A stretch of 64,000 nucleotides of DNA from Mesostigma viride (lineage: Eukaryota; Streptophyta; Mesostigmatophyceae; Mesostigmatales; Mesostigmataceae). Below, piece after piece: positions 1 through 64,000 of the stretch; the stretch's first letter is position 1; every line of letters begins with the position of its first letter. The notes below the pieces were generated by a model. It made no database searches. It was given only the letters and a program-made list of their open reading frames with translations, and was not told where the DNA came from. Both the position numbers and the translations under genes were made by a program. Location of the stretch: positions 3,174,251-3,238,250 of the forward strand of contig RPFO01000080.1 of NCBI GenBank assembly GCA_009746045.1. The letters are read 5' to 3'.

Positions 1-1394
1 TAAGCTAAGCACGCACTTAATTTCATCTTGGTGCAGGCAACAGCTATGCGACAGGTCACTACAGGTGACAAGGGTTTGGAATGGCATTATTACAGTAATG
101 CAGTGTAGGTCTTGTCTGATAGCAACAGACCACATCGGGAGCAGTCAGCTAGTAGGGACGCTGCCAGTGCGTGAGTTACTACGCATGGAATTGCGTCCGA
201 CAGAATCAGCACATGCCAGTAGTTATTGGGACACTGAGATGCGCTGGTTAGGCTACTTGGAATAGCGTGGGCGCTCAGGCAATATAGGCGCGACGCACAG
301 TCAGGACTTGGTTGAGGAGACAGGTCCTGGACAACGTTATGTGGGTTGTGCAGGAATTTGGAATTAAGGGCGTGGTGGAGCCTAGGCTAGAGGGGAGGCG
401 GGATTGTGTTTCTGGCAGGATTTCAACCTGGCTACCTCTTATGGCACAGATGCCGCAGCTTACGACAACCCTTTACACGTGTCATTTGAAGCGTCAATTG
501 CGTCGCCAGTCACGAGTGAAAGTGCAGATCGTGTGAAAGATATTATATGCTGCGACCTTCAGGTTTGGTCGTTCGGCACTCATTACTAGATATCAGTCCT
601 GGACAGAAAAATGCTTGGATTTGTGCCAGATAAAACGGGCAGTGAGGCGGCAATTTTAGTTTGCCATGATGCCATTCTTTTTAGATGCTCGTATGTGTGG
701 TGAAAATGTCAGGACGACATTTCTGGAATGCGGTTTTGTTGTGTCAGGAATCACAACAAACGTTTCTCGTGTTCTGACAAGCGTGTGACAAGCGTGTGTC
801 AAGCGTGTGTTGCTTTGGTGACTCGTGTGGGCTTGACTACATGTGTGGGAAAGAGACACCGACAGCGTGTAGTCTCTTTCATGTACCTTCATGTCGAGCC
901 TTCATTTGTCCTCACATCTTGAGGCAAGGCTTGTTGACATCCGATTCCTTGTGTAGGGTGTGTTCGTCCTCAGTCGTGGGCAACACAATTGCGGGTGTGA
1001 TTGTACAAGGTCGACTACCAATGTTATTAATATAAAAAGTGCAATTCAAGTTGCAGCTGTGAACCATCTGATTTATCCATGAGACAAGTCACGAGGCTAT
1101 AATTAAATTTCTAGAGCAGAGGGATACATCTCAATAGGCGTCCTTAGATGGTCAGTTAATTCGTGGCCAATCAACGGGAGTCTAGTAGAGCGACGCATGC
1201 ATGGTAAGCGTCTGCTAATAATTAATTGATACATATGGCAGTGACCTACATCTCGATCCCAAAGATGTGGCAGCTGCATGTGCATGGGACCAGGCCAGGC
1301 ATTTCAGCTTTATATAGCTCACCTGGGGTTCCCAAAAGCTGAATGGCCAGGACATATAGTGATGCAGAAGATAGTTGCACGCAAATGCAACACG
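1..1394. other. No gene recognised
   Basis: All reading frames here are short and none shows a recognisable domain. I see no clear repeat structure. The stretch ends where a 5'-truncated LINE tail begins. Confidence 0.5.
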
Positions 1395-1757
1395 CCACCG
1401 GCCGTGGACTTTTCGTGATATAAACTCGGCATGGACATGTGCTACCTAGACGTGACGGGCTCACACCCGGGCAGCCTCCTGGTTTGTCTGTAATATGGAG
1501 GCAGATGGTACGCAAGGATACATAGCAAGTAGTGATGAAGGAGACCACCCCCAAGTCTGTGGGGGCTCCACGTGTGACCGCGTATGGCATTCATAGCGAT
1601 TCGGGCCGCGGTGCCCCCACCCCTGTAACTAGGACCTATGTAGATAGCTTACACCATCCATTAGCTTACACCATCCATTCCATCCCATGTTCCCCTCCCA
1701 CTGACGACTTATGCTCACGTGACGCAGTCACGTGTCTATTAATAAATTAATTAATTA
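1395..1757 (+). mobile_element. 5'-truncated RTE-type LINE 3' end
   Basis: This matches the 3' end of the long LINE at 21.5-28.3 kb almost base for base, from the CCGTGGACTTTTCGTGATA stretch through the CACGTGAC-GCA-GTCACGTG hairpin (1716-1734) to a TTAATTAA tail. Severe 5' truncation with an intact 3' end is the usual result of target-primed reverse transcription. It carries no complete ORF. Confidence 0.8.
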
Positions 1758-1996
1758 ATGGAGGCAGATGGTACGCAAGGATAGATGGCAAGTAGTGATG
1801 AAGGAGACCATCCCCAAGTCTCAGACTGTGGGGGCTCCGTGTGTGACCGCGTATGGCATTCATAGCGATTCGGGCCGTGGTGCCCACAACCCTGTAACTA
1901 GGACCTAGATAGCTTACATCATCCATTCCATCCCATGTTCCCCTCCCACTGAGGACTTGTGCTCACAAGACGCAGTCACTTGTCTTTTTATTAATG
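1758..1996 (+). mobile_element. Second 5'-truncated RTE LINE 3' end
   Basis: A second, shorter copy of the same LINE tail starts directly after the TTAATTAA tail of the previous one and lies in the same orientation. Its hairpin has decayed (CACAAGACGCAGTCACTTG). The head-to-tail placement suggests insertion into, or template jumping at, the A/T-rich tail of the first copy. Confidence 0.7.
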
Positions 1997-4111
1997 TATG
2001 TGGAGGCACTAGCTGCCTGGTATACACGATATGGCAAACACAGTTACTCGCGGGCCATGTGGCTCGCAATAATTAGTACCACTATACAGGACCAGCTAGG
2101 CTTTCATTGACTAATCACTGCATCCGGTGAGCGGAAGTCCTCATGCAATTGCACATGGGTGGTGGGGTGGAGATTTACATGTAGACTGCGTTGAGATATG
2201 GTTTCATGATAAGGGCCTTTCTCCCCTCCACTCACATAATCCCTTCCACAGAGTGTCCAAAAACCAAATGTCCTCATTTGAGGACATAGTCCTCGTTTGA
2301 GACGGGGGGGGTCAGGGGGGCGGTTTTGGCGCCAAAGTTGGTCCTGAGGATCCCTGGTGGGTTTTGGCGCGAAACTGGGATAGGTACTGAGCGCGCCAAG
2401 CCCCCGGGGTCGACAGGGGCCGACCGTACCTGGAAAATATGAGGCGAGGAAAAGTACCTACTACAGCAAGAACGTTGCAATGTAATCGAGTATTTTGTCG
2501 AGTGACGGCTATGGGGTCGTTCCAGTTCTGAGGCTTGCCTGAACGTTATAGGCCATTATTTTGCCCCGAATGAAGACAGAACTTTAGATCATCATCTAGT
2601 CATTTCGAAGATGCTGCTTTTGACGTGCAGGTGCTTTGTTTATGTCGAAAATATTGTTCATGAACGGATTTTGGCATCGTTGAAGAAAATCTGGAAGCTA
2701 CGTAGATGGCATGATAGGTCAGTATGCAGTTCGGTTTTACAATTTCTTTTTCCGCCCAGTAGCTGCGGATATCGTGAGTATGGGTTATGGTACGCTTCTG
2801 GGTTAATGGGCGACCCGGGCAACAGAGGGACCTGGGCAGTTAGATGGGTCAAAGAGTCTCCATTTTTTCGTCGTGATATCGCAGTCACGCCTGGCGAAAA
2901 CCACGGCGAGCGCGAGCCATATTTTACTTTTGCCGCAAGGCTTGGTGCTTCCCGGGCGTCACCGTCCTTTAATATATATTTCTTGAGCTGTCCCGCGCAG
3001 CTGGCGGCCTGGGCGCACGTCAAGAACAAGGTTCCGGATGTCATCCGCAACCGCATCGTTCTAAATAAGCGTGTCAAGAGTATCGTAGCTTATAACCCCC
3101 GCAGACTTAATGATTCCGGTTCTTTTCAATGCCCAACGTCGTGGTTGTGATTACGCCTATGTCCGGGGAACTTAAAGGAAGTTTGCTGGGTAATGCTTTC
3201 TTTTCCCGAGGTGTCACTGAAAAGGTAAACGGCCTTGCGTCGTCAAAACAGCAGCAAGTAGAAGTCACTGTGCTTAGTTGCAATGTGGTAGTTTGATTTA
3301 ACACATATACTGCCTTGTTGCTGAAAACTTTTTCAAGGCTTGCTGGGATGTTGCCCATATGTTTCTAACGCTTAACCTCATGTCCAAGTGAGCTAGACTG
3401 GCTTGGAAACTTGAGCTTGTCATGCTTACATTGTGCTTGTATTGCTATTTGTGCCTCTTTGCAGTATCTGCTTCATATATGATTGAAGGCTTCAGCATCA
3501 TTGTCGAGCACCGTGGTGGCAGCCAAGCCTCCAATAACGATCACGGACCTAACCTTGGCAAGTATTTGCTTCTTATTTCATTCTTTGGACTGAGCTAGCT
3601 TTGAGCTAGCTTTACACCTGCTATTTGGCCTGCACCATGGTCCCTGGCTGCCAGTTACATTTTGTGCCCCCCCCCGGCAGGCTGCAGGGTCTAGGATAGC
3701 GAGGGTGTAACGTAGACATGTTGTGGGCACCTTGGGTGCATTTTCAGGACCAGCCATGACCTGGCCCTGCCTTCTTTCTGGGCATATTGTTGACTTGAGT
3801 GCTTGTTGGTCACTCGCGTAGCGACCCCCCTGCATTCATAAATCGTAAACCATTATACCATGAGCATATTTCATGGATGTTAAGCATTGCTACTCTTGAA
3901 CATATCATAAATGAACATGGTTCCATGCCGTACCCATGGATATGTTGAAATGTGTGAGTTATTACAAATGGTATCCATGCTTAAAAATGTCCTCATATGA
4001 GGACATTTTCTTGGTGATTAGACAAAGAGGATTTATGATGTGTTCCAAGCCTGTCTGTGAGCTCTGGGCCATGCGGCAGCCTTATTGCATCCGCCTCGCT
4101 TTTGCTATGCC
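1997..4111. other. No supported gene
   Basis: A 179-codon open frame at 2611-3150 (+) has no domain I recognise, and the opposite strand is also partly open there, so I do not call it a gene. A C-run lies near 3668. The stretch ends at the target duplication of the gypsy element. Confidence 0.4.
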
Positions 4112-4116
4112 GAAGC

Positions 4117-4897
4117 TGTAACGACTAAAAATGATCATCAACATCATCCACAGTCCAATATGAAAGATCTTTTACCTGGGTTGCTTTCCTGAGTCGCAGA
4201 ACTTCAAGTATCCGAGCAACGTTGAGATGGGAATTCCACAGCACGTGATTTAGGGAATCACAACCCCTTGTAGACACAAAGACAAGCTCGTGTATAGACG
4301 ACCTCTGTGGAACTGAAGGACGTCTATAGCCAAGGGGCTCTTATGGATTGGACAACAAAGCCAAGCTTTATTATACCATGGTGAATCAAAACCAACGTAG
4401 CAACAATGGCGACCCGCACGTCCTTGATATCGACGTGCTTGTCGAACTTGCTCCAACCTTAGCCTGAAGAGAACCAATCAGAACCATGGAATCCTATGCA
4501 AGATCTTCGTATCCATCCTAGTCACACAAAACAGAACAACACCACACACAGCCTGGCAGAATCTTTCCATGAGATCCCAAATCTGTCGTGAGCACTGAAG
4601 TCCCAAAGGAGCATTTAAGACTCAATAGTACCAACTAACAAACTACAACCCCACGTGGATCAGGCCACGACCAATGAGGGCTCCTATCAGTAGTATCAGC
4701 CAACAAACTACAACCCTACGTGGATCAGGCCACGACCAATGAGGGTTCCTATCAGTTGGCTGACAAAGTATCAGCTCCAAGTACCGTCGTCTTAGAAACC
4801 TCATAACTTTCTCAATACTGATCCAAAAGTCCTCGAATAAAAGCCAAACATTCACAAAACAAAGGATGTAACAACAAAGTCATTTTTGCTTGTTACA
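4117..4897 (-). repeat. 3' LTR of the chromovirus
   Basis: It is nearly identical to 13189-13967. It contains a two-copy internal tandem repeat of about 66 bp (roughly 4628-4757) around the sequence AACAAACTACAACCC, also present in the other LTR. Such duplications inside LTRs often lie in promoter/enhancer regions, but no function can be shown here. Confidence 0.93.
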
Positions 4898-4913
4898 TAT
4901 CTCCCCCTCAAAA
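4898..4913 (-). promoter_or_regulatory. Polypurine tract
   Basis: On the minus strand the sequence immediately before the 3' LTR reads TTTTGAGGGGGAGATA. A purine run adjoining the 3' LTR is the expected primer for plus-strand DNA synthesis in this class of element. Confidence 0.75.
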
Positions 4914-5391
4914 CTGGACCTCCCAGGTCCAATAGCCAACTCTTGAAGGCAGAGGAACATTGAACAGAAATCCACCATCTCTTGGGAAAAGCAGATGGGT
5001 TTTTACATCCCTGAAAACAGGGCCTCCTATCTCATAACATCTAGTCACAGGTCTCTACAGCAAACAAGTCACTACCTTATCTACTATAAAGCCAGATAAA
5101 CACTTCTCATAATACAAGGTCTTCCATTCAGCATCCTGGAACCTGGAACTCTGGACTGGAACATCAGAATCTGGACTGGAGCCCCCTCCCCCATCATCCA
5201 TCCTGGAATCCCCCCCTCACACCACAATCCAAAGCACCTTCCATACTCTTCCCCCATCCTTCCCCATCCTCTTCCTGCACAGCTCTGTTCTTCACAGGCT
5301 ATACCAATCCCCATTCACACCATCCTTGCCCCTGGTCCCAAACAAGGGAAACTGCTCCACCATGTGAACCAGGTCTGGCCAGTTCCTGCTG

Positions 5392-6924
5392 TCAGACCTG
5401 CAGCACCATGCACGTCTCTGCAGCCCCTGCTGCCATCTGGGCAACATAACGCAGGCATGTCCCTGGGTAGGAGAGAAGCACCACAGACTGGCTCTCAGGA
5501 TCCATCACCCAAGTAGAAGACGTCTTGTGCCTGCTCACCCATGACCTGTACGCCCACCAGAACTGGAGAAAGGTCTTGACCACTGACCACTTAGCACCTG
5601 TCAAAGGCACCATCACCCTCAATGGGGTCAGACGAACCTTGAGCTCCATGGTGAACTTAGGCAACCCTGGGCTGCAGAAAAGGTTGGATGTCTCCAAAGG
5701 GAAGCACCCATTGACCGAGCTGGAAGAAGAAGGAGCCAAGTCAAAATCTCCCTGCTGCACTGAAAACTCCAACAACTCCATGTAGGAGGCCTCACCCATG
5801 CTCACTGGCTGGAACTGCATGAAGGCTCCTTTCAAAGCCTCAGGCAAGGTGGTCAACATATCCTGCCCCTCTGCAGGTCTCATGTCAATCTCAGGTCCTG
5901 GAGTCAAGGCAAACATCCTGTGCAACAGGTGGCCCACAAAAGGAGAGCCAATCTCATACAGGCTGGTGTGCAACTGAGACAAGACCTCCTCCACATAACC
6001 CTCAGGGCTCACTTCCCCCTCCTCCCTGTTAAGGGCAGCCACTGCCTTGGCCAGCGTCTCACAATGCTCACAAGGTCCCGTGCACTTCCTGTGATCCACA
6101 TAGGCCACCACATTCTTGACAGGTACCACATGACGAGGAATCTGAATGATGGGAGTGCTGCTGGAGCTGAGAGCTATGTTAACACCACTCCCCATCTGGG
6201 GCTGGGACAAGGACAACCCCTGAAGAAGCTCCTGTAGCTTATCCTGCTTGGAGATCACTGAATGCAAGAGCTTGTTAATGGTATCCATCTAGTTAAGTAA
6301 TGCAATACGCATTACTTTTGCATACTTGCAAGTATACAAAAGTAATGCGTATTGCATTACTTAACTAAGATTGGCGTTCGCTCCTGGGGTACCGGGTTCG
6401 AATCCTCTCGGAGGCACGGAAATATTTGCGGCGGGTAGGCCTGGGAGGCCGAGTCGAAATATTTGTGGATTTTCTATGTTTGGCGGAGGCCGGGTAGGCC
6501 AAGTCGAAATAGGAATTACGGCGCGAGGCTGGGAATAGCCGAGTCGTAATTAATCGAGTCACCTCGGTAACGAGCGGTGTGTGCGGAACGCCGGATTTCC
6601 CCACGCGGCCCAATTTTAGTTAAGTAATGCAATACGCATTACTTAACTCATCTGCTGACCCCTCCTAAGGTCACGCCTGACAATACTGTCAAACAGGGAT
6701 TCCACATAACTCATGGGGTTGGGGGTTTCTGGATGCATACCCGTGACCCCTTCCTCCGTGGTGGCGCCCAGGCCCAAGTTGGGGTACGTGAACTCCTCCT
6801 CCATCTGGGACCACACAGCATGCACGAAGAAACCATTCGTTAGTCCTGAGATATAGGAAGGGGAGCAGTGGTTTGCACCAACCCAGTATACCAAGAAGGA
6901 AGAGTGAGCCCCTTCTTTTGGCAA
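5392..6924 (-). pseudogene. Third ORF of the chromovirus, downstream of integrase, interrupted
   Basis: Two open parts lie in the same reading register: 6924 down to the insertion, then 6288-5392 (298 codons). They are separated by a 358-bp insertion with a CATCT target duplication. Without the insertion and one copy of the duplication the frame runs on for about 390 codons, starting 85 bp inside the integrase ORF. The product has a Gln/Leu-rich, possibly coiled-coil stretch just after the insertion point, followed by a compact Cys/His cluster (HRKCTGPCEHC). I see no signal peptide or membrane segment that would make it envelope-like, and I do not recognise the family. Its position between integrase and the polypurine tract makes it an accessory ORF of the element. 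The interruption is probably recent, since both halves remain open. Confidence 0.7.
6291..6648. mobile_element. Palindrome-ended element with tRNA-like core (358 bp)
   Basis: It is bounded by the target duplication CATCT (6286-6290 and 6649-6653). The left end (6291-6366) is a 76-bp near-perfect palindrome with one mismatched pair. The right end (6618-6648) is a 31-bp palindrome sharing the same AGTTAAGTAATGC arm. The 251-bp interior contains GGTTCGAATCC, an exact Pol III B-box, followed by TCTCGGAGGCA. It has no ORF of note. It shares its AGTTA...TAACT termini, 5-bp duplication and B-box core with the element at 23834-24715, although the palindromes differ in sequence. It cannot encode its own mobility. 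Confidence 0.85.
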
Positions 6925-8579
6925 TACTCCTGGACCACTTCATGGCAGTGAGTCAAGTCAGACAACCACAGCCATGTGGCAGTAGACTCTAACTCTCCTT
7001 TCCAGTGCACCTTAAACTGCAGCTGCTTGGTCCTACCCTTTCCTTTGACTCTGTGAGCCACCAGCTGCTCCACTTCATATATCCTCTCCCCCTCAGTATC
7101 CAGCTCAAATGGTAATGGAGCAGAAAGGCGTCCCTGCAAGGTATTGCGTTTATACAGTTTGAGCTGGGCCAGGTGAAACACGTTAGTCTTAAGCCTCCAG
7201 TGGGAAGGCACCTGGACTTGAACTACAGTCCCATAGTGGAAGGTGTCCAGGACAGGGTAAGGTCCCAACCACAAGGGTTGCAGTTTCCTGCATTGCTCCT
7301 TTTCAGGTAGCACACGATTAGCCTCCAAGAGCACCAGGTCACCAGGAGCCACAAAGGTGTGTGTAGCCAACATCTGTTGCCAAGCATTGTTTAAATACTT
7401 GTCCTGTGCATGCAACATCTGAGCAGCCACCATACTGTGAGCTTCCTGGAAGGATGCAATCAACTGGTGGACAGAGGTTAGGCGTCTTCTGAAGGGGCCT
7501 TCAGCATCCCTATCAGGTAACTCCAGGTCAAATGGAGTCAAGGGGCACTGGCCATGGCAAATGACAAATGGAGACATTTGGTGAGGAGCCAGGGGTGAGT
7601 TGTTGATGGCAAACTCTATGAAGGGAAGTTTCTTGTCCCATTCCTTGTTATCATGGGTACAATAGTGCTTCTGGCATTCCCGTACAATACGGTTCAGCCT
7701 CTCCACAGCCCCCGTGCTGGCACACCTGTATGCTACTCCAAAGGCCAACTTAGTGTCTAGGATGTCAAAGAAGGACTTCCAAAACCCAGACATCCACAAG
7801 GGATCCTGGTCAGTGATGATTACACGTGGCATGCCATGCAATCTGTACACCTCCTTCATGAACAACTCTACACACTGGGCAGCTGTGAGATGGGCATTGC
7901 AGGGGATGAGGTGGCACATTCTAGACAGCCTGTCCATCACCACTAGTATCCTGTCATTGCCAGCATCAGAAACAGGCAAGCCACAAATGAAGTCCATGGT
8001 CACACTGATCCAGGGTCGAAGGGGAATAGGCATGGCCATAGGAAAGATAGGCACTGCCTGAGTCCTAACCTTATTCCTTTGGCATGAGTCACAGGAAGCC
8101 ACATAGGCTTTGATATCACGAAACATGCCAGGCCACCAAAACCTCTCTTGTACTTCATGGAGAAGCTTAGCATACCCAGGATGACACGCAGTCACGTCGT
8201 CATGGAAGCAATGCAACACAGTGGGAATGGCCATTTCTGGCACATAGACCTTCCTGGTCACTACATGATCTGCATCCTGGGTGTGGACATACAGGACTCC
8301 CTCCCAGTACTCCACAGGTCTGTTACCAAAGCTTCCTTCCTGAATGGCCTTAGTGGCCAGGTCCTCAGTTTTAGTGAAGGCCTTAATCACGTCCAGCAGG
8401 GCTATACTCATAGGGTTAGGCAGGACTAGCTGTTTGCCAGGTCCTAAAGGCTGCAGCTGCAGCACCTCACCCTCCTGCAGGTGACTAGTGACTAGATGCT
8501 TGGATGACAGAACATCAGCCACAGGTGTACGTGACTTCCCCTTGATCTCAGCTGCCAATCCTCTAGACTTGGTCAGCAT
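6840..8579 (-). CDS. Gypsy integrase with chromodomain
   Basis: The ORF is 579 codons long, and its frame is open upstream to about 8622. An N-terminal HHCC zinc-binding region lies around residues 123-166 (His133, Cys163, Cys166). The catalytic triad is Asp196 (TMDF), Asp257 (TDQD) and Glu293, with 35 residues between the last two as in retroviral-type integrases. The C-terminal residues of about 499-553 (IYEVEQLVAHR...FKVHWKG) form a chromodomain, which in chromoviruses binds histone marks and steers integration. It lies in a different frame from the upstream RT ORF, with about 150-200 bp between them, so this copy needs recoding or carries mutations there. Its 3' end overlaps the third ORF by 85 bp. 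Confidence 0.93.
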   Translation of the reverse strand: MLTKSRGLAAEIKGKSRTPVADVLSSKHLVTSHLQEGEVLQLQPLGPGKQLVLPNPMSIALLDVIKAFTKTEDLATKAIQEGSFGNRPVEYWEGVLYVHTQDADHVVTRKVYVPEMAIPTVLHCFHDDVTACHPGYAKLLHEVQERFWWPGMFRDIKAYVASCDSCQRNKVRTQAVPIFPMAMPIPLRPWISVTMDFICGLPVSDAGNDRILVVMDRLSRMCHLIPCNAHLTAAQCVELFMKEVYRLHGMPRVIITDQDPLWMSGFWKSFFDILDTKLAFGVAYRCASTGAVERLNRIVRECQKHYCTHDNKEWDKKLPFIEFAINNSPLAPHQMSPFVICHGQCPLTPFDLELPDRDAEGPFRRRLTSVHQLIASFQEAHSMVAAQMLHAQDKYLNNAWQQMLATHTFVAPGDLVLLEANRVLPEKEQCRKLQPLWLGPYPVLDTFHYGTVVQVQVPSHWRLKTNVFHLAQLKLYKRNTLQGRLSAPLPFELDTEGERIYEVEQLVAHRVKGKGRTKQLQFKVHWKGELESTATWLWLSDLTHCHEVVQEYCQKKGLTLPSWYTGLVQTTAPLPISQD

Positions 8580-8778
8580 CCCTGGCTCCAGTATCCACTT
8601 CCTGGGCCGTCCCTTCCCCTCCTAGGATTCTCTGTGCTTGGTTGTGTTGTGAGAGTGGGCTGGCTACCAGCAGAACCCTCCCTAAGACTGCTCTGCAGTG
8701 ACTGACCCCCACCCTGGACGCCTGTCGACCCTGGGACAGAGCCCTGGTCAATGAGCATCTCGTGACTAAAGCTAGCCT

Positions 8779-11211
8779 CTACAGGGGGTGGCTCAGCTTG
8801 GAGGTTTGCTGGTTAGCTGCCTGTGCCCTGGTGACAGCACCACACTCTACTACAGAAACCATGGCAGCACAAATATCCAGATCCTCGTGAAATGCTCCCA
8901 TCAGATCCCTTCTTCTAGAGAGGGCGTCTGGCACCACATTCTGTGATCCTGGGACATACTGCACAGAGAAAGGATAGAATCCCCCTAGGTACTCCATCCA
9001 CCCAGCCATCCTCTTACTCATCCTACTCTGTTCTAGCACGTGCACCAAGGGCCTGTGGTCAGTCATCAGGGTGATAGACTCTTGCCCTAGCCCATCTGTA
9101 GCACTGCTAGCCACAGAAAACTGAGCTCCCTTCAACAGATGCTCCCACTTGTGACATGCTACCACTAAACCCAGCAACTCCTGCTCGTGTACAGGGTAGT
9201 TACGTTCAGCTGAGCTCATGGTTTTAGACATGTACTCCACTGGCTGTGGTCCATAGCCATGGTCTTGCATCAGCACAGCACCTATGGCGCCTTGAGAGGC
9301 ATCTGACCTAACCTGATAAGGTAGATCTGGATTGGGACCCACTAGCACAGGGGTGGATGTGAGCTTCTGCTTCAACAGGTCAAAGGCCTGCTGACACCTA
9401 TCTGTCCACTCAAACTGAACATCCTTCTTGATTAACTCAAGCAAGGGGGTGGAGATGGCAGCCATGTCAGGGATAAAACGCCTGTACCACCCCACCATGC
9501 CCAGGAAGGACTTGACATCATGTGCAGACTGCAACACAGGCCACTCAAGGATGGCAGCAATCTTAGCATTGTCAGGTGTCATACCCAAGGAACTCAACTT
9601 GTACCCTAGGAACCCCACTTCATGCCCCCACTCCACCTTAGACCTCTTGACAGACAAGTGGTAGTGCTGGATGACCTTCAGGACCTCCTCCACGTTCTCC
9701 AGATGCTCCTTGAACGTCTTTGAGTGCACCAGGATGTCGTCCATGTAGGCCACCACGCAGGTCCTGAACACGGGTCTTGCAGGGTCACACAGGTGGGCAA
9801 TGTCTTTGAACCTGGGATTCCTGAGATCAGGGGAGATCTGAGGCAGAGAGTTCCCTGTCAGATGGCCAAAGATAGCATTCACAAACATCTGCATAGTAGC
9901 TGGGCTGTTGGAGGCCCCCATGGGCATCACAGTCCACTGGAACTGACCCCAGGGTGTGGAGAATGCAGTTTTTGGAATGTCCTCAGTAGCTATCCTGATC
10001 TGCCAGAACGCGTGTCTAAGGTCAAACTTGGTGAAGTAAGATGATCCAGCTGTCCTCTCTAGCAGCTCATCAATCCGTGGCAAGGGATACTTGGACTTCA
10101 CTGTGACCTTGTTCAGGCCTCTCAGATCAATGCACAACCGCCATCCACCATCATGCTTGGGGACAAGCAAACACCCAGAGCTGAAAGGACTATTGGCAGG
10201 AAGAATGAGTCCAGCTTCCAACAGGCCTGTCAAGATCACCTTCAGCTCTGCCATCTCAGCTGGCCCCATCCTGTACATGGGAACAAAGGGAGGCCTGGCA
10301 CCATCCACAAGCTTGATGACATGAGTGATTGGCCCTTCAGGAGGGTACTGTGGCATTTTGTCCTCAAAAATGGCAGCAAACCTGTCCAAAAGGGCATCAT
10401 GCAGCTTCTGCTCCTCCTCTGTGACAGCTGGTACTGGGTTCACAGCATTCACCGTGTGGCCATGAGTCTCATCAGAGGGTGAGTTAGGAACCAACTGTAA
10501 GAGAAAGACGTGTTCCACTGGGTAAGTAGCCAGGTAAGACAAGGTGTGATTGGCAGACCATACGTGCTTAAGTAATGCAGCACGTTTCTCTTCCAGTGAA
10601 GGCACCTTGACGTCCTCCTTGGCACCTGCAACCCCTCTCCCATCATTGACAGCCTCATTAGTAGAACAGCACTCTGTGACTGGTCTTTCTCCCCCCTTAA
10701 TCACTGTGGTGGCGTCCCACACTGACCCATCCTGAAACTGCACCACCTTCTCAGACCACAAGATGGCAGGATTAGCAGACTCCAACCATGGCATCCCCAG
10801 AATCACATCAGCAGCAGTGAGTGGAATGACATCTGCTGTGACAGACAAGGTTTGACGTGAGCACACTTGAAAAAGCAGTTGCACGTAGCCAGGTGAGTTA
10901 CTCTGCCTACCATCAGAATATTGGACCTTAACAGGCACAGGGTGGGGGAGCACTGGTAGATGCAGCTCCTGCACCAAGGAAGTGGAAATGTAGTTACTTC
11001 CTGCACCTGAGTCAATCATGAAGAGACATAAAGGCTGAGCCAAAGGGACTGGCACGTTCAACAGCCTAGCCTGGAACTTCAAGAGTTGACTGGGAATAGG
11101 AGGGCCCAATGGGGTGGTGGAATCAGAGGCAGACAAGTTGTTCACAGGACGGACATGCACAGCAGGCAAACCAGTTAACTCCACCGCTGGACGTAGTCCT
11201 GGGGGCTCCAC
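8779..11211 (-). CDS. Gypsy protease - reverse transcriptase - RNase H polyprotein
   Basis: The open frame is 810 codons long, counted from a GTG at 11211. It is probably entered by frameshifting rather than by its own start, because the frame is open upstream only to 11227. The protease active site is DSGA at Asp67. The reverse transcriptase covers about residues 310-550, with YMDD at 489-492. RNase H carries Asp637 (SDAS), Glu678 (EQELL) and Asp718 (TDHRPL). Copying RNA into DNA and degrading the template are the expected roles. The frame stops at 8779, before integrase, whereas in most gypsy elements pol is one continuous frame. All catalytic motifs are intact. Confidence 0.95.
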   Translation of the reverse strand: MEPPGLRPAVELTGLPAVHVRPVNNLSASDSTTPLGPPIPSQLLKFQARLLNVPVPLAQPLCLFMIDSGAGSNYISTSLVQELHLPVLPHPVPVKVQYSDGRQSNSPGYVQLLFQVCSRQTLSVTADVIPLTAADVILGMPWLESANPAILWSEKVVQFQDGSVWDATTVIKGGERPVTECCSTNEAVNDGRGVAGAKEDVKVPSLEEKRAALLKHVWSANHTLSYLATYPVEHVFLLQLVPNSPSDETHGHTVNAVNPVPAVTEEEQKLHDALLDRFAAIFEDKMPQYPPEGPITHVIKLVDGARPPFVPMYRMGPAEMAELKVILTGLLEAGLILPANSPFSSGCLLVPKHDGGWRLCIDLRGLNKVTVKSKYPLPRIDELLERTAGSSYFTKFDLRHAFWQIRIATEDIPKTAFSTPWGQFQWTVMPMGASNSPATMQMFVNAIFGHLTGNSLPQISPDLRNPRFKDIAHLCDPARPVFRTCVVAYMDDILVHSKTFKEHLENVEEVLKVIQHYHLSVKRSKVEWGHEVGFLGYKLSSLGMTPDNAKIAAILEWPVLQSAHDVKSFLGMVGWYRRFIPDMAAISTPLLELIKKDVQFEWTDRCQQAFDLLKQKLTSTPVLVGPNPDLPYQVRSDASQGAIGAVLMQDHGYGPQPVEYMSKTMSSAERNYPVHEQELLGLVVACHKWEHLLKGAQFSVASSATDGLGQESITLMTDHRPLVHVLEQSRMSKRMAGWMEYLGGFYPFSVQYVPGSQNVVPDALSRRRDLMGAFHEDLDICAAMVSVVECGAVTRAQAANQQTSKLSHPL

Positions 11212-11220
11212 TAGTTTTTT
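11211..11220 (-). promoter_or_regulatory. Candidate -1 frameshift site A AAA AAC followed by TAG
   Basis: On the minus strand the gag-side frame reads CCA AAA AAC TAG. The heptamer (11214-11220) fits the X XXY YYZ slippery rule exactly and the stop codon (11211-11213) follows immediately. A -1 shift here enters the pol frame (AAA AAA CTA GTG GAG), which is open for the next 800 codons. The downstream RNA structure was not evaluated. Confidence 0.7.
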
Positions 11221-11606
11221 GGCAGCTCAGGAGGATGATCTGAAGACGAGCTCCCCACTGAAGGCTGCACCTGCTGATCCTCTATGCCGTCTGCCTCCCC
11301 TTCTCCCTCCTCCTCCTCTGCTAGGAGGTGCCACAGGGCGTTGACCATCCGACGCCTGTCTTGCCTGTTGAATCCCTTGGGCTGGAATGGTCCCTTGCCC
11401 GAAGCCTGGAAGTTGGGTCTAAACCCAGGCTGTGCCCTGTGGTCGCTCTGGCTCACCCCAGGAGGGAATGGGTGGTCTGGTGAATGGAAGAACCCCCTGA
11501 GGACCCTTGGTGTCGCTTGGGAACTGGTCTCGCTTGGGGCAATCCCGTGCAAAGTGTCCCAGCTGGCCACACGTGAAACAGGCTCCTTTGGACTGCTCCA
11601 TGGCAC
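11211..11606 (-). CDS. C-terminal part of gag in a shifted frame
   Basis: This 131-codon open frame overlaps the end of the main gag ORF and continues to the slippery site. The part beyond about 11490 looks coding: it is basic, then acidic (LLAEEEEGEGEADG), as in many gag tails. It is probably the true gag C-terminus. It is reached from the main gag frame by a one-base change at the run of five G (plus-strand C at 11494-11498), through either a mutation in this copy or a recoding event. Confidence 0.6.
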   Translation of the reverse strand: MPWSSPKEPVSRVASWDTLHGIAPSETSSQATPRVLRGFFHSPDHPFPPGVSQSDHRAQPGFRPNFQASGKGPFQPKGFNRQDRRRMVNALWHLLAEEEEGEGEADGIEDQQVQPSVGSSSSDHPPELPKN

Positions 11607-12960
11607 TGAGCTCCTCCATCACAGCGTTCAGCTGGTTCAGGGGCTTCTTAACAGCAGGCGCCTGGTTGCCTGCAGCAGGCTCCCACTTGAGGGAAAAGTC
11701 AGGGACACGGCACAGCGTGAGGGCATAAGACAGCACAGTATCCCACTTCCACTCGACATAGTCGAAAGGGGAGAAATGCTTGTCAATATCCACCCTGACT
11801 TGAGGGGAGAGCCCATGCAGAAACCTGTGAAGAGCTTCAGAATCAGAGCACTGGGGGATTTTGGCCCTCAGGTTGGTAAACGTCTCTACGTATTGTGGTA
11901 GTGTCAGGCCAGACTGAGTACAGTTGGCCAACGCGTCCCGGTCCAGACGGAGCTGGTCCTGGGGAAGGAGAAAACGTCGAAATGAAAGCATGAGAGATGG
12001 CAAATCCTTGCAAGTATTACCTGCCGAGGATCGTAAAAACTCATCAAACCTGTCGGCTGCACTGTCGCTCATTCGCTGTCGAACCATCTTCTTCTGGATG
12101 TCCAGGGAAAGTCGTTCTTCCGCTCGTTTGCCGTAGTTAGCAAAGTGGATAGCGAACACATCCTGGAATCGAGTAGAGAAATGATCGAAACTGCGGTGGG
12201 TTAGATTGGTGAGCGACAGCTTGTCTACGGATTCGATTTTTGGAAATGGCGGGGCGGAACCTTGATGCGGTGGTATAGTGACGGTCACGGGGACGTCGCT
12301 GGCGGGGGTGGTGAAGGTGACCGAGGTCGTCTGCGCTGGATCCTGCCTATCGCTATCCTGCGTCTCATTCCTCGTAGTAACTGCGGTACTATTAGGTAAA
12401 ACCCTTCCGTCACCCAACCGAGGAGCCTCTCTCCCCAATCCAGCAACCATGTCACGCATGGCCGCCTCCTCCTCCTCAATTCTCTGACGAAGTCTTCCCA
12501 CATCCTGTTCCACCTCCTCCACCATCTTTCTATACATCGCTGCGTGTTGTTCATCGTGTAATAATCTGATTTTAGCTGCTGAGAGGCGATCCGCTGCAAG
12601 TCTGGTCCCGTCTCTTCCAGGCGTGGTATTTAGCGGGAAAAGAAATGAAGAAGATGCACTCCGCACAGGACTTGTTCGCGCGCTTGGAATCCTGGGCGAC
12701 AGTGACGCTCCTCGACCCACGCCTGTCAGCGATGGCTCGCCTGGTTGGAGACCAGATGCAATGACGGAAAACTTGGGCCCTATGGACAACGAGGGCCGCC
12801 TCACTTCAGACATAGAAGTACGGTTGAAATCAAGTTGACGCCGTGGAGTACGAGCAGTTGTCTCAGCACCTTCCCTAGCAATGGGTTCCAGAGATGATGA
12901 CGGATCTCCCAAACCTTGATTAGTAGGGGGTAAAGGTGATTGTGTCTTCGAACTACTCAT
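11419..12960 (-). CDS. Gag polyprotein with CCHC zinc knuckle
   Basis: The ORF is 513 codons long from an ATG at 12960, about 230 bp downstream of the 5' LTR. It contains a Ser/Pro-rich N-terminus, a charged coiled-coil-like stretch near residues 120-170, a retrotransposon-gag-like helical region around 260-430, and the zinc knuckle CFTCGQLGHFARDC at residues 461-474. Such proteins build the virus-like particle and bind the RNA genome. The ORF ends early in this frame; the adjacent shifted frame appears to carry its natural C-terminus. Confidence 0.9.
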   Translation of the reverse strand: MSSSKTQSPLPPTNQGLGDPSSSLEPIAREGAETTARTPRRQLDFNRTSMSEVRRPSLSIGPKFSVIASGLQPGEPSLTGVGRGASLSPRIPSARTSPVRSASSSFLFPLNTTPGRDGTRLAADRLSAAKIRLLHDEQHAAMYRKMVEEVEQDVGRLRQRIEEEEAAMRDMVAGLGREAPRLGDGRVLPNSTAVTTRNETQDSDRQDPAQTTSVTFTTPASDVPVTVTIPPHQGSAPPFPKIESVDKLSLTNLTHRSFDHFSTRFQDVFAIHFANYGKRAEERLSLDIQKKMVRQRMSDSAADRFDEFLRSSAGNTCKDLPSLMLSFRRFLLPQDQLRLDRDALANCTQSGLTLPQYVETFTNLRAKIPQCSDSEALHRFLHGLSPQVRVDIDKHFSPFDYVEWKWDTVLSYALTLCRVPDFSLKWEPAAGNQAPAVKKPLNQLNAVMEELSAMEQSKGACFTCGQLGHFARDCPKRDQFPSDTKGPQGVLPFTRPPIPSWGEPERPQGTAWV

Positions 12961-13172
12961 ACTTCCACATGGAGTCGCGATCGTCTGCCTAGTAGAGACA
13001 ACGGTTACGGCTGACTTCTAGTGTTACAGAGCAAGACAGTCACATCAGGATGTGTCTCAGTCTGTAACACCGTAAGTTTTCCGCAACTCTATGAATCTTC
13101 TCGGATGACAGACATCTGATCAACGTTGTACTACCCGGAAGGTTGCGACTTCAAGAGAAACACCAAAGTAGA

Positions 13173-13187
13173 GATCCTCCGATACCA
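13173..13187 (-). promoter_or_regulatory. Primer-binding site, initiator tRNA-Met-like
   Basis: One base inside the 5' LTR the minus strand reads TGGTATCGGAGGATC. The first seven bases match the usual TGGTATC complement of initiator tRNA-Met used by many plant gypsy elements. The later bases differ from the plant consensus. Confidence 0.65.
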
Positions 13188-13188
13188 A

Positions 13189-13967
13189 TGTAACGACTAA
13201 AAATGATCATCAACATCATCCACAGTCCAATATGAAAGATCTTTTACCTGGGTTGCTTTCCTGAGTCGCAGAACTTCAAGTATCCGAGCAACGTTGAGAT
13301 GGAAATTCCACAGCACGTGATTTAGGGAATCACAACCCCTTGTAGACACAAAGACAAGCTCGTGTATAGACGACCTCTGTGGAACTGAAGGACGTCTATA
13401 GCCAAGGGGCTCTTATGGATTGGACAACAAAGCCAAGCTTTATTATACCATGGTGAATCAAAACCAACGTAGCAACAATGGCGACCCCACGTCCTTGATA
13501 TCGACGTGCTTGTCGAACTTGCTCCAACCTTAGCCTGAAGAGAACCAATCAGAACCATGGAATCCTATACAAGATCTTCGTATCCATCCTAGTCACACAA
13601 AACAGAACAACACCACACACAGCCTGGCAGAATCTTTCCATGAGATCCAAATCTGTCGTGAGCACTGAAGTCCCAAAGGAGCATTTAAGACTCAATAGTA
13701 CCAACTAACAAACTACAACCCCACGTGGATCAGGCCACGACCAATGAGGGCTCCTATCAGTAGTATCAGCCAACAAACTACAACCCTACGTGGATCAGGC
13801 CACGGCCAATGAGGGTTCCTATCAGTTGGCTGACAAAGTATCAGCTCCAAGTACCGTCGTCTTAGAAACCTCATAACTTTCTCAATACTGATCCAAAAGT
13901 CCTCGAATAAAAGCCAAACATTCACAAAACAAAGGATGTAACAACAAAGTCATTTTTGCTTGTTACA
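13189..13967 (-). repeat. 5' LTR of the chromovirus
   Basis: It is the 779-bp partner of 4117-4897. The few differences are single substitutions or one-base indels. The element's promoter should lie here, reading leftwards. Confidence 0.93.
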
Positions 13968-13972
13968 GAAGC

Positions 13973-14150
13973 TTTATTGCACCCACAGTTGTGCCCGCAC
14001 CATGATGCGGAGAGAGCGCTGTGCCTGTCCTCTTAGGGCAGTGAGAGAAGCTAGGTGCCCTCCCTCCTCGTTGTGTATAGGGGTTGAAGGTCCATTTATT
14101 GGTACCCACGTGACGCAGTCTACGTGATGGTTAATTAATTAATTAATTAA
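13973..14150 (+). mobile_element. LINE-like 3' end, family 2
   Basis: It contains the block TCGTTGTGTATAGGGGTTG, then CACGTGACGCAGTCTACGTG (14107-14126), then a TTAATTAA tail. The same block recurs at about 39370-39480 (opposite strand) and 54140-54245. It shares the terminal hairpin core with the RTE LINE but not the rest, so it is a separate family. No ORF is present. Confidence 0.6.
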
Positions 14151-14163
14151 TTTCATTAATTAT

Positions 14164-14335
14164 GATGCGGACGCGTGTTACCGTGTATGGCATTCATAGC
14201 GATTCGGGCCGTGGTGCCCACAACCCTGTAACTAGGACCTAGATAGCTTACATCATCCATTCCATCCCATGTTCCCCTCCCACTGAGGACTTATGCTCAC
14301 GTGACGCAGTCACGTGTCTATTAATTAATTAATGA
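14164..14335 (+). mobile_element. Short RTE LINE 3' end
   Basis: It matches the last part of the LINE at 28.1-28.3 kb (GTATGGCATTCATAGCGATT...), with the hairpin at 14298-14316 and an ATTAATTAATTAAT tail. It is strongly 5'-truncated. Confidence 0.75.
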
Positions 14336-14547
14336 TGTGGACATGACGCGCAGTCACTTAATTAATGACGCGCAGTCACAATTAAAAAAAAAACCAAAAA
14401 AAAAACAAGAAAAAAAACTAACTAAATGGGAGGGCTTCGAGTTCGCCAGCAACAGCTAGCAATTTGCTATCATAGCAAACACTTGCTAACATTTTCAGCG
14501 AGACCTGCATACACAAAATCGTACCTATATGCGGGGACCCTTCTTAC

Positions 14548-14914
14548 ACCGGCACCGCCCTGCCCAGCAAATATCGCTGTTGCAATATACGAGAATGCTC
14601 ATAACTTTTGACTCCGGCCTTGAAATTTCATCGGGTTGGTTGCATTAGACTCGTCTTTTGAAGACAAACACGCTGATATAATTTTCTACAGCTATCGCTC
14701 AATATTTCCGAAGATACCGGCACCGCCCTGCCCAGCAAATATCGCTGTTGCAATATACAAGAATACTCATAACTTTTGACTCCGGCCATGAAATTTCATC
14801 GGGTTGGTTGCATTAGACTCGTCTTTTGAAGACGAACACGCTGATATAATTTTCTACAGCTATCGCTCAATATTTCCGAAGATACCGGCACCGCCCTGCC
14901 CAGCAAATATCGCT
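14548..14914 (+). repeat. 168-bp tandem repeat, 2.2 copies
   Basis: Units start at 14548, 14716 and 14884 with ACCGGCACCGCCCTGCCCAG, with few differences between them. The last, partial unit stops just upstream of the ATG at 14931. Tandem monomers directly before an ORF resemble the promoter monomers of some LINEs, but that is only an inference. Confidence 0.9.
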
Positions 14915-14930
14915 GTTTTTTCAGCTCGAT

Positions 14931-15443
14931 ATGGCGGAATACGACTCATCCCAGCAATCACAAGCGTCCGCGGCCCTGCACCAACTCGCTGATGAAGCCA
15001 TGGCGTCATTGGAAACACCCTTGCACGCTATGCCGGACGCCACTGTCAGCATCCAGCCGCTCCACTCCACCGCTCCGCCGAACAGCGACCCTGCCATGGA
15101 TACCCGCGAGGAGGCCTTTTCTGCCGAGGAAGCTGCCGCATTTTTACCTGGCAAATGGCCAGGCCTTAACGCCATCATGCGCCTGTCCCGAGCTGCCGCC
15201 CTCACCATCCTGCACCTGGCTGCCGAGAAAAAGTGCGAGATCCGGGACTGCAACCAACAGGTTACCCACCTGTCGGACTTTCTCCACGACGACCCCGACG
15301 ACACTGACCTCTGCCTCGCAGTCTGGTGGACGTGCTCCCGTCTTTCCGACAGCGCCCTTGAGAGCTTTGTCGCGTCTGCGTACCACAATCTCCGGCGCCA
15401 CCATGGCGGCTGGCCATGCTCAGCTTTGGTAAAACCCAAATGA
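14931..15443 (+). CDS. Hypothetical 170-residue protein
   Basis: The frame opens with an ATG right after the tandem repeats and is rich in Ala, Asp and Glu. I recognise no domain. The last 25 codons (from 15369) lie in a segment duplicated at 16806, so the C-terminus may be a product of rearrangement rather than the original end. It could be an ORF1-type protein of a mobile element whose remainder was displaced. The opposite strand is also open for 172 codons, which weakens the call. Confidence 0.4.
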   Translation: MAEYDSSQQSQASAALHQLADEAMASLETPLHAMPDATVSIQPLHSTAPPNSDPAMDTREEAFSAEEAAAFLPGKWPGLNAIMRLSRAAALTILHLAAEKKCEIRDCNQQVTHLSDFLHDDPDDTDLCLAVWWTCSRLSDSALESFVASAYHNLRRHHGGWPCSALVKPK

Positions 15444-15637
15444 GCTGAGCTGACGTGCCTGCCTTAACTGCATGCCCGGTGGGGTGGGCGAGGACCTGTC
15501 CCATGATTCCCCCCCTCGCTGGCTCTCATGGCTCCTCACATGGCCAGCGACCGTGCCAACACCACAGCAGCTAAGGAAATGGTGACGCTACTGGTTGCGA
15601 AACGGCAGCGACACAAACTGGGCAAAACCACTGGCCC
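15369..15637 (-). repeat. Duplicated gypsy-B segment, copy 1 (empty CACTA site)
   Basis: It is identical or nearly so to 16806-17033 joined to 20266-20306. On the minus strand it encodes the last residues of the PHD-finger integrase (GQWFCPVC, 15637 downwards), followed by a natural stop that copy 2 has lost. At 15595-15596 the sequence CTGG-TT-GCGA is the uninterrupted target of the CACTA element at 17034. A purine run on the minus strand (complement of CCCCCCC near 15507-15513) could be a polypurine tract. Confidence 0.8.
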
Positions 15638-16805
15638 AACGAAAGGAGGGTTCTCAGCCGAGGACAAGGAACTGTCCCTCGTGCCTGATGACCACCTTAA
15701 TGCTTTTGCCTCCCCTGCTATAGAACAATGTTTTCACAACACACACTTTGCACAGTCTGATGATGAAGCCGCACATGCGGAATTTATTGAGAAAGTTAAT
15801 ACAATTACAACACGTTGATAGTCTCAATATCGATGCACTCCATGCTCACGAGCCCGCAGTTAGGCAGCGCTCCATGACATGCTACCGGCCTTGCTCCCAA
15901 GGAAAGGGAGAAACACGAAGGCCACTAACGAGAGACTCGAAGAGACTACACGCTACGTGAGAGTCCTCTTCGACTATGAACCAAACCATTCGTCATGCCA
16001 CACGCATGACACACGCCACACTTGTCAGTCCAGCCAGGAATGCCCAAACTATCTTGCTGCCTGAACCATGCAAATAGAAACTGCATTCCAGTTGCCGTCC
16101 TGGCTTTCTACCACACATGCCAACAAAAGCAGGAAGGCATCCCGACAAATCTATATTGCTACCCTGTTGCCGATCTCATCTCCTAGAGGCTCCGGCATTT
16201 CTGTCCCTGGGAATGTCCGGCATTGAGTCACGACCACCAAGGTCGAAGCATAATATCCTTCAAACAATCTGCACGCTCACACCTTGCGTGTGAGTGGCCC
16301 AGCAAACATTGCTTCTAATCTTTCCTTTCTAGAAGAAATCCCTTTGTAGGGCTGCCAGCGATTTCGCATTCATTCCAGCGATCTGGCTCCGCACCGCAAA
16401 TTCCATTTTCTGTCCAGTCCTCATAACGTTGACCCGCTATTCTACACCACAAAGACACCTGGCCTGTCAATAGCCTCGGCGCTGTTGAAGTCCAGCAGTC
16501 CAGCTCCAGCTCCAGCTCCAGCTCCAGCTCCAGCTCCAGCTGTCCACTAACTCGAGTATGATCCTCTCGACGCTGCGCACTTGTGCTGCCGTCCGCTCAA
16601 GTACGTTGAGTGCTGCGCGCCCAGCCGTGCCTGGCCCGGCGCGCGCGCACGTGCACTTTCGTCCGCTCTTATGCTGCAAGTGCTAGTGTCCCCCCCCCGG
16701 TCACTAGCCTTTGTCGAAAATGCGCAGAAAACAAGTTCCTTGCGCACGTCACCGGTATTGTGCGTAGTGGGCGCCCGGATGACATAGCTCGCGTCCGTGA
16801 CAGCT
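15638..16805 (+). repeat. Duplicated LINE 5' region, copy 1
   Basis: This 1168-bp block is repeated at 21492-22665 (1174 bp). The only length difference I see is one extra CCAGCT hexamer in copy 2. It contains the hexamer array at about 16499-16540. In copy 2 it leads straight into LINE ORF1; here it stops six bases before that ATG and joins gypsy-B sequence. Confidence 0.9.
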
Positions 16806-17033
16806 GTCGCGTCTGCGTACCACAATCTCCGGCGCCACCATGGCGGCTGGCCATGCTCAGCTTTGGTAAAACCCAAATGAGCTGAGCTGACGTGCCTGCC
16901 TTAACTGCATGCCCGGTGGGGTGGGCGAGGACCTGTCCCATGATTCCCCCCCTCGCTGGCTCTCATGGCTCCTCACATGGCCAGCGACCGTGCCAACACC
17001 ACAGCAGCTAAGGAAATGGTGACGCTACTGGTT
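16806..17033 (-). repeat. Duplicated gypsy-B segment, copy 2 (left part)
   Basis: It is the same 228 bp as 15369-15596, here cut by the CACTA insertion and resuming at 20264. The join to the LINE block at 16805/16806 lies within a short shared sequence (AGCTTTGTC in both parents, AGCTGTC at the join). Confidence 0.85.
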
Positions 17034-20000
17034 CACTAGGAACTCGGGGGTGATATAAGTGGTAAAAAGTGGTAAAATCTATATCACCCGGTGGTAAAAA
17101 GTGGTAAAAAGTGATAAAAAGTGATAAAAAGTGATAAAAAGTGGTAAAAAAGGGGTAAAACTGGTGGTAAAAGGTGGTAAAACAGGGGGTGGTAAAAGCC
17201 TTTACCACCTCCATTTTACCACCTGACCGCCATCGTGGTAAAAAATTACCACCAGGTGGTAAAAACGAGGGTGAAAACAGGTGGTAAAAAATTACCACCA
17301 TGGAGGTGAAAAAATCGGTGGTAAAAATGGTAAAAAATATGGAGGGAAAAAACGCAGATAGATCTCACTAGGAACTCGGCTTTGAGAATGGGTGAGAAAA
17401 CACGTTTCTCACCTGGGTGAGATGACCCAAAAAAGGTGAGAAAAGGAGAAAACGTGAGAAAAATCTCAAAAAACAGGACGTGAATCAACAGCACTGGTCA
17501 AATCAGGGCAATCAAAATCGCTTCATTAAAATGTTTAAATAATAAATGTTTATAGCCGTCAAGAACCTATCGATTCATACTACCCATTCAGAGGCTGTTC
17601 TGAAATTGTAACCATTGATCATTTTTAATGAATCATCTATACAACACTGTTATGGCTTTATGACACATCCGTCATTGCCTTTCATCTTATACGATAGCAG
17701 CTAGTGGTTAACGAAGCTGGTCGCTTGCTAGGGCATCATGCTGACCGCTCCCATTTCATTCCCGTGGCGCCTGCAAGAATCCAAGCAAGCCGCGACACAA
17801 GATGCAAGAGAACAAAAAGATATCAGATCCTTGACATAGACATCACCATTCTACAAGGAAGAGCTCGCCAGCACCTAACGGTCCATGCAGCAAATGTGTA
17901 GAATACGATTTAAGACCCAACACTCACTCTTATGGCAAAGCAGCCCATACACATGAATCACACCATGCGCCAGATGTCACACGAGCAAGCCACAACGTTG
18001 TCGTCGGATCAGAAAGCAACAAACGTGAAAACGCTAGCGGCCCAAATCTGAGATTCCGCGGAACACAGAAAATAAGAAAGCTCAGAAGCTACCAGCAAGG
18101 GATCGAACATAGGACCTTTGGCATGATTTCGCGGCTGTGTGAGTCTCCTGATCCGAAGGCATCTCACTTAAGTAACGTTTCGAAACAGCCAAACTGCGAA
18201 AACCCTCTTACCGGAGAGTTTTGCCAATATCAAGGAGACAACCAGCGCAGGTCAGAAATCGGGAGAATCCGGACCATGGTAGCTCGAGCCTGCCGTTATC
18301 TTGTCCGCGCTGTCGAGCCGTGCAGGATTATGAATATGAATGGAGATGGAAATGTGTAGCCTTACATGCGAAATAATGGCCGGCTGACGTGAAGAGCGAC
18401 TAGATGACCTAGACGGTGGGGCCGGACACAGCTTGCTTGTTTGTGTTTCATCGTGGGCAACGAGTCCAACGACTACTTCCTCTGGGTTGCAAACTGCGGC
18501 AAATTGAACGCAAACCTCATCATGAAATCTTGACCGTCGAAATGTAACGATCCGACGACTTATGCAGTATGCCGCGTAATTTTTTGCGGGAGAGCCGTTG
18601 GGCCGGTTCCCGACGCGGGCGACCAGTGGTTTGCATTAAGTTAACTTACCTGAAGTTTTCCAACAGAAGTTACCCAAGCCGCACGATGGCACTCATCGAC
18701 GGCCTCAGTCTGCTGACTCGTCGGCCCGATTTTGGCGGCACCCAATTTGACCCCAACGGTACCTACCGACAAAGGGCATACATTACCTTTCACGCGCACC
18801 ACGACCCCTTCGAGTCTGCTATGGCGGTGGTGCCGTGGGGACCGCATCAGACTGCGGGCCCTTATCTTCTATGGCGGTGCTGCCGTTGGGCCCGAATCAG
18901 ACTGCAGGCCCTTTATGCAGGCGGGCCCTTAATGCATGTCACTTATTTATTCTTCTGCATACAAATATGAAGCCAAGAAGTCGTGTCCTCCGGATTTTTG
19001 CATTTGCACCGTGTGCAGTTCTTGGACGTTTGGAAACATGCATGGCATATGGCTAATGTAATGACTGACTAGCTAGACCGTTTCAGTGGTTTTTCATTTG
19101 CGGGTATTTCCTCGTAAATGGTGGGAAAGCGATCGCAGCAATGGTTCTCACCACTAGACACTCCCGGCCAGTGAAGCCCGATTAACGTCCTCATCAAGCA
19201 ACCTGTTTCCGGCCCCACTGTATAGGTCATCTTACATTCGCTCTTTGCGTAAGCCAGCCATAATTTCAATGAACAAGGCTACACATTTGCATACTCTTTT
19301 CTTGGTTATCGGTGTGCCTTTGTTTGAATGCAGGGGGGATCGCTGTGCCGACACAACGCGTTCAACGTGCTGGGCATCAAATGAGGGATCTGGGCGACCA
19401 CCAGTGCCCGACTAGTGTCACCACTGCCTTCCGGACCTGAGGGCAAGGCTGCAGCCGGAGCTGCAGACGTATTTTCAGGGCTTAGCGCAGCCGCCAGGCT
19501 GCCTGTGTCGAGGAGCGTTTGCTCATCACATATTGCGCAATAGCTTCGGAAAATTATATCAGCGTGTGCGTCTTAGAAAGACGAAGCGATTGTGATATTC
19601 ACAGCCGAATTCGGTGCCCAAACGAGAAAGTTATGATCTCCGCTGTCAGCCATGGCTACCTCGTGGCTCGCGGCTTTGATGGTACATTGGCTATATTGTA
19701 TGATAACCCTATAATCCACCTTAGTGGTGCTGAGTTTTTTTTCACATTAATGACTTAATGAAATAAAGCTCATGATTTTTCTCGTGGTATACTGTTGGGG
19801 CAGGCGCAGGCGCAAGAAGTCTCCTACGGTTGACAAACACCATATGTAGCAGGTTCACCTGACAACCATGCCAATATTTTGATGATTGAATGAATAAAGA
19901 TGCTTTTCTTGTCGTTTTGCGCCTGACATTTTTGTCGGTTTAGCACTTGTGTTTTTACCACTTGTGTGCATGCTCATGTGGTATTTTTTTACCACTTTTT

Positions 20001-20263
20001 ATCACTTCTTTGGTTTTACCACTTTTTATCACTTTTTACCACTTGCACAAGCCTTTTACCACCACTTTACCACTTTTTACCACAAAGTGGTAAAAAGTGG
20101 TAAAATATACCACTTTTTTACCACTTTTTATCACTTTATATCACTTTTTATCACTTTTTATCACTTTTTACCACCCTTAGACCTCTTTTACCACCTCGAG
20201 GTGGTAAAAAGGTGGTAAAAAGTGATAAAAAGTGGTAAATTTACCACCCCCGAGTTCCTAGTG
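17034..20263. mobile_element. Non-autonomous CACTA-type (EnSpm) DNA transposon
   Basis: It is 3230 bp long with terminal inverted repeats CACTAGGAACTCGGGGGTG, flanked by a TT duplication (17032-17033 and 20264-20265). The undisrupted target is present at 15595-15596. Both subterminal regions (about 17050-17350 and 19950-20240) are packed with GTGGTAAAA/GTGATAAAA units in opposite orientations, a typical CACTA trait where transposase binds. A second internal CACTAGGAACTCGG lies near 17367. I find no transposase ORF, so it would depend on a partner. It also contains two fragments of a dispersed repeat (18229-18450 and 18975-19175) and a two-copy repeat of about 57 bp near 18820-18930. Confidence 0.9.
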
Positions 20264-21061
20264 TTGCGAAACGGCAGCGACACAAACTGGGCAAAACCAC
20301 TGGCCCGCTGGCACGGTGGTGAGCGCTGGCTGCAAGCAGTGCATGTGCCACCCACAATTACAGTGATCACACAGCAACATGGTATCCCCCTGGTCTACGC
20401 GATGGCAAACCTGACACTGCGCGTCCTTGACCCGCCTGGCCGTGTGCGGGGCGAGGTCAGGCAATAAGTTGGGCAACGAACACGGACTGAGGTTGCTTAC
20501 GTTATCGGTGGTGCGACTGCCGTCGACGCCCTCCAGAATGGCGACCCCAGATGGCTTGATGGCGACGATCCGCAAGATGGTCGGCCCCGCAGTCACGTCA
20601 AGAGTGTCGGTCAGCTGCGTGCGGAGAAAGACGAACTGCCCCGGACGAAAATGCAGCTGACGGGCCATGTAAGCGCCCCCCCGGCGCTGAGCGTATCGCA
20701 GGGTATCTCGGTGCTGGGCGATGAACAAGTTGTTCATGGCGATGGGCATAACCTTGCGGAAAGTAGCCGCCCGTGCGGTCACCTCAGCCAGAAACTGACT
20801 GGCGTTGTCAAACGCCATAGGGGTGGGGTGTGCACTCTGCGCCTCCGTGGGGAGCAAGGGTGCGCGCCCAAACAACAGGAAATACGGGGAGAAACAGGCG
20901 AGCGACTCCTGGGGTGACATTCGGTAACCCATGGCTATCCACGCCAGTTCACGATCCCACATAGTGAATGATGCTGACTGCAGGCTCCACTTGCGCAAAG
21001 CCTGCTTGTCAGCAATGGGGATGAGCTCGACCCACTTGCTAAAACTTTCGACACACACCAT
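20258..21061 (-). pseudogene. Gypsy-B integrase remnant with C-terminal PHD finger
   Basis: The ORF is 267 codons long. The N-terminus (FSKWVELIPIADKQA) is the start of an integrase core. It then jumps to the end of the core (WDRELAWIAMGYRMSPQES), so the second Asp and the Glu of the catalytic triad are missing. The post-core domain follows (LHFRPGQFVFLR). Residues 216-260 form a PHD finger with the full C4HC3 set (C216, C219, C231, C234, H239, C242, C257, C260). PHD fingers read histone H3 tails, so this may do the targeting job that chromodomains do in chromoviruses. The last codon and stop (CAC TAG) come from the CACTA insertion. Confidence 0.85.
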
Positions 21062-21225
21062 GACATACTTGTGGCCATCTGCACTTGCATCTGCGCGAAC
21101 AGCGCCACCATACTCAGCGGCGCTTCTTGGTCGCGACTCCCACCCACTGCGGGTACGGCGGGAGGAATCCCGCCATTCGACCCCGGAGCGGACGTGTTGG
21201 CATCTGCTCTATTTGCATCCGCCAT
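21062..21225 (-). pseudogene. Gypsy-B gag N-terminus fused to integrase
   Basis: It starts with an ATG at 21225 (MADANRADANTSAPGS) and runs into the integrase sequence near 21065, in a different frame. The rest of gag, protease, RT and RNase H is absent. The junction lies at GATGGCCACAAG, where the integrase side would normally read His-Lys-Tyr. This is an internally deleted element. Confidence 0.65.
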
Positions 21226-21282
21226 GGCTCGAGTCTGCGCTCGCGTCAGTGGCATGCACCAGCTGACCGATGGGCAAAACAA

Positions 21283-21491
21283 GAACCAACAAGCCTAGGT
21301 TAGCCTGCCAGAAAAAGACAAGAGCCAGCAAATTCTGGCTAGTTCTATTTTCTTAAAAATCTGTCTCAAGACACTTCCTTTACAAACTGTCAGCCAGGCC
21401 GTTCCCTGTACTGCTGATGGTTGATAAACACTAAAGCCAACGTCTTGGCTTCGAACAGAAGGAAGCAGACTACCGGGTAGTCTCTTCGAGT
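21283..21491 (-). other. Presumed gypsy-B 5' leader or LTR end
   Basis: This stretch lies between the gag start and the LINE block. No LTR partner is visible in the window, so the LTR limits cannot be set. Nothing else is recognised in it. Confidence 0.3.
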
Positions 21492-22343
21492 AACGAAAGG
21501 AGGGTTCTCAGCCGAGGACAAGGAACTGTCCCTCGTGCCTGATGACCACCTTAATGCTTTTGCCTCCCCTGCTATAGAACAATGTTTTCACAACACACAC
21601 TTTGCACAGTCTGATGATGAAGCCGCACATGCGGAATTTATTGAGAAAGTTAATACAATTACAACACGTTGATAGTCTCAATATCGATGCACTCCATGCT
21701 CACGAGCCCGCAGTTAGGCAGCGCTCCATGACATGCTACCGGCCTTGCTCCCAAGGAAAGGGAGAAACACGAAGGCCACTAACGAGAGACTCGAAGAGAC
21801 TACACGCTACGTGAGAGTCCTCTTCGACTATGAACCAAACCATTCGTCATGCCACACGCATGACACACGCCACACTTGTCAGTCCAGCCAGGAATGCCCA
21901 AACTATCTTGCTGCCTGAACCATGCAAATAGAAACTGCATTCCAGTTGCCGTCCTGGCTTTCTACCACACATGCCAACAAAAGCAGGAAGGCATCCCGAC
22001 AAATCTATATTGCTACCCTGTTGCCGATCTCATCTCCTAGAGGCTCCGGCATTTCTGTCCCTGGGAATGTCCGGCATTGAGTCACGACCACCAAGGTCGA
22101 AGCATAATATCCTTCAAACAATCTGCACGCTCACACCTTGCGTGTGAGTGGCCCAGCAAACATTGCTTCTAATCTTTCCTTTCTAGAAGAAATCCCTTTG
22201 TAGGGCTGCCAGCGATTTCGCATTCATTCCAGCGATCTGGCTCCGCACCGCAAATTCCATTTTCTGTCCAGTCCTCATAACGTTGACCCGCTATTCTACA
22301 CCACAAAGACACCTGGCCTGTCAATAGCCTCGGCGCTGTTGAA

Positions 22344-22400
22344 GTCCAGCAGTCCAGCTCCAGCTCCAGCTCCAGCTCCAGCTCCAGCTCCAGCTCCAGC
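22344..22400 (+). repeat. CCAGCT hexamer array
   Basis: Perfect tandem CCAGCT units lie in the LINE 5' region. The duplicated copy near 16490-16540 has one unit fewer. Confidence 0.9.
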
Positions 22401-22670
22401 TGTCCACTAACTCGAGTATGATCCTCTCGACGCTGCGCACTTGTGCTGCCGTCCGCTCAAGTACGTTGAGTGCTGCGCGCCCAGCCGTGCCTGGCCCGGC
22501 GCGCGCGCACGTGCACTTTCGTCCGCTCTTATGCTGCAAGTGCTAGTGTCCCCCCCCCGGTCACTAGCCTTTGTCGAAAATGCGCAGAAAACAAGTTCCT
22601 TGCGCACGTCACCGGTATTGTGCGTAGTGGGCGCCCGGATGACATAGCTCGCGTCCGTGACAGCTTTGTC

Positions 22671-23703
22671 ATGGCCTCTCTGGACCTGGGAGCCGACCCC
22701 ACTGTTGCGGCCGCCATCAACATCACCGCCAAGCAAGTCGCCAATACCTGCTTCGATCGCCTCCCTCCCCTCCTCAACGCTGCCCTCAACCCTGTCCACA
22801 ACCACCTCGCCACCCACCACGCCCATTCCTCACATGCCGACACCTCCATCCACTCCGCCATCACCCACATTGCAGCAGGGCTGCAGCAGCAGCAGCAGCT
22901 CCTCCACCAGCTCCACCAACAACTTGCCGCCTCCATCACTCCTGCCAAGACCACCTATGCCGCCACGCTTCAGAACCCTACGGAGCTCATCAACGAAATC
23001 AAAACAGCCGTCAAGGCCATGCAGCACACGGGATGCTATGCACGAACCCATTCGCTCATGCAGTATTGTGGTACGTGGCGTCCCCTCGAACGTCAACGAT
23101 GCACGCCTGGGCACCTACCTCCGGGGCGACCCCTTCCTGGGGAAGCTCGGCGTGGCCCAAAGCGTCGTCATCAAAACGGCACGACGGCTCGGCGGCCCCA
23201 CCGCCCCTGTCTTGGTGGAATTCCACCGCAAGGAGGACAAACTGCAGGTGCAGAAGGCCCGCCGGAACCTCCACGATACCCAACTGAGCATCGACGATTA
23301 CTATACCCCGGAGCAGCTCGAGGCCCGGGCTCCCGCTTTGAACCGGCCGGAGGTCCACGAGGCTCGGGCAGCCAAGCAGGCCAACCCGCAACTACGGTGC
23401 AGCATCTATGCCCGCCTCTTTAATGGCGTCTTCATCGTCAGCATTAACGGCCAGGACCTTCCTCCAATGACGGCGACCCCCATGGATACCGCCATGCCAG
23501 CGCCCCAGCCCCCTGCTCGGCCCCCGCCGTCACCGCCATCGCCACCGGCATCGACGGTCACCTGCTCCCCAGCACGTGTGGGGATCCGCCGGGGCAACTT
23601 CAGCTCAGGTATGGCTGCCAGGCTTGGCCGTCCCCTTAATAAAGTCGTTCGCTTTGCACCTGAGCCGGAGCCCGCGCTGCGAACCCTTCTCTCCTATCAA
23701 TGA
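22671..23703 (+). pseudogene. LINE ORF1, frameshifted
   Basis: It starts with ATG 22671 (MASLDLGADP). The first 120 codons are Ala/His/Gln-rich and include a poly-Gln run that could form a coiled coil. Near 23030 the frame changes by one base. The continuation to 23703 contains an RRM-like or L1-ORF1-like module (SCSIVVRGVPSNVNDARLG, then VVIKTARRLG and PVLVEFHRKEDKLQVQKARR) and a Pro-rich tail. Such proteins bind LINE RNA as chaperones. The family assignment rests on motif resemblance only. Confidence 0.65.
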
Positions 23704-23833
23704 CGACGCTCGCGGCCCCGCGGCTCCGCGGCTTTAGCAGTGGGATCTGCCTAACTCCCCTTCCCGCCCCTTTGCCTTCGCAGCCCTTGGGCTGTCGGAG
23801 AGAGAGCACCGGGTCGGCAGTGAGCCAGGTTCG

Positions 23834-24715
23834 AGTTACGTTAAATAGTGCCGGAACCTTTTGCCGCCTGAGGCAAATCGGTCCGTAACACTATTTTGCC
23901 CGGAATAACCACTTCCGAGCACCCAAGTTAATTCGGCCGAATTAACTTGGGTGCTCGGAAGTGGTTATTCCGGGCAAAATAGTGTTACGGACCGATTTGC
24001 CTCAGGCGGCAAAAGGTTCCGGCACTATTTAACGTAACTAAAACCTGGCCTCGTGGAGGGGGGACGAAGAGCCCGAGACATCCGCCTAGGCCGCTGAGCA
24101 CGCACCACTAAATGCGCCGGAGCTGCCTCAGTGAGGATTCGAACCCCTGACCTCCAAGGTGCACGGGTTTTAGTTACGTTAAATAGTGCCGGAACCTTTT
24201 GCCGCCTGAGGCAAATCGGTCCGTAACACTATTTTGCCCGGAATAACCACTTCCGAGCACCCAAGTTAATTCGGCCGAATTAACTTGGGTGCTCGGAAGT
24301 GGTTATTCCGGGCAAAATAGTGTTACGGACCGATTTGCCTCAGGCGGCAAAAGGTTCCGGCACTATTTAACGTAACTAAAACCCGTGCACCTTGGAGGTC
24401 AGGGGTTCGAATCCTCACTGAGGCAGCTCCGGCGCATTTAGTGGTGCGTGCTCAGCGGCCTAGGCGGATGTCTCGGGCTCTTCGTCCCCCCTCCACGAGG
24501 CCAGGTTTTAGTTACGTTAAATAGTGCCGGAACCTTTTGCCGCCTGAGGCAAATCGGTCCGTAACACTATTTTGCCCGGAATAACCACTTCCGAGCACCC
24601 AAGTTAATTCGGCCGAATTAACTTGGGTGCTCGGAAGTGGTTATTCCGGGCAAAATAGTGTTACGGACCGATTTGCCTCAGGCGGCAAAAGGTTCCGGCA
24701 CTATTTAACGTAACT
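23834..24715. mobile_element. Hierarchical palindromic element (882 bp)
   Basis: The target duplication GTTCG (23829-23833 and 24716-24720) bounds it exactly. Its structure is P-S-P-S'-P. P (23834-24039, 24172-24377, 24510-24715) is a 206-bp sequence that reads as its own reverse complement. S (24040-24171) is a 132-bp spacer, and S' (24378-24509) is its exact reverse complement. The whole element is therefore also palindromic about the middle of the second P. The spacer holds a tRNA-like 3' half with the B-box GGTTCGAATCC and then TCACTGAGGCA. The termini are AGTTACGTTAAA...TTTAACGTAACT. It has no coding capacity and sits between the two LINE ORFs. Confidence 0.92.
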
Positions 24716-24772
24716 GTTCGCCCCGCCTCGCGCGTCCGCCTCCGGAACCTCCTCAGACTGCACGCATTTCTT

Positions 24773-27700
24773 ATGCGTGCAGACGCAGACTCATTCTACC
24801 TGGCCACCCGAGCCAACCGTCGGCGTCGCCTCGACGCGTTGGCAGGAAGAATCGAAACGGTGATTGAAAGCATAAGTCCCCAACCCGCCCCCCCTACCCC
24901 ACCACCTCCACCCGGCCCACCCCCATCACCACCCTGCTCCATCTCCGCCCCCACCCCCGCCTGCACCCCCCTTTTCGGTCAACGCGCGCCCTTGGTCATC
25001 GCCACCTTCAACGCCCGCACGCTCCAGCCCGACGCTGACCGCTGTCACTGCCTGCGCAGTGACGACTGTCAGTGCCATCGAGTCTCCAATCTTATTGGTT
25101 TCTGCATCGACAATAATATCGCCATCCTGGGAATCCAAGAACACAGGCGCACTGCATCGGCCCGCGGATCAACTGCCCTTGTTGCTGACGACATCGACGG
25201 CTGGCGGTTCTACTACGGAGGCGGCGACGGCACCGGGAACGGGGGCGTCGGTCTCCTCTGCTCCCCGCTCGCCGTACGCCACATGGGCGAACCCCAGCTG
25301 GTCAACGCTCGCCTCCTCGTGGCCACTTTTCATTCGATGGAGGGCCACTCGACCTACGCCCTGACGGTGGGCGTTGGTTACGCACCCCACTCCGGCCACC
25401 CAGAACAAGACCGCAAGGACTTCTTTGCAGCGCTGGAGAACCTGGCGAACGGCATCCCTGGTCGCAACTACCTCGCTCTGCTGCTGGACGCCAACGCCAC
25501 GCTACCACCGGGTACTGGCGGATGTCAGCACGCCCCCAACGGTACGGTCTCCAATGCCAACACTGAACTTTTTGCTGATTTGCTTACGACATGCGATTTG
25601 GTCACTGCCAACACTCGCTTTCCACATAGTCCAGATGCTTTGGTCACACACACCTCGCCAACTGGCACTGAACGCTGCATTGACTATGTTGTAATGCGCA
25701 AGCGTCATCAAGGATCTGTACTAGCTGCTCGCTCGCATGTGATCCCCCTGGTGCGCTCCGATCATCGCATCGTCACCGCCCGCATCCGCCTGCGATTCCC
25801 CTCGCCCTTTCGTAAGCACGTGGCACCACCTGATTTGCGCACACTTCAGTTGCTCGAGAAATCTGACGACGCTCTGGAGGACTTCCCTGAAAAACGCGCC
25901 CACAAGCGCGCCGCAGAGGCGTTCGTCGACGCGCTGGACATCCCGGCCAGCCACGCCCAGCTGTTCGCTGCCGGCCCGGCATCGGCCCTTCGGCACCTCG
26001 CTGACAAGCTGCCCGCGGCCGGGGCCCTACTGCCCCCCCGCCGCCCGCCCCGCTTCACCAGCCTGCACCGGCTCCCCGCCGTCATCCAGGCCCGGCAAGC
26101 CCTGCGCGACAACAGCGACCCCGCCCGCTACGCCCGCCTCAAAGCCGATTACCACTCGGCCATCCGGCAGGCGACCAAGGAGCAGGAGGACCTTCATGTC
26201 CGCGAGTACTTCGCCCACCTCAAGGACCAGCACGGCAAGTACGCCTGGACCCGCCTGCGTCACGCCCAACGGCCCGCCGGCGGCGCGCAGCCGGCGCCGC
26301 GGACGCTCTCTGGCTCACCGCAGCAGCAGCTCGACCAGTGGTATTCCTCCCAGTCCCGGCTGCTCGGCGCCCCCCCGCCGCCTCCGCCGCTTGGCCCTCT
26401 GGCGGCCGCACGCCTGGCAGTAGCACCGGCGGACGTCCCTGCGCCGCCCACGCCGCCCGCCGCTGAGCAGGACTACACGTACCCAGCCCTGACGGAACCC
26501 CTGGCCGACCCCAACGAGCTCCCGCCGTTCACCGAGCTCGAGCTGAGCACCGCCGCCAAGCAACTCCGCTTCTATGCCGCCGTTGGACCTGACCAGCTCC
26601 CAGCCCCGGTGATTAAGCTGACGGCGCTCACGGGGTTCCTGCTTGACGTCTGCAACCGGATCCTGCTTGCCGACGCGCCGCCGATTCCTGAGTGGCAGCA
26701 CAGCTACCGTATTATGCTGTACAAAAACAAAGGTTCCCCTGACGACCCCGCCAACTACAGAGGAGTCTGCATCCAGAGCGCCGCACTTAAGTTGTTCATG
26801 CGCATGATCCTCAACCGCCTTCGTTCTGCTCTCGACTGTCACCTTGGGGAAAGTCAAATGGGCTTCCGTCCTGGGCGCAACACCGTCATGGCCATCTTCG
26901 TCGCGCGTCGCCTCTTCGAGGAAATCGCTCTCCTGCAACCTGGTGAGTTTCCCGCAATCCTGATCTTCGTCGACTTCATCAAGGCTTTTGATTCTGTCCT
27001 CTGGGACGCTCTATGGGCTGTACTTGCTCGCGCTCGCGTCCCCACTCCCCTGATTACCGTCATCCGCACGCTGTATGAGGGGTCGACCACTTCGGTGCGC
27101 ACTCAACACGGCATTACCCCCCATGCCCACTGCAGACCGGCGTCTGGCAGGGTTGCGTCCTGTCGCCGTACCTGTTTATTATTGTAGTGGATTATGTTAT
27201 GCGCCAGGCACGTGCTCGCTTTGCTAGCATTGCAGGCCGTGCCCCTGGCCTAGCGATCACGAACGAGCTTGGGGAAGGGGGGCCGACTAACAAGCAGAAT
27301 TTACTAGCTGACCTCATTTATGCCGACGACATCACGCTCATCGAGAAGCCGGAGTCTGCCCAACTTTGGCTGGACTGCCTGGCGCTCGAGGCTCGGGCGG
27401 TTGGTCTAGAAATCAGCCCCAAAACGGAGGCCCTGGCCCTCGGCATGGCAGGGCCCCCACCCACACTCCGCCTCTTAGACGATGCCGAGGTCAACTACCC
27501 TCCTTCAGGCCGCTTCAAGCTGCTCGGCAGTTGGCTTCCCGACTGCGAGGACGACATGACGACACGGATCGGCATGGCGTGGGCGCACCTCCATGACCAC
27601 CGCCGCTGGTGGAGCAACCCCGCCCTACCCCGGATCGTCAAGCGTGACCTCTTCAAGGTCGTCATTCTGACGATCCTGACCTACGGCGCCGAGACGTGGA

Positions 27701-28221
27701 CACTGACGCAGGAGCTGGAGCAACGACTCGACGGCGCCGTCACCAAGATGCTGCGCAAGGCCCTTAACATCCCCTTTGGTTTGCACATTAGTAATGAGGA
27801 TTTGTACGCTGATTTGCCCTATGTTTCCCACATTATTAGGCACAGGCGCCTGGGCCTAGCCGGGCACCTGGCCCGCACAGATCAGGTAGATACATCAGAT
27901 AGACTAGCTGGCACCAAGCCCGCCCAGCCTGGGCGATATGTCCTCACCTGGCGTGCCCCCGGCCGCGCGCGGCAGGGCCGCCACCCGTGGACTTTTCGTG
28001 ATAGACTCGGCATGGACATGTGCTACACTAGACGTGACGGGCTCACCCCCGGGCAGCCTCCTGGTTTGTCTGTAATATGGAGGCAGATGGTGCGCAAGGA
28101 TAGATGGCAAGTAGTGATGAAGGAGACCACCCCCAAGCCTGTGGGGGCTCTGCGTGTGACCAAGTATGGCATTCATAGCGATCCGGGCCGCGGTGCCCAC
28201 ACCCCTGTAACTAGGACCTAG
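24773..28221 (+). pseudogene. LINE ORF2: APE endonuclease and reverse transcriptase, frameshifted
   Basis: The first frame (24773-27187, 804 codons) has a Pro-rich leader. The APE-type endonuclease follows, with Asn80 (ATFNAR), Glu123 (QEHR), the LLDAN motif and a VRSDHR motif. The RT begins near residue 590 (VGPDQLPAPVIK) and includes YRIMLYKNKG, GFRPGRNTV and the first catalytic block, FVDFIKAFD. A one-base shift near 27119-27135, in a C-run before the LQTGVWQGC block, moves the rest into another frame to 28221. That part carries the catalytic YADD (LIYADDITLIE) and a conserved C-terminal region (YGAETWTLTQ). The endonuclease nicks the target and the RT copies the RNA there. Confidence 0.92.
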
Positions 28222-28276
28222 ATAGCTTATACCATCCATTCCATCCCATGTTCTCCTCCCACTGAGGACTTATGCT

Positions 28277-28295
28277 CACGTGACGCAGTCACGTG
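28277..28295 (+). promoter_or_regulatory. LINE 3' hairpin
   Basis: CACGTGAC-GCA-GTCACGTG forms a perfect 8-bp stem with a 3-nt loop, 6 bp before the TAAT tail. It is conserved in the truncated copies and in a second LINE-like family, so it may be the structure recognised by the RT at the start of copying. Confidence 0.7.
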
Positions 28296-28320
28296 TCTAT
28301 TAATTAATTAATTAATTCTT

Positions 28321-28855
28321 ACACCCGCACTTCAGCTTATGCCGCCCATAACATCAAGGGGGGGCACTGTCATTGGGAAGGCTATAGGGACACTGCCGGC
28401 ACGTGACCATCTTACGTCGTGTACCAAGTCCCAGCCAGAGGGTGAATCCAAAAAGTTGGTCCAGAATTTGATCCAGCACAATACAACAACGTGCTGTAGG
28501 TAAAAGACACTCAGCTAGCTCAAGCTGCCAGCTGGCACCCGTTTACCAATACCAGCTATGCTTTCGAATTGAAATGGCAACAAACTAGCTTTCTTCCTTG
28601 CCAGCCGTGTTCCTAAATGCTGAAACGGGGCAGTCAGCCATTAGAAGGCCCGTAGACTGATAATCCAGGGAGACTGCCATGACACCTGGGCTGGCGTGGT
28701 TGCCATCGCAATCTGAAAACAGATTTTGACCTGCACGACACAACAAGTGGAATCACGGTATGCCATCGGGGAGGCATGCACAACGTTATCCTACCTTCTA
28801 TTGTACCTTCTATTGCACAGAGTTCTCCTACCTTATATTGTACCTTATACTGCCC
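28321..28855. other. No gene recognised
   Basis: This is unique-looking sequence between two LINE copies. The reading frames are short. Confidence 0.4.
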
Positions 28856-29312
28856 CTGGCCCGCACAGATCAGGCAGATACATCAGACAGACTAGCTGGC
28901 ACCAAGCCCGTGCAGCCTGGCCGTTATGTCCTCACCTGGCGTGCCCCAGGCCGCGCGCGCTGGCCGGGCCGCCCTCCGTGGACTTTCCACGATAGGCTAG
29001 GCATGGACATGTGCTAACCTAGACAGGGTGGGTTCACGCCCGGGGAGCCCCCTAGCTGGTTTGTCTGTAATATGGAGGCAGATGACTAGTAAAGATAGGT
29101 GGCAGACAGTTATGAAGGACACCACCCCCAAGTCAGTGGGTGCTATGCGGTGACCCAGTTGGCATTCATAGTGATTCGGGCCGTGGCGCCCGCAACCCTG
29201 TGACTAGAATTTAGAGAGCTAGATCCATCCACCCCATCCCATATCCACCCCTTTGAGGGCTTATGCTCACGTGACGCAGTCTACGTGTAAATTAGTTCAT
29301 TAACTAATATTG
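28856..29312 (+). mobile_element. Diverged RTE LINE 3' end
   Basis: It corresponds to the LINE from CTGGCCCGCACAGATCAGG to the tail, with many substitutions. It includes a hairpin with one arm changed (CACGTGACGCAGTCTACGTG) and a degenerate A/T tail. It represents a second, older subfamily. Confidence 0.75.
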
Positions 29313-29720
29313 TACCTTCTATTGCACATAGTTAAATTACCTTACATTGTACCTTATATGCACAGAGCTATCCTACCTCATAGTAGTATTGTAATTAGCG
29401 GCGCAGTGTGCATAGTGGGCAGCAGAATGGTCTCAACGACCCGGTGACAAGGAAAAGAGCTATGCAACAGCTTCCATGAAGCAAGCCCACCAAGAAGCTT
29501 CCGCTCAGGGCAGCAACCCACCAGAACCAGCACAAAAGGTTATTAGGGGTCCTTAGCGCGTTACCTATTTTAGTTTAATTAAGGTGTTCTTATAATCCTA
29601 GTTCAGTATAATAAGGTGTCCACGCATAATGGCGCTGCGTCCCCTCGTGCCGTGATCTAAGGGCTGTCGTTTTGGGTCTCTGCGTGGGCAAGCCGCCCAT
29701 TCCATGACAAAATTCTGTCG
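29313..29720. other. Intergenic / 3' flank of the host gene
   Basis: No ORF or repeat is seen. The stretch probably contains the 3' UTR of the minus-strand gene that stops at 29721, but I cannot place a polyadenylation site with confidence. Confidence 0.35.
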
Positions 29721-29956
29721 TTAGCAATTCAAGCCTTGATCAGACGCAGATGAAAAGCAGCATGACTTAAAGGCAACTAAGACTGCATCCCCAACCCAGA
29801 AGCTCATGCCCCAAGGCCCAAGCAGAAACCAGCCAGACAGGACACCATAGTAGGTGCAATCCTTGTACATGTCTTCAGCCCTGAAACCCTGCGTCTCCAT
29901 GCAAAGGCGTCCCCCCTCAAGCATCTCGTCATTGGTGATTTTCGGATGCATGCTAA
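29721..29956 (-). CDS. Exon 9: C-terminus and stop
   Basis: The acceptor is GATCCGTAG. After the two bases that complete the split codon it reads [20 protein letters not shown] and [13 protein letters not shown], the type of Cys-containing ending seen in root-cap/vWD-like proteins. A hydrophobic stretch ([13 protein letters not shown]) follows before the TAA. A further intron inside this exon cannot be excluded. Confidence 0.5.
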
Positions 29957-32900
29957 CTACGGATCAAGATAGATAGGCAAAGCAAACCGTGTGGCTGGAG
30001 GATGCACGAATGCCAAAGAGGAAAAAGAAACATGTAAGGGGAAGAACACGATAAAGTAGGAAACTGGAATACGGACATGAAAGGAAGGAGGAACAAAGAT
30101 CATTCCCTGCGGAGATGAAGAAGGGAACAAGCACGTACCCACTAGGCCGCTCACAGGGGGGCGGGCCATCATCTGGATCGACTTAAGCTCAAACTGCATT
30201 GGGCCATTAGCAAGTAACACGCACCCACAAACCAAGTGTCAGTTTCAAGCCAAGTATACGTACGAGCTAAGGGAATGCCAGTATTACAAACCGATAAGAA
30301 TACAGTGACTCAATTGTTGAAAGGAAATCTTTCTAATCACAGGAATCGCTGTTCTGTATCATTAAACAGGTACCATGGGTTACTATACATTGTTATATTG
30401 GCTTAGTAGATAGCCTTGGCGTTGCATTGCCAACAATACGCTTGTCTTCATGCCACACATCTAGCGCTCATGTTAATGCTAACAATACACCTAGCGTTCA
30501 TGTTAATGCTAGTAATACACCTAGCGCTCATGCCATATGTACACCTAGTGCTGATACACTCACCGTTCATGCATGGTACCCCAAACCCTAAACAGGGACG
30601 GGTGACCCGTAGCTACCAAACATTGCTATGATAGCTTACAGCCTACTAGGTAGGAATAGCGCTGCTATGCTGATCGTCCTAACACACCTTAGTGTTCATG
30701 CACTTATATTTTATCAAAGCGGTGCCATGAACTACGGCAGCTCGTCATTTTTGCAAATGCCGTAGTAGTATAATATTTTGACATTTTTGCAAAGACAGTA
30801 TAATATGCCACTGTCGCTCTCGAGCCGGACTCCTAAATATGGACTCCAATACCGCAAGCTGCGGCCGAGAGACGAGTGAACTTTATGAGCCAGGTAGGGC
30901 GACATTCCATGTACCTACCAAAGGAAAATGGAATCCTCCGCCATAACAGCAGCTTCCTTCCCAGGGCATGCTGTTCAAGACACGGACTTTGCCAGATGGC
31001 AGAAATTGTCCAAACACGTGCCAACTGGCAACAAATCACGAGCTGATGGCTGGCTCCATCTTGTGAAATCAGGAGGGGAGGGCCAAGGAGAAAGCATGCA
31101 TGCCGCGCTCTCTGCAAACTTTCCACGAAACAAGACCCTGATGCACATTGCATGAGTCGCATTCCCCTGACGGGCATCGCTGCACCAATCCAGCGACTAG
31201 CTACATAGGAATCCGCAGCCTGGCAGGACAGCAACATCCATCCTAGCGACCCACGGCATGCGACCTACATAGTTGCGGCCCGGTTCCTTGTGCTCCTCCT
31301 TCGATGCTGCGCGCACAATGTCCACCACGACTGTCGCGTCGGTCCCGAACGTTAGCGTGATCGAGCTGAGCCGCCGCTTGATGGTGACGTCGTCGGTGAG
31401 CGTCAACAAGGAGGACACGGGGGCCACGCGCTGCGCGCCCACGCGAGCATTCATGTGCAGCAAGACGCGAGCTTCGTTGTGCGCCGATAGCAAGCAGACA
31501 TGCATTCCACGGGATGACGCGCGGGAAAACGTTTACGTGCCATCATTGCGATTACCATCACAGCACCATGCATTTACTAATTATAACGCCAATCCTGGGA
31601 ACCCTAAATAAAGTTACCCTAGAAAGTACTTGACAGATACCAGACAAGGTATCCTAGCAATGGATCTTTGATGGCGCACAGAGGCGCTGGCAGTAAGGAA
31701 GTGGCTGCTGTTGTTGAGCCCAGGACAAAGAACAGGACGTGGGACGGCGGGAAGGAACCCTTGGCAACAGCGCCATGCTCAATCCTAACTATTTTAAGGG
31801 GCGGTTGCTCGTGAAGTGTAGCGTGGGTGCTCAATCCCAACTAATTAAAGGGGTGGTTGCTCGTGAAGTGTAGCGTGGGTGCTCAATCCCGACTAATTAA
31901 ATAGGTGGTTGCTTGTGAAGTAAAGTGTGGACCTTCAATCCCAACGAAAGGGATGCTTGTGCTGCACAGCTATAGTGTGGGCTCGCATCAACCAGAAACA
32001 TAGAAAAGACTACCAGGAGTGCTCGCCTAGCAAAGCCATCGCCCAAGCCCACGGCCGTCGCCCACCCACGCCTAGCCCATAGCTGAACTATCAGGAGCCG
32101 TCGCCCAAGCCATAGCCCAACTTTCTTAGGAAAATTGAGGACAAGAATCTCACCATCTAAATAACTAACTTACTTACTTCCAACTTTCATTTGAATGCTG
32201 CAAATAGGTCGCTTTCAGTCATAGGGGCATCCCCTGGTGGCTTCGCCAGGCTGCCCCCCGCGCAGACACAAGCGCACGTACACAATCAGCACGTTCCCGC
32301 GCTGATGTGCGTGGGGGGCACCGTAAGCTCAATGTCCCTGGCCCCGCCTTGATGACTGTTGGCATCGCATTCTCCGCAAAGGAGCCTAATAAGGGCCTGG
32401 GTCGCCATAGTGTTCTTTATAGGCTCTTGCGCAATCAAACGGCCCTGGTGCAAGCGAGCATACTACATTCTGCGAAGGCAATTTTGGGCCCTTGGAGCCC
32501 ACTTGCCAAAAGAACATAATTTTATTAGGAAAGACATGATAGTCGTATACACATTCGTATAGTAGTTTAAATACGACTATAAAATACTTTGATAGAAAAT
32601 GATATGTCACAGAGGCGAGAATAGCCAGGCAAAGCAGCGCACCAAGCCTGATAGGTGCTGAAGCTGAGGTCCCTTGGAGTGCCTTCCTACCACGAGAAAC
32701 AATTGTATGACAAGTTTGTGCAGGCATTACAGTGGAGCCTAGCCGCACCCTCAAAACCATTGTACAAGTCATTGTCAATTTAGCCCAGTTCACCATGCTG
32801 GGGCCAAGCACATGCCCCCTTTGTCCAATCTTGTCCCCCAACAGCAGCGAAGGTGGGTGGGTGGGAGCTGCAAAAAGGCCTCCCTACGCCACACCATACC

Positions 32901-35900
32901 ACTCTAAGTACATGTGCACATGCACAACAGATCACATGGCATCAAGTGGCCGCACCCCCGTCTTTGGCACTCATACCAGTACCATAAAAAAAGGGGCACG
33001 TGTGACAGTAGGCACTAGTACCGGCGCAACACCAGTGCCCTTCTACTCTAGTCCTATTTAACACAAGCACCTCACATGGTGCAGGTGACGTACAGTAGAG
33101 CTACGCTACAGGCGGCAGATCGGCCCCCCTTTGAGCCCGCCGCAACGTAACTATAAAATGAGCTCAGAAAAGCTCAGAAAAGAAACTCGGGTAGCTATTT
33201 AAGATACCATCGAGCCAGCCACCAATAGGCATGTTACTAATATTATGCTAGTTGCATCTGCTTATTACCGCAGAATTATAATATATGCTAAGGCGGTATA
33301 ATACATCAGCTCTTGCAACGTCATGCTCCCCACCGCTCTTTCATACATATAAGAAGTACAGGACAGATCCTACATATAAGAAGTACAGGATATAGTAGGA
33401 CAGTAGGCAATATAAGCAGTAGTACTTGAAAAAGAAAGCCAACACAAAAATGACTTCATACTAGTATAATAAACAATCATACAAAGCTCCTTACCCACCC
33501 CCAACAAAGATCATCAAGAGTACAGCCATTCACGCCTTGCTTTGGGTTCGCCGTATAAATCGGGTCAACCCAACGACGGGCGTGAACCTGACTCAAGGCG
33601 TGAATGGCTGCACTTAGTTGCAATAATTTGAACTAACGATACTAAAAATATGCTGATCTGAACTAGTTTGAACTCAGTCGTACTAGGATGTCGAAATCCT
33701 AGGCGACCCAGCTTAGGGCATGAACACCACTTACGCAAACCAACTGCAGGCGTGGACCCAACTTCAGCAAGCCCAACAACTTCAGGCGTGAATGACTGCA
33801 CTCGGCTTAAATCCAATACATCGCACCATGACACAGTTCATCACACGGCCATGGAAAGCGGCTCACCCCGCCCACAGAGATGACGCCGTGATACGATGCG
33901 GACCACTGCCCGGTCGGGTCGATGGATACGTCGATGTGCGTGCTGCGGTATCGGAACCCGATCGCGCCGATGTACTGCGGGTGACGAGCGCACGCACCAG
34001 GGGCACTCAATCAGTTAAACATCAATAAGTTATAAATGTCACCAGGGATGACATCAGGAGATGAAATGAATGCAGCGCGGTGATGAAAGACCGGGCCGTC
34101 ACGTGCGGTCCATGAAGGACTGGTTGATGAAGGACAACAGGAAGCCGCTCACTGTCATGTACCGTGAGTGACAGTCACACATCACGGATGACAAGGGGGG
34201 CGTGACAGATGCACAGTGCATCAATCAGAAGTTCAAATCTACACAAGAACGAGATGACTTAGTCAAATCTGTCCCAATTCCGACCGAGTTAAATTCCTCG
34301 GAAATCCAGGAACTCACCAACTTTTGGTCCTCACGCGCCGCTGGCTGGATACCCCCCTCAACTGACATCGCCCCATCCAGCAGGACGTTGATGTGAAGTT
34401 TCGGGTCCGAGATGGCGCAGTAAACGGAGCCGGGCACGCCGGAGAAGTCAAGGCGGGCGCCGCAGCTACTGACGGAGCGTATCGATTCGACGAGGCTCAA
34501 CCCCACCATCATCTCGCTGAGCAGCCTCATGAAGGGGGTGCCCGTGATGCCAAACAGCCGCGTCTCCTGCGCACAAGGGGTGGCGGCGCGGCAAGCAGCA
34601 ATCGGTGGGATGTGTTCAGGGTGCCAAACCAAAGGTAACGTGGTCAGGATGCCAAAGAGTCGCGTCTCCTGCGCACAAGGAGGTGGGGACGCGGCAAGCA
34701 GCAACCGCTGTAAACATAGTCGGTGTGCTAAAGTGTTGGGCCTCCTGCCCGCGTTGCGGCAGTAACGTGGCATGCAGCAACAATTGTAGAGTGCAGACAA
34801 TTGTTAACACGGTCTGCATGCCAAAGTGTTGCGTTCCCTGCGCACAAGGAGGTGACGGCGTGGCAAGTAGCAGTGATTGTTTACGCGATTAGGGTGCCTA
34901 TGAAGCAGGTCTTCTGCATACCCAAGGACGATTGCTCGGCGAGCAGCTAGCATCGCCATGGCGTGACGAGCAGGAAGAATCATGAACGTGGACAGGACGT
35001 TAAACAGCGGGGTGAATAGGGCCAGATCGCCTGCGAAACTGGAGACCTTTGCTCAGCAGGCAGCGAGGATTCATAATGTAGTAGTACTAAAACTAGTAAC
35101 TAACATTTAAGTAATATATAACACATGTTATCATCATTTTATTGATATTTTTGACAACCGAAAAGGTGGTTAGCATGACTACCGTAGTGGTCAAAATCAC
35201 TTTGCGACAAACTACTTTGCGACCCCAAAACAAGGTGAAATTTATAGTTTGCGACCCAAAATGAAGGCAAAGTTTTAGGTTTGCGAGCCGATCGACTTGT
35301 TTATGGTCAGTGGCTTCACTGGCTTGCACCTACCTTATTAATAAATAATTACCTACCTAAGCGATTGGTCAATAGGGTGTAGTACTGATTATCATATATT
35401 CATGGGTCAATAGGGTATAGTACTGATGATCATATATTCATGAAATCATAGTAGTTGTCTCATTTAATAATATCGCGAAAATTGTGGCGCGACGCATTCG
35501 CTGGCTAGACGGGCTGTGCGGCCGGGCGTGGCGCGGTAACTTTTGGACTTTGCAACCCAAAATGAAGCCTATCAATACCAGTTTGCGAGATCGATTCGCA
35601 AAGTAGTTTGTCGCAAAGTGATTTTGACCACTACGGTAGCTGGGTATTCTCCGCAACCGATGATGACACAGCGAGCGGCCAAAGCACCGTCGGCGGGCAT
35701 GTTCATAATGACCTCTTCATCGGTAGGCATGTTCATACCATCTGTAAACCTGTTCATCGGTAGACCTGTTATGAGTCATGGGCGGGACGCGCTATTATTA
35801 GACGCAATGCCTGGATGCCAGCATCGTCTCGATGCCAACAGGACGATCTCCCGCATGCAAGATGATGCCACAGCCAGCACAAACCAACACAACGCGCACA

Positions 35901-38900
35901 ACATGCACAACAGGCCCAACCAGCCCAACCAGCCCAACCAGCCCAACCGGCCCAACCGGCCCAACCGGCCCAACAGGCCCAACAGGCACAACAGGCACAA
36001 CAGGCCCAACAGGCCCAACAGGCACAACCGGCCCAACCGGCCCAACCGGCCCAACCAGCCCAACCGGCCCAACCGGCCCAACCGGCCCAACAGGCCCAAC
36101 AGGCACAACAGGCACAACAGGCACAACAGGCCCAACAGGCCCAACAGGCACAACCGGCCCAACAGGCACAACCGGCACAACAGGCACAACAGGCCCAACA
36201 GGCCCAACAGGCCCAACAGGCCCAACAGGCACAACAGGCACAACAGGCACAACGGCACAACAGGCACAACAGGCCCAACAGGCACAACAGGCCCAACAGG
36301 CACAACAGGCACAACAGGCACAACAGGCACAATAGGCCCAACAGGCCCAACAGGCACAACCGGCACAACAGGCACAACAGGCACAACAGGCCCAACAGGC
36401 CCAACAGGCACAACAGGCACAACAGGCACAACGGCACAACAGGCCCAACAGGCCCAACAGGCCCAACAGGCCCAACAGGCCCAACAGGCCCAACAGGCCC
36501 AACAGGCCCAACAGGCACAACAGGCACAACAGGCACAACAGGCACAATAGGCACAACAGGCCCAACAGGCACAACCGGCACAACAGGCACAACAGGCACA
36601 ACAGGCACAACAGGCACAACAGGCACAACAGGCCCAACAGGCCCAACAGGCCCAACAGGCCCAACAGGCCCAACAGGCCCAACAGGCCCAACAGGCCCAA
36701 CAGGCCCAACAGGCCCAACAGGCCCAACAGGCCCAACAGGCCCAACAGGCCCAACAGGCCCAACAGGCCCAACAGGCCCAACAGGCCCAACAGGCCCAAC
36801 AGGCCCAACAGGCACAACAGGCACAACAGGCACAACAGGCCCAACAGGCCCAACAGGCACAACAGGCACAATAGGCACAACAGGCCCAACAGGCCCAACA
36901 GGCCCAACAGGCCCAACAGGCCCAACAGGCCCAACAGGCCCAACAGGCCCAACAGGCCCAACAGGCCCAACAGGCCCAACAGGCACAACAGGCACAACAG
37001 GCACAACAGGCACAACAGGCACAACAGGCACAACAGGCACAACAGGCACAACAGGCACAAATCAACTTATGGCCCTCACCAGCACGGCTATGAGCAGCGA
37101 GCCTCCCTCCAGTACACGCAGGCGAGCAAGAGTATCACACTACAAAGCAACTACTGCGTTGGTTGTCTCCTTGATACCTGTACGAGTGTCAAGCCACACA
37201 AAAGCGATGATGGCCCTCACCAGCATGGCCTTGAGCAGCGAGCCGTCCTCCACCCCCCCCTCTAACGCGGACATCAGCATCGCCACGTCCTCGTCTTCCT
37301 CTGCAAACATGGTCACGTTGTAAATGGTGTAGCCTTTGAGAGTCTTCCTGGCAGGGTCCGAAAGGGCGGGATGCAGGACCAGGTGGGGCAGGATTGGGCG
37401 GGAAGGTAGCATGATCTTTAGTGGCCAGCCACGCGGCGTCAACCATTATTACCTTACAAGCAGGTAGCAAGCAGGTAACTTACAAGCAGGGGAGCGACGG
37501 CAAAGCAGCAAAATGAGGCGCTGTGAAGCAATAAATCAATTGCCGCATAGCATGGCTACTATATGGTGTATCAGAAGCAGTCGCGTGAATTTTTTTTCCC
37601 AACGTTTTCGTCATCCAAAGTGCCAGAAACCCATTTCCGGACTATGAGTTACAATGTCCAAAGAGCCGTCCCTTAACCATGCCAGAGTTACTATGTCCAG
37701 CAACCATGTCCAAAGAGCTGTGCCTTACCCATGCATCCCTGATGATCATTAGCGCTGCTGCTGATGCAGGGGAGCGACAGACGCGCCACAGAGCACATGA
37801 TGATGTTAACACGATACTAGTAAACAATCGAATACTAATATAGCACAACTAGTAGTATATCAATGATAATAACCGGTTGCATGATATAGCACAACTAGTA
37901 GTATATCAATGATAATAACCGATGGCATGCACCTCTGCTGACTGGAGGGCCGGCTGGCGGTGACCGACACATGACAGGTGGCGACGGCCCGCTCCAGTCC
38001 CAGCACGTCGGCGACCAGGCTGACGAGGAGGCACCGCCCGTGGTGCCCCTCCAGGGCCTCAGCAGCCACTGTAGAATCGCCTTGCGCCGAAAACTGTAGC
38101 CAACCACTGCGGGGAGGGCGCTTGCAGCGTGCTTTGTCGCAACTCTCGTCGTCCACTGGCGGACGCAAGCAGTATAGCAAGCAGTCCAAGAAAAAAAAAA
38201 GTGAAGCAACCCCACCGAACAAACAGTCAAACAAGCAAGTACAAGCATACGTCCTACGTACCCACGGTGGTGGCCTATAAAAAACATTTGCTTCTGAAAT
38301 GACCTGAATTTGTCTCACCAAGCAAGACTCAAATTGCCATCATATGCCACCCCACGTACGCACAGGAAAGGCCTTACATAAACGTCTATGTACAAAAAAA
38401 TATTAGATTCTGGCACACGCCCCACGCACCCACGGTGTTGGCCAGGCCAAGTAAAGTTCTCTTGTTTACGGCACGACCTTAATCTTTGTCCCAGATACGA
38501 GGCTCTAGCAATCGCTTCACAAAAGGTAGCTGCCAACAAATCAAGCTTCGATCATGAACGATTTTTACATGCATCCCATCCATGCATGGTGATGGCCTAT
38601 CACAGACTCATGTTCCCATCAAGGCAGTCAATAGAATAAATAAATACTACTAAATAAGTTGCAGTAAATAAGTAAATAAATTAAAGGACCCACATGCCCA
38701 CGGTGATGGCATCTCAGAACCTGTTTCCTTAAAGGCGGCCTAGTGCCTATAGATAAACACACAACAGGTCCCACATACCCACGGTGATGGCGGTTGTGCA
38801 AGGCTCCGATTGCTGACTGCCGTCACTCGCCACGCACGTGACCTTGGTGGTCTCTGGCCCCCCCGCTATCGTGACCACAAAGTCTCGTGCCCCCCTCGCC

Positions 38901-41900
38901 TCCACGGCCGCCCCCTTATCGGCCGAGCAGGTCACGCTAGGGGTCGGGTTCTCTACATCCGTCGCGACTGTGCTAAAGGAGACGAACGTGGGCGAGGCGG
39001 GGTCGGTCCCGAGGATGTCGTCGGCATCCCCGACAGCCTGGTTGCCGAGGCACGAGATGATGGGGGGGACGTCGCCTGCAAGGGGGGTTGTGATGTGAAG
39101 CAGGGATGTGAAGCAGGGATGTGAAGCAGGGATGTGAAGCGGGGATGTGAAGCGGGGAGTCATGGAGTGGTGGCGAATACATGATAATAATATATACAGC
39201 GTGTGTTTACAGTGAGCAGGGGAGTCATGGGGCGGTGGCGAACGCTAAGTATGGAGTGTAAATAGTGAGCAGGGGAGCAACGGCAGCGCAGCAAAAGAGG
39301 CACCGCGGAGCAATAAATCAGTTACAAGTTGCCGCGGACCATGGATGGCTACAGATGGATTGATTAGTTAAGCACGTAGACTGCGTCGCGCGGGTACCAA
39401 TAAAGGACCCTTCAACCCCGGCCCATATACACAACGAGAAGGAGTGAGGGGCGCCCTAGCTTCTCTCACTGCCTCGATCAAGTGGGCAGGCCACAGAGGA
39501 CTCTCTCTGCGTCATGGGGCATGCCCAACTGTGGGTGCAATACAACAGGAAGGAGCAAAAGCATGGAGGATGCAGTAATTGGCTGCCCCAATGACCGTCC
39601 AGATGCCACACACAGGCCTGGAACTCTCTCAGATGGATGCTTGTCAGCAAATATCCTTTCGCAATCCCTGCGTCCCTGAACATCCATAATAACACCACCA
39701 GTGATAGTAATGAAAATCACACTGATAATCATAGTGATAAGATGGGCGAATAGGAAGCACGATGAAAACACTAATGACCGATATAGACATGCGTGGTACT
39801 TTGAAATAGACACAATCGCTTCACAATAGACAGATAAAAGCACTAAGATTTTGAATAAGGGAACGAGTTTGCTGTGCTGGGTACAACCTCACACAGGCCC
39901 CTGCACCTGCCACTGGCCTGCAGCCTCCCATGCCTCCACAGCCTCCACAAGTATCTTTCACAGGTAAAGGCCTCTACAAACGACTTTGAGCATTATGGCG
40001 CTAACCAGCGCAATTGATCGCAGTCCGGAACGACACCCGCCAGGGGGCTACGCGGCAGCCTCAAATGCCTGTGTCCACACTGTTAACTGCAAAGGATTCG
40101 GCAGTTGGGGTTTACCATACCCTACGTTTACCCTTTCCCAAAACATATAAAACCCTTTACCAAAAGCTGAAACTGCACATGCAAAGTGGCTTCACCAAAA
40201 GTGCCACAGGCAAGCAAGAACCCCATGTAGGCGTTATGCACGGACCACATGCAGAGGCCGTGCCCACACCATGGCCTTGCCCACACCATGGCATATGGGC
40301 TTTCCCACGCTCACAGGCCCCCTAAACCCTAAACCCTAAACCCCAACCAAACCCCAAACCCCTAAACCCTGATACCTAAAACCCACCCCCCACATGCATT
40401 GTGGCCACTCCACGTATTGCATGTAGGCCCTTCCCCACACCATAACCCCTCCCCCAACTCACCACATGCCCCCACAGTTGCACAGTGGCCGCTCAATGCA
40501 CGCCCCCAAGCGGCCATCAACTGCAACATCCGTCGCAGCACATAACCTGCCCCCCCACTCACTGCACGCCCCCAAGCCGCCATCAACTGCAACATCGGTC
40601 GCAGAAGGCTCCGCAGCTGGAGGCCTTCCTGCGGGGATGCAGCTGAGGGGCGAACTGGCACCGGCCAGAGGGATGTTCCCGCATTCTGTCAGGGGAAACA
40701 GGAAGGGCAGTGGGAATGGGAAGGGCAGTGGGAATGGGAAGGGCAGTGGGAATGGGAAGGGCAGTGGGAATGGGAAGGGTAGTGGGCATGGGAAGGGCAG
40801 TGGGAATGGGAAGGGCAGTGGGAACAGGAAGGGCAGTGGGAATGGGAAGGGCGGTGGGAATGGGAAGGGCAGTGGGAATAGGAAGGGCAGTGGGAATGGG
40901 AAGGGCAGTGGGAATGGGAAGGGCAGTGGGAATAGGAAGGGCAGTGGGAATGGGAAGGGCAGTGGGAATAGGAAGGGCAGTGGGAATAGGAAGGGCAGTG
41001 GGAATGGGAAGGGCAGCGGGAATGGGAAGGGCAGTGGGAATAGGAAGGGCAGTGGGAATGGGAAGGGCAGTGGGAATGGGAAGGGCAGTGGGAACAGGAA
41101 GGGCAGCGGGAATGGGAAGGGCAGTGGGAATGGGAAGGGTAGTGGGAATGGGAAGGGCAGTGGGAATGGGAAGGGCAGTGGGAATGGGAAGGGCAGTGGG
41201 AATAGGAAGGGTAGTGGGAATGGGAAGGGCAGTGGGAATGGGAAGGCAGCGGGAATGGGAAGGGCAGTGGGAATGGGAAGGGCAGTGGGAATGGGAAGGG
41301 TAGTGGGAATGGGAAGGGCAGTGGGAATGGGAAGGGCAGTGGGAATGGGAAGGGCAGTGGGAATAGGAAGGGTAGTGGGAATGGGAAGGGCAGTGGGAAT
41401 AGGAAGGGCAGTGGGAATAGGAAGGGCAGTGGGAATGGGAAGGGCGGTGGGAATAGGAAGGGCAGTGGGAATAGGAAGGGCAGTGGGAATGGGAAGGGCA
41501 GTGGGAATGGGAAGGGCAGTGGGAATGGGAAGGGCAGCGGGAATGGGAAGGGCAGTGGGAATATGAAGGGTAGTGGGCATGGGAAGGGCAGTGGGAATGG
41601 GAAGGGCAGTGGGAACAGGAAGGGCAGTGGGAATGGGAAGGGCGGTGGGAATGGGAAGGGCAGTGGGAATAGGAAGGGCAGTGGGAATGGGAAGGGCAGT
41701 GGGAATGGGAAGGGCAGTGGGAATAGGAAGGGCAGTGGGAATGGGAAGGGCAGTGGGAATAGGAAGGGCAGCGGGAATGGGAAGGGCAGTGGGAATATGA
41801 AGGGTAGTGGGCATGGGAAGGGCAGTGGGAATGGGAAGGGCAGTGGGAACAGGAAGGGCAGTGGGAATGGGAAGGGCGGTGGGAATGGGAAGGGCAGTGG

Positions 41901-44900
41901 GAATAGGAAGGGCAGTGGGAATGGGAAGGGCAGTGGGAATGGGAAGGGCAGTGGGAATAGGAAGGGCAGTGGGAATGGGAAGGGCAGTGGGAATAGGAAG
42001 GGCAGTGGGAATAGGAAGGGCAGTGGGAATGGGAAGGGCAGCGGGAATGGGAAGGGCAGTGGGAATAGGAAGGGCAGTGGGAATGGGAAGGGCAGTGGGA
42101 ACGGGAAGGGCAGTGGGAACAGGAAGGGCAGCGGGAATGGGAAGGGCAGTGGGAATGGGAAGGGTAGTGGGAATGGGAAGGGCAGTGGGAATGGGAAGGG
42201 CAGTGGGAATGGGAAGGGCAGTGGGAATAGGAAGGGTAGTGGGAATGGGAAGGGCAGTGGGAATGGGAAGGCAGCGGGAATGGGAAGGGCAGTGGGAATG
42301 GGAAGGGCAGTGGGAATGGGAAGGGTAGTGGGAATGGGAAGGGCAGTGGGAATGGGAAGGGCAGTGGGAATGGGAAGGGCAGTGGGAATAGGAAGGGTAG
42401 TGGGAATGGGAAGGGCAGTGGGAATGGGAAGGCAGCGGGAATGGGAAGGGCAGTGGGAATGGGAAGGGCAGTGGGAATGGGAAGGGCAGTGGGAATGGGA
42501 AGGGCAGTGGGAATGGGAAGGGGAGCGGGAATGGGAAGGGCAGTGGGAATGGGAAGGGCAGTGGGAATAGGAAGGGTAGTGGGAATGGGAAGGGCAGTGG
42601 GAATGGGAAGGCAGTGGGAATGGGAAGGGCAGCGGGAATGGGAAGGGCAGTGGGAATAGGAAGGCAGTGGGAATGGGAAGGGCAGCGGGAATAGGAAGGC
42701 AGTGGGAATGGGAAGGGCAGGGGGAGGAAGGGCGGGTTAAAGAAGGGTGGGGTGGATCAGGGAGTTAGCCTTGCATAACAGGTGGGGGAGGCTATTATTA
42801 TTAACAGGTGGGGTGGATCAGGGAGTTAGCCTTGCATAACAGGTGGGGGAGGCTATTATTATTAACAGGTGGGGTGGATCAGGGAGTTAGCCTTGCATAA
42901 CAGGTGGGGGAGGCTATTATTATTAACAGGTGGGGTGGATCAGGGAATGATGCCAGAAGAAAATAAAGGCAATGGGCGTCAACATAAGCAGAACGGATAG
43001 CTTCGTTTACACACTCGTGTGGCACTCGCCATCTCACAATTGAAGCACGGCGAGCAGCCTCATAGGATGCACTCTGAGTGACTCACCATACTCCAACGCA
43101 AGCCATATGAGGACGAGCCGTTTCAGAAACGCATTCACGTGACACATGGGTGTCTAAGACTCAAAGAGCAGGGCAGATAACGTCTCAGGGAAAACAACGT
43201 CATGTCCTCACGCATGCCCCCCTGTGTGTGATGCGCACGTGGCACCTTGCTGTCTAACAATCAGAAGGCAGGGCAAACGAGAATAACGTCTCAGGGAGAA
43301 CAACGTCATGTCCTCACGCATGCCCCCCCTGCACGTGACACCTTGCTGTCTAAGAATCAAAGAGCGGGCCGGGCAAATAACCTCATGAATGTCTCCATGT
43401 GTGTGACACTCACCCAGACACCAAGAGCTCGCGGGGCACCCTGCACATTTGTGAGGACCACGACCGTCGCCCAACCATCACCGACCGAGAGACATCCAAG
43501 GCAGCAGCACGACCAAAAGGGCACCAAATGCGTCAGCGAGATATGCTTGGAGAACCTTCTGGCGCGAACCGATCGAGCCAAAAATCACAACCAGCTGGGC
43601 ACGTGGGCGCAGGTTTCATGATGGCAGGCAGCAACCAACTTACGTGCAGCGGCCGACTCCCACGCAGCAACCAACTCATTTGCAACCTGCTGGTCACCCA
43701 GCACATACATGACCTGTAGCCTGTCATGCCACCGGTCATACTACCCACCATGCCACTGGACATGCGACCAGTCACACTACTGCTCATGCCACAGGTCATG
43801 CCACCGGACATGCGACCGGCCACGCTAACGAGGAAAGGCATCCTACAACAAAATGCTCAGCCTGGGGGGTCGTTCTGGTGTCAGAATATTCATGCGATCG
43901 GGCCTCACCATGCGACACACACTTATGAACACAAGGCAAGCGGCATCATGGAACACCCATGTGGTCGGGGCCCCCTCCGTCAACACCAAGGACAAATGGC
44001 TGTTCTAGAATCCACTGAATCAGGTGCGGGGCTGTTTCGCCGTCCTACACTTTCACATTCTTCCATGTGGGATCGCATGCTTACGATGCACATGGGGTGG
44101 GACGGGAAAATGAGGGTTAAACGCTGGGCGAGGATGGGACGGGAAAATGAGGGCTAAACGCTGGGCGAGGAGACCACAACATCCCACAATGGTTATCCCA
44201 TGACTTCGGCCAACGCAATCCACACAGGACAGTAGCATATTGAAGCAGATATGATGTAGCAGCATATTGCATTCGCATACTGTAGCAGGACATGCTAGCA
44301 GCATATTGTAGCAGATATGACGTATAGCATCGCAGCATGTGCTAGCAGCATATGGTAGCAGATATAACATAGCAGCATATAATGCTAGTAGCATATTGTA
44401 GCAGATATTATAACATAGCGGCACATGGTAGCAGCATACGGTTGGGCATGTTGGGGGAATGCTTATTGCAAGTGCTGGAGGAACGCTTATTGCAAGTGCT
44501 GGGGGAATGCTTATTGGTGCTTGAGGAATGCTAACAGGTGTTGATTCGGGAGGTGCATCCCAATGCAACTGTAGCAAATATATTCATACTAGCCCTGTTC
44601 TAGTGCAAGCGTTGGCGGAACTTATCGTACCGATGTTGATTCGGGAGGTGCATCCCAATGCAACTGTAGCAAATATATTCATACTAGCCCTGTTCTAGTA
44701 CAAGCGTTGGCGGAACGTAGCCTACCGATGTTGATTCGGGAGGTGCATCCCAGCGTGCCTGCGATGTCCGTGACGGCAGTGGCGCTGATCGTGTTGGAGA
44801 CGCCGCCCGCGACAAGAACACCCGGCATCGGCTTGGTGACCGAAATGTTCAGGGACACCAACGTGGCGGCTTCCACGTTGAGAACCAGGCCGTCGATCAG

Positions 44901-45179
44901 CCAGCTAATCACGGGATCAGGACACCCTGCGACCCCCGCTCTGACCCGGGGAGGACTTCCGAAGGTCTCAATGTCGCATTTGGTTACTAAAGCAAACGCT
45001 GCCATCGCTTCCATGCCTTTAAACACCAGGGGTTGTGGGCATTCAAGAGTTAGCAGCCCTGACTCCGCGAATGGAACGATGGTGATCAACGTTAACAGCG
45101 ATAGCAGTGTAGCTCTCCTCATCGTGAAGCGTAACATTCTGGGGCCTGCCGTTTTACCTGACAAGCATGCACGGACCAT
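29721..45179 (-). CDS. Multi-exon gene for a secreted modular protein (HYR, SEA-like, root-cap/vWD-like)
   Basis: Exons on the minus strand, in transcript order, are 45179-44726, 39075-38779, 38106-37933, 37347-37221, 34566-34363, 33974-33867, 31430-31269, 30193-30139 and 29956-29721 (stop). All have AG acceptors and GT donors. Splice phases agree at every junction except 38779/38106, where one to two bases are unaccounted for. The predicted protein has a signal peptide, two hyalin-repeat-like domains, an SEA-like module and a C-terminal region resembling root-cap/vWD-like proteins ([16 protein letters not shown], then [15 protein letters not shown] and MYKDCTYYG). It should be exported to the cell surface or wall. 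Introns reach 5.6 kb and hold minisatellites. The family calls rest on motif recognition; transcript data are lacking. Confidence 0.65.
30139..30193 (-). CDS. Exon 8 (55 bp)
   Basis: The acceptor is CCCAATGCAG and the donor CTAGTGG-GTACGT. It encodes [18 protein letters not shown], phase 0 in and phase 1 out. Its phases fit both neighbours, which supports so short an exon. Confidence 0.55.
30455..30570. repeat. Tandem repeat of about 33 bp, 3 copies
   Basis: Units carry ACACCTAGCGCTCATG(TTAATGCTA). It lies in the intron between exons 7 and 8. Confidence 0.75.
31269..31430 (-). CDS. Exon 7
   Basis: The acceptor is GGCGCGCAG and the donor AACTAT-GTAGGT. It is 54 codons, phase 0-0. It encodes [20 protein letters not shown] and [16 protein letters not shown], probably further strands of the same extracellular module. 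The frame is also open upstream ([11 protein letters not shown]), so the acceptor could lie further out. Confidence 0.6.
31781..31935. repeat. Tandem repeat of about 59 bp, 3 copies
   Basis: Units contain GTTGCTCGTGAAGTGTAGCG and GTGGGTGCTCAATCCCAACT. It lies in the intron between exons 6 and 7. Between this repeat and exon 6 (31936-33866) I see no gene, only a short inverted repeat around CCATTCACGCCTTG at 33524-33610. Confidence 0.8.
33867..33974 (-). CDS. Exon 6: root-cap/vWD-like module, second part
   Basis: The acceptor is TCACCCGCAG and the donor GGCGGG-GTGAGC. It is exactly 36 codons, phase 0-0. It encodes [18 protein letters not shown] and [13 protein letters not shown], a beta-strand pattern continuing the module of exon 5. 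Confidence 0.65.
34363..34566 (-). CDS. Exon 5: root-cap/vWD-like module, first part
   Basis: The acceptor is TTGTGCGCAG and the donor TCA-GTTGAG. The length is 204 bp, phase 0-0. It encodes [15 protein letters not shown], then [19 protein letters not shown] and LHINVLLDG, which resembles the GxPGxxYxxxxDxxLHINxxxxG pattern of root-cap-type proteins. The GTTGAG donor is weaker than the nearby GGG-GTATCC, but only the former keeps frame with exon 6. Confidence 0.6.
34480..34890 (-). repeat. Tandem copies of the exon 5 acceptor region
   Basis: The acceptor and first exon bases (TTGTGCGCAG-GAGACGCGGCT on the minus strand) recur about four times, with CTCCTGCGCACAAGG-like sequence on the plus strand at about 34565, 34666, 34743 (diverged) and 34836. 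Only the most 3' copy leads into the long exon frame. Confidence 0.75.
35180..35638. mobile_element. Inverted-repeat element (MITE-like), 459 bp
   Basis: The terminal inverted repeats are more than 40 bp long and begin TACCGTAGTGGTCAAAATCA at both ends. If TA belongs to the target, the element fits a Tc1/mariner-type duplication. It encodes no protein and contains a two-copy repeat near 35361-35443. It lies in the intron between exons 4 and 5. Confidence 0.75.
35908..37060. repeat. 9-bp minisatellite of two unit types
   Basis: About 128 units alternate between GGCCCAACA and GGCACAACA (rarely CGG variants near the left end, or ATAGG). One plus-strand frame would read Gly-Pro-Thr and Gly-Thr-Thr triplets, a collagen-like pattern, but occasional 8-bp units and TAG codons break it. 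It lies in the intron between exons 4 and 5, so coding is unlikely. Confidence 0.9.
37221..37347 (-). CDS. Exon 4: SEA-like module, C-terminal half
   Basis: The acceptor is CCTGCCAG and the donor is ATGCTG-GTGAGG. It encodes [19 protein letters not shown] and ends DGSLLKAML in phase 0. A second copy of its 3' end with donor lies 140 bp downstream in the transcript (plus 37069 versus 37209). Confidence 0.65.
37933..38106 (-). CDS. Exon 3: SEA-like module, N-terminal half
   Basis: The acceptor is CCCCGCAG and the donor is CAGAG-GTGCAT. It encodes [16 protein letters not shown] through [14 protein letters not shown]. Its phase-2 end fits the next exon exactly. Its start is also phase 2, whereas exon 2 ends in phase 1, so a small exon or another acceptor is missing between them. 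Confidence 0.6.
38225..38790 (-). repeat. Diverged tandem copies of the exon 2 donor region
   Basis: The end of exon 2 and its donor (CACCGTGG-GTATGT on the minus strand) recur as CCCACGGTG on the plus strand at 38261, 38429, 38697 and 38779, with a weaker copy near 38573. Spacing is about 80-170 bp. The copy at 38262-38274 is preceded by ATAG and followed by GTACGT, so it could itself be spliced as a 13-nt exon. Confidence 0.7.
38779..39075 (-). CDS. Exon 2: second HYR-like domain, phase 1-1
   Basis: The acceptor is CCCCCTTGCAG and the donor is GTGG-GTATGT. The length of 297 bp is divisible by three and both introns are phase 1, the classic layout of a shuffled extracellular module. It encodes [12 protein letters not shown], later [12 protein letters not shown] and PCTTAITV, with the Cys and Asp-Gly spacing of hyalin repeats. 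It joins exon 1 in frame. Confidence 0.7.
39370..39480 (-). mobile_element. LINE-like 3' end, family 2
   Basis: It is the reverse-strand match to 13973-14150 (GCAGTGAGAGAAGCTAGGGC, TCGTTGTGTATA, then GACGCAGTCTACGTG). It is a truncated copy in the first intron. Confidence 0.6.
40319..40372. repeat. Interstitial telomere-type repeat (CCCTAAA)n
   Basis: Three perfect CCCTAAA units are followed by degenerate ones (CCCCAACCAAACCCC, CCCCTAAACCCTG). This is the Arabidopsis-type telomere motif, found in land plants and many green algae. It lies in the first intron of the host gene. Confidence 0.85.
40696..42725. repeat. 18-bp minisatellite with higher-order structure
   Basis: About 110 units of GGGAATGGGAAGGGCAGT lie in a 2-kb array in the first intron. 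Variants (AATAGG, AACAGG, GGGCAT, GGCGGT) occur in ordered patterns. Three blocks starting at about 40779, 41569 and 41803 repeat the same variant order; the last two are 234 bp, or 13 units, apart. Because 18 is a multiple of 3, long frames are open by default, so they are not genes. The purine-rich strand has many GGG runs. Confidence 0.95.
42746..42945. repeat. 61-bp tandem repeat, about 3 copies
   Basis: Units carry GGGGTGGATCAGGGAGTTAG followed by CTATTATTATTAACAGGTG. It lies at the left border of the 18-bp minisatellite, within the first intron. Confidence 0.85.
44540..44752 (-). repeat. Tandem triplication of the exon 1 donor region (95 bp)
   Basis: The motif GATTCGGGAGGTGCATCCC lies at 44543, 44638 and 44733, exactly 95 bp apart. 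The copy at 44733 contains the real end of exon 1; the other two lie in the intron. Confidence 0.9.
44726..45179 (-). CDS. Exon 1: signal peptide and first HYR-like domain
   Basis: Candidate starts are ATGs at 45179, 45137 and 45122. The latter two begin directly before a typical signal peptide (basic MRRAT, then a hydrophobic [14 protein letters not shown]). The rest reads like an extracellular beta domain ending [19 protein letters not shown], the usual C-terminal strand pattern of a hyalin repeat. The donor is ATCG-GTAGGC, phase 1. Confidence 0.65.
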
Positions 45180-45649
45180 CGACCTTGCTGCGCTAGGGGG
45201 GGCTCAATTAGTTGCAGTGAGCATAATCTTATGGCATGGACCCAAGGAAAATGGTGAAAATTGATGCCTGCTTGTGGCGCTCAGCATCACTTATTTCGGG
45301 GAAATGAGTATATTTATTATCCAATTATAGACCAGAGAGGTGAAATGGGAAATGAGAATCAGCGAATCCTAAATAAAGGTGGTCACACTCTAAGCATCAC
45401 TTATTTAGAACTCCCCGTCACTCCAGCCGCAAAGTTTACTTCGAGAACCTGGCACCAGAGCTGTTCGAGCTTGGCGCCCGAAATTAGGCATGCCAAATGA
45501 GGTTACGCATCGCTTGGCTAATTAACTGGTCTTAGAACTGGATTCTGTAATGAATGCGCAGCGAGCGAACAAACCACAAGCCCCATCGAACAAGCCCAGG
45601 TACATGTAGAATCATTGATGACAAAGTGACATTTGGATCTTGTACAGTA

Positions 45650-46324
45650 AGGGCCAACTCACACGGGTCGCGATCCGTGGTTCGTACGGTCATGGTTCGC
45701 GAACCGCTTTGCCGAGTGGCATCGAACTTTCTGCCACGTGGAACAGAAATTGGTTGACGAACCGGTCGCACTCACACGGCGGGTCGCGGGCGTTCGGATT
45801 GTTCAGATAGATAAAGATTGGTTCACAGTACCATTTTTGCTGGCGTTTCCGCACTTTCCGCTCTTTTCCGCGCTCCTCCTCAATCTCCTCGTTGTCGCCA
45901 CCTGTCCTTGGATTTACATATACAGCGGGATATCTACGATATCGATTCTGATTATTCGGGTGTATCCAATGATTATTTGTCTTTACTGGACGATACTAAA
46001 TTCTACCTGGCGAGACCGGCTTCGCTGGATCGAAGCTGTCCAGTTTTCTTCATCACCCTGCCGTACTGGTTCTACGCCGACTGAATTCGTACCATTAATT
46101 CCCGTACTTTCAGGTCTTTTTCGCACTTGTCAGGTTCGATTCACGGACACGTGGACTTTTCGCTGGCGAACATGGGTCGCGACACGATTTCCCGCGAACC
46201 ACAAAGTCGGGTCGCGAACCATGCCCGTTTTCCGGCACTATCTGCCGACGCCGTGAGAAGATTCCTGCCACGCATGACAAGAGTGCTCACGAACTACGGA
46301 TCGCGACCCGTGTGAGTTAGCCCT
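45650..46324. mobile_element. Inverted-repeat element (MITE-like), 675 bp
   Basis: The ends are AGGGCCAACTCACACGGGTC on the left and the reverse complement of AGGGCTAACTCACACGGGTC on the right, about 27 bp in all, flanked by TA on both sides (45648-45649 and 46325-46326). Further GGGTCGCGA and GGTTCGCGAACC motifs lie inside. No transposase is present, so it is a non-autonomous element, perhaps Tc1/mariner-like. Confidence 0.8.
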
Positions 46325-47831
46325 TATAACAAGCTCATGGAGACATGGACAGGTGGCAGCTATAGCCTTTCGTGTAAAAAAGTCGCCCTTCTACGGTAGT
46401 ACGGTACAGTATGTCACCGCTCCTGGGAAAGGTCTCCCTTTCTAGTGGGGACGTCCAGGCAACCGGCATTCTAGCCCCACCGGCCACCGACAGCTCCGCC
46501 GACGCTCGGCTTCCCTCTGTGAGCGATGTCCGACGTAGCCCGCTGGAGATGCCTCAGCCACGTTGGCGACCTCACCGGCCTAAAATGCCCGAGGCCTACG
46601 CCTCGAGCTCCTCGGCCATCACGAAGGAAGCTTCATCACCACGCGCGACCCTGTGTCGGCACCACCTTTTCCCATCAATATAATTTTTATCGCGCCCTTC
46701 ATTCGCAGCTATGACCGGCGTGGGATCCAACTGACGTGTTTTCTGACGTTCACAGCAATATTATTAATAACGAGGCCCGTCTCCATTAAGAGTTCGCGTG
46801 TATTTACTGCTGTTATAATTGTAATGAATGGTTTGGCATTTTCTCAAGGGGACAATTTTTTTTTTCCCGTGTGAGCACGAGGACTGGCTGCGGACAATTT
46901 TGCAACTCGTGCAGGCCCATGATGAACCGAACTTGCGCGCCGGTAAATACTGCTAGCTGCTGGTGATGCTCACGAGAACGGCTATGTTGGCATTCTCGGC
47001 ACCATACATTGGAAATGTGCAGTTGCGGAACCTATTCCTAGCGAAATGAAGTTCCAGGCAATGGGATTGCAGACTGGACCGGAAGTGGTCGAACCTTGAC
47101 CCCGATGGCGGTGATGACCAGTTGTTCTAATACGACACGCGATCGAGGCAATCAAATGGTAAGAAGGGCGGGAGCTTATGAAGCTGAAGCTGTTAAACAA
47201 TATGTACTGAACTGCATGCAGCATGACCAAGAGTGGACCGTGAGGAGGAAATCAAACTTAGCCCTGCACTTTCTTGGCATACTTTTGGTTGGGCATTGTG
47301 CAGGCTTATCCGTTGCTTACCACAGTGGCAGGAAGAAATTCGTTTTATTTGCAATCATGAACATGTTAATTGATGTGGGGAAGCATTTTTAGGTGATAGA
47401 ACCTTGCAACATCTTACTAGGGCCTATCTACAGATTTATCGTTGTGTGAGGCACACCAATCCCTATCCACAACTGTAGCGGCCATCCAGCTGTGTGAGAC
47501 TTGCTCATGCAAGCACGTATGCTTGATTGCCCATGCACTTACTAAGTACTAACAGAGGCAGGCCACCCCATTATCCACCCTGGCACGCAGGTTAAATAGG
47601 CATGCCCGTGCTCCCTACTCCCCGCTCCCCATTCCCCCCAATCTCCCCCCAAGTTACTGTTCAGCTATATGTGCCCTGCCACTGGTCGGCAGTACACTCA
47701 TCCACTCAACCACTCGATCGTGCTTGAGACATGCAGGCAATCAAGCATGCTTACCCATATCGACTCAATCAACAAACCTAACCAACCAACCTCTAAAGCC
47801 ACGTTCCTGCGAGCAAGCAAGTGCAAGCAAC

Positions 47832-48430
<599 letters not shown>

Positions 48431-48667
48431 AAAATTGTGTCTAATAAACCAGTCAACTAATTACCGTGCAGCCAACATTCGACCATTGAGCCTCCATATG
48501 CACGAGTGGGCAGGCACGGCTGCCTGCCTGCCTGCATAGATCAGCTGAAGTGGTAGTATAGGACGTTCAACGTAGTTGCCATCATTATAATATTGTTGAC
48601 CTCGATTGTCTAGTAGCCATTGCTTTTCTACCATAGCGTTCATAATGATTTGTGTTGGAGCGGTGAA

Positions 48668-49009
48668 TATCCACCACCACCTTTGATGACTGTCCGTTAC
48701 GTGGTCACTTACGTGGTCACGAACGGTCACGTACAGCTCTTTCACCTTTGTTATGAATATCCACCACCACCACCTTTGATGACTGTCCGTTACGTGGTCA
48801 CGAACGGTCACGTACAGCTCTTTCACCTTTGTTATGAATATCCACCACCACCTTTGATGACTGTCCGTTACGTGGTCACTTACGTGGTCACGAACGGTCA
48901 CGTACAGCTCTTTCACCTTTGTTATGAATATCCACCACCACCACCTTTGATGACTGTCCGTTACGTGGTCACGAACGGTCACGTACAGCTCTTTCACCTT
49001 TGTTGTACT
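48668..49009. repeat. Alternating 90/81-bp tandem repeat, 4 units
   Basis: Units start at 48668, 48758, 48839 and 48929. Units 1 and 3 carry an extra CTTACGTGGTCA, while units 2 and 4 carry an extra CAC. The pair period is 171 bp. All lengths are multiples of three and both strands stay open, so the long frames are explained by the repeat. Confidence 0.9.
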
Positions 49010-49063
49010 TCTATAATGCATGTGACTTCTTACTGGCTTGATAAGACATATGGTACATACGTA

Positions 49064-49235
49064 TGCAGCAGGGGATCGATATAATAGCAATGGGTTTGCT
49101 ATGTATCATAATACATACGGTACCTACACTTGCAGCAGGGGATTGATATAATAGCAATGGGTTTGCTATGTATCATTATAGGTACATACTACATATGCAG
49201 CAGGGGATCGATATAATAGCGATGGGTTTCCTATG
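49064..49235. repeat. Tandem repeat of about 68 bp, 3 copies
   Basis: Units contain GCAGCAGGGGATCGATATAA and TAGCAATGGGTTTGCTATG. Confidence 0.85.
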
Positions 49236-50518
49236 TATGCTGTATATGGCGTCAAGATACGGTGCCTGTAAGGTGTGCATTCTTCCAAGTTGCAAAGTTG
49301 CATGCCCACTCAGATGACTACATGTAGACTGGTCCGGATTCTCCCGATTTCTGGCCTGCGCTGGTTGTCTCGTTGACATGTGGAAGAAAGGCAGGCACCA
49401 ACTTTGGTAGACTCTTGAGCTTGTTTGCAAACTATAATGTGGTACCTAACTGCGGGGAACTGCGCGGTAGCACTTTTATTATGCTGTATTGCATCGTGCT
49501 TTTATTATGCTGTATTACATCAGTGATTGTGAAATATTATGGTGCATGTGAGGTGTGCATTCTTGGCGTACATTTGCAAATCTGCAGGTGGCAGCATCAT
49601 TGGCATCTAAGCTGGCAGCTGCATGCCAAGTTTAAGGGCAGCTGCAATCTACTAGCTGAGCTCATTTCTTTGGTCTACGGTGCAAAACTACTATACTTGA
49701 TGTCACCCAGGGTGCTCTGCAGGCATCCAAAAAATGTGCAACTTTGCACGTGTGCTTTTTTCAGTATGGCAAGGGCAGCTGCCAAGTTATAGGCTGCAAT
49801 GTGAGCGCATGTGGATGGTCTGGGGTGCCTAAATGGGCCAAAGCCGCGCAAAACCGCGTTCTTTATGCTACTTGACGTCACCGTTGGGCCCCCTGCAGGT
49901 ATCCTAATGTACATCTCCAATGCTCCCTCACCCGCTGACCACACCTGAAGCCGTCATGATATCGATGTCATCCTGATTAAGCTCGGGATCGGTCACACGA
50001 GCATGCCGCAGCAGGTCCGCAAAGAATGCCGTTCAAGCCGTCTACGCTGCAATTCCTCTTCCTGCACTCGATCCTCTGCGCATGCTTGCTGCAAGGTGCT
50101 CTTGGGGCTGCAGCTTCTTTGGACGGGTGAGTTTCCCCGCACACGCTGTGTTTGAATCTGGACACTATCCTTTTCACTAGGTCATTCCGGTAGGGCATAT
50201 TACGTTGTCGGTTAACAGCCTGAAAATGTCGTTGTCAGGGGAATCGTATTTTGTAATTCAGACTGGAGGAACCATGAACATGTCATAATTGTCAGCATGC
50301 TCCTACATATTCTGATCCTACATATAGCTATGTGTACAGCCAAAAGCTTACTCCTATGTTCATTATCGGTCTCTTCGCTTGGTGCGGGTCAGGATGGGGC
50401 CCTTCCATGAGCTCCCCCGGATCGAGGCGCTGGCTAAGTAATTGATGAAGTAATGAATCAGCACTTAGACTGCGTCATGCGTGAGTATCAGGAGGGGGGA
50501 CGGGGGATCGAAGCACTG

Positions 50519-50690
50519 GCTAGCACAGTGCCGTTGCGTGGTATAATGACGGTGATGGCATCGGGGTATCATGTCAGCCTCGATGGCGCTAGCACAGTGC
50601 CGTTGCGTGGTATAATGACGGTGATGGCATCGGGGTATCATGTCAGCCTCGATGGCGCTAGCACAGTGCCGTTGCGTGGTATGTAGTATG
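50519..50690. repeat. 69-bp tandem repeat, 2.4 copies
   Basis: Units start GCTAGCACAGTGCCGTTGCG at 50519, 50588 and 50657. The first two units are identical as far as I can see. Confidence 0.9.
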
Positions 50691-50984
50691 ATTCACAGCC
50701 TTGATGGTAGACTGCATCAATGCGTGCGTATCACAGCCATCGTGGTATCACAGCCTCGATGGCGCTCAGCTTCCTACGTCAAAGGGTTGTGCCGTTCGAT
50801 GAATTATAACTGTCCGACATGTCTTTCCTCCCCAGGTCGAACCTTGAAATGGCCCCATTTGCTTGAATTCCTTGCACTGGTTCCTGTTTATGGTTATCAG
50901 CGTTGCCTGCATTCAATGAACTTCATGGCAGATGGTGTATGAATGGGCATATGCGGCGACTGCGATGATCCTGATGGTGATGGC

Positions 50985-51080
50985 CGGCCCAAGCGGGGGC
51001 ACGCACGGTGGGGGGTGGGGGCCGAGTAGCCCGGGGTGGGGCTGGGGGGGGAGCGGGGGGGGGCGGGGGCAGGGCGGAGG
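50985..51080 (+). repeat. G-rich low-complexity tract
   Basis: It holds many runs of 4-10 G separated by one to five bases, with G-quadruplex potential on the plus strand. Confidence 0.8.
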
Positions 51081-52977
51081 ATCGGGGAATTGATGTTGTT
51101 TGGGTCAACGTGTCCGCCACCATAATTTATTTGCAGGGGTCAGCATGAACCCGGACGATGGTCAGTGACATCACCACCACAGCGGCGGTTGGCCTGCAGT
51201 GCCAGAAATGTTGACGCCAGCAGTTCTGACAAGGACAGACCCCGAGCTTGCTGGGGGCCGAGGGGTACGGAGGCAGCGGTAAGCGTCCACTATAAAGCAG
51301 CAGCCTGCCACTTAAACCTCACCATGGTTGCAGTTGGAGTCACTACGCCAATTACTGTCATTCTCACGAATACCATGCCAGTAGTACTGTTGTTGTAACA
51401 GTCATGCAATCGCACACGCTACAAGAAGTGGGAGCTGAGTTTGGCAGACCGATTCACCCACTTGCCTCCAAAGATTGCGTCAGTGTGGGGGGAGCATGCG
51501 GTGACGGCCTGTGTCAATGTATGGATCGTGGAGGGAGCTAAGGGTGGACTTAATTATTTCAATGATGATACTTATTTCAATGATTCAATAGTAGTGTGGT
51601 GGCAGTGCCAGCAGCACTTCAGTAGCGCATCTCTGAAAACGGCCTTTCCCCCTAGCTTCCAAACACTTGTTCTATTATAGTAGATGCTCTGCGGTCCCTC
51701 TTATATTAAATATAGAGATTTCTTCTCGGCTGCCCCCAGGGTGTTGGTTGCATGTATACTACTAGACTAATTCGTCACGAAACATAGCTAACAGAAATCG
51801 TGCCTCACAAAACAGTAGCAGAAACTGAGAACTGGCCCCTCAATGTGTGCTATGTACAGGCTGAGTAGCCAATAGCCACCTCGTTTTGTCAAAATGTCTT
51901 CGCAGTACTGGCGGCATAAGGTCATGCATGGCACGCAAATGTTAATGTGGAGGTAGCTGTCTTTATTTGTGCGACGACATAATATGTATTGTTTCATTTT
52001 ATTTCTGTTATGAAATATATAACAATCCATTGTGTTACTATGCTATATCTGGCCTGCGCTGGTTGTCTCATTCAGTGTTTTTGCGAAGGGTTTTGAGGCT
52101 GCGGCCGCAGACTGTGGCCTCAGCCATCAAAATCCCGCGGTCGCATTTTGTCACAAGCACGCCCACCAGGCCACCTCTGAGGCACGGACCACTTTACCGT
52201 CCTCTAGAGTAGCACATTTCCGCCAGTACAAACACTCAGCCGAGTAAAGTACCATTGACACCTGGCCGACCGACCACGTACTGACCCGTAAGTAGTGAAC
52301 ACGTGGCCACCCTTGTACCTATATGCCTACAAACGTATAAGTCGTAGCGGCCTCGGCCACAAAAAGCCCGCGAGCACATGTGGCCGCGGCCACAAAGAGC
52401 CCGCGGCCACATGCACTGGCCTCGGCGTCCAAAATCCGGCGGCCAGCGGCCACATGTGGCCTCGCGCGGCCCGTCAGCGAAAACGCTGGTCTCATTGATA
52501 ATGTGTCATCAAAGCGTGGTTTTCTGAACATAGTCTTCTTATGGTGAGAGGGAAGGATAGCCGTTGTACCGATATTTATCTTAGTTTATAGCTTGAAGAA
52601 TCTTTGTAGTTTTTAAATAGTGAGATGGAAAAATAGCTGCTATAGCTAGGTCATAAGGTTCACGTGACATACCTTTTGAGGCCGCTGCGGCCTGATCCGG
52701 ATCGGCAATGGCAATGGTTTGGCCAGTTTCCTGGCCAGATGGCACGAGCTACCTCATGATGCAATATTGCCACTGTCTATATTTCTTTATTCATGACGTA
52801 GTGATTTCCTGGACCTAAGACTCTCCTCTCGCGCAATATGTGATGGCTAAGAGCCCCGGCAACCTTAAGTAAGCCGACGGCAAATGGATTCTTTGCGTAA
52901 TTTGTCTAGACGCAACAGTTGCGTGGAGAGAACAATGCCGTCTGGGGCAAGGCCCTGTGACACGCAAAAAAGACAAA

Positions 52978-53012
52978 AGCAAAAAAAAAAACACACACAC
53001 ACACACACACCA
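52978..53012. repeat. A-run followed by CA dinucleotide repeat
   Basis: About 10 A are followed by (CA)10 or so. It is a simple microsatellite. Confidence 0.85.
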
Positions 53013-53174
53013 CGTATCTAAGCTCGGCTTCTTATCTTTTGGAGCACGCGACTTCATCAGGTACTGCATCAGGTAATCCTAATCATTTGTGTAACTGCTA
53101 ACGATGTGCTGGATCTGTTGACAGTGCTTGCCCGGCACAGATGGTGTATGATTGGTGCGTGAATTACTGACAGT

Positions 53175-54152
53175 GTGTGTGTTTGCCGTTTGTGCACATT
53201 CCTGGAAATTTGTCCTCCTGCACAGGAGGGGTCACCGGCACAGAAGCAACAGTTTCCCCCTGAGCAGCGGGCTCAGGGACTAGAAGAGACGCCACCGCTC
53301 AGCCTTGAGTATTTACTGCGCTCCGTCACTCGCGACCCCCGGCTGACCGAACACAAGGGACAGGTGCCGCCGGGGGGATTGCACATGATTCTGTACGGAT
53401 CTTACCCTTCCGCGCTGGTGGCGTGGGAATGTGCCCGGGTGCGGCTGCCCTTTGATGATGTCGACATATTCATGGACGTTGGGGAGGGTATCCCTGCCAG
53501 GAGCACTAACCACTGTACCTATGTGCACATCGACAGGGTCCCGCTTCCCGTGAATGTCGTCGTGCGTAAACTTCCTAGCTTTGAGGACATTGTCGATGGC
53601 GGCGATGTCAACTGCATCATGACGGGCGTGGAGGTGAGCCTGCACCCGACGCTCCCGTATTATTCCGCCCGCTGGCACGTCACTCCCATGTTCGTGCGCT
53701 TTCTTGAAACCCAAGTCGTCGAGTTGAATGACCTGGCGGCAACTGCGACAGTCGGGCTTACCCTAGAGTTAACCGCTGGGAGCATCCCTCGCCTGCTCCT
53801 GAAAGCGGAGCGCTTGGGCCTTGAATATAAGCTCCCGGGGCCAGACGCCCTGATCGGCTTCGATGGGGGCGACTTTGTCACCCACCGTTACAAAAAGATG
53901 CAGGCGCGGTTGAGTGAGGAAAGGATGAGGCGGTTCCACGCACTGTTTACGGTCAAGCGGCACCCAGTACTTTTGTACTTCAGCATCCTTGGGGTACGGG
54001 ACTGGACGTGCTATCCCCCTGATCTGGTGGATTTGCTTGTGTACGGTCCGGATGGTGGCATATGCATGCGCACGCAGGATCCGGGACGTTCTTTGTCAGG
54101 ATCCGGGACGTTCTTTGTCAGAAGAAGTCCGGGACATCCCATGGGAAGCTAG
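53175..54152 (+). CDS. Nucleotidyltransferase-fold-like protein
   Basis: The ORF is 325 codons long. Residues 73-100 read LYGSYPSALVAWECARVRLPFDDVDIF, whose Gly75-Ser76 and Asp95-x-Asp97 fit the GS...DxD active-site pattern of the polymerase-beta-type nucleotidyltransferase superfamily. A later strand (DIVDGGDVNCIMTGVEV) sits where the third acidic or core strand is expected. A helical RLLLKAERLGLEY segment resembles the arginine/lysine-rich region that follows the fold in CCA-adding-like enzymes. The substrate is unknown. The start is uncertain; translation could begin further in. The final 15 codons overlap an imperfect duplication (GGGACGTTCTTTGTCAG twice) and the beginning of a LINE-like tail, so the ORF may belong to a mobile element. 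Confidence 0.55.
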   Translation: MCVCRLCTFLEICPPAQEGSPAQKQQFPPEQRAQGLEETPPLSLEYLLRSVTRDPRLTEHKGQVPPGGLHMILYGSYPSALVAWECARVRLPFDDVDIFMDVGEGIPARSTNHCTYVHIDRVPLPVNVVVRKLPSFEDIVDGGDVNCIMTGVEVSLHPTLPYYSARWHVTPMFVRFLETQVVELNDLAATATVGLTLELTAGSIPRLLLKAERLGLEYKLPGPDALIGFDGGDFVTHRYKKMQARLSEERMRRFHALFTVKRHPVLLYFSILGVRDWTCYPPDLVDLLVYGPDGGICMRTQDPGRSLSGSGTFFVRRSPGHPMGS

Positions 54153-54245
54153 GGCGCCTTCCCTCCTTCTCGTTGTGTATAGGGTTGGAGTTTCCTCTAC
54201 TTTGTATTGGCACCCATGTGACGCAGTCACGTGCCTATTAATCCC
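54140..54245 (+). mobile_element. LINE-like 3' end, family 2
   Basis: The blocks GGAAGCTAGGGCGCC, TCGTTGTGTATAGGGTTGGA and CATGTGAC-GCA-GTCACGTG (54215-54233) match 13973-14150 and 39370-39480. It directly follows the nucleotidyltransferase-like ORF. Confidence 0.65.
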
Positions 54246-54294
54246 ATGGGGCTATCAGTCGTGGGGCGAATAGCTGCGTAATAGAGATGTATTA

Positions 54295-54745
54295 TATCAA
54301 GGAGACAACCAGCGCAGGCCAGAAATCAGGAGAATCCGGACCATGGTAGCTCGAGCCTGCCGTTATCTTGTCCGCGTTTTCGAGTCGTTCAGGATGATGA
54401 ATATGAATGGAGATGGAAATGTGTAGCCTTGTGCATTGAAACTATGGCTGGCTTACGTGTAGAGCGACTAGATCACCTAGACGGTGGGGCCGGAAAACAG
54501 CTTGCTTGATCAGGGCGTGTGTTTCGAGCCTAACTGGCCGGGAGTGTCTAGTGGTGAGCACCATTGCTGCGATCGCTCTCCCACCATTTACGAGGAAATA
54601 CCTGCAAATAGAAAACTACTGAAAAGGTCTAGCTAGTCAGTCATTGCGTTAGCCATGCCATGATTCCAAACGTCCAAGAACTGCACACGGTGCAAAGGCA
54701 AACATCCGGAGGACAGCACTTTCAAATGTGCGGCGGGAACCAAAA
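54295..54745 (+). repeat. Dispersed repeat R, longest copy
   Basis: It begins near TATCAAGGAGACAACCAGCG. Parts recur at 18229-18450 (+), 18975-19175 (-) and 58312-58560 (+), with short pieces at about 49333-49373 (-) and 52049-52071 (-). I see no coding capacity and the full element is not defined. It contains the stretch GGAGTGTCTAGTGGTGAGCA. Confidence 0.75.
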
Positions 54746-55158
54746 GCCCGCGTATGCCAGAAAACATCGTGTTGCTGCAGCGACGCGACGATGTGGACAA
54801 CGAATCCAGTGCCAAGCGGCCGCAAAGGAGATCTGGCATCACAGGGTTCAGACGTGCGGAGATACTACGCGATCCAGCCGGTCCATGACCTGTTTGTAGA
54901 GCTTGTGCCAAGGGGCAGCACCGAACAGATGTGGGTGACGTTGCAAAAAACACCCGCGGACTTGACGGAGCATAATGTCTCGGGCATAGTCTTTGACCAA
55001 CAAACGATGCAAGAGTTCAACAAGAGTCGTGATGAAATCGACACGATAAGAACAAAGACGGGAAAAACGATGCAACTGACTAAGAACAACACCATATTTT
55101 GCTGTGTGGGAAAGCGAATAAAAGGAATTTGCTGATATTTAGGATCCTTGCGTTTAGA

Positions 55159-57205
55159 TCATACTACAGCCGTACGCCAGCCCTTCTTGCTATGGGTAAT
55201 GTTAAGATCGAGGTAATTGCAACTAGTATCCGACGTGAGCTTTAATGTGAGGGACGCTTGCGGGTAGATGCCAGGCAGACCAGCTGTGATATACAAATGG
55301 GTTGCGAAATCAGAGTTGTCGAAAGCAATGACATCATCAATGTATCGACATGTGTGGATAAAACGCCTGATGAGAACATCATCATTTGAGGCAATGAGAT
55401 TCTCCATGAATGCAAGCTCATAAGTGCATAGATAGAGGTTTGCAAGGAGCCCCGCACAGTTAGTGCCCATAGGGATGTCGATAGCTTGTTGGATTACATC
55501 ACCCGCAAAACAAATGAAGGTGTTATCAACAAGATAAGAGATCCAAGGTCAGCCTTCGTGATCAATATAATTATAAGCATCCCGCACTATAGCACCTGCC
55601 GCAATCCCTGTGCAGAAAAGCCCGATGAGCAGCAGTGATACTGGCGGTGGACTGTGCACGCTGAACATAGGTAGGACTGGACGCCAACTCGTGATGCAAA
55701 GTAGCAAGGTAGTGCTTCTTGCAGATATAAAAGCAAAGTTGTTGGCAATCTTGTCAACACACGTGATGATAAAGTCCTGCTTGAAGTGGTCAAGAAGTGC
55801 TTTATCTGTGGTGTTGAGCCAGGTGGCCGGTGCGGTGGACCTGCCGGAGACGGTAATCAAGCCTTGTGAGACGTGCATTGCATTCGTGAATGACGGCGCT
55901 AAACCACGGGTCCATGGCAAGGGGAGCAAGCTGGAGGTCCATGCAAATGGCATTGCAGAATTTGCGCAGTGATGTTGAGAGCAGTGCATTCACCTCTTTG
56001 GCATACGTGCGCTGGACCCACGGCCGAAACTTGGTGCCTTTGGCAAAAAGGTCTACAAGCGTGTGGCAGCCTCGGCAGTATGCTGAGGTCAGCGGTCATG
56101 ACGTGCTGTGAGGTGGGATCAAGGTACTTGAAATACCGTTGTTGTTGGCAGGGGCAGGGTCCTGCCAAGATGGTGGCCAGCTCGGTGGGCGTTGTATCGC
56201 GGCTGACCTTCCCGTTCATGAAAACCATTTGTCCCAAGGTCACTGGGACGGAGTAATGCCAGGCGGCAATGGGAGTGCCGAAAGTGTTGCGCACCACGAG
56301 CGGCCGGCATCGCAGCCTGCACTCGGCAATATTAAATGCAGAATGTGGGGCAAACACAGCTCATCCATCGCAGCAACTGATGAATGAAAGGTGAGATCAG
56401 TAAACAACGCGTACGCAGTGCATCTGCATTCCCATCAACACGGCCGGTGCCGGATGATACGTGAGAGAAGGCCTCACAGACTAGTGGCATGGGACTGATG
56501 GGAGCGGGGGCCATGCTTGCAGATCAGCTGGGGAGCACAACCCGACGGCAATGTGTAAGCTGGTAAGCTTCTTCAAGCTGCAGGCTTCGAGATAGTAGGA
56601 TGCATGAAAGTACTTGCCGCGTTGCATAAGCCGAGACATCAGTGACGTAGGCAGCGGAGACTGCATGGTGGAGTATAATAAAGGGAAGAAGCGGGGGACA
56701 CATGCATGTGTGGAAGGTGGAGGGGCACTGAGGGGCGACGCTGTGGGGATATGCATGGGCGATGTGCCGGTGGAAATTATGCTGCAGACGCCAGGCACGG
56801 ATGAACATAAGAGGGCAGGGACGGGGGGGAGGCGGGCGGCGTCGAGACCGAGCTTAATTTGAAGCTCTTGCCTTCAATGCAAAAAACCGTCGGGCAGAAA
56901 TGCATGTAACATTCGTTTCCAAAAAGTTTCCTGATGCCCTGCCGGCTTTGCGAAAAGCTGCGCAGGTCAAAGGTGCCGGGGACATGTTCCAAGGGTACGA
57001 CCCGCCAATCCCACCTCCCGCATTTGGCCATGGCGCCATGTAAGGGGGTGTTGTCGTTGGCCGACGTAGATACGTTGAGGGTACCTGCGGCTGTAAATGG
57101 CATAAATGACGCGACGACGTGTGCTTTCGGGGTGTGGGCGAGTGGAGTTGGTAAGCGACAAATGCTTGCGCTGTAAGCGCCGGAGGCGACGTAGAGTATG
57201 GTCAT
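55159..57205 (-). pseudogene. Decayed Penelope-like reverse transcriptase
   Basis: The clearest part is 55515-55162: IPMGTNCAGLLANLYLCTYE, the catalytic RYIDD, then IYPQASLTLK and YLDLNI, an order typical of Penelope-like RTs. Upstream fragments in other frames (HFKQDFIITCVDKIANNF near 55750; FCNAICMDLQLAPL near 55950) also fit the N-terminal part. At least three frame changes separate the pieces. No GIY-YIG endonuclease is visible after the RT, where the frame ends at 55159, so it is either truncated or of the endonuclease-lacking type. Confidence 0.6.
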
Positions 57206-57378
57206 CCTTGAAGTGATGGTTATATGGCGCGTGTTGATGCATGCGACAACGCGTCAGCCATTCCTTTGAGGAGAAACGATAGGGGAACTGCCGAGAAATA
57301 GCAGTGTACTTCCGGTAATCAATGCCACTTGATTGCCGTATTCTGTGGAGGGTAAGAGCCATGCCAGAAAGTCATAAG

Positions 57379-57408
57379 GTGTTTCATGTTGATTACAACA
57401 TGAAACAC
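57379..57408. repeat. Perfect 13-bp hairpin
   Basis: GTGTTTCATGTTG-ATTA-CAACATGAAACAC. It lies about 170 bp upstream of the Penelope-like remnant. Its function is unknown. Confidence 0.85.
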
Positions 57409-58311
57409 GATATTTGTTTAAACTTTTGTGTAATTATTTTTCTAATGAGATTAGCATAGTACTCCGTGGCATGCCTTTGCGCATGACACGCAAGTACTTA
57501 CTTATGTTGATTCAAATGTACTGAGTCTGAGCTAAGACATCAAAGAGAACCAGAGCGGAGCATATTCGGAGGTAAGTCAATATTCACGTACTGGGTAACA
57601 CCCGTTCCGCGGTAGCGGTGCCAGGTCCATGATGCATTTCCCCGGGGCACTGAGGATGTGGCTAACAACACAGCTGAAAGGACTCGGAACATGTGTATTC
57701 CCGGTGGAGGGGCCTGCCAATTGTCATACTTGACACCTCTTTCCTGTAACGAAAAGATTTCCCTTCTTCATGTTCCAGATGAGTCACTGTGCTCCTGCCT
57801 TTGTGTTTAAATTTTTGGCTTTTGTAAAAAGAGATATGCGGGAGGGTAAACAAAAGCAAAGGCTGATATTGCCGTGTGGGGCCCTATCCTTGGTTAGTCT
57901 CGCAAGTGCCCACAGAAAAACACGAGAGTAGCACACACAGCGCGCAGGCCAGCCTAGCTGAGTCCCTCGATCAGTAAGAGAAAAAGAATAATGTCAGACA
58001 AGAACAGCAAAACAAACAAGAACAAGAACAAAACACGGACACGTAGTGCCATGTGAGCGGAATGATGGAGGAAGGTGAGAGGGGGACATCGTATTGAATG
58101 TGTAGGCAGCCGAGGCGTCCCATCCCCGGGTACATTCGTGGCTTTCAAAAAAGCCACAACCTGCGTGGAAGAGGAATTCATTAAATGCACGGAACGATGA
58201 GTAAGATCCTGAAAACGAGGTCAATGAGGAAACACGGAGATGAAGTGCCGGCGGCTGAAACTATTCCGATGGAACTGTGGGTTTCTCCGACATGAGGAGG
58301 CGGTGCAGCTG
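57409..58311. other. No gene recognised
   Basis: Only short frames are present, and I see no repeat structure apart from A/G-rich stretches. Confidence 0.4.
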
Positions 58312-58560
58312 AATCGGGAGAATCCGGACCATGGTAGCTCGAGCAGTGTCGTTATCTTGTCCGCGTTTTCGAGTCGTTCAGGATGATGAATATGAATGGA
58401 GTTGGAAATGTGTAGCCTTAATGAAATTATGGCTGGCTTACGTGTAGAGCGACTAGATGACCTAGACGTCGGTGGGGCCGGAAACAGCTTGCTTGATCAG
58501 GGCGTGTGTTTCGAGCCTAACTGGCCGGGAGTGTCTAGTGGTGAGCACCATTAATTGCTG
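58312..58560 (+). repeat. Dispersed repeat R, partial copy
   Basis: It matches 54330-54570 from GGGAGAATCCGGACCATGGT to GTGTCTAGTGGTGAGCACCA, with scattered differences. Confidence 0.8.
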
Positions 58561-58859
58561 TGATTGCGCGCCCACGTACCATATGCCCGGCCCCTCTCTG
58601 AGGGCTATGGGTTACATAAGCTCCCAACGGACGGTTATGTAATAAATTGATCAACTTTTTTGTTTGTTACCATCTGTCTCCAGCTCCATGCAGGTCTTCC
58701 TACAGATAGCCACGCGGCTCCCGGCCGCGCGGTCTTCGCGTCTTTCCTCTCAGACAACTACCTAGTCCTTCCACGATGTTCGATCGCCATGCGTTGATCC
58801 AGGAATAGTTGTCTGACCATCGAAAAAAATAATGCGCGGGAAGTCCTGCGCCCAGCTCA

Positions 58860-59195
58860 GCCTGGCCGGCACCTCCTTACGTGGGCCGGGCGCCCCACAA
58901 TGCTAGACGCCGCAAGGCCCGCACCTTCAAAGAACAGCTAGTAGAGGACATGGGGGGCCTATGCCATTCCGTGATTTGGAACAAGATGATGGACAAGGCC
59001 AAGTGGGCCCAGGTCATAGAGGACAACGAACCCCCTCCCGTGGGGAAGCGCCCGCGTTTAATTGCAGACACGCGGGAAGCACGCTAGACAGGACCCCTAC
59101 AGGGTAGAAAGCTTAGAATAATAGAGTTGGCTTGATGTTGTAGATATAGATTAGACCGGTAGGATTGTGTGTCCCCATCCATCCATTAATTAATT
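58860..59195 (+). mobile_element. RTE-type LINE 3' end, another family
   Basis: A frame at 58881-59087 encodes RKARTFKEQLVEDMGGLCHS and AKWAQVIED, the usual C-terminal region of RTE-like ORF2. It is followed by about 100 bp of 3' UTR and an ATTAATTAATTAATTA tail. The frame begins abruptly with GAGRAPH-type sequence in a shifted frame, so the copy is truncated and mutated. Confidence 0.65.
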
Positions 59196-61640
59196 AATTA
59201 TAAGGAACATAACTCCGTTGGGAGTATATGTAGCACACATCCCAGAGAAGGGGCATATGGCTTTTAATACATTCTGGGCTACTTTCTGCAAGGGTGGGAA
59301 TGTAAACGACACTTGCTCTAGGTGCACCAAGGGCACCGGCACCACCATGATGTCTTGCAGAGCTCATGGGGTGGAAGATCACCATGGCTAAACAAGCGCT
59401 ACTAGGGCATGGCTTCGATCTCAACAGAGAGTGACTCTCACTTGCGTAGGCAGAGCGTGCATGGGATGTGGCACCTCAAAACCCTTAAAATTGACATATG
59501 CTAATATCACTTGAAATTCATTTGCACAATGCTAAGTTATGACTGGGGGCACTAAATAACATCTCTAGTGAGTTGTCCGTGCACTTCTTGGGGGTACTAC
59601 CCCCATATATACGCCAATAATGCGCTATAAACAGCAAAAGACGCTAACTAGGGCTGGTTATGCCCCAGCCAATCCACAAAACAGGTTGACCCAAAAAGCA
59701 CAAGCCACGTAGTAACGTCCTGGCACATCGCAAACAGCAACTTTAATACATGGGGCATATGGACACCGCCGTTCAAAAAATAGCCCGTGGCGCCAAAAAC
59801 GCGATTTTTTCACTTTAAAACATAAAAAAATTCATAAACCTGTCAAATCAAGCCAAAAAGCACTATTCAAATTCTGCATGGGCGGTCCAAGCCACGGTCC
59901 AAGTTTGAGGTCAATCGGACAACCCTAGCTCAAGTTATTGCGTTTGGCAGATGCCACTCTCAAGACCGCTAAAGAAGGTTTTTCTTTGTACAAGGCCACT
60001 TAGGCATGATGTTTTCCATCCAAAAAGCCTGAAAGCATGCCCTACTCGATCACAAAACATAAGCAAACGGCTAGGCACCACATCTGCCCTCACCTGCCCT
60101 CGGCATGGCCAACCTTGCCAGCGCAAGCATAGCAACACGATCGCTAGGCATGCATGCCAAGAGAGCATACACTATACTCAACCCAAGGTTACCTTGTAAA
60201 CTTCATGCCAAGAACTCAGCAAATCTATGACCAAAAGCACCTCTAACTCTTGCTCACTGATGACGACACATGCTCAAGGTCGGGGGTCACTGTGGCACGC
60301 ACTGATGGGTTTCCTAGATGACCACCTGACAAGGCGCTAAGGACCACTCAGTAACCAAGTAAACACAATTACACTTTGCATGCCATCCAACATGCATCAA
60401 ATACATGCAGAATATGTTATGAAATACAAATGGGTGGCCACACACCTCATACCCCTTCACCGTCCCTCGAGCATGGCCAGACTTATAAGCATGTGAATAG
60501 CAATAATGATGATGGCACTAAAATGCCTAATCAGCATTTTCTATGTTTCTCCCAGGTTAGAGTGCTCAGGTTTATGCCAACCAAGCTAATCAACACTGCA
60601 GCGACTCCTTAACTGCCCTACCTGAGATGGGCAACAAACTGGAACGATGGAGGGCAAGGAACCAAGGAGATCATGGCATGCATACAAAGCTTGCATGCAG
60701 TCAACCATGTCAACCATGGTTGGCTCAGCACATTGCAGTCTTTTCACATCATCATATCAAGGGAAAGCTCAAATAAACCAATGGTGGCAGCTATCTACAT
60801 GCAGTCACACAAATGCAATATCTCCAACATGATCGTCAATGAAACACTTCCTCCCCTGCACGATAAAATGGAAAGAAACCATTGGCGGGCCTCCAGCGCA
60901 TGAGCGCTGTGATGCCGCTGCGAAGAGAGGGTGCGTCACTCTCACACAACTAGAAGCTTCCATACGCACAACATCCTTGTCAGAACACGTTTCATGAAAT
61001 ACCTTAAACCTTCCCGAGAAGCAATAGGCTTCGACTGAAGCGGCCTTGACCACGACATCAACGAAAACAATCTAAAGCTGCCAGGTATTCGACAACACCA
61101 CGGCAAGCAACGACGAGCTAGCTGGCGGAAACTGCCCAAAAAGAACGAAAAAACCTTCGAACGATGAGCTCATAGAAGAAAGAACTGATAGCACAGAACA
61201 TTCGCGACAAATCTATACCTTGCCCTCGCAGATCCCTCGCCTAGGCGCGCAACAACGGCCGTTCTTCCATGGAAGGTTCTGACATGCACTGCGGAGGCCT
61301 GAAGAATTACTTACCACACTGAAGAACTACTTACCGAGAACGGCCGAAAATGTTGCAAAAACCAGTTCGGTTTGGAATTCAATGCTACCGATACGAATTC
61401 ATCCTTCGCGGTCAAAAAGCCCCCCAAAACTGCGAATTTACTGCCGCTATCACGAATTCTATTTTATTCCGCGCGACGAAAAAATGCAGTTTACCCCCCA
61501 TGCCGATGGCAGTAAAAGAAAGCAGCGATGTTGTAAATCAGCTACTTGCCGCCACAAACCAACATCATTAAATCATCGTCTTCAACATTCGAGCATTTTT
61601 TTGGCATTTCTCTAGCCTTACATTGCTAGTTTCGCCGAAC
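59196..61640. other. No supported gene; probably includes a 5' LTR
   Basis: All frames are below 100 codons and show no known domain. Since a gag begins near 61649, the right part presumably contains the 5' LTR and leader of that element. I cannot define the LTR without its partner. Confidence 0.35.
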
Positions 61641-61648
61641 CGGGGGTT

Positions 61649-63687
61649 TTGGCTGGGTCGCTAACCCAGCACGACTTGCTTGGTGAGGCGGATGGTCAGC
61701 CACGGGGCGAGTATACGCTGACGCCCAGGCGCCTGCCTTTCGATCAAGCGCGAGACGGATTGCACGAGGAGAACGGGGCAGGGCTGGCGCGCGCGATGGA
61801 CCCACGCAGGGGTGCACCGGGACGCATGCTGCCAGGCGGGGTCTCAATTCCGTTTGGGCGAGGCGGTGGGGCGCTGACCGGCGGGTCGACTGCACGGAGG
61901 TCAAGTGTGCCAATCGGGCGCATTCCGCCCATGGAGGACATAACCACGCCGCTGGCTTTCCGAGTACGGGAGGCAGCACGCCCAAGCACGCTGGCGCAGG
62001 GACGCGCAGCTCAGCGACCGCCGGAGGATGCCGATGGGGTGCAGTACCCGCAAAGGGTGCGCCTCATACCGGAAGGCGCGAAGATGCCCACCCTATACCA
62101 CGGGTGGACATGCGCGAGAAGTTCTCCACAACCGGCAATCTGGCCACGCTGGCGCAGGCCTACAACGCGTACAAGTCATGGATTGATCTGCAATACATGA
62201 CTACGCAAGGCGCTGTAATGCATGAGTTTGTGATGAACAACATGCATTTCTTCTTTCACGGCCTTACGCTGAGGCGAGTGGCTAGGCTGGTGGAGCAGTG
62301 GAGAGAGGTCTCGCTGTACACGCGTCACACGGACGTGTGGTTCGGCTTCGACGGGCGTGGCCAGCCCGACTATGACAACATCATGTATGGTGTCGACCCT
62401 GCCGAGGAACTGTGGGGCCTCCTTCGCCAGGAATACCCGGTGGAGACCATCAAGGCAGAGCGTGAGTGGCGCAGTTTCAAGATAGCCGAGGGTGAAACCC
62501 CGGAGCAATCTTACGAGCGCCTCATGGAGTTCGCCGGCGAAGTGGAGGACTGGTCCGAAAAGCTGGCGTGTCAGAAATGGCTGCAAGCGCTAGGCTCCAA
62601 GGAGATGGAGCTGCCCACGCCGCCCAACGGCCAGCCGTGGCGATTGCGGTCACTGTGCATTGAGGTCAGGGCCATGATGCGACGACACGCGCAAGGCCGG
62701 ATCTCGGTAAGCACGGTGGTGGCCGAGCTGCAGGCCAAGGTCGACGCGCTGACCAAGGCCAAGTCGGGTGAGTCGTCTGCCACAAGACAAGCGCGCCCGC
62801 AAGGCGGCCACGGTGCTAGCAGGAACCAAGGGGGGTCTCGCAACGCCTCATCGCATGATGCAACCCAGGGTAACGCCGCTGGCAGCAACAAGGACGCTGC
62901 CGCTCCGCCGACGCGAGCTGGGGGGGGCACGTCCTCACAGACGGGTAGGACGGATGCGCGCAAATCGGGCTGCTTCCTGTGCGGTCAGGATGGGCACATC
63001 AAACGTGATTGTCCCAAGGCGTGTAAGAAGTCACACCCGGCAACGGTCCGCACCCATCTGGCGGGGCAGTGCCCAGCGCCGGGGGTGCACTTTGCGGACG
63101 TGGAGGACAAGAAGGTGGACGCGGGGGTGGTCATCATTCAGCCGACGGGCGAGGCGGGGGGACGTGAAAGGGAGGATGGGGGATCGCAGGTTCAATACAG
63201 GGACGAGGACTTCTGGCGGCCAGCCGACGTGATGGCGTTGGACATCCACGCAGTTGGCGCGCGAGGGAAGCAAGCACGTGCACCGCCGTCGTTTCAGGTG
63301 GGGCAGCCAAGTGAGACTGTGGGGCAGCTGCCTCAGTCCTTTCGCATGGCTCCCGCTCGGACCGGCTCCACCCTGGAACACGACAATCCTGCTGGGGCAG
63401 AGCAGCGGCGCAGGTTGTTGCCATTATACCCTATGCCGTCGGTCGTGGACACGCCTGCATACACTCCCCGGCAAGTGGTCGAGTGGTTCGGTCAGCGGGC
63501 CGTGGAGGTGCTCGGGTCGCATGCGTCAGAGGTACAGCGGTACGCTGACACAATGGACGCCCGTAGGTTGCACAACGCTGAGACAGCCACATTTGTCGGG
63601 CATCGCCCTGCATCGGCTTCGGTAATCGTGGGGTCATGTCGCTCATGGTGTCTTGGACAACGCGCAGCGGGCGTGCGTAGTGCCTAG
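61649..63687 (+). CDS. Gag of a third LTR retrotransposon, one frameshift
   Basis: The N-terminal part (61649 to about 62090; the first codon is TTG and the first clear ATG is at 61796) is in one frame. The main part (62104-63687) is in the next; the change falls near the CCC runs at 62087-62093. The main part includes a retrotransposon-gag-like helical region (AEELWGLLRQEYP...EGETPEQSYERLMEFA), a Gln/Ser/Gly-rich linker, and a zinc knuckle CFLCGQDGHIKRDC at residues 290-303. It should form particles and bind RNA. The order gag then aspartic protease fits both gypsy and copia elements. Confidence 0.8.
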
Positions 63688-63728
63688 GGCACCCACTGTC
63701 ACCTCATATCCCGGATGGCGAGCCAGCA

Positions 63729-63935
63729 ATGGCGTTTCAGGCGCAGGGGCACGGGGAGCCCCTGAGCAACGTGGTCTACAGTACTGACCATGAATTGGTC
63801 GTGAAACTGGACAGCGGGGCCCAGCCACTCGTTATCAGTGCTCGGCTGGCCCAGTTGCTCAACCTAACCAGGGAGAATGGGCGGGCTGCGGGACAGTCAT
63901 GTGTCCGTGGCGGGCTGGCAGGGCCCTGCCGCTAA
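63729..63935 (+). CDS. Aspartic protease fragment, start of pol
   Basis: The frame contains VVKLDSGAQPLVISARLAQ, with the catalytic DSGA at 63810. It is separated from gag by a frame change and stops at 63935, soon after the active site. A frame change presumably carries the protease on beyond the window edge. Confidence 0.6.
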   Translation: MAFQAQGHGEPLSNVVYSTDHELVVKLDSGAQPLVISARLAQLLNLTRENGRAAGQSCVRGGLAGPCR

Positions 63936-64000
63936 ACCCTTTGCCATGACTGCGGTCCAGGTAATGGTCATCCTCAACCCGCTCAGGCCATCCGACATGG

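Follow-up and report, generated by a model that had tools for sequence, protein, structure and literature searches.

An 882-bp palindrome within a LINE of Mesostigma viride: a probable young member of a dispersed, MITE-like family of palindromic elements

We analysed a window of 64,000 nucleotides of the Mesostigma viride genome (contig RPFO01000080.1). The element studied here lies in a LINE with two open reading frames on the plus strand. ORF1 (22648-23703, stop-to-stop frame) is 98% identical, across 64% of its length, to a gene model of Mesostigma viride, and the ATG of ORF2 at 23700 overlaps the ORF1 stop codon in the motif ATGA. ORF2 (23700-28221) is split by the element at codon 45. Its reverse transcriptase domain lies in two frames, with the split at 27079-27187, so that either this LINE copy has suffered damage other than the insertion or there is an indel in the assembly. 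The LINE 5' region (21492-22665; 1174 bp) is repeated at 15638-16805 with 99.5% identity, and this second copy is bracketed by a direct repeat of 229-245 bp (15352-15596 and 16791-17033), an odd composite. In the Mesostigma gene model P0001, part of the LINE ORF2 is fused to a tyrosyl-tRNA synthetase-like start (Pfam PF00579), perhaps through an error of gene prediction.

The element occupies positions 23834-24715. An exact check found these 882 bp identical to their own reverse complement at every coordinate, with the order P-S-P-S'-P and the flanking GTTCG pentamers that the preliminary description had reported. The three P units, the terminal P1 (23834-24039), the internal P2 (24172-24377) at the midpoint of the 882-bp palindrome and the terminal P3 (24510-24715), are identical copies of one 206-bp perfect palindrome, each made of two 103-nt arms that meet without a spacer. 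The ends of P are AGTTACGTTAA..TTAACGTAACT. Between P1 and P2 lies the 132-bp spacer S (24040-24171, plus strand), whose 'a' end AAAACCTGGCC points toward P1 and whose 'b' end GCACGGGTTTT points toward P2; its exact reverse complement S' (24378-24509, minus strand) lies between P2 and P3 and carries a tRNA T-arm or B-box-like stretch GGTTCGAATCC at 24404-24414 (plus strand). S is non-palindromic except for AAAACC/GGTTTT at its two ends, and GGTTTT/AAAACC stand on either side of P2.

The P arm contains two putative sub-hairpins, at arm nucleotides 10-63 (23843-23896 in P1) and 64-88 (23897-23921), and the folding of the whole 103-nt arm was matched or bettered by 1/200 shuffles with RNA parameters and by 4/1000 with DNA parameters. 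The G+C content is 48.5% in P and 62.1% in S, the latter similar to that of the surrounding LINE (63.1%). When the window was scanned for perfect palindromes of even length, the second-longest arm was 13 nt. The 17-mer of the P end (up to 3 mismatches) occurs six times in the window, always within the element, where shuffles would give 0.06 occurrences. There is no ORF of at least 80 amino acids inside this copy.

The target-site duplications GTTCG lie at 23829-23833 on the left and 24716-24720 on the right. The LINE is repeated in the genome: of 323 candidates 40 were scored, the window's own included, and all 40 match at 98-100% over 300 bases. Six other copies were fetched, and in 6/6 the site was uninterrupted with a single GTTCG. 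Because these empty sites carry one GTTCG, the insertion and its 5-bp duplication are seen directly. Five inner parts were checked in the same way, namely the three single P, P1-S-P2 and P2-S'-P3, and none is bordered by a direct duplication, so only the whole 882-bp element has one, and the empty sites bear out the earlier proposal that it moved as one unit. The joined flanks form an open frame, but so do 788/2000 shuffles, and this alone would be weak; it is the empty sites that settle the interruption of ORF2. The left flank GCCAGGTTCG resembles the S' end GCCAGGTTTT, with 1 of 8061 nearby positions as good. We judged this likeness a coincidence, because the empty LINE copies have the same flank and other loci have other targets.

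The window also holds a Gypsy-type retrotransposon (4117-13967) with a chromodomain integrase, LTRs of about 780 bp that are 99.4% alike and a 5-bp duplication GAAGC. A minus-strand fragment at 20258-21208 ends in a PHD finger and looks retrotransposon-like by eye. The plus-strand ORF at 53163-54152 had one relative in the protein search, a Mesostigma protein (51%, E 0.001), and no Pfam domain; it may belong to a gene or repeat family specific to the species. At 35800-37100 and 40500-42800 there are long, degenerate tandem arrays with more than one open frame.

The outer P end recurs across the genome. Its pattern was found at 662 places (333 + 329), and the reversed-pattern control at 0. We examined two samples of loci of the family. 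The ranked sample came from a search with half of the element and comprised 40 places, the window's own included (at least 205 matches; 40 of 665 candidates scored). It was reduced to 35 by setting aside L024, L030, L045 and L022, which are duplicates or probable duplicates, and L019, which is cut by a gap. The positional sample was drawn from the first 100 outer-end places in contig order, which form 69 clusters, 13 of them already in the ranked sample; its 36 stretches cover 37 of the 56 new clusters and may contain duplicates, L071 and L072 looking like one, with the same immediate flanks. The ranked sample is biased toward copies like that of the window, and the positional sample, which omits the ranked copies, leans toward diverged ones.

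Among the 71 loci, the window's own included, 52 are regular arrays of the form P-(S-P)n, in which n ranges from 0, a solo P, up to 5, and 19 are irregular. The ranked sample has three loci with n = 1, 19 with n = 2, four with n = 3, three with n = 4, one with n = 5 and five irregular ones. The corresponding counts in the positional sample are five with n = 0, one with n = 1, 12 with n = 2, three with n = 3, one with n = 5 and 14 irregular. The irregular locus L086 has nine S copies and a 5-bp duplication. All the loci delimited here are under 3 kb.

A duplication of exactly 5 bp flanks 58/71 loci. In the ranked sample it was found at 31/35; one locus has 11 bp and one 7 bp, both in short tandem repeats, and two have none. 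In the positional sample it was found at 27/36, with one of 7 bp in a C run, one of 1 bp and seven loci without a duplication, all seven having one end truncated or incompletely aligned. Solo P was seen at five loci, including L052, and 4/5 carry a 5-bp duplication. Given these insertions, P alone is mobile. Solo P, P-S-P, P-S-P-S'-P and longer arrays thus all occur elsewhere with 5-bp duplications, as the preliminary description had predicted for monomers and dimers. The LINE ORF2 as host, the mobility of P alone and the varying number of units go beyond that description. L052, a relative of P (66%) that measures 236 bp, has a 5-bp duplication of its own, and more than one P family, each with another centre, may therefore exist. 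Mixed arrays at L012, L020 and L041 contain a diverged S subtype that departs from the common one by about 20 changes, deletions among them. A minisatellite of the same kind adjoins a P arm in L071 (about 107 bp) and a P element in L078. The 71 loci revealed neither a transposase nor an autonomous partner, with ORFs read at L068, L071 and L078; the long unassigned stretches beside P at these three loci are, by eye, reverse transcriptase-like frames or minisatellite.

The two arms of a P are alike even where the copies have diverged. In the positional sample, the arms of the same P differ by a median of 0 (47/89 identical), the arms of different P within one locus by a median of 2 (126/444 identical), and arms from different loci by a median of 3 (210/4000 random pairs identical). 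In the ranked sample the identical fractions are 88/111, 329/556 and 2587/4000, respectively, a small contrast among copies that hardly differ, the same-P and between-loci medians both being 0. In the 40 ranked loci, duplicates included, 102/128 full P are perfect palindromes, and the changed P of unchanged length in these 40 loci have 28 mirrored pairs of changes vs 23 unmirrored changes. In L052, about 20 substitutions or indels are common to both arms, with many differences at the centre. Because the same-P median is 0 vs 3 between loci in diverged copies, we conclude that the two arms of one P are copied into each other. Short-read polishing could inflate the likeness between copies, but sets of 4 to 6 mirrored variants peculiar to one element are hardly to be expected from it.

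Symmetry at the scale of the whole 882 bp is preserved far less than that of P. With duplicates included, 7/19 P-S-P-S'-P loci of the ranked sample are perfect palindromes (5/17 sites with duplicates removed), vs 0/12 in the positional sample. In two positional dimers, L054 and L070, a single site distinguishes the halves of the 882-bp palindrome, although each half departs from the window copy at 9 to 12 sites; in the other 10/12 there are 3 to 33 differences between the halves. The earlier statement that perfect arms imply recent insertion or homogenisation holds on both counts, the perfect dimers speaking for the former and the mirrored P-arm changes of older copies for the latter. The S copies, with the diverged subtype excluded, have in the positional sample a median difference of 2 both within a locus (15/59 identical) and between loci (540/4000 identical); in the ranked sample, 29/56 are identical within a locus vs 1225/4000 between loci.

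Identical arms in the ranked sample are more frequent in terminal P (55/60) than in internal P (23/40), and with both samples pooled p = 0.00014; the positional sample alone (21/34 vs 11/22) gave p = 0.16, which is not significant. Hybrid P, with a left arm of one type and a right arm of another, occur in L014, L020, L032, L041, L053, L064 and L083, and the one in L053 is a terminal P. We also considered a model in which the unit is one S with the two arms that flank it. This holds in the single cases L014, L020, L032 and L041. The arms flanking one S are identical in 49/70 cases in the ranked sample, vs 1826/3000 arm pairs of different loci, and in 14/39 vs 91/3000 in the positional sample. 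In the positional sample, however, the likeness extends to every arm of a locus, so the model has no explanatory value beyond that and was set aside.

The orientation of S is strongly biased. Among the 31 regular dimers of both samples, 29 are S-P-S', two are direct and none is S'-P-S. For neighbouring S pairs in all regular arrays (n = 62), the counts are 44, 15 and 3, respectively, and 88/94 outer S ends are of the 'a' type. From the 29/31 dimers we take it that S-P-S' has probably become a mobile form in its own right and spreads as a dimer. The arrays that mix the diverged and the common S subtypes (L012, L020 and L041) retain intact 5-bp duplications, and we therefore think that arrays were probably assembled before insertion; gene conversion after insertion is a possible alternative source of the mixed arrays.

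Relatives were also sought outside the genome. Four P fragments of 19 to 21 nt had no matches in viral contigs; a 17-mer had two there, alike over at most 21 bp, which look like chance. Two exact patterns had no matches in bacterial and archaeal genomes, and distant blastn against phages and plasmids gave no relatives at E 1e-5. The tRNA covariance match in S' is weak (16.2 bits vs a gathering score of 29), and ARAGORN at default thresholds found no tRNA gene in S. A circularly permuted tRNA in doubled S', found by ARAGORN at lowered thresholds, was dropped because 922/1000 shuffles also gave some tRNA call. A second stretch resembling a tRNA 3' half, at 6394-6416 of the window, is similar to that of S (23 nt, 91%) and is perhaps part of a tRNA-derived repeat.

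How the palindrome arose can be read in several ways. Palindromes are a known artefact of long reads, and a missed adapter or a collapsed repeat could in principle produce such an assembly. Here, however, the LINE flanks are collinear, empty sites exist and many different target duplications are found across the loci, all in line with the earlier view that this is no fold-back artefact. The published M. viride long-read assembly used PacBio reads with an N50 of 11.2 kb at 113x (PMC6947507), ample to span 882 bp if the assembly analysed here is the same one, and an artefact is extremely improbable. It is also very unlikely that a single P-S-P insertion was converted in place into arrays and inversions by unequal exchange and inversion between palindromes. 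Variants of length and orientation do exist (regular n = 1 to 5, L086 with nine S, direct and inverted), and exchange in place would preserve the duplications. But random flipping predicts S-P-S', S'-P-S and direct dimers at about 1:1:2, far from the observed 29, 0 and 2, and S'-P-S is also scarce among all neighbouring S pairs (3/62). Moreover, arrays mixing diverged S types require material from other loci, and n and orientation are unchanged in four pairs of duplicate or probably duplicate sites.

A third reading takes P as the hairpin telomere of an extrachromosomal mini-replicon, in which folding back at one P and copying makes P-S-P-S'-P afresh each time before integration, in the manner of the replicative dimers of parvoviruses. 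The palindromic termini and the head-to-head units with one P in common have the form expected of such rolling-hairpin dimers. The same S end is inside in 29/31 dimers, the P arm has sub-hairpins, and the intact duplications around mixed arrays point to a stage that precedes integration. The AAV literature offers a parallel: according to PMC11575299, AAV intermediates include alternating repeats and head-to-head concatemers consistent with a rolling hairpin. The two S are identical in 11/17 ranked S-P-S' dimers, vs 1225/4000 S pairs of different loci. With the diverged subtype excluded, however, S copies of one locus exceed those of different loci only modestly in likeness, in either sample, and two different S types are combined in L041. 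Dimers cannot, therefore, generally arise by fresh fold-back copying. The dimer halves agree perfectly in some ranked loci and in no positional one. Parvoviruses do not typically leave clean 5-bp duplications when they integrate, and a Rep gene was not seen in the element. We regard this reading as unlikely.

Taken together, the window element is very probably a young n = 2 copy of a dispersed, non-autonomous, palindromic MITE-like family of Mesostigma viride with the general form P-(S-P)n. We propose that the 206-bp P is the mobile unit, able to insert alone, and that an enzyme would recognise the outer P ends, insert the whole array and make the 5-bp target duplication; the window copy landed in the LINE ORF2, as the empty sites show. 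The arms tend to stay mirror-identical through copying of one from the other, which the mirrored variants of diverged copies make visible. This copying probably proceeds through a hairpin, formed either by template switching at quasi-palindromes in replication or as an intermediate of transposition. Quasi-palindrome correction during replication is described for bacteria and yeast. The mixed arrays suggest that units were joined before insertion, presumably through recombination or template switching between P palindromes.

The 5-bp duplication and the AG..CT ends fit retroviral-type integrases, including those of Polintons, whose ends are consistent with the AG..CT type, and of the gypsy element in the window; several enzyme classes could serve. 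The ends shared with the gypsy LTR (TGTAACG vs AGTTACG, both with 5-bp duplications) were considered too weak to name the enzyme. A bolder proposal, which we hold to be rather doubtful, is that the mobile form is a DNA hairpin in which one arm is carried and the other re-made at each insertion. P would then be a self-correcting end, and units would concatenate extrachromosomally before an integrase-type enzyme inserted them with a 5-bp duplication. If true, this would be a eukaryotic element with a hairpin life cycle unlike that of the known cut-and-paste MITEs.

Perfect palindromes that are long and lack a spacer are as a rule unstable, yet M. viride has a large family of them in which the arms remain matched even as the copies diverge from one another. 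The many copies with a known arm haplotype provide a natural test of palindrome correction by template switching, conversion or hairpin transposition. The family also tests how modular arrays form before insertion, and some specific rule seems to lie behind the nearly invariant S-P-S' orientation.

Among the open-licence papers listed in literature searches, none was seen to describe this family; those listed for Mesostigma and palindromes dealt mainly with organelle genomes or unrelated subjects, and the available text of PMC6947507 does not contain the words palindrom, Maverick, Polinton or Helitron. The nearest likeness found is with the palindromic repeats M1 and M2 of pithoviruses, arranged as (M1-M2)1-8-M1 (PMC10664404). 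There, the MITE-like palindrome M1 recurs at intervals of about 140 bases, and the alternating arrays comprise 1 to 8 units. M2 is palindromic like M1, the internal sequence is 37 bp, and the putative target duplication is TA, with one presence/absence example at a site without a duplication. The repeats are more alike within a region than between regions, and the authors found no transposase. The two systems share alternating, regularly spaced arrays of MITE-like palindromes, a greater likeness of repeats within a region than between regions, and the failure to find a transposase. Unlike the pithovirus repeats, as described there, the algal P has no central spacer, S is non-palindromic, and the 5-bp duplication is clean, with empty sites.

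The family resembles plant MITEs and MITE multimers, which the same paper mentions, in being short, non-coding and high in copy number, with inverted ends, a target duplication and multimers. It differs from plant MITEs in its zero-spacer palindrome, its regular P-(S-P)n arrays of biased orientation and the mirrored evolution of its arms. Polinton-like viruses and mavirus-like elements make duplications of about 5-6 bp and have long terminal inverted repeats (PMC12220804, PMC8547959), and the algal family agrees with them in both features. Unlike them, the window copy is gene-less, the loci are under 3 kb, and the inverted repeats are themselves palindromes; no link is shown. An assignment to Polintons was rejected, the retroviral-type integrase, protein-primed PolB and capsid genes being absent from a window copy with no ORF of at least 80 amino acids. 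With AAV rolling-hairpin dimers (PMC11575299) the family shares palindromic ends and head-to-head units, a likeness of form only.

By the features that define MITEs, the family has inverted ends and a duplication of fixed length (5 bp at 58/71 loci, with empty sites), is short and non-coding (882 bp with no ORF of at least 80 amino acids in the window copy), and is dispersed in high copy number (662 places, control 0). Foldback elements and Galileo likewise consist mostly of long inverted repeats. Foldback elements are defined by arms of tandem direct subrepeats. The algal arms, on the other hand, have no direct subrepeats, P itself being the only direct repeat family in the region, and the 5-bp duplication and the palindrome as the repeated unit set the family further apart from Foldback and Galileo. 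We class the family as MITE-like rather than with Foldback elements, Polintons or parvovirus-like replicons.
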